IMG/VR virus record: IMGVR_UViG_3300036719_000362
Span: 1 to 23,449 of that record
DNA from: a virus
Strand: one strand, 5' to 3'
Length of the DNA stretch: 23,449 bases
In this document: one piece after another, positions 1 through 23,449 of the stretch
Position numbering within the stretch: position 1 is the stretch's first letter
How the letters are laid out: every line of letters begins with the position of its first letter
Translations under genes and position numbers: made by a program
The notes under the pieces: generated by a model
What the model was told of the DNA's origin: nothing
What the model saw: the letters and a program-made list of their open reading frames with translations, nothing else
The model's database searches: none

Positions 1-1
1 G

Positions 2-202
2 CATAAAATGGATATGCTGCTGCGACTCAAACTTGAGGTCGAATCCGGCCAGCGTTTTCTTGGCAAGAACGCGGCAGAGATTTGCGCGGAAGGTCGCTTG
101 ATGCACGACGAGATTCGGGAGGTGCTGGCAAATAACATCGCGAACTTTGAGACGGAGGCGATCAAGGAAACGAATGACGATGGCGACCTCGATGAGCTAT
201 AA
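2..202 (+). CDS. C-terminal part of a small protein, possibly the small terminase subunit (5' end outside window)
   Basis: The frame is open to the left edge of the window, so only the last 67 or so residues are present; an internal ATG at 8 could also be a start. The visible part is helical and charged, with a strongly acidic end (NDDGDLDEL). It ends 29 bases inside the large terminase gene, in another frame, the position that the small terminase subunit (Nu1 in lambda) occupies. The assignment rests on position only: no helix-turn-helix can be seen because that region would lie upstream. It could equally be an unrelated small phage protein. Confidence 0.5.
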   Translation, partial: HKMDMLLRLKLEVESGQRFLGKNAAEICAEGRLMHDEIREVLANNIANFETEAIKETNDDGDLDEL

Positions 203-1997
203 AAAACAAACTGCGCTGCTCTCCGATTTCATATTTACGGAGCGCGACAGTTCGACGATCTATGACTGGGCGAAGCGACACATCATCCTGCCGGAGTCTT
301 ACGCGACCGCTGGCCCATTCAACGTGCGGATCACGCCGTGGCTCATCCCGATCTTCGACGCGCTGCAAGACCCGCTGATCCGGCGTGTCCACTTCCGCAA
401 GGCGGTGCAGATCGGCGGCACGCTTGTCGCTGACATCTGGATACCGTGGCTGATCGCTAACGACGCAGGGCCGATCTCGTGGACGATGCAGACCGACGAG
501 ATGATCGAGAAGCACGCGAAGTCTCGACTCAATCCGTTACTCGAAAGGTGCAAGCCGGTTGCAAGATTACTGCCGCGAGTTGGGCCGATGCGAACGACGA
601 CCGACATTTATTTCGGTGGTTTCTTTCTAACCATGAACACGGCGAACCTTTCGACTCAGCAATCGCAGTCGATCCGTTACAAGGTCAACGACGAGATTTG
701 GTTACCGAAATGGCAAGAAGTCTACGGTCACGCGATCGCTCGCGTCAGTAAATTCGAGGAGGTCGGGCGCTCCAAGATTTACAACGTGTCACAAGCGCCG
801 GTCATGGACGCGGAGACAGGCAACGTCGAGGACGTAAGCTACCGCACAGGCAACCAGCAGGAATGGCACGCGCTTTGTCCAGAGTGCAAGCAACCGCATC
901 CGATTATCTTCGATCAGCCTCCGCTGGTGAAGGACGGTCGGCGAGGTGGCGTGGTCTGGGATCGCACCGCGCAGCGCGATGACGAAACTTGGGATGTCAA
1001 AAAGGCGGCAGACTCGGCTAGGTTCCGTTGCATCAACTGCGGTCACGAACAGCCGGATACGGACATGACAAGAGCGCACTGGCGTAATACAGGTCATTAC
1101 ATTTCGCAGCGTAAGGACGCACCGAAGGAGGTCGTGAGCTTTAGGATCGAGGCGCTGGTCACGCGACCAATGCAGTTTCTGGTCGAGGAGTTCTGCGAGG
1201 CCGAAAACAATTACCTTCGCAACGGTGACGAGCGTATGAAGATTGAATTTAGAACCAAGCGCGAGGCGCGTCCGTGGATTGTTGAGCGCAAGGCGGTGAA
1301 CATCCTGATCAAGTCAAGTGGCTACAAGGTCGAGGATTACGCGCAGGGTCAGCCGGTCGAGAATGAGACGATCCGCTTCATGGCAATCGACCGTCAGCAG
1401 GATCACTGGTGGGCTGAGATCGGGGCGTTCAGTTCGTCAACTGGGCCGCGCTACCGGCAACTATATTTCGGTCGGGTCGAGACTCGCGATCAACTGCGTG
1501 CTTTGCAAATACGATACAAGGTCGCGGATGCTTGCACGACGCAAGATCGTGGCTATCGACCGGCAGAGGTTGACCGCGATTGCGCTGAGTTCGGCTGGCG
1601 CGGGATGCGTGGTCACGGTCGCAAGACTTGGACGATGCGCGATGAGAACAGCGGGACGCTGATTAACTTCCCGCACTCCGAGCCACGCATCAGCGACTAT
1701 CGAGGCGGTGACGTTTACTACTATGACTGGTCGGGCGATTATTTTAAGGACGTTTTACAGATCGCGCTGGAAGGAAAAGGCGACCTGCGCTGGGAATTGC
1801 CGGACGATGTGAACGCGCTTTACCTAGAACACTTGCGCGGCGAGTCGAAGATTGAGATTAGGACAGGCGTGTTTGAATGGCGTGAGGTAAAAAGCAACGC
1901 ACCTAATCATGGACTTGATACTTCTGGAATGATGCTTTGTATGGCAACAATCGCTGGTATTATTAGATTTACGCCGAGCAAATCCCAATATGAATGA
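174..1997 (+). CDS. Terminase large subunit, GpA family
   Basis: This is the motor and nuclease that packages phage DNA into the prohead. The protein is 607 residues (lambda gpA is 641). The N-terminal ATPase has a deviant Walker A loop, K76-AVQIGG, in which the lysine stands at the front as in lambda gpA rather than in the usual GKT position, and a Walker B VNDE near residues 172-174. Two CxxC pairs (C235/C238, C286/C289) probably form a zinc-binding element. The nuclease domain begins around residue 402 with MAIDRQQD, where D406 is the likely metal ligand. I chose ATG 174 because AGGA lies five bases upstream; ATG 180 and 192 are alternatives, and an upstream TTG at 147 would only add an arginine-rich tail. 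The stop overlaps the start of the HNH gene. Confidence 0.93.
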   Translation: MTMATSMSYKKQTALLSDFIFTERDSSTIYDWAKRHIILPESYATAGPFNVRITPWLIPIFDALQDPLIRRVHFRKAVQIGGTLVADIWIPWLIANDAGPISWTMQTDEMIEKHAKSRLNPLLERCKPVARLLPRVGPMRTTTDIYFGGFFLTMNTANLSTQQSQSIRYKVNDEIWLPKWQEVYGHAIARVSKFEEVGRSKIYNVSQAPVMDAETGNVEDVSYRTGNQQEWHALCPECKQPHPIIFDQPPLVKDGRRGGVVWDRTAQRDDETWDVKKAADSARFRCINCGHEQPDTDMTRAHWRNTGHYISQRKDAPKEVVSFRIEALVTRPMQFLVEEFCEAENNYLRNGDERMKIEFRTKREARPWIVERKAVNILIKSSGYKVEDYAQGQPVENETIRFMAIDRQQDHWWAEIGAFSSSTGPRYRQLYFGRVETRDQLRALQIRYKVADACTTQDRGYRPAEVDRDCAEFGWRGMRGHGRKTWTMRDENSGTLINFPHSEPRISDYRGGDVYYYDWSGDYFKDVLQIALEGKGDLRWELPDDVNALYLEHLRGESKIEIRTGVFEWREVKSNAPNHGLDTSGMMLCMATIAGIIRFTPSKSQYE

Positions 1998-2589
1998 AAA
2001 GCAAAAGCAGGGTCACACTAGAGAGGACGGCATGGTGTTCTGGTGTTATCAAAAAAAGATTGACTACGAATACTGGGTTTCAGCCGAGAAATTTGCAGAA
2101 ATGCGAAAATTAAAGAACGATAGACTTAAGGCGTGGAGGGCAAAAAACAAAGACGCAATGAAGGTTTGGAGAAAAAACGATAGAGATAAAAATCTATTAA
2201 AAAGACGCGAACAAAGCCTTTCATGGCTCAAAAAGAATCCTATGAAAGCGGCTGAAAATATTAGGCGTTGGAAAGCTGCAAACAGGGATAAATGCACAGC
2301 AGTCGAAGAACTTAGGAGAGCCAGACAAATGAAAGCAGTTCCGACCGACTCATGGCGATCGGTCGTTGATGGTTTTTACAAGATTGCAAATCGAGTAAGT
2401 TATTGCACCGGCATCAGACACGCGGTCGATCACATCGTTCCTTTAGCTGCCGGAGGCTCTCATTGTCATCGCAATTTGCAGGTTTTGCCATTTTCACTTA
2501 ATAGCAGGAAAGGAGCTAAAATTGATTTCAAATTGCCGGACTGCTATCGCAAGGATGGTCGTTTTACACCATCAACAGTATCTGTCTAA
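1990..2589 (+). CDS. HNH endonuclease (homing-like or packaging-associated)
   Basis: A 199-residue protein with an HNH nuclease core at residues 144-175: a VDHIVPL strand (D147, H148), then N162 in RNLQVL and N171 in the closing helix NSRKG. The N-terminal half (about 49-101) is a lysine/arginine-rich helical region with a loosely repeated W-(R/K)-x-x-N-x-(D/K) pattern, as often seen in the DNA-binding part of free-standing phage endonucleases. The gene overlaps the terminase stop by eight bases and has no Shine-Dalgarno sequence. Its composition is clearly AT-richer (24 GC of 60 in 2101-2160) than the terminase (35 of 60 in 541-600), suggesting separate origin. It may be a mobile homing-type nuclease, or a packaging helper as HNH proteins beside terminases are in HK97-like phages. 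Confidence 0.88.
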   Translation: MNEKQKQGHTREDGMVFWCYQKKIDYEYWVSAEKFAEMRKLKNDRLKAWRAKNKDAMKVWRKNDRDKNLLKRREQSLSWLKKNPMKAAENIRRWKAANRDKCTAVEELRRARQMKAVPTDSWRSVVDGFYKIANRVSYCTGIRHAVDHIVPLAAGGSHCHRNLQVLPFSLNSRKGAKIDFKLPDCYRKDGRFTPSTVSV

Positions 2590-2612
2590 TTTGACACGCC
2601 GTGCGTTATTGC

Positions 2613-2852
2613 ATGGCACTCGACAATCCTTTCATCGGTATTGAGCAAGCGACTTTGCTCGCGTTAAAAACCAAAGTGGTCTCCGCAATCGAGGCTTGCT
2701 TGCTCAATCAGAGCTACTCGCTGAACGGTAAAAGCGTGTCGCGTGCCGACTTAGGTCGCCTCAATGAAATGTTAGGTCAGTTGCAGGGCGCTATTGACGA
2801 AGGCAACGGAAGCACCGATACAGTTACCTTCGCGAGCTTTAACGGTCTATAA
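2613..2852 (+). CDS. Head-tail joining protein, gpW-like
   Basis: A 79-residue protein (MALDNPF...) in the slot between terminase and portal that lambda gene W occupies. It shows two helices separated by a beta-hairpin-like stretch (SYSLNGKSVSRADL) and a helix LGRLNEMLGQLQGAI, the layout of small gpW-type connectors, which close the portal after DNA filling and form the site for tail attachment. An in-frame GTG at 2601 would add four residues; the ATG is preferred, although neither has a recognisable ribosome binding site. The portal start follows after three bases. The family call rests on size, layout and position, so it is moderately sure. Confidence 0.75.
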   Translation: MALDNPFIGIEQATLLALKTKVVSAIEACLLNQSYSLNGKSVSRADLGRLNEMLGQLQGAIDEGNGSTDTVTFASFNGL

Positions 2853-2855
2853 AAC

Positions 2856-5033
2856 ATGGAAAACTTCGACGCTTCAAAAGTCCTGCAAAATCGTCCTTGG
2901 ATTGAGCGTGCGCTGGATAATGTCGCGCCGCAATGGTCGTTGAAGCGTTTGGAGGCTCGCGTGAGCAAGGCGTTGTTTGAATATAACGCATCGCAAAGCT
3001 CGCGAATATACCAGCCCAAAACGATGGGCTTGCCTTCTGAGTCGAGCCAGACGCAGCGCAGTCGAATCGTCATGATGTGGGAAGCTCGCGATCTGGTCGA
3101 GAATCTGCCGGAGGCGCGGGAGGTCAGTCGCAAGTTTGGCAACTATTTAACGCCGCACGAGTATTCTCCGGCGACAGGTGACCGTGCTTACAACGCAACG
3201 ATCAGCGAATACTTCCACGCTTGGTGCAAACGCGCTGATGTAACTGGTCGGCATTCGTTTAAGAAGCTCGTGCAGCTTGCAGCCGAAGAGCGACCAGTTG
3301 ACGGCGATTGCGGATTCGTGATCCGGCGCGTAGGCGAGGAACTCAAGTTGCAACTCGTGCCAAGCACGCGCATTGGCAATCCAAACAATTCTGGACTTGA
3401 TGCAGAAAACTATACCCAAGGAATTATCACAAATGAATATGGTCAACCGATTGCTTACCGCATTTTTAGAGTCGATAAAAACGGCGTTTACTTCGGCGCG
3501 GAAGATATTCCAGCGGCGCAGTTTTGCCATTACTTCGACCCTTTCCGAGTCGATCAGTATCGTGGAGTCACCGATTTCCACGCGGCCATCAGGACGGCGC
3601 GTAGCCTCTACGAAATCCTCGAAGCCGAAAAAGCGGGTGTCCGTTTCGCTTCGCAGCAAGCTGCTTTAATTTTCACAGATCGCGGCACGGCAAATCCTCG
3701 CAACTTATTTCAACCTACCCCCGCAAACACGCTGCCAAGTGGACAGCAGCAGAAGAATGAACTTAGCGAGGTCGGCACGATCCGTTATTTCGGTAACGCG
3801 GATAAGATCGAGGTCATGCCGTCGAGACCTTCGCAAGCGTTCGCTGGCTTTGTTCAGCACTTGATGCACGAGATCGCTCTCGGTGTCGGCGTGCCGGAAG
3901 GCGTTTTATTCGGAACGCAAGACTACAAAGGCCCAAGCGTTCGCGCAGAATTTGCGGCAGCGGATCGCGTGTTCACGCGGCATCAAGGCGTGCTAGTCGA
4001 TAAGGTTCTTGATCCAATCAAGGACGCGGTGATTCTGGACGCGATTGCACGCAACGAGATCGCGCCACCGAAGTTGCTGGCTGGCGAGACTATGGTGCAA
4101 GCCTTGCGCCGCGCAACGATGGGCGAGTGGCGTTTCCCTGCAAAGCTCTCGATCGATGTCGGTCGCGAGTCTGCGGCGAACATGAACGAGAACCGGCAAG
4201 GCGCGAAGTCGCTGCAAGAGATCGCGGCTGAAGAAGGCACGGATGCTTTTGCGCGGCTTGAGCAGATCGCAATCGAGGCGAGCTTCGTTAAAGAACTTTC
4301 TACGAAATACGAAGTGCCGGAGACTTCGATCCGGCTTGTTACCAACTCACTGCCATCGACTCCGGCAGCGGCAGCGGCAGCGGGTGAGAACGTCGGTGCG
4401 GCAGCGGCAGACGCGCAGAACGCAAGCGCACAACAGAGTGAAAAACCAGTCGAGGTTACAACCACAGATACACCGGCTGAGTTACCGTTGCAGCCGTTTG
4501 AATCAGAACACGTCACGATAAACTTTGCCGACGGCACTTACATTCCGACAAACGCGATCGCAGAGAACGCAAGGCAAGCACTCAAGGTGCGTGATACTAA
4601 GCCAGCATCACAACGCGGCATGACCTCGGTCGGCTTGGCTCGCGCTCGCGATCTGATGAATAAGCGCCCTCAGTCCGAGGACACAGTGCGGCGCATGAAA
4701 GCGTTTTTTGACCGGCACGAGGCCGACAAGCAGGGCGAGACGTGGGACGAAAAAGGCAAGGGCTGGCAAGCGTGGAACGGCTGGGGTGGCGATGAAGGTT
4801 ACGTCTGGGCGACCTCAATCGTAGAGCGATTGAACAAGCAAGCCGACGCGCAGAAAATCAATGCGGCATCCGCAGAGGTGCGTCAGACGTTCGCGGCAAT
4901 CACACCACCAGCACCAGAGGAGTGGCTGGACGCCGTGCAGAATTATCGCAGCAAGCAAAATCTGCGAGTCGATGAAATCAAGGCTAGCATCATTGGTGAA
5001 AAATCAATCATCGAACTTACCAAAATAACATGA
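2856..5033 (+). CDS. Portal protein, lambda gpB family, with extra C-terminal domain
   Basis: This forms the twelve-subunit ring through which DNA enters and leaves the head. The first 480 or so residues fit the lambda portal family: an NYLTPHEYSP region, RVGEELKLQLV, an ILEAEKAGVRFASQ helix, and the typical GVGVPEGVLFGTQDY-KGPSVRAEF stretch near residues 345-370. The protein is 725 residues, against 533 in lambda B. The extra part holds an alanine-rich linker (about 500-530, coded by a GCA/GCG tract at 4363-4430) and a compact domain at about 575-665 with GLARARDLMN, SEDTVRRMKAFFDRHEADK and a Trp-rich WNGWGGDEGYVWA ending. I recall this domain from other phage structural proteins, often near proteases or capsids, with no known function. 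The stop overlaps the fibre start (ATGA). Confidence 0.93.
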   Translation: MENFDASKVLQNRPWIERALDNVAPQWSLKRLEARVSKALFEYNASQSSRIYQPKTMGLPSESSQTQRSRIVMMWEARDLVENLPEAREVSRKFGNYLTPHEYSPATGDRAYNATISEYFHAWCKRADVTGRHSFKKLVQLAAEERPVDGDCGFVIRRVGEELKLQLVPSTRIGNPNNSGLDAENYTQGIITNEYGQPIAYRIFRVDKNGVYFGAEDIPAAQFCHYFDPFRVDQYRGVTDFHAAIRTARSLYEILEAEKAGVRFASQQAALIFTDRGTANPRNLFQPTPANTLPSGQQQKNELSEVGTIRYFGNADKIEVMPSRPSQAFAGFVQHLMHEIALGVGVPEGVLFGTQDYKGPSVRAEFAAADRVFTRHQGVLVDKVLDPIKDAVILDAIARNEIAPPKLLAGETMVQALRRATMGEWRFPAKLSIDVGRESAANMNENRQGAKSLQEIAAEEGTDAFARLEQIAIEASFVKELSTKYEVPETSIRLVTNSLPSTPAAAAAAGENVGAAAADAQNASAQQSEKPVEVTTTDTPAELPLQPFESEHVTINFADGTYIPTNAIAENARQALKVRDTKPASQRGMTSVGLARARDLMNKRPQSEDTVRRMKAFFDRHEADKQGETWDEKGKGWQAWNGWGGDEGYVWATSIVERLNKQADAQKINAASAEVRQTFAAITPPAPEEWLDAVQNYRSKQNLRVDEIKASIIGEKSIIELTKIT

Positions 5034-8000
5034 TCCACACGCAGACTCAAATCGACAACCTAATCGAGCTGGCAATCATCCAGCGCGTTGAACTACGCAA
5101 ACTCGTTGAGTCGTTGCCGGAGCTTCGCACGCATCTCTCGGTCGAGATCGAGCGTAATCTGAATGAGATCGAGCCAGCGATGCGCGAGGAGTTGCAGGCT
5201 TATTTACTGACCGCATCACAGAGCGAACACGCCATCCTAGGCAACTCGCTCAAGCAAAAGATTGCGGAACTTGCAGTCAGTTTAGAGGACACGACCGCGC
5301 AAAAGTATTCGGTGTTGATGAATGAGCGTGCGGAGAATGATCGACTGCTGATCAAGGCAGAGGCACGGATCGCAGAGGCTGCGATTGCTTTACCTTCAGC
5401 GGTCAAAGAGATCGTCCTCGATGAGCTTTCACGTTTCCCGCGAGCGAATCAAATCGACCAACTGCGGAAAGAATTTGCGGAGCCAGCGAGCTTGAATCCT
5501 CGCGGCAAGTGGCAGATCGGCGAGACGTATAACAAGCTCGATCTCGTGTCGATTAACGGCAACAGCTTCATCGCAAACGAGACGACCACGGAAAAGCCGA
5601 CGATGAACTCGACGGCGTGGACGCTCAACTCGTCGAAGGGTGGTGTCGGTGCTGGCATCACTTCGATCACGGAACTTACTGGAACTCCAAGCAATGGAGA
5701 AACTCTGATCGGTAACGGTCAAGATTACGTCAAGTCGACGCTGACTGCCGGTAACGGTATATCCATCACGAATGGTGCTGGCTCGATTACGGTTACGGCA
5801 ACTGGCGGCGTAAACTTTCAAGGCTCTTGGAACGCATCGACAAACACACCGACACTCACATCGAGCGTCGGCACGACTGGCTTTTTCTATATCGTCAGCG
5901 TTGCGGGTTCAACAAATCTCAACGGTGTAACCGACTGGGAAATTGGGGACTGGGCGATCTTCGGCACTAGCACTTGGACGAAAGTCGATAACACAGACAA
6001 GGTTTCGAGCGTGTTCGGTCGCGTCGGTTCCGTCGTTGGAGTTTCCACGGATTATTCTGCGGTCGGCATCACTAACACGGCGATCGGCGCGAGTAACCCT
6101 TCGACCGTTGCTGCTACTACTCTCTCATCGAGCAGCACAACAATTCTGAACGGCACGACGATTCCAGCAAACAAGACGCTCGTCGTTACGACTGACAAGC
6201 TCTCGGCTTTAGCGGCGACAACGTCAGCGGAACTTGCTGGCGTAATCAGCGACGAAACGGGCAGCGGTGCGCTCGTGTTCGCAACTTCTCCGACCTTAGT
6301 CACTCCAGCCCTCGGCACACCTTCTGCGCTGGTGGGAACGAACATCACTGGCACGGCAGCAGGTCTTACCGCTGGCAATGTTAGCACAAACGCAAATCTG
6401 ACCGGCGATGTAACAAGCGTCGGGAATGCAACCTCAATTGCGTCCGGCGTGATTGTAAATGCTGACGTAAACGCGAGCGCAGCTATTGCTTACAGCAAAC
6501 TAAATCTAGCGACTAGCATTGTTGATGCCGACATCAGCGCTTCGGCTGCAATCGTAGACACAAAACTCGCGACGATCTCGACCGCTTCAAAGGTCAGCAA
6601 CTCGGCAACCACAGCAGCGAGCGCAAACACGGCATCTGCTATTGTAGCGCGTGACGCATCAGGTAATTTTATAGCTGGAACGATTACGGCAAACCTAACT
6701 GGAACCGCATCAAATGTAACCACGAACGCTAATTTGACTGGCGACGTGACCAGCGTGGGCAATGCCACTTCGATTGCAGCAGGTGTCATTGTCAACGCTG
6801 ACATCAACGCAAGCGCGGCCATCGTAGACACTAAGCTGGATACTATTGCAACCGCACTCAAGGTTAGCAACTCGGCGACGACTGCAACTAATGCTAACAC
6901 CGCATCCGCAATCGTGGCTCGTGATGCGTCCGGCAACTTTAGCGCAGGAACAATTTCAGCGGATCTTACAGGCAACGTAACCGGCAACGTCAGCGGATCG
7001 TCCGGCAGCACGACTGGTAACGCGGCAACCGCAACGGCTCTCGCGACAGGTCGCACAATCGCGATCACAGGCGATCTGGCTTATACCTCACCGAGCTTCG
7101 ATGGCAGCGGGAACGTCACGGCGGCGGGAACGCTCGCCACCGTCGCTACGGCGGGGACGACAGGCGGCAGCACGGCAATTCCAGTCGTAACGATTAACGC
7201 CAAGGGTCTGACGACCTCGATCACGACTGCGGCGGTAATTGCTCCGGCTGGCACGCTTACCGGCAACACGCTGGCATCAGGCGTCACGGCTTCATCGCTG
7301 ACCTCACTTGGGACGATTGCGAATTTAACCGCGACTGCTGGAACGATCTCGACTACGCCCAGTGCATCGACTGACATCGCCAACAAACTCTACGTCGACA
7401 CCGTCGCGCAGGGTCTAGATGCGAAGGCTAGTTGCGTTGCAGCGACGACGGCTGACATCACGCTCAGTGGGACGCAGACGATTGACGGTATTGCAATTAT
7501 TGCAGGCAACCGCGTGCTGGTTAAGAATCAGTCGCTCTCGCAGAACAACGGTATTTACCTCTGCGCTGCTGGTTCGTGGACGCGCACGACCGACGCGGAT
7601 ACTTGGGACGAGTTAACCTCGGCTTTTACTTTTATTGAGACAGGCACGGTCAACGCGGACACTGGCTACGTTTGCACGGCGAACGCTGGTGGCACGCTAG
7701 GCACGACGGCATTACCTTGGTCACAGTTTAGCGGCGCGGGATCATACACCGCTTCTACTGGGCTTACGCTCACTGGCACGGTGTTCTCGCTCACGGCTCC
7801 GGTCACGGTTGCATTAGGCGGGACGAACGCAACGAGCGCAGGGATCGCGGCGTTTAATAATATATCTGGCTTCACGGCTGCGGGTGCGACAGGAACGACC
7901 TCGACCAATCTAGTTTTTTCGACCTCGCCGACTTTAGTTACGCCAGCACTTGGCACGCCGTCATCGGCTACGCTAACTAACGCGACAGGTCTACCGCTAA

Positions 8001-10213
8001 CGACAGGCGTAACTGGAACCTTGCCAGTCGCCAACGGCGGCACCGGAGTCACAACCTCCACAGGCACAACCAACGTAGTGCTGTCAGGCTCGCCAACGAT
8101 CACTACACCAGTGATTGCCCAAATCAACGACGCAAGCGGCAATGAGACCTTGAAGTTAGCCTCGATTGCTAGTGCGGTGAATGAGGTCACGATAGAAAAC
8201 GCCCCGAGTGGCAGTGCCGTCCATATCTCAGCCAGTGGCGGAGATGCCTCTGTTGGGCTGCATTTGGCTGGCAAGGGCGCGTCAGGCTACGTCAACGTGC
8301 AAGACTCAACAGATGCCACGAAGCGCATCATGTTCAACGCTGCGGGTGGCACGACGAACACGCGCACAATGTTGAGCAGCACGCAGACGGTGGACAGAAC
8401 GCTCTCGTTGCCAGATGCGACGGATACGCTGGTTGGTAAAGCGACAACGGACACGCTGACGAACAAAACTATCACAGGTGGGATTCTGAACGGCACGCTG
8501 GGCAGCACCACACCTAGCACGATTGCGGGGACGACGATTACGGCAACAAGTGCTGTAACAATGGCTAATGCTACGGCATTACAATTTAAGGAATCAGGTG
8601 GCACTGCGCGGAATACGCTCGGCATGACGGCGGGCAATTTGATTCAAATTGGTGATATACCCAATGCTGGTAACTCGCTTGAGGTGTTGTCTTTTGGTGC
8701 AATTAATACCAAGATTAACACCAGCACGATTACGTCGGTTTCCTCCACCGGCCTCGCAATCACAGGGGTCGTTACAGCGAGCAACGGAACTTATAATCGT
8801 TTTGCTACTACTAATTCTGGAGACACTGTAGCTACTTTGGTAAACAAAGGGAGTGCTAGTGCGTATCTTACAATAGCTAGTGGAACAACAGCAGACTATG
8901 TTCTTGAGATGGCGTCCGAAAGAACTGGGGCGGGTACTGGCAATTTTTACTTTGGCGGTAATCACACAACCAATTTTGTTTTTAGAAGTAATGGATATGC
9001 AAGTCTTGGAAATTGGAATTCCACTGCACTCTCGGTGACAGGGAGTTTGTCGGCCACATCATCAATATCAAATACAACGGCAAGCGGAACTGCTTCGGTT
9101 ATCAACATTGCACAGACTGGAATTATTGGTTGGAACATTACAAACGAAGCAACTACTGGACTGCTAAAAATTGGCGTTACATCGGGCGGGACAATACTCA
9201 CGATGACCAATGGCACTGGCCTCGCGGTCACTGGCACAGTAGGAACAAGCGGTAACGCTACCATTGGCACGGCTGGCTTAGCTCCTGTGGCAACTCCAAC
9301 GCGGCTGACACTTGATGGTAGTTACGCAAACGCAGGCACACCAACAAATCAACAGCAAAAACTAACACTTGTATCTGTTTCTAGCACGGAAGCGTATGGA
9401 TTTGCTGTCTCTAATGATGGAGGACTATGGGCGCAATCTGGTAATTCAACTGGAGCAACTGGCTACATTGGTTTTGCTACAGGAGGGGCCGAGAGAGGCC
9501 GTATTAATTCTACTGGCCTCGCGGTCACTGGGACTACTACCTCTACAGGTGCTATTAGCACGGCGGCAACTGGTGAGGCTTTGACTCTTAATTCTGGTGG
9601 CACAGCGGCTGATACTTATTTAAAAATTAAACGTGGGTCAGGAACGTATTGGACTGTCGGACATGATTCACTGGGGGGGCTGACTTTTGGTCGAGACGGA
9701 ACAGACAAAGCATATTTTGGGCGTAATAGCGTTGATGGCCTTTATGTAATTGGCACGCTTACTTGCACAGGCGCACTCTCCAAAGGTTCTGGCTCGTTCC
9801 GCATCGAGCATCCGCTGCCATCTAAGTCTGCTACTCACCAACTCGTTCACTCCTTCATCGAAGGGCCAAAGTGCGACCTCATCTATCGCGGCAAAATAAA
9901 CTTAGTGGACGGCAAGGCATCCGTAAACATCGACACGGACAGCACAATGACGGAAGGCACATTTGAGGTGCTATGCGCCAACGTGCAATGCTTTACCAGC
10001 AACGAGTCTGGCTGGGGCGCAATTCGCGGCAAAGTGACTGGCAACATCCTTACCATCGAAGCGCAAGATGCGGCATCCACCGACAACGTAAGCTGGATGG
10101 TAATAGGCGAGCGCAAAGACCCGCACATCATGGACACGGACTGGACGGACGAAAACGGTCGCCCAATCGTTGAGCCACTCAAGCCAGCAGAACCCGCCCT
10201 AGAAGCCAAATGA
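5030..10213 (+). CDS. Large modular tail fibre / receptor-binding protein
   Basis: A 1727-residue fibre, by far the largest gene here. In order: a helical, probably coiled-coil N-terminus (1-150); a small carbohydrate-binding-like module (about 158-200, GKWQIGETYNKLDLV ... FIANETTTEKP ... W); a GSWNASTNTPTL module with GDWAIFG and VFGRVGSVVG (about 260-340); long Ala/Ser/Thr-rich repeats (NANLTGDVTSVGNATSIA, ADI-ASAAI--TKL, LVTPALGTPS); a YVDT-QGLDAKAS / GTQTIDGIAIIAGNRVLVKNQ module (about 785-880); a TDTLTNKTI region; AT-rich modules joined by GLAVTG linkers (about 1240-1510); and a C-terminal domain (about 1586-1700, FRIEHPL, LVHSFIEGPKCDLIYRG) common at fibre tips. Such proteins bind the host surface. 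The place between portal and protease is unusual: fibres normally follow the J-like gene. Assignment as a fibre is firm; the receptor is unknown. Confidence 0.9.
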   Translation: MIHTQTQIDNLIELAIIQRVELRKLVESLPELRTHLSVEIERNLNEIEPAMREELQAYLLTASQSEHAILGNSLKQKIAELAVSLEDTTAQKYSVLMNERAENDRLLIKAEARIAEAAIALPSAVKEIVLDELSRFPRANQIDQLRKEFAEPASLNPRGKWQIGETYNKLDLVSINGNSFIANETTTEKPTMNSTAWTLNSSKGGVGAGITSITELTGTPSNGETLIGNGQDYVKSTLTAGNGISITNGAGSITVTATGGVNFQGSWNASTNTPTLTSSVGTTGFFYIVSVAGSTNLNGVTDWEIGDWAIFGTSTWTKVDNTDKVSSVFGRVGSVVGVSTDYSAVGITNTAIGASNPSTVAATTLSSSSTTILNGTTIPANKTLVVTTDKLSALAATTSAELAGVISDETGSGALVFATSPTLVTPALGTPSALVGTNITGTAAGLTAGNVSTNANLTGDVTSVGNATSIASGVIVNADVNASAAIAYSKLNLATSIVDADISASAAIVDTKLATISTASKVSNSATTAASANTASAIVARDASGNFIAGTITANLTGTASNVTTNANLTGDVTSVGNATSIAAGVIVNADINASAAIVDTKLDTIATALKVSNSATTATNANTASAIVARDASGNFSAGTISADLTGNVTGNVSGSSGSTTGNAATATALATGRTIAITGDLAYTSPSFDGSGNVTAAGTLATVATAGTTGGSTAIPVVTINAKGLTTSITTAAVIAPAGTLTGNTLASGVTASSLTSLGTIANLTATAGTISTTPSASTDIANKLYVDTVAQGLDAKASCVAATTADITLSGTQTIDGIAIIAGNRVLVKNQSLSQNNGIYLCAAGSWTRTTDADTWDELTSAFTFIETGTVNADTGYVCTANAGGTLGTTALPWSQFSGAGSYTASTGLTLTGTVFSLTAPVTVALGGTNATSAGIAAFNNISGFTAAGATGTTSTNLVFSTSPTLVTPALGTPSSATLTNATGLPLTTGVTGTLPVANGGTGVTTSTGTTNVVLSGSPTITTPVIAQINDASGNETLKLASIASAVNEVTIENAPSGSAVHISASGGDASVGLHLAGKGASGYVNVQDSTDATKRIMFNAAGGTTNTRTMLSSTQTVDRTLSLPDATDTLVGKATTDTLTNKTITGGILNGTLGSTTPSTIAGTTITATSAVTMANATALQFKESGGTARNTLGMTAGNLIQIGDIPNAGNSLEVLSFGAINTKINTSTITSVSSTGLAITGVVTASNGTYNRFATTNSGDTVATLVNKGSASAYLTIASGTTADYVLEMASERTGAGTGNFYFGGNHTTNFVFRSNGYASLGNWNSTALSVTGSLSATSSISNTTASGTASVINIAQTGIIGWNITNEATTGLLKIGVTSGGTILTMTNGTGLAVTGTVGTSGNATIGTAGLAPVATPTRLTLDGSYANAGTPTNQQQKLTLVSVSSTEAYGFAVSNDGGLWAQSGNSTGATGYIGFATGGAERGRINSTGLAVTGTTTSTGAISTAATGEALTLNSGGTAADTYLKIKRGSGTYWTVGHDSLGGLTFGRDGTDKAYFGRNSVDGLYVIGTLTCTGALSKGSGSFRIEHPLPSKSATHQLVHSFIEGPKCDLIYRGKINLVDGKASVNIDTDSTMTEGTFEVLCANVQCFTSNESGWGAIRGKVTGNILTIEAQDAASTDNVSWMVIGERKDPHIMDTDWTDENGRPIVEPLKPAEPALEAK
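6389..6972 (+). repeat. Two tandem fibre repeats, same protein, different codons
   Basis: Copy A starts at 6389 and copy B at 6725. Both begin NANLTGDVTSVGNATSIA and end with KVSNSATTA... NTASAIVARDASGNF followed by AGTI. Copy A is longer because it holds a second internal ADI-ASAAI--TKL unit. In the first 18 codons all residues are identical, but 12 codons differ, all silently. This is an in-frame protein repeat, not a mobile or CRISPR repeat. Confidence 0.85.
8747..9531 (+). repeat. Three in-frame GLAVTG linker repeats separating AT-rich fibre modules
   Basis: The 20-base sequence ACTGGCCTCGCGGTCACTGG occurs identically at 9215-9234 and 9512-9531, with a close variant at 8747-8766 (three changes). 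All are in the fibre frame and encode TGLA(V/I)TG. The spacings are 468 and 297 bases (156 and 99 codons). The sequence between them is markedly AT-richer than the rest of the gene. Confidence 0.8.
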
Positions 10214-10431
10214 GCTACGACCCTCTCAGCATTGACGCTCAGCTATCCGCTATCCTGACGCGCATGGACGCGCAGGACAAGGTGTTGGAGCAAGTGTTGC
10301 AGCAGTGCATCAAAACAAACGGTCGCGTGACAATGCTGGAGAGTTTTAAGAACGAGCTTCGGGGGAAGGTGGCGGTTTTGGCGGCAGTAATCTCGGCAAT
10401 CACCGCATGGATTATCAAACGTAACGTCTAA
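10210..10431 (+). CDS. Small one-TM coiled-coil protein, XhlA/accessory-holin-like
   Basis: A 73-residue protein. Residues 8-45 form an amphipathic, probably coiled-coil helix (LSAILTRMDAQDKVLEQVL), and residues 51-70 form one transmembrane segment (GKVAVLAAVISAITAWII) followed by a basic KRNV end. This plan is that of haemolysin XhlA-type phage proteins, which act with a holin at the membrane. The start overlaps the fibre stop as ATGA. A 3TM holin gene lies 700 bases downstream, supporting a lysis-related role, but membrane anchoring for another purpose cannot be excluded. Confidence 0.7.
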   Translation: MSYDPLSIDAQLSAILTRMDAQDKVLEQVLQQCIKTNGRVTMLESFKNELRGKVAVLAAVISAITAWIIKRNV

Positions 10432-10445
10432 CAATAAAATACAAC

Positions 10446-10598
10446 ATGAACAACATGACACTAGATCAGGCACTCAATAACCTCTATAACGCAGCACGCA
10501 TGGCTCCGCTAAATGCAGAGCAGCACGAACTGATTCGCAAGTGTGCGGAGCAGATCGCGGAGGCACTCAAACCGAAGGAAGAACCTAAGGGCGACTAG
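10446..10598 (+). CDS. Hypothetical 50-residue protein
   Basis: A short open frame beginning MNNMTLDQALNNLYNAARMA, then a second predicted helix (AEQHELIRKCAEQIAEAL) and a charged tail KPKEEPKGD. It fills the gap between the one-TM protein and the beta-helix-like protein; its TAG stop ends one base before the next ATG. The clean helix-turn-helix-like pair of amphipathic helices, tight spacing and lack of a competing frame support a real gene. There is no Shine-Dalgarno sequence (leader ATAAAATACAAC). Function unknown. Confidence 0.7.
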   Translation: MNNMTLDQALNNLYNAARMAPLNAEQHELIRKCAEQIAEALKPKEEPKGD

Positions 10599-10599
10599 C

Positions 10600-11136
10600 A
10601 TGAGTGGCACGAAGGACACGAACTGGAAAAGCTACTGCGGGCCTGAGTATGATGGCCGCATTATCGGGCCAGACAACTGGCAAGCTCCGGCTGTTCCTTC
10701 AAACTACGACGATCTGTTCAAATGCTCAGACGTAAATGTGCTGAACGTAGTCGATCTGGATATTCCAGACGGCTCGCAGGAGGACGCGATTGATTGCGTG
10801 CGCGGATCGCTTTATACTTTCTCAAATTGCAAGGTTCGCGGAAGCGTAACGGTGAAAGGCAGTATTAACGGCTGGACGCTGCAAGACTCGCTGGCCGATG
10901 GCTTGTTAGAGTTTGGGCAGTATGACAATTACTGGTATGCGGGACGGCCACCGACGCAGGAGATCAAGATTAAGAACTGCACTTCGTCGAGTGGCGGCAA
11001 GATCACGATACGGCTATGGGATGCGACATATCCTTTCGTCTGCAACACTCGTCACCGCGTGCAGCGCGTGCCTAAATTTATTTGGTTTCCGTATTTCTGT
11101 TTTCGTAAACTTCAACAAGCAATCTTTGGCATTTAA
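10600..11136 (+). CDS. Beta-helix-like phage protein of unknown function
   Basis: A 178-residue protein. ATG 10600 is chosen because it follows the stop of the 50-residue gene directly and is preceded by TAAGGG; an upstream GTG at 10543 in the same frame would overlap that gene. Residues 45-140 read as short regular beta strands (DVNVLNVVDLDIPDGSQEDAIDCVRG, then LYTFSNCKVRGSVTVKGSINGW), as in right-handed beta-helix proteins; I recall similar unnamed proteins near holin genes in other phages. The last 30 residues are basic and aromatic (VPKFIWFPYFCFRKLQ) and could lie on a membrane. No catalytic motif of an endolysin is visible. The position between XhlA-like and holin genes suggests a lysis or host-surface role, but this is inference. 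Confidence 0.75.
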   Translation: MSGTKDTNWKSYCGPEYDGRIIGPDNWQAPAVPSNYDDLFKCSDVNVLNVVDLDIPDGSQEDAIDCVRGSLYTFSNCKVRGSVTVKGSINGWTLQDSLADGLLEFGQYDNYWYAGRPPTQEIKIKNCTSSSGGKITIRLWDATYPFVCNTRHRVQRVPKFIWFPYFCFRKLQQAIFGI

Positions 11137-11141
11137 CTACC

Positions 11142-11540
11142 ATGCTTGACCTATTCACAAACGCACTTGGCGGTGGCGCACTCGGTGTCTTGCTCCGCAT
11201 CGGCAACGGCTTCTTCGAGAACTACAAAGCTGGGCAGGATCATAAGCGCGAGTTAGAGAAGGCAACGGTCATGGCTGGTATCGCCAGCGATAAGGCTAAG
11301 TGGGATGCGTTCACCGCGAGCCAACAGGCGGCGACTCCTCCGGCTAACGTCTCACCGTGGGCGGCTAATGTTATCACGCTCTTTCGACCCGCGATCACGT
11401 TGCTACTGCTGATACTCGTTACGCTTGTTTTCTTCCGCGTCACCGCACTTGAGCAAGCCGAGATGATCGACGAGATTCAGTTCTGCGCTTTCAACTGTAT
11501 TGGGTGGTGGTTCGGTGATCGGATGAGCCGTAAGAAATAA
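11142..11540 (+). CDS. Holin, 3TM family (gene-transfer-agent/phage type)
   Basis: A 132-residue protein with a hydrophobic glycine-rich N-terminus (LGGGALGVLLRIGNGFF), a charged cytoplasmic-looking stretch (residues 25-60), a strong transmembrane segment (about 80-104, FRPAITLLLLILVTLVFFRV) and a third moderately hydrophobic segment (IQFCAFNCIGWWFGD) with a basic SRKK end. Length, WAANVITLFRPAIT and the closing WWFG-R pattern match the 3TM holin family described for gene transfer agents and phages. It would permeabilise the inner membrane at the end of infection. The leader is TTTAACTACC-ATG, without a Shine-Dalgarno sequence. No endolysin gene is recognised beside it. Confidence 0.82.
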   Translation: MLDLFTNALGGGALGVLLRIGNGFFENYKAGQDHKRELEKATVMAGIASDKAKWDAFTASQQAATPPANVSPWAANVITLFRPAITLLLLILVTLVFFRVTALEQAEMIDEIQFCAFNCIGWWFGDRMSRKK

Positions 11541-11545
11541 TTCAC

Positions 11546-11608
11546 ATGAACGGCCCATTTGATGAGGATGAGGACGACGAGGACGAGCAGGAACTCGTGA
11601 TGGTTTAA
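11546..11608 (+). CDS. Possible 20-residue acidic peptide
   Basis: A tiny frame five bases after the holin stop encodes MNGPFDEDEDDEDEQELVMV. Eleven of 20 residues are Asp or Glu. Its TAA stop lies inside the left arm of the hairpin that follows. It could be a translated leader or a random frame; only the tight spacing and extreme composition speak for it. Confidence 0.3.
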   Translation: MNGPFDEDEDDEDEQELVMV

Positions 11609-11630
11609 CCGCGCCGCAGCGGATTAAACC
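11602..11630. terminator. Hairpin between convergent genes, probably a bidirectional terminator
   Basis: GGTTTAACCGC pairs with GCGGATTAAACC (one bulged A), with a six-base loop GCCGCA. The stem contains the stop codons of both converging frames (TAA at 11606-11608 on + and TAA of the metallophosphoesterase at 11626-11624 on -). There is no clear U-tract, so it may act as a weak or Rho-assisted terminator, or as a stabilising 3' end. Confidence 0.65.
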
Positions 11631-12646
11631 TTGATGTTGCTGACCACGAACTCGCCGGAAGCACTCAGCGTGACTTCGGCGTAACCGTGCGACCAGCGAT
11701 TGTATCGCGAATACATCGGATGCAAATCGCACAAGCAACCGAGTGACCACGTTGCAATCGATTTGCCGCGAACGTCATTCTCGACGTGTTCGCTAACTTG
11801 ATGGTGATGATTCACGAGCGAGGACGCTTTCGTTCGCATGAATAATCCACGCGCTGCGTTGACTGGGCCGATCATCGGCGTCGGGTATTCGTGACCGTGC
11901 AGCACCGTAAGGTTGCCGAGGTAGATCGCACGCTTCTCATTAACGTAATCGAAACCACGTTCCTTGAGTTGCAGCAGTTCCGTAAGCGTGATAATCTTCA
12001 GATCGTAAATCTCAGGCGCGGCGCTCATCACATAATGATCGAGACGTTCCTCGTGGTTGCCGTCCTTCCAAATCTTTTTTGCTTTGGGATAACGCTCATC
12101 GAGCGCGTCCAAGAAATCATTCGTCGTCTCGATCTCTTTTTTAACAGATCGACAGCGCGGGTCTTTCATGAAGCGCGACAGCTTATAGAAGTCGATTGTG
12201 TCACCGTTCAAAATAATCAAGTCCGGCTTAAACTTATCCAGTCGAGCGAACACGTTACGCAGCGCCTTGACTGAATGATACGGCAAGTGGATGTCGCCCA
12301 GCACGGCGATCTTCGCGTCACGATTCAATTCGTTCTTAACGATGTGCGGAATGAAATCGGATTCATCCGAGGGCGGGATGAAATGCGATGGCTCCGACTT
12401 CTCAACGAATTTATTAGACCTTACTGCTTTGGCTAAATTGTTCGCACCTTGTTTGCCGCGCAGATACCTGATGCTAGTTCGCACGTTCTCTAATTTTGAT
12501 TTAAGCCAGACATCGGGATTATCAGCGATCAATTTTCGCGCAATCGTGCGACTCGGCAGATCATTCCATTTTAACAGCGCGTCTCTTATTATCTTGGATT
12601 CGATTTCTTGCATAAGAAAGGCAGAGCGTTTTTTGCGCTCTGCCAT
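11624..12646 (-). CDS. Calcineurin-like metallophosphoesterase
   Basis: A 340-residue protein and the only confident gene on the - strand. The metal-binding set of the family is complete: D118-x-H120 (GDIHLPYH), D149 (NGDTIDF), N197-H198 (DGNHEERL), H250/H252 (VLHGHEY) and a histidine cluster at 280-282 (NHHHQ). The N-terminal 75 residues are helical and basic (LPSRTIARKLIADNP, then SIRYLRGKQG), a DNA-binding-like extension I recall from other phage metallophosphoesterases. It would hydrolyse a phosphoester; substrate (nucleotide, nucleic acid end or protein phosphate) is not readable. It is convergent to the holin and divergent from the protease gene, with its own promoter-like sequence, so it is probably expressed at a different time from the late genes. 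Confidence 0.9.
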   Translation of the reverse strand: MAERKKRSAFLMQEIESKIIRDALLKWNDLPSRTIARKLIADNPDVWLKSKLENVRTSIRYLRGKQGANNLAKAVRSNKFVEKSEPSHFIPPSDESDFIPHIVKNELNRDAKIAVLGDIHLPYHSVKALRNVFARLDKFKPDLIILNGDTIDFYKLSRFMKDPRCRSVKKEIETTNDFLDALDERYPKAKKIWKDGNHEERLDHYVMSAAPEIYDLKIITLTELLQLKERGFDYVNEKRAIYLGNLTVLHGHEYPTPMIGPVNAARGLFMRTKASSLVNHHHQVSEHVENDVRGKSIATWSLGCLCDLHPMYSRYNRWSHGYAEVTLSASGEFVVSNIKV

Positions 12647-12679
12647 AAAGATTGACTGCCCATGAAGCGTTTCGCGGGT

Positions 12680-12736
12680 CTCAGTTGCCGCGTGTCCATC
12701 TTTATAATAGTGCGGATGTTAAATTTGACAACTGAG
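12680..12736. promoter_or_regulatory. Inverted repeat spanning the divergent control region, candidate operator
   Basis: CTCAGTTG at 12680-12687 and CAACTGAG at 12729-12736 are perfect 8-base inverted copies, 41 bases apart. Their centre falls at 12708, on the -10 elements of both strands. The right arm covers the -35 of the leftward promoter and part of the GAGG ribosome binding site of the protease gene. This suits two half-sites for a regulator that loops or covers the divergent promoters. Confidence 0.45.
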
Positions 12737-12737
12737 G
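12703..12737 (+). promoter_or_regulatory. Candidate rightward start region for the capsid operon
   Basis: TATAAT at 12703-12708 is a perfect -10 hexamer, but no good -35 stands 16-18 bases upstream (TTGCCG at 12685 is only 12 bases away). GAGG at 12734-12737 lies nine bases before the protease ATG. If this promoter is real it probably needs an activator. Confidence 0.35.
12704..12731 (-). promoter_or_regulatory. Sigma-70-like promoter for the metallophosphoesterase
   Basis: Read on the - strand, TTGTCA (12731-12726) is followed after 16 bases by TATTAT (12709-12704); each matches consensus in five of six positions. The gene starts 57 bases further on, at 12646. Confidence 0.5.
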
Positions 12738-12746
12738 CGCTTTACG

Positions 12747-13715
12747 ATGACCCCGATTATTTCATTTGCTGCCGTAGCGGATTCCAAGATTGATGCCGAA
12801 GCTGGCGTGATCCGTGGCGTTTCGCTCATTACCGTAGGCCCAGCCCTCGGTCACGGCGTTGCGATTGATCGCAAGACGCTTGAGCAGGTTAAGACCGCTG
12901 CCGAGTTATATACCGGCGGTCTGAAGGTGAAACTCGATCACTCCGGCGGTGCGGGTGATATCATCGGCTACATCGACACGATGCGGATCGAGGGCGACAA
13001 GTTGCTGGGCGATTTGCACTTACTGCAAAGCTCGCCGCACCGCACCTACATCCTCGAAATCGCGCAGCGCATCCCCGACACGTTCGGTCTCTCGATTGCG
13101 TTCTCCGGCCCAAGTGAAGTCGGCGCGGATAAAAAAACCATTTTGCAGCGTTGCTCTGAGATTTACTCCGTAGACCTCGTGAGCGAACCCGCTGCCAATC
13201 CAGACGGATTCTTTAGTCGCAAACTCAAGGAACTTGAGAGCGTGATGCCGAAGAACGAACCGTCTGGCACTCCACAATATAATAATCCTATGAATGAAGA
13301 TGATAAAAAGTCCATCGGTGGCATGATTGAATCTGCTATGATGGCGATGAATGATCGCCTTTCCAAGCTGGAAAGCGCAATGGCTCCTGCCGGTAAGGTT
13401 GAAGCCGATGATGAGAAGGTCGCTGAAATGAAAGCGAAGAACGACATGATCACGAACGCCGCTAACGAAGGTGCGCTCGCGGCCATCCGTGAATTTAGCA
13501 AACAGTTCGGCGCTCCTGCTGCTCCTGTTGCTTCCGCTGAAGCTGTTAAACCAGCCGATGCAGTCAAACGCAGCTTCGAGCAAATCGTCGCTGACAAATC
13601 CGTCGAGCTGAAGGGCAACAAGTCTGCTGCCATTTCGTTCGCGGTTAAAAACCATTCTGCCGAATACACCGACTATCGCGCCCGCGTTCAGTCTGGCGAA
13701 ATCGTCAAACTCTAA
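12747..13715 (+). CDS. Prohead protease fused to scaffold domain
   Basis: A 322-residue protein in the lambda C/Nu3 slot. The protease half (1-155) has H65 in LDHSGGAGDIIGY, S116/S120 in FGLSIAFSG and the closing SVDLVSEPAANPDGFFS, the pattern of phage prohead peptidases that cleave scaffold and capsid tails during maturation. The C-terminal half (about 182-322) is rich in Met, Ala, Glu and Lys and predicted helical (MIESAMMAMNDRLSKLESAM), as in scaffolds. An in-frame ATG at 13290 (M182, MNEDDKKS) stands exactly at the domain boundary and could start a separate scaffold product, as Nu3 starts inside lambda C. GAGG nine bases before the ATG supports the chosen start. It is the first gene of the capsid operon. 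Confidence 0.88.
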   Translation: MTPIISFAAVADSKIDAEAGVIRGVSLITVGPALGHGVAIDRKTLEQVKTAAELYTGGLKVKLDHSGGAGDIIGYIDTMRIEGDKLLGDLHLLQSSPHRTYILEIAQRIPDTFGLSIAFSGPSEVGADKKTILQRCSEIYSVDLVSEPAANPDGFFSRKLKELESVMPKNEPSGTPQYNNPMNEDDKKSIGGMIESAMMAMNDRLSKLESAMAPAGKVEADDEKVAEMKAKNDMITNAANEGALAAIREFSKQFGAPAAPVASAEAVKPADAVKRSFEQIVADKSVELKGNKSAAISFAVKNHSAEYTDYRARVQSGEIVKL

Positions 13716-13727
13716 TCCTAAACTAAT

Positions 13728-14078
13728 ATGTCTACCCAATATCTTAACAGCGGCACGTTTCTGGCTAACTCAGCCTTGACCGCTTTCCGTCTCGTGACGA
13801 TCTCCAGCAACCTCGGCGTTGGCCTTTGCGCTACCGGCGGTGTTGTTGACGGCGTTACTCAAATCGACGCAGCTTCCGGCGACTACGTCACCGTTGGCTT
13901 CCTCGGTAACAATACCATCAAAGTCGCTTTGCTCGCTGGCCCAGTAACGGTCGGCAACACTCTGTTCGCTGTCGCTGGTGGCCTCGTTGCCATCACCGGC
14001 ACGGTCACCGTTGGCAAATCACTTAGCACCGCGTCTGACGCGAATGCCGTGGTTGAAATCCTTCCTCGTAACCTTTAA
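13728..14078 (+). CDS. Capsid decoration (cement) protein, DUF2190-like
   Basis: A 116-residue, glycine- and valine-rich all-beta protein between protease and major capsid genes, where lambda has gene D. The sequence reads as repeated beta strands (YLNSGTFLANSALTAFRLVTIS, then DYVTVGFLGNNTIKVALLAGPVTVG, FAVAGGLVAITG) with the closing TASDANAVVEILPR typical of DUF2190 proteins, which bind the outside of expanded capsids and strengthen them. Length fits the family. The leader is AAACTAAT-ATG with no Shine-Dalgarno sequence. Confidence 0.83.
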   Translation: MSTQYLNSGTFLANSALTAFRLVTISSNLGVGLCATGGVVDGVTQIDAASGDYVTVGFLGNNTIKVALLAGPVTVGNTLFAVAGGLVAITGTVTVGKSLSTASDANAVVEILPRNL

Positions 14079-14085
14079 TTTATAA

Positions 14086-14094
14086 ACTACCATG
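14086..14094 (+). promoter_or_regulatory. ACTA-NN-ATG non-SD leader of the major capsid gene
   Basis: ACTACCATG here is one of five genes in the window with ACTA exactly two bases before the ATG (10600, 11142, 13728, 14092, 18964). It replaces a ribosome binding site in front of the major structural genes. This may be a host-type initiation motif or partly chance. Confidence 0.35.
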
Positions 14095-15057
14095 TATAGT
14101 AATTCTGCTGCAGTGTTTCGTGGCGATATCGCCGGTGTTCTCGAACAGTCCAAGGAATGGGAGAGTGGACTCATCGGGGCAAAGATCATGCCGGTGCTGA
14201 ACGTTCCTGTTCGCGCCGGTCAATATCCTTCTTTCCAACTCAAAGAAGGTCAGTTGCTCAAGAGCGACATCAAACAGCGTGCGGTCGGTGCATCTTACGC
14301 TCGCATGACGAACTCTTACAATCAAGAAACCTATCAATGCCAAGAATTCGGTGTGGAAAATCCTATAGACGATACGGTGAGTTTGGACGTATCGAGATTT
14401 TTCGACGCCGAGGTTATGGCCGCAAAACTCGCTCAGCGCAAGTTGATGCTTGGTCACGAGCTTCGCGTTGCTGCGAAGATTTTTGACTCCGGCACGTTCA
14501 CCGCGACCAATTCTGGCACGGCTTACACGACCGCTAACTTAGCCACGTTTGACGTAGGTCTCGACGTGCAGGATGCCATTGACCGCTTGCTCGCCAAGGG
14601 TGAGTCGGCGTCTAACCTAAAGGTCGTCATTCCTTACCCAGTATGGACGCGCATTCGTGCCAGCACGAAGTTCCAGAACCGTTTACGCGGCGCTGGCATT
14701 TCGAGCGACACGATCTTGAACGCTTCGACACAGGCTGCGGCTGATGTGTTCGGCGTGCAAGAGGTGCTGGTCGGTCGCGCCTCCTATGACTCGGCTCCTG
14801 AAGGTGTGGCGTTCGCTGCCGCTAATGCGTGGGCGAATACCTACATCTTCGTGGGTTCAGTCTCCGAGGGCAGCGCGGGTTACTTCGGCGGCGGCGCTGG
14901 GTTTACCTTGAACTGGTCGGAGTATGGCCCTGCGTTTGGTGTTAGCACCTACCGCGAGGAGTCGATCAAATCGAACATCGTGCGCGCTTCGCAATATGTT
15001 GCCGAGAAAATCGTCAATTCCAATGCCGGTCAGCTTGTCACCACTCAATACAGTTAA
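14092..15057 (+). CDS. Major capsid protein, HK97 fold (lambda gpE-like)
   Basis: A 321-residue protein (lambda E is 341) that forms the icosahedral shell. The typical marks are an N-terminal arm, the central GVENPIDDTVSLDVSRFFD followed by the long spine helix (AEVMAAKLAQRKLMLGHELRVAA), DVQDAIDRLLAKG, KVVIPYPVWTRIR, and the C-terminal FGVSTYREESIKSNIVRASQYVAEKIVN. It follows the decoration gene and is closed by a strong terminator, which would isolate this highly expressed gene. The leader is ATAAACTACC-ATG; translation must rely on something other than a Shine-Dalgarno sequence. Confidence 0.92.
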   Translation: MYSNSAAVFRGDIAGVLEQSKEWESGLIGAKIMPVLNVPVRAGQYPSFQLKEGQLLKSDIKQRAVGASYARMTNSYNQETYQCQEFGVENPIDDTVSLDVSRFFDAEVMAAKLAQRKLMLGHELRVAAKIFDSGTFTATNSGTAYTTANLATFDVGLDVQDAIDRLLAKGESASNLKVVIPYPVWTRIRASTKFQNRLRGAGISSDTILNASTQAAADVFGVQEVLVGRASYDSAPEGVAFAAANAWANTYIFVGSVSEGSAGYFGGGAGFTLNWSEYGPAFGVSTYREESIKSNIVRASQYVAEKIVNSNAGQLVTTQYS

Positions 15058-15082
15058 TTTATTAAATTAAATTGGTGAACAG

Positions 15083-15118
15083 AGCCTCACGCTTAACTGC
15101 GTGGGGCTTTCTGTTTTT
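15083..15118 (+). terminator. Intrinsic terminator after the major capsid gene
   Basis: AGCCTCACGC (15083-15092) pairs with GCGTGGGGCT (15099-15108) with one G-U pair, around loop TTAACT, followed by TTTCTGTTTTT. It stands 25 bases after the capsid stop and 20 bases before the glycosyltransferase start. No strong promoter is visible between it and that start, so it probably works as a partial terminator. Confidence 0.88.
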
Positions 15119-15138
15119 GACGGTTCGTATGATACCTC

Positions 15139-16659
15139 ATGCGCCTATCTCTCTGCGTTATTTGCGGCAACGAATCGGAACACATCTTGCAAATGCTCAA
15201 TTCGTTTGAGCCGATCTTTGATGAGCTATCGCTGGTGCGAGCTATCGGTGGTCAAGAGCCGGACGACACCGTGGATAAGGCGCGTGCGTGGTGCGGCGAG
15301 AACGGCAAGGATTTCCTGTTCTCGGAATACATCAACACTCTGACCGCACAAAAATGGCCGCACGTCGATTCGTTCTCGGACGCTCGCAATGCGGCGTTCG
15401 CTCAAGGCACAGGCGACTGGCTTTTGTGGGCTGACTGCGACGATCTGATCGAGGGGACTAGTATGTTCCGCGAATCGCTTAAAAGCGCCAAGGACGACGT
15501 TCTAATGGCACGCTGTCCGTATGATGTCAGAGGCTCAAACAAGAAGCTGCTTCGCGAGCGCGTTATCCGGCGATCAACCTTTGAAGCCGGACGCCGCTGG
15601 CATCACGACGTTCACGAGAACCTGCTCCTGCTCGCTAACGATAAGCACGAGGACTGGCAGCAGCCGGTTTGGATACACTCGCCCAACGTGATCAAGCGAG
15701 CGAACCGAAAGCGGAACTTGAAGATTCTTGGCAAGTCGGTCGCGGAATCGGCAACGCAATACTTTTACATTCACCAAGAACATTACTGCGACGGCAATCG
15801 ACCGGCGGCAGAGCAGTTCGGCAAGATCGCGATCTCGTTCCCGAATCTAGAAAGCTCGTTCCGTTACGAGGTGTTGCTAAATTTAGCGCGTATTTCCGGC
15901 ATCAACCGCGAGGCGATGCAGTATGCTTTGCAAGCGCACGGCGTTTTCCCTTGGTGTCGCGAGGCGATTGCTACTATGATACTATTGCATTTTGAGAGGC
16001 AGGATGCCAAGCGAGCGTCTTACTGGGCTGAGACTATGCTGAAGCTCGATGTGCCGAGCGTCGCGGATCGACCGTGGACGCACGAGCGCAAATGGTATGA
16101 CTGGGCTGGCTGGGATTTGGCAGCGCGTGCGGCACGGCTTTCCGGCTTCACGACGCTCGCTGAGATACGCCAAATGCATTGCCATAAAACAGAGGAGCCA
16201 AGGATCACGCTTCTGCACGCGACCAAGGATAACACCTCAAACGCGGTGGCTTGCCGTGACGCTTGGCTAAATGCCGCGACCGATCCGGCGCACGTTGAGC
16301 ATATCTTTGCAATCAACTCCGACGACGAAACCAGCACGGTAATGGTCAAGCAATTCCAGCACGTTAACGTGAAAGGAACGCTCGACGACGCGCTCAATTC
16401 AGCCAGCAAGAAAGCGCGTGGGAATCTACTGATCGAGGTGCGGGATAACTACGCGCCAGCGTTGCAATGGGATTCAAAACTTTTTGATTTGATCTCAGGT
16501 CGTGACCTCAATTCTACGCCACTAAGGATCAAGATCAAGGAGGTCGATCAGCGCATAATTTCTCGCGCACAGTATCGAGCGCAAGCCGAGGTGTTCACCG
16601 CATCGGAGCCGGACTGCGAGGTCTTGGAGGCGGTGGAAAGGATCACGCTCATTCGGTGA
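15139..16659 (+). CDS. Glycosyltransferase with two GT-A-type domains
   Basis: A 506-residue protein. Domain 1 (1-200) is family-2-like: LSLCVICGNES at the first strand, DARNAAFAQGTGDWLLWADCDD with the DxD-type metal motif D99/D101/D102, and RRWHHDVHENL. A helical middle (about 215-345, Trp- and Ala-rich) resembles tetratricopeptide-type repeats. Domain 2 (about 354-506) starts RITLLHATKDNTSNAVACRDAW and has HVEHIFAINSDDETS and LLIEVRDNYAPALQWD, the pattern of another family-2-like glycosyltransferase found in phages. It would move a sugar from a nucleotide sugar to a protein or glycan; acceptor unknown. The position directly between capsid and tail genes suggests virion glycosylation, but this is inference. 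It overlaps the next gene (GTGA). Confidence 0.82.
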   Translation: MRLSLCVICGNESEHILQMLNSFEPIFDELSLVRAIGGQEPDDTVDKARAWCGENGKDFLFSEYINTLTAQKWPHVDSFSDARNAAFAQGTGDWLLWADCDDLIEGTSMFRESLKSAKDDVLMARCPYDVRGSNKKLLRERVIRRSTFEAGRRWHHDVHENLLLLANDKHEDWQQPVWIHSPNVIKRANRKRNLKILGKSVAESATQYFYIHQEHYCDGNRPAAEQFGKIAISFPNLESSFRYEVLLNLARISGINREAMQYALQAHGVFPWCREAIATMILLHFERQDAKRASYWAETMLKLDVPSVADRPWTHERKWYDWAGWDLAARAARLSGFTTLAEIRQMHCHKTEEPRITLLHATKDNTSNAVACRDAWLNAATDPAHVEHIFAINSDDETSTVMVKQFQHVNVKGTLDDALNSASKKARGNLLIEVRDNYAPALQWDSKLFDLISGRDLNSTPLRIKIKEVDQRIISRAQYRAQAEVFTASEPDCEVLEAVERITLIR

Positions 16660-17339
16660 AAGCGATTGTAATTTGCACGACGCACGGCAAGTGCTTGCCG
16701 GTCATGCTGGCCTCAATCTCGGAATACGTTCCGCGTGATGTGGTGGTTTATATCGCTGGCTCAGACTTGAAGTTGCCGAATCACCAAACGATTAACCTGC
16801 CGAATGACGCACGCAATTTTGGCGATGCTTACAACGCGGCGGCAGCGATTGCGTTTGCACGCTTCGATGAAATCGTGATTGCAAATGACGACATCGTTTT
16901 GACTCCAACTACATGGAGGACACTCGCTTGCGACGTTTCTTTCATCAAAGAAAAGTTTGGCGATCACGGCATTGTTGCGTGTCGATCTGATTACGCAAGA
17001 GGCACGCAGAACATACGCTGCGGAATCGGTAAGATTAACTTTTTGAGATACGAATCGGAGGCGCAAATAATTGTCACGGATGTGATCGCGCCGATCTTCG
17101 CGCAGGTTACCCGCAGCGCTTGGGTGGATTTCCCACCGATCAACTGGTTCTCGGACGACGTGCAATGCTTGGACATGAAACGGAATCACTATATTTCCCG
17201 CGCTTACGTTCATCACGTCGGGTCGCAGACTTGCGGCGATGATGTCAAAAAATGCTTAGACGATGCCGAGCCGTGGATTAAAGCGAATCGCCCAGAATTG
17301 CACGCTAAGTGGTTTCTTACAAACGGAGCAATGGTATGA
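16656..17339 (+). CDS. Small family-2-like glycosyltransferase
   Basis: A 227-residue single-domain protein. AIVICTTHGKCLPVMLASI forms the first strand and helix of a GT-A fold, NFGDAYNAAAAIAF the nucleotide-binding helix, and EIVIANDDIVLTP (N77-D78-D79) the metal-binding motif. WFSDDVQCLDMKR and YVHHVGSQT near the C-terminus are usual for this group. It starts with GTG overlapping the stop of the larger glycosyltransferase, and its own stop overlaps the FII-like gene (ATGA), so both enzymes are translated together with virion genes. Confidence 0.82.
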   Translation: MKAIVICTTHGKCLPVMLASISEYVPRDVVVYIAGSDLKLPNHQTINLPNDARNFGDAYNAAAAIAFARFDEIVIANDDIVLTPTTWRTLACDVSFIKEKFGDHGIVACRSDYARGTQNIRCGIGKINFLRYESEAQIIVTDVIAPIFAQVTRSAWVDFPPINWFSDDVQCLDMKRNHYISRAYVHHVGSQTCGDDVKKCLDDAEPWIKANRPELHAKWFLTNGAMV

Positions 17340-17656
17340 GCAGCGTCCGAGACTTCGATCCCACCCAGCTTGCCGCAGACTATCTCGGCATCCTCGATCA
17401 AGCTGGTATCACGTTCACTTACCAAGGCAACACGGTGACCGGCATCTGGTCGTCGGCTCGTAATGCGTTCGATGACTTCGAGGATCAGCGTCGTGCGGAT
17501 TCTAAGTTCACGATTTTCTTAACGACTGACCAAATTGCAACGACTCCGGCGGTGTCGCAGACCTTGCTGCGTTCCGGCGTGACTTACTTTGTCGAGCGCG
17601 TGACGTTAGACGCCGAGGGGACTGGTTGTGAAATTGACGTGTGCAAAAATATATGA
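17336..17656 (+). CDS. Head-tail joining protein, lambda FII-like
   Basis: A 106-residue beta-rich protein. ATG 17336 (MSSVRDFD) is chosen because it overlaps the preceding stop and has GGAG seven bases upstream; an earlier in-frame start at 17309 would run into the glycosyltransferase. The core reads ITFTYQGNTVTGIWSSA, then FTIFLTTDQIAT, LLRSGVTYFVERV and CEIDVCKN, the strand order of FII-type head completion proteins that bind the filled head and receive the tail. It is the first gene of the tail-joining block, in the FII place. Confidence 0.72.
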   Translation: MSSVRDFDPTQLAADYLGILDQAGITFTYQGNTVTGIWSSARNAFDDFEDQRRADSKFTIFLTTDQIATTPAVSQTLLRSGVTYFVERVTLDAEGTGCEIDVCKNI

Positions 17657-18531
17657 TCACGGTTGATTTCAACACCGCAAAATTGAATGGGCTTCTTGCT
17701 CAATTAGCTGCTACGGCAAAAGTTGATCTTGGCAAAGTTATCAGAGCCGAGGGCGGTAATCTTGCTAGAAATATAATGCTGATTATTCCTCCGACGACTG
17801 GAAAGGGGGATATAAAACCAGAGAAACAACCGCGAGGCGCGGGAATGACTAAAGCTGCACAAGAGCAAGGATTCAACGCGATCAAGAGTGATTTGTTCGG
17901 TGGATCAAAAATGGCGAAGAGTAGTTCCATTGGTCTTTTTCAAACGATTGGTGAATCAGGATTGAGAGAACCGCGCAATCGCACGCATGAAACATTGCGC
18001 GTAAGATTAGGAAATAATGATAGCAGCAGAAGCGTGAAGATTATGTCAAAATTCTGGCGCCCAGAAGCGAGTAAAGGAGAAATGGCTAAGTTTAGAAAAC
18101 TATATCGGAATAAATATGGCAGAACTGGGCAAGTATCGCAAAACACGATTGGTCGATGGAGGGTGCAAGATCAAATGTGGGTTAGCAAACAAAGCGCAGA
18201 TGCTTATTTCGGCATCTTAAAAAACAGAGTCGGTTGGAACAAGTCCGGATTTGCTGCTGCTGCTATTGCGTGTGGAATCAGAGTGCCTTCGTGGATTAGG
18301 AAGCACGCTAGATCATCTGGTCGCGTGTCTTTCAATTTTGGGCCAAACCCATATGTGATTGCAACAGCTACGAAAAATTCGATTCCTAACATTCAGCGTT
18401 ATGTTGACGGAGCTTTACTCGCTAGAGAAAAAATTACCTTACAAAAAATAAACCGCATCTATGGAAACAAGGCGGTCAATTTAGGATTCGCGAAAGTTAG
18501 AGGCGATGGAACAATCGACTACAATAAATAA
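17653..18531 (+). CDS. Minor tail / tail completion protein, gpZ- or HK97 gp10-like
   Basis: A 292-residue protein that starts by ATGA overlap with the FII-like gene (a GTG at 17641 would add four residues). NLARNIMLIIPPTTG with AAQEQGFNAIKSDLFGG is the recognisable element of this family, which helps prepare the tail tip for head joining. The middle is basic (KFRKLYRNKYGRTG) and the end NFGPNPYVIATATKNS is also usual. The gene is AT-rich (23 GC of 60 at 18001-18060), unlike its neighbours, suggesting it was exchanged separately. The family call rests on motif and order. Confidence 0.68.
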   Translation: MITVDFNTAKLNGLLAQLAATAKVDLGKVIRAEGGNLARNIMLIIPPTTGKGDIKPEKQPRGAGMTKAAQEQGFNAIKSDLFGGSKMAKSSSIGLFQTIGESGLREPRNRTHETLRVRLGNNDSSRSVKIMSKFWRPEASKGEMAKFRKLYRNKYGRTGQVSQNTIGRWRVQDQMWVSKQSADAYFGILKNRVGWNKSGFAAAAIACGIRVPSWIRKHARSSGRVSFNFGPNPYVIATATKNSIPNIQRYVDGALLAREKITLQKINRIYGNKAVNLGFAKVRGDGTIDYNK

Positions 18532-18962
18532 TGAGCATCCGCACAAACATCCGCACCGCTACTGCTAACGCTTTGACTGGCGCGAGCGTAGTTGTCACCG
18601 CTAACATTCTTAAAGGTCGTAACAACACGATTGCCAGCGTCAGTTTTCCGTCGGCTGCGGTCTACGCCGTGCAAGAGCAAATCGAGGTGCGATCACTAGC
18701 GCCATCGAATCGCGTGCAATATCGGCAGCTTTCCTTGATGGTCGATTACTTCATCGCAGAAAGCGGAACCTACCTGATCGACGACCTATTCGATACCGGC
18801 AGCGCAGCGGTCGAGGCTGCTGTTTTAGCCGATCCCACCCTCGGTGGCGTCTGCTCCGACCTACATTTGACAACGGTCGATTATGTGATCGAGCCAGATG
18901 AAGATCGGCGCTGGGGCGTCGCTCGTCACACTTTTAACTGCATCTACTTAACCCAAGACTAA
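18531..18962 (+). CDS. Tail terminator protein, gpU-like
   Basis: A 143-residue protein starting at a one-base overlap (AATAATGAG) with the Z-like gene. It has an alpha/beta layout (MSIRTNIRTATANALTGA helix, then VYAVQEQIEVRSLAPSNRVQYRQLSLMVDYFI strands, VEAAVLADPTLGG, and DRRWGVARHTFNCIYL) typical of tail terminators, which cap the tube once it reaches tape-measure length. The next gene, the tube protein, starts two bases after its stop, the same U-V order as lambda. Confidence 0.78.
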   Translation: MSIRTNIRTATANALTGASVVVTANILKGRNNTIASVSFPSAAVYAVQEQIEVRSLAPSNRVQYRQLSLMVDYFIAESGTYLIDDLFDTGSAAVEAAVLADPTLGGVCSDLHLTTVDYVIEPDEDRRWGVARHTFNCIYLTQD

Positions 18963-18963
18963 T

Positions 18964-19350
18964 ATGGCAAACCATCTAGGACGCGAAGGGATCGTAAAGA
19001 TTTCTAGCACCACCATCGGCGAGTTGAAAAATTACTCGCTTTCACATTCCTCTGACACCGTTGAGGATTCTATTATCGGCGACATCTACCGCACGCGGGT
19101 CGCGACCATGAAAATGTGGTCAGTCTCCGGCGATATGTTCTGGGATGAGGCCGATGCCGGTCAGCTTCTAATGACCATTGGCAGCAGCGTGACGCTTAAC
19201 CTCTACCCAGAGGGGGCAACGACCGGTGACGTGTATTACAGCGGCAGCGCAATCGTCACCAAGTTCGATGTCACCGCAAACTTCGATGGTCTGGTCGAGG
19301 CTTCGACCGCATTTGAGGGCAATGGCGTTCTGTCAACTGTCACGGCTTAA
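18964..19350 (+). CDS. Major tail tube protein, gpV-like
   Basis: A 128-residue protein with the tube family pattern: GREGIVKISSTTIGELKNYSL, SSDTVEDSIIGD, VSGDMFWDEADAGQ, LYPEGATTGDVYYSGSAIVTK, and a closing STAFEGNGVLS. Stacked rings of it form the tube through which DNA passes. It is half the length of lambda V (246) and lacks an Ig-like C-terminal domain. The leader is AAGACTAAT-ATG with no Shine-Dalgarno sequence, although the product must be abundant. Confidence 0.88.
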   Translation: MANHLGREGIVKISSTTIGELKNYSLSHSSDTVEDSIIGDIYRTRVATMKMWSVSGDMFWDEADAGQLLMTIGSSVTLNLYPEGATTGDVYYSGSAIVTKFDVTANFDGLVEASTAFEGNGVLSTVTA

Positions 19351-19365
19351 TCTGAGGAACAAACA

Positions 19366-19689
19366 ATGGACGCAATCGACCTAGTTCGGGAACACTTCAC
19401 GTCGCTCGGCACAAAGCGCATCGACGTTCCAGAATGGAAAATGCAGATTTATTCTACCCCAGTTACGCTGGGCGAAAAGAATCGTCTTTATCGCAAGTCG
19501 AAAGACAACGATATGGAATTGTTGGTAGACATCTTGATTGCCAAGGCGTGCAACGCTGAAGGCATTAAGTTATTTACCATCGAGCATCGGATCACGTTCC
19601 TCAACAAAGCCGACAGCAACGTGGTTGCTCGCGTCGCAAATGCTATTCTCTCCGAAGATTCTCCTAAAGTTGATGATCTAAAAAACTAA
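19366..19689 (+). CDS. Tail assembly chaperone, gpG-like (0-frame product)
   Basis: A 107-residue mainly alpha-helical protein in the lambda G place, between tube and tape measure genes. Visible elements: LVREHFTSLGTKRIDVPEW, KNRLYRKSKDNDMELLVDILIAKACNAEG, and FLNKADSNVVARVANAILSED, a common tail-chaperone pattern. It binds the tape measure protein and recruits tube subunits but is not kept in the virion. GAGGA seven bases before the ATG gives one of the best ribosome binding sites here. It ends with the slippery codons AAA-AAC-TAA, so a fraction of ribosomes continue into the frame described in the next entry. Confidence 0.87.
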   Translation: MDAIDLVREHFTSLGTKRIDVPEWKMQIYSTPVTLGEKNRLYRKSKDNDMELLVDILIAKACNAEGIKLFTIEHRITFLNKADSNVVARVANAILSEDSPKVDDLKN

Positions 19690-19847
19690 TCGGCGGCGAG
19701 CAAGGAGCCGACCTTCTCGCCGTTTACGCAATCGCGGAACGACTCGGCAAGTTCGCTTATGAAGTATTGGAAATGCCAGCCGAGGAGTTATCCGGCTGGC
19801 TTGCTTATATAAATCACCTAAATCGACTCAAAAAAAATGGCCGCTGA
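19366..19847 (+). CDS. Tail assembly chaperone gpGT-like fusion made by -1 frameshift
   Basis: After a -1 slip at A AAA AAC (19680-19686) the frame continues from C19686 for 53 codons to TGA 19845-19847, giving 160 residues. The added part reads LIGGEQGADLLAVYAIAER, then LGKFAYEVLEMPAEELSGW and LAYINHLNRLKKNGR: a well-formed domain with the LLAVYAIAERLG / MPAEELSGWLAY pattern of T-type extensions. It has no start codon of its own and fills a gap of 147 bases that would otherwise be noncoding. The T part normally binds tube protein while G binds the tape measure. It overlaps the tape measure start by 11 bases. Confidence 0.85.
19680..19722 (+). promoter_or_regulatory. -1 programmed frameshift signal (slippery heptamer plus stem-loop)
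   Basis: A AAA AAC at 19680-19686 is in the right phase for tandem slippage and is followed at once by the 0-frame stop TAA. Seven bases later CGGCGAG (19694-19700) pairs perfectly with CTCGCCG (19716-19722) around a 15-base loop; two G-U pairs can extend it. Confidence 0.87.
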
Positions 19848-21198
19848 AGCAACATTTATTCTTAAAGCGGTTGATGCGACGAAGCAGGCTTTTGCGAGCG
19901 TGCAGAACTCGCTCACAAAGATGAACGCCACCGCAAAAACGGTGGTTGCAAGTTTCAAGGGATTTATCGCGCTTACAGCGATAATTCAAATTGGAAAAAG
20001 CATAAATCGAACACTTGAAGAAGCTGAAGCAAACGCGCAAAAATTAGGAAAAACTCAGGAAGAAATTGACAAGTTGACTCGTGCGACGGGGTTTATTGAC
20101 AACGCTTTCAAGGCATTAAAAGAAACGCTGCTTTTGGGAGTAGATCGTGTTCTTGAATTAAAAGATGCGATTACCGGTGTTACAAAAGTTGATTCAGCGG
20201 GAATTGCAGATCAACTGCGCTTGGATCGCGATAAACCAAAAATCGTCGACGTTACTGAAACAATTTTAAGACTTAGAGAACAGTTGAATTCTATTGGGGA
20301 CACTCCTTCTCAAGCTTTTGCGCGTCTAGGTGCAGAAATTGAACGAGTAAACAGCGCCTCAAAAGATATTACGTTATCCGCTGAGTTAGATGCGTTAAAT
20401 CGTGAAGCAAAAACGTTAGAAATTACCGCTGAACAAACCAAAATTGCTCAGAGTGCTTTTGTTGATTACGAAAAATCGGTTTTGGCTGTAAACGAAGCCT
20501 TCGAAAATTTTCAGATGGAGCAAATGTCCGCTGAGCAACAACAGGCTAAAATAATTCAACAGGTGATTGATCTAACTGCTGAAATCGAAGCACTACAATC
20601 AGTGTTACCGGAAGACGGCTCGTTTAACATTTTGACTGCAACCGCAGAAGAAGTGGCACAATTTGAAAAGTTGACTGAACTGCAAGAGCGACTGGTTAAA
20701 ACGATAGGAAAGCGAAAAGTCGCTGAAACTGATTTCCAAATAATTGCAAAGAATACAGGCGACATTTTAGCAAGTGGTTTCGAGGACGCAATTTTTTCTG
20801 GTCAAAAATTAAGTGAAGTAATTAAGGCGCTTGGTTTAGATTTGATGCGGATGATTTTTCAACAGATGGTGACAGCGCCACTTGCAAGCGGAATTTTTAA
20901 GGCATTAACAGGTAGAGCGATGGGTGGCCCAGTATCTTCCGGCTCGCCTTATGTCGTTGGCGAGAAAGGCCCAGAGCTATTCGTGCCAAACAGCAGCGGT
21001 TCAATCATTCCAAATAGCAAGATGGGCAGCGGTTCTAGTGGCGCTGGTGGAACAAACGTAAACGTGACCTACAACATCGCCTCCGGCGTGTCTCGCTCCG
21101 ATCTTGCGCCGATCCTTGAACAGCAACGCAAGTTACTCAAAGCGGAGATTCCCGACATGGTTCGTCGCGGTGGTGGCTACCGTGCAGCGTTTGCTTAA
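19837..21198 (+). CDS. Tail tape measure protein (short)
   Basis: A 453-residue protein that sets tail length and is injected or extruded with DNA. Residues 1-300 are almost all helix (FILKAVDATKQAFASVQNSL, LEEAEANAQKLGKTQEEID, LSAELDALNREAKTLEI), with one hydrophobic stretch near 45-55. The C-terminus carries the widespread tape measure motif GRAMGGPVSSGSPYVVGEKG-PELFVP at about 362-387. At about 1.5 angstrom per residue the tail would be near 68 nm, half of lambda (H is 853 residues). The first 1.1 kb is AT-rich (24 GC of 60 at 20041-20100), while the last 280 bases are GC-rich (34 of 60 at 21121-21180), suggesting a recombination joint near 20920. Confidence 0.88.
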   Translation: MAAEATFILKAVDATKQAFASVQNSLTKMNATAKTVVASFKGFIALTAIIQIGKSINRTLEEAEANAQKLGKTQEEIDKLTRATGFIDNAFKALKETLLLGVDRVLELKDAITGVTKVDSAGIADQLRLDRDKPKIVDVTETILRLREQLNSIGDTPSQAFARLGAEIERVNSASKDITLSAELDALNREAKTLEITAEQTKIAQSAFVDYEKSVLAVNEAFENFQMEQMSAEQQQAKIIQQVIDLTAEIEALQSVLPEDGSFNILTATAEEVAQFEKLTELQERLVKTIGKRKVAETDFQIIAKNTGDILASGFEDAIFSGQKLSEVIKALGLDLMRMIFQQMVTAPLASGIFKALTGRAMGGPVSSGSPYVVGEKGPELFVPNSSGSIIPNSKMGSGSSGAGGTNVNVTYNIASGVSRSDLAPILEQQRKLLKAEIPDMVRRGGGYRAAFA

Positions 21199-21206
21199 TA
21201 AACATC

Positions 21207-21788
21207 ATGGCAATTTCCTACCCACTCACACCTCCGGCGGCGCTCGTTGCGTCTAAGCTAATGATTACTGGCGTGAGTTCTACGCGCCGGAATATATCGC
21301 CTTACACGCTGCAATCTCAGCAATACAACTGGACTGGTCAAGGCTGGCTTGGCTCGGTTGAGTGTCCACCGATGGTGCGCGCCGACGCGGAAGCGGTGAT
21401 CGGGTTCCTGCTTGCAGCGCAACGCGGCACGTTCTACTTTCAAGATTACGCAAATCCAAATCCTCGCGGTGCCGTAACAGGCACGTTGCTGGTTTCAAGT
21501 GCGACGGCTAACGATACGACGCTCGGCTTCAGCGGCGCGACTGGCAATTTCGCGGTAGGCGACTGGATTCAAATCTCGACCTCGCTTTACAAGGTAATCC
21601 AAGTGAACTCGTCATCGAGCGTAGATTTGTTTCCGTTATTGCGTGCAAGTTACGCGGTCAGCACACCTATCACTAAGGTCAACGCAAAGGGCGTGTTTCG
21701 ATTGCAGGAACCATCGACGCAATGGAGCATCGAGTTAGCTAACATTTACGGCATGAGCTTTAGCGTAGTCGAGGACATTGCGTCATGA
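21207..21788 (+). CDS. Tail tip protein, gpM-like (distal tail type)
   Basis: A 193-residue protein directly after the tape measure gene. SYPLTPPA at the start, RRNISPYTLQSQQYNWTGQGWLGSVECP and DAEAVIGFLLAAQRGTFYFQDYANP are the pattern of distal-tail/gpM-type proteins that begin the tip structure around the tape measure. The second half is beta-rich (TLLVSSATANDTTLGFSG, VGDWIQIS, YKVIQVNSSSSVDLFP). It overlaps the L-like gene (ATGA). The family is inferred from motif and order; an exact lambda counterpart is not certain. Confidence 0.72.
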   Translation: MAISYPLTPPAALVASKLMITGVSSTRRNISPYTLQSQQYNWTGQGWLGSVECPPMVRADAEAVIGFLLAAQRGTFYFQDYANPNPRGAVTGTLLVSSATANDTTLGFSGATGNFAVGDWIQISTSLYKVIQVNSSSSVDLFPLLRASYAVSTPITKVNAKGVFRLQEPSTQWSIELANIYGMSFSVVEDIAS

Positions 21789-22429
21789 GCATCACAACCG
21801 CTGGCAGATCACTGAGCAACGACATGGTGACGGAGGTTTCCGCGTCGCAACTAACACCGATCTTGTTAGCGTCGTTGGAGTTTTCTCCGGTGATTTATCT
21901 TTGGAGTGGTTATGGAAATCTGGTCTACAATTCGATCACTTATTTGGGGACTGGTGAATTTGGAACGATCTCACCTATCGAGGAAACGACCGATCTTTCG
22001 TCTCGCGGAATTTCTTTGGAACTTTCAGGTGTTTCAACAACGCTAATTGCTGAAGCTCTTACAGAAAATTACCAAGGCAAAAACTGCACGGTGCTATTCG
22101 GTGCGTTGAATTCAAGCGCGGCGCTGGTATCGACACCGATTACGATCTTCTCTGGTCGAATGGACGTGATGAATATCTCGGATGACGGAACATCGCAGAC
22201 GCTAACGATGACGGCTGAGAATCGGTTAATGGATTTTAGGCGTCCTCGCGAGGTTCGTTACACACATCAAGAGCAGTTGCAGTTACGAGCCAGCGCAACC
22301 ATCGCCGATCTTGGTTTAATTTACGTCAATGCTATCCAAGAAAAAGAAATTTACTGGGGCAATGAAAAGCTCGCTGCTCCAGTAATGAGTAATGGCGGCG
22401 GCGACTATGGCCCAACAGAATACGCATGA
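21785..22429 (+). CDS. Tail tip protein, gpL-like / DUF2163-like hub protein
   Basis: A 214-residue protein. YLWSGYGNLVYNSITYLGTGEFG, ISPIEETTDLSSRGISLELSG, ALTENYQGKNCTVLFGAL and FSGRMDVMNISDDG form the recognisable core of tail hub proteins of this group, with MTAENRLMDFRRPREVRYT and EIYWG following. It joins the tip to the K-like and J-like proteins. GAGGA lies nine bases before its ATG. The stop overlaps the next start (ATGATG). Confidence 0.77.
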   Translation: MSITTAGRSLSNDMVTEVSASQLTPILLASLEFSPVIYLWSGYGNLVYNSITYLGTGEFGTISPIEETTDLSSRGISLELSGVSTTLIAEALTENYQGKNCTVLFGALNSSAALVSTPITIFSGRMDVMNISDDGTSQTLTMTAENRLMDFRRPREVRYTHQEQLQLRASATIADLGLIYVNAIQEKEIYWGNEKLAAPVMSNGGGDYGPTEYA

Positions 22430-22848
22430 TGACTCGAAAAGAAAATTGGACTGACGAGCTAGTCGCTTTCATCGAGGAGCGTCGGCACGAGCCGTTCGCG
22501 TGGGCGAAGAACGATTGTTGCTTGTTTGCGTGCGACTGGATTAAGCGTGCGACTGGAACTGATCCGGCGTTTCAACTGCGCGATCAATATCATTCCGCAA
22601 TCTCAGCGCATCGACTTATCAAGAAGCACGGCGGCATTATCGGAATCGTGCGTAACTACGGAGAGCCATGCGGGATCGAGCGCATCGAGTCATCAATGGC
22701 GCGGCGCGGTGATATTATCGTGAGCGATTGCGGAGATGGCGACTGCATCGGGGTTGTTGTAGGCGCAGAAGCGGCTTTTGTTGGAGTTAGCGGATTGCTT
22801 TTTAATACGCTAAACGGAGAAAAGAAATCAACCTGCTGGAGACTTTAA
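22426..22848 (+). CDS. Tail tip protein, gpK-like / DUF6950-like, NlpC/P60-related
   Basis: A 140-residue protein with the pattern W-x-NDCCLFACDWI (C31 or C32 as possible nucleophile), RATGTDPA, and GGIIGIVRNYG, ending GVSGLLFNTLNGEK--TCWRL. This matches a family of small tail proteins distantly related to NlpC/P60 peptidases, which in gpK may cut peptidoglycan during DNA entry. No clear catalytic histidine follows the GDIIVSDCGDGDCIGVVVG stretch, so the hydrolase activity may be lost or use other residues. Position between L- and J-like genes fits lambda K; there is no gene I equivalent. Confidence 0.75.
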   Translation: MMTRKENWTDELVAFIEERRHEPFAWAKNDCCLFACDWIKRATGTDPAFQLRDQYHSAISAHRLIKKHGGIIGIVRNYGEPCGIERIESSMARRGDIIVSDCGDGDCIGVVVGAEAAFVGVSGLLFNTLNGEKKSTCWRL

Positions 22849-22852
22849 TTTT

Positions 22853-23449
22853 ATGCCACAGGCATTACCCCTTTTACTCACTAAGATTGTTGTCGCAATA
22901 AAAGCAATTACGGTTGCTTCCATTCTGAAGTTTGTCGCGGTTACTGCTGCATCGATGGCGGTGTCAAAGCTGCTCGCGCCTAAAGCTCCGAGCTTTTCAG
23001 ATTCATCAATCTCGACTCGCTCGCAAATGGTGCGCTCGCCGATCTCAGCGAGGCAAGTGATTTACGGTCAATGCAAAGCGTCAGGCGTGATCGTTTACAT
23101 CTCGACGACTGGCACAAAAAACGAGTTCCTGCATCTCGTGATTGCGATTGCCGGTCATGAGTGCGAAGAACTCGGCGACGTTTATCTCAACGACGAGAAA
23201 ATTATTACAGGCTCCGGCAACACGGTCGATGGCGGCAGCAGATATCTTAACAAGATTTCAATCGTTAAGCATCTTGGAACGACTCCGCAGACGGCTGACG
23301 CGGCGTTAATTGCTGCGACGACAGGCTTAACCGCTGACACAGGGCAATGGACTTCCGCGCATCGCTTAGACGGCATTACATACATTTACGCGAAACTGAC
23401 ATGGGACGCTGAAATCTATGTCGGCGGCATCCCGAATATTTCGTGCGTC
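22853..23449 (+). CDS. Tail tip / host specificity protein, gpJ-like, N-terminal part (cut by window end)
   Basis: The frame starts MPQALPLLLTKIVVAIKAI and remains open for 199 codons to the window edge. After a hydrophobic helical N-terminus (1-45, AVTAASMAVSKLLAPKAPSF) comes the usual J start: STRSQMVRSPISARQVIYG, CKASGVIVYISTTG, FLHLVIAIAGHECEELGDVYLND. In J-type proteins this N-terminal part forms the tip ring and the missing C-terminal part binds the host receptor. GGAG lies 11 bases upstream of ATG. The end is unknown. Confidence 0.85.
   Translation, partial: MPQALPLLLTKIVVAIKAITVASILKFVAVTAASMAVSKLLAPKAPSFSDSSISTRSQMVRSPISARQVIYGQCKASGVIVYISTTGTKNEFLHLVIAIAGHECEELGDVYLNDEKIITGSGNTVDGGSRYLNKISIVKHLGTTPQTADAALIAATTGLTADTGQWTSAHRLDGITYIYAKLTWDAEIYVGGIPNISCV

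Follow-up and report, generated by a model that had tools for sequence, protein, structure and literature searches.

Comparative evidence for a probable lambda G/GT-type -1 frameshift in the tail assembly chaperone gene of an uncultivated siphophage-like virus and its relatives

In phage lambda, the major tail protein gene, G, T and the tape measure gene follow one another in that order; ribosomes shift by -1 on a heptamer close to where G ends, and the T frame enters the start of the tape measure gene. When we ran on lambda the same reading that we applied to the locus described here, we recovered the precedent named by the first-pass annotation, a GGGAAAG heptamer, and found it five codons before the G stop. 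Other tail assembly chaperone genes are reported to use AAAAAAC, including those of Caulobacter phage phiCbK and its relatives (GGGAAAC in Colossus) and of Acinetobacter phages Loki and IME_AB3, with the Loki motif next to the stop (PMC3556154, PMC5313236). The same heptamer is in print for the HCTV-2 chaperone and is given as possible for Dragolir (PMC6003738), and among the 3679 SEA-PHAGES genomes of the PRFect study there are 2397 joined tail assembly chaperones (PMC10885494). In E. coli, A_AAA_AAC is described in a review as far less shift-prone than A_AAA_AAG, a point against a shift at our locus. Because AAAAAAC chaperone sites and joined chaperones are already in print, neither the heptamer type nor the arrangement at our locus is novel.

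The window, by which we mean the whole 23,449-nt stretch of DNA that was analysed, is a virus record with a lambda-like head module and a siphophage-type tail module. Pfam searches identified head genes for a terminase (GpA_ATPase) and a lambda-family portal, and the tail genes comprise a tail terminator, major tail protein, chaperone, tape measure and distal tail protein. Profile searches identify the gene before G and T as that of the major tail protein and the gene after them as that of the tape measure (Table 1). The first-pass annotation had described an A AAA AAC heptamer in phase immediately before the stop of G, a 7-base spacer, a perfect CGGCGAG/CTCGCCG stem, and a -1 frame of 53 codons whose stop overlaps the tape measure start; all of these elements are present. 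The zero-frame codons at the end of G read CTA AAA AAC TAA, which places the heptamer in the X XXY YYZ phase. The T frame is open from 19686 to 19844 and its end overlaps the tape measure gene by 11 nt, so that the predicted GT fusion has the claimed length (107 + 53 = 160 aa). In comparison to lambda, the window's heptamer touches the stop codon rather than lying five codons upstream, and its T is shorter than lambda T, which is annotated as 144 aa; the likeness to lambda is one of layout. The A AAA AAC type had been presented as unlike lambda, and it does differ from GGGAAAG, although it has the precedents in phiCbK, Loki and HCTV-2 given above; the likeness of phiCbK, Loki and IME_AB3 to the window lies in the reported heptamer.

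Table 1. Features of the G/T region in the window (positions count from the first base of the window).
Feature	Position	Strand	Basis or remark
Major tail protein gene, directly 5' of G	18964-19350	+	Pfam Phage_tail_2, 31.9 bits (cut-off 23.8); phrog_1407, E 1.3e-16
G, tail assembly chaperone, 107 aa	19366-19689	+	Stop TAA 19687-19689; phrog_344, E 4.1e-7; AlphaFold2 model
Slippery heptamer A AAA AAC	19680-19686	+	-1 phase, abuts G stop; read from sequence
Spacer TAATCGG, 7 nt, includes G stop codon	19687-19693	+	Sequence; gap-free alignment of 33 distinct variants
T, -1 frame, 53 codons plus TGA 19845-19847	19686-19847	+	C-terminal part of the predicted 160-aa GT fusion
Stem 5' arm CGGCGAG	19694-19700	+	Sequence, fold, alignment
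Inner 4-bp helix, 5' arm AAGG	19702-19705	+	Pairs with CCTT 19712-19715 in fold; start of Shine-Dalgarno-like AAGGAG
Stem 3' arm CTCGCCG	19716-19722	+	Sequence, fold, alignment
Tape measure protein gene, 453 aa, ATG 19837	19837-21198	+	phrog_1538, E 6.3e-13, residues 353-419

Taken alone, the sequence of the window is only suggestive of a frameshift. We found nine in-phase X XXY YYZ heptamers (Y = A or T) across the 18 listed plus-strand genes of the window, among which only the AAAAAAC at the end of G sits at a gene stop; it also opens the longest -1 extension (53 codons; next 36). Heptamers of the X XXY YYZ pattern occur at a frequency of 0.0016 per nt of the plus strand, and a perfect 7-bp stem at a spacer of 5-9 follows 135 of 23,389 window positions. 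Under a first-order model of the region, 53 open codons have a probability of about 0.09, and the local fold has a z of -1.48, with 18 of 200 dinucleotide shuffles equally stable. Both of these values are weak alone, and the case rests on relatives.

Searching IMG/VR with G alone yielded 207 relatives, of which we kept the best 80; as the query was G only, these loci were not chosen for T. All 80 of these best-matching loci carry AAAAAAC at the stop, followed by a T frame that is open. A second search with T returned 67 loci, 62 of them matching nearly all of T, and the window together with the 80 and the 62 gives 143 places (13 contigs, by contig name, are counted twice). One locus (L306) is cut inside the heptamer and was excluded from the heptamer count. 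A heptamer was present in all 142 readable places, AAAAAAC in 140 and GGGAAAC in two (L326 and L328); among 82 distinct G ends, 80 read NTA AAA AAC and two CTG GGA AAC. The swap to CTG GGA replaces lysine with glycine and retains the slippery pattern. In these genes, AAA makes up 35% of lysine codons; the combined share of CTA and TTA among leucine codons is about 15%, which includes the site's own CTA or TTA. The stop codon after the heptamer varies between TAA, TGA and TAG at a fixed place. The remaining five loci from the T search (L345-L349) match part of T only and were left out of the alignment and the counts; each has an in-phase heptamer before a stop in the frame of the upstream gene, CCCTTTG in four and AAAAAAC in one. 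A further IMG/VR scan with the alignment returned mainly contigs already found, and no counts were taken from it.

Homologues with stop codons in the T frame had been named in advance as evidence against the frameshift, and none was found among 73 distinct 46-codon sequences, of which all 73 contain stops in the zero frame and 37 in the +1 frame. Variable sites fall at the first, second and third T-frame codon positions in 26, 19 and 43 cases. Fourteen comparisons with the window gave pN/pS values of 0.07-0.44 for the T frame. For 13 of them the values were 0.91-4.98 in the zero frame and 1.53-3.15 in the +1 frame, L009 being the exception with 0.42 and an undefined value, respectively. By these substitution patterns, the T frame is under purifying selection.

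A predicted hairpin follows the heptamer after a short spacer, as at stimulated bacterial -1 frameshift sites. Its perfect 7-bp stem has 15 nt between the arms; in the minimum-free-energy fold the inner AAGG/CCTT helix is paired over a bulged C, leaving the loop AGCCGA, and folding adds two G-U pairs at the base of the stem. Across 33 distinct 45-nt variants, aligned with no gaps, 93.1% of the cells of the 7-bp stem are standard pairs, compared to 29-79% when the arms are slid by 1-3 columns; in a separate pairing run, 80.6% of cells remain paired with the partner slid by +3. Pair 16-42 is G-C in 30 of these variants, C-G in two and unpaired in one, and inner pair 21-37 is G-C in 16, C-G in five and unpaired in 12. 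The predicted structure was more stable than T-preserving synonymous recodings drawn from the window's codon usage in 16 of 18 variants (P 0.05 or less), the folds of L342 (P 0.20) and L344 (P 0.62) being no better than this control. Two-sided pair changes did not exceed shuffles (2 versus a mean of 1.4, 201/500; 3 versus 2.5, 242/500), and neither did further pair types (421/500). The number of two-sided-change cells and the covariation score exceeded nearly all shuffles (2/500 and 1/500), measures that are inflated by relatedness. From these comparisons we take the hairpin to be real in most of the window's group and unproven in some lineages.

The first-pass annotation had also pointed to a Shine-Dalgarno-like AAGGAG in the loop. 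The motif is present at 19702-19707, downstream of the heptamer; since the fold adds the AAGG/CCTT helix, it is partly paired rather than free in the loop. It occurs in three of the 33 distinct variants, and we rejected a special role for it on this lack of conservation; the motif is probably incidental. By eye, no Shine-Dalgarno-like stimulator, an optional feature of such sites, stands out in the 16 codons upstream of the heptamer in 20 loci. As a separate observation, loci grouped with phage DSL-LC06 (L248, L251, L263 and others) often carry an AAGGAGG-like stretch directly after the heptamer (CTAAAGGAGGAC), which encodes Lys-Glu-Asp in the T frame, and many relatives have AAAGAGGAC instead.

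Beyond gene order, the assignment as a tail chaperone is borne out by profile matches of G and T individually, and one tail assembly chaperone profile (phrog_16513) spans the fusion (T alone, E 3e-4; fusion, E 4.8e-10, residues 5-153). In Pfam neither G nor T nor the fusion reached a cut-off, and a PDB sequence search with a G profile gave chance-level matches only (best E 0.25). An AlphaFold2 model of G has a mean pLDDT of 85.4. Its best Foldseek match in the PDB is the HK97 tail assembly chaperone 2OB9 (E 1.5e-3, probability 1.00), with no PDB match at E 0.001 or below; superposition on 2OB9 gives Z 8.2 and rmsd 3.7 over 97 residues (next Z 6.1). Among viral models, the chaperone of Rhodobacter phage RcRhea ranks fifth against the G model (E 2e-4). 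Together, these predictions lend moderate support to a tail assembly chaperone fold for G.

The closest named relatives of G, at about 31-42% identity, are those of pelagiphages HTVC111P, HTVC112P, HTVC026P and HTVC202P and of DSL-LC06. All five share with the window an open -1 T frame after an in-phase heptamer that abuts the stop, and differ in that their deposits contain no annotated T. The heptamer is AAAAAAG in HTVC111P and HTVC112P, AAAAAAC in HTVC026P, HTVC202P, DSL-LC06 and phi3LM21, and GGGAAAC in RcRhea, R4C and DSS3_PM1. RcRhea has homologous G and T and its deposit joins both frames; it differs in its heptamer and in a G that is only about 22% identical. An in-phase heptamer thus sits at the stop or one codon before it in nine of 11 named phages, with Mcat18 (heptamer at 1800, one codon before the stop codon at 1810) as the tenth, although similarity to the query is weak for R4C (E 0.2), DSS3_PM1 (E 3) and Mcat18 (E 0.8). 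In S-2L, an in-phase CCCAAAG lies 15 codons before the stop. The deposits of HTVC112P and HTVC111P carry antisense coding sequences over the conserved T frame (L082:3406-3552 and L083:1906-2058, respectively; gp41 and gp45, hypothetical), which are probably spurious.

Both more distant groups in IMG/VR retain T. Among the matches listed for the pelagiphage type (593 relatives found), AAAAAAG abuts the stop and T is retained in all 80 loci kept; among 40 loci of the DSL-LC06 type, AAAAAAC abuts the stop in 37 and lies one codon earlier in three, with T retained in all 40. The T profile of each of these groups matches that of the window's group, the probabilities being 96.7 and 96.8%. In a structure test of eight DSL-LC06-type loci, seven folded better than recoded controls, with differing shapes, and one (L277) did not (P 0.53). 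HTVC112P and HTVC111P also beat the recoding control (P 0.01 and 0.00). The HTVC112P stem uses the codons AGC, GAC, AGG and TCG; across eight genes of that stretch, TCG accounts for 1 of 94 serine, GAC for 11 of 87 aspartate and AGG for 4 of 70 arginine codons. A DNA-level search of phage records with positions 17600-23449 found only a 71-nt stretch in the tape measure genes of four Roseobacter phages. Scanning genome contigs with G gave 84 pattern matches and no relative, and we therefore infer no host.

From the phase of the heptamer, its conservation, purifying selection on T, and profile and fold similarity, we conclude with a probability of about 95% that this locus is a lambda G/GT-type tail assembly chaperone gene in which a -1 frameshift yields a GT fusion. 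The relatives support this reading, and the programmed frameshift is very probably real and functional, with expression predicted from the sequences. Most ribosomes would stop at the TAA at 19687 and release the 107-aa G. A minority, slowed by the hairpin at 19694-19722, would slip back one base on A AAA AAC, where the lysine and asparagine tRNAs could re-pair with AAA AAA; reading would continue CTA ATC GGC and produce the 160-aa GT fusion. By analogy to lambda, binding of the tape measure protein may fall to G, and recruitment of the major tail protein to the T portion of GT. Membership of this class would also entail a GT output that is low relative to G, and tail-protein binding by both products, neither becoming part of the virion.

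It is very improbable that T is instead a separate protein and no fusion is made, with ribosomes binding at AAGGAG and initiating internally or re-initiating close to the G stop. Two deposits, phi3LM21 and DSS3_PM1, are annotated with their own downstream coding sequence in the T frame, and AAGGAG would offer a binding site in the window. However, the -1 frame after the heptamer (LIGGEQGADLLAVYAIAERLGKFAYEVLEM) offers no ATG, GTG or TTG start, its first ATG is M30, far from AAGGAG, and AAGGAG is confined to a few variants whereas the heptamer is found in every readable place. A separate T would also leave unexplained why AAA AAC is conserved at the codon level and why the exceptions change in concert to CTG GGA AAC.

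That GGGAAAC, which contains no long homopolymer, occupies the same place in L326, L328, RcRhea and R4C bears on two further explanations that draw on the run of six A at the site. Transcriptional slippage on this run could create a mixed mRNA pool and a fusion made by normal translation of the edited message; given GGGAAAC at this place, and a stem 3' of the heptamer that is kept in most variants, we consider this still less probable than a separate T. An assembly or sequencing error at the homopolymer could have split one continuous gene, but the same frame break recurs at the same place in many separate contigs and deposited phage genomes, including those with GGGAAAC, and the stop varies in identity at its fixed place. 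Such an error is therefore highly improbable, the least credible of these accounts, and we retain the -1 frameshift as the preferred reading.

Several other genes in the window were also noted. A 340-aa calcineurin-like phosphoesterase (11627-12646; Pfam Metallophos, E 1.3e-8) is by eye the sole likely minus-strand gene in the structural module and lies between the fibre region and the head genes. A 1727-aa repeat-rich open reading frame (5030-10213), tail-fibre-like by eye, lies directly 3' of the portal gene and not downstream of the tail tip genes. The putative capsid gene is separated from the tail genes by two genes (15139-17339), the first matching glycosyl transferase family 2 at 22.4 bits, just under the cut-off of 23.3, and the second without a Pfam match. 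Between terminase and portal, a 199-aa open reading frame (1990-2589) is HNH-nuclease-like by eye, with no Pfam match at E 0.001. A tape measure protein as short as the one encoded here would suggest a short tail.

Our literature search found no paper on tail assembly chaperone frameshifting in pelagiphages, and a term search of the text of the paper describing DSL-LC06 (PMC10611076) did not return 'frameshift'. These searches support only the statement that, within the literature searched, the T frames of these particular phages are not described.

In the window's group, A AAA AAC, a weak heptamer in E. coli, goes with a long GC-rich hairpin. In the pelagiphage group the strong A AAA AAG goes with a hairpin of 7 bp, some of whose codons are rarely used by those phages, and two lineages adopted G GGA AAC and kept the hairpin. 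One tentative interpretation, which we regard as rather doubtful, is that heptamer and hairpin evolve together and so keep the G:GT ratio steady. The finding leaves the understanding of the frameshift mechanism unchanged and is a clear further example of a known one, in which routine gene calling can miss the T part. It adds the T half of the tail chaperone that was lacking for a sizeable number of uncultivated phages, as well as for HTVC111P, HTVC112P, HTVC026P, HTVC202P and DSL-LC06, from whose deposits it is absent. If co-evolution were true, the family would offer a natural set of sites in which to measure the tuning of frameshift strength.
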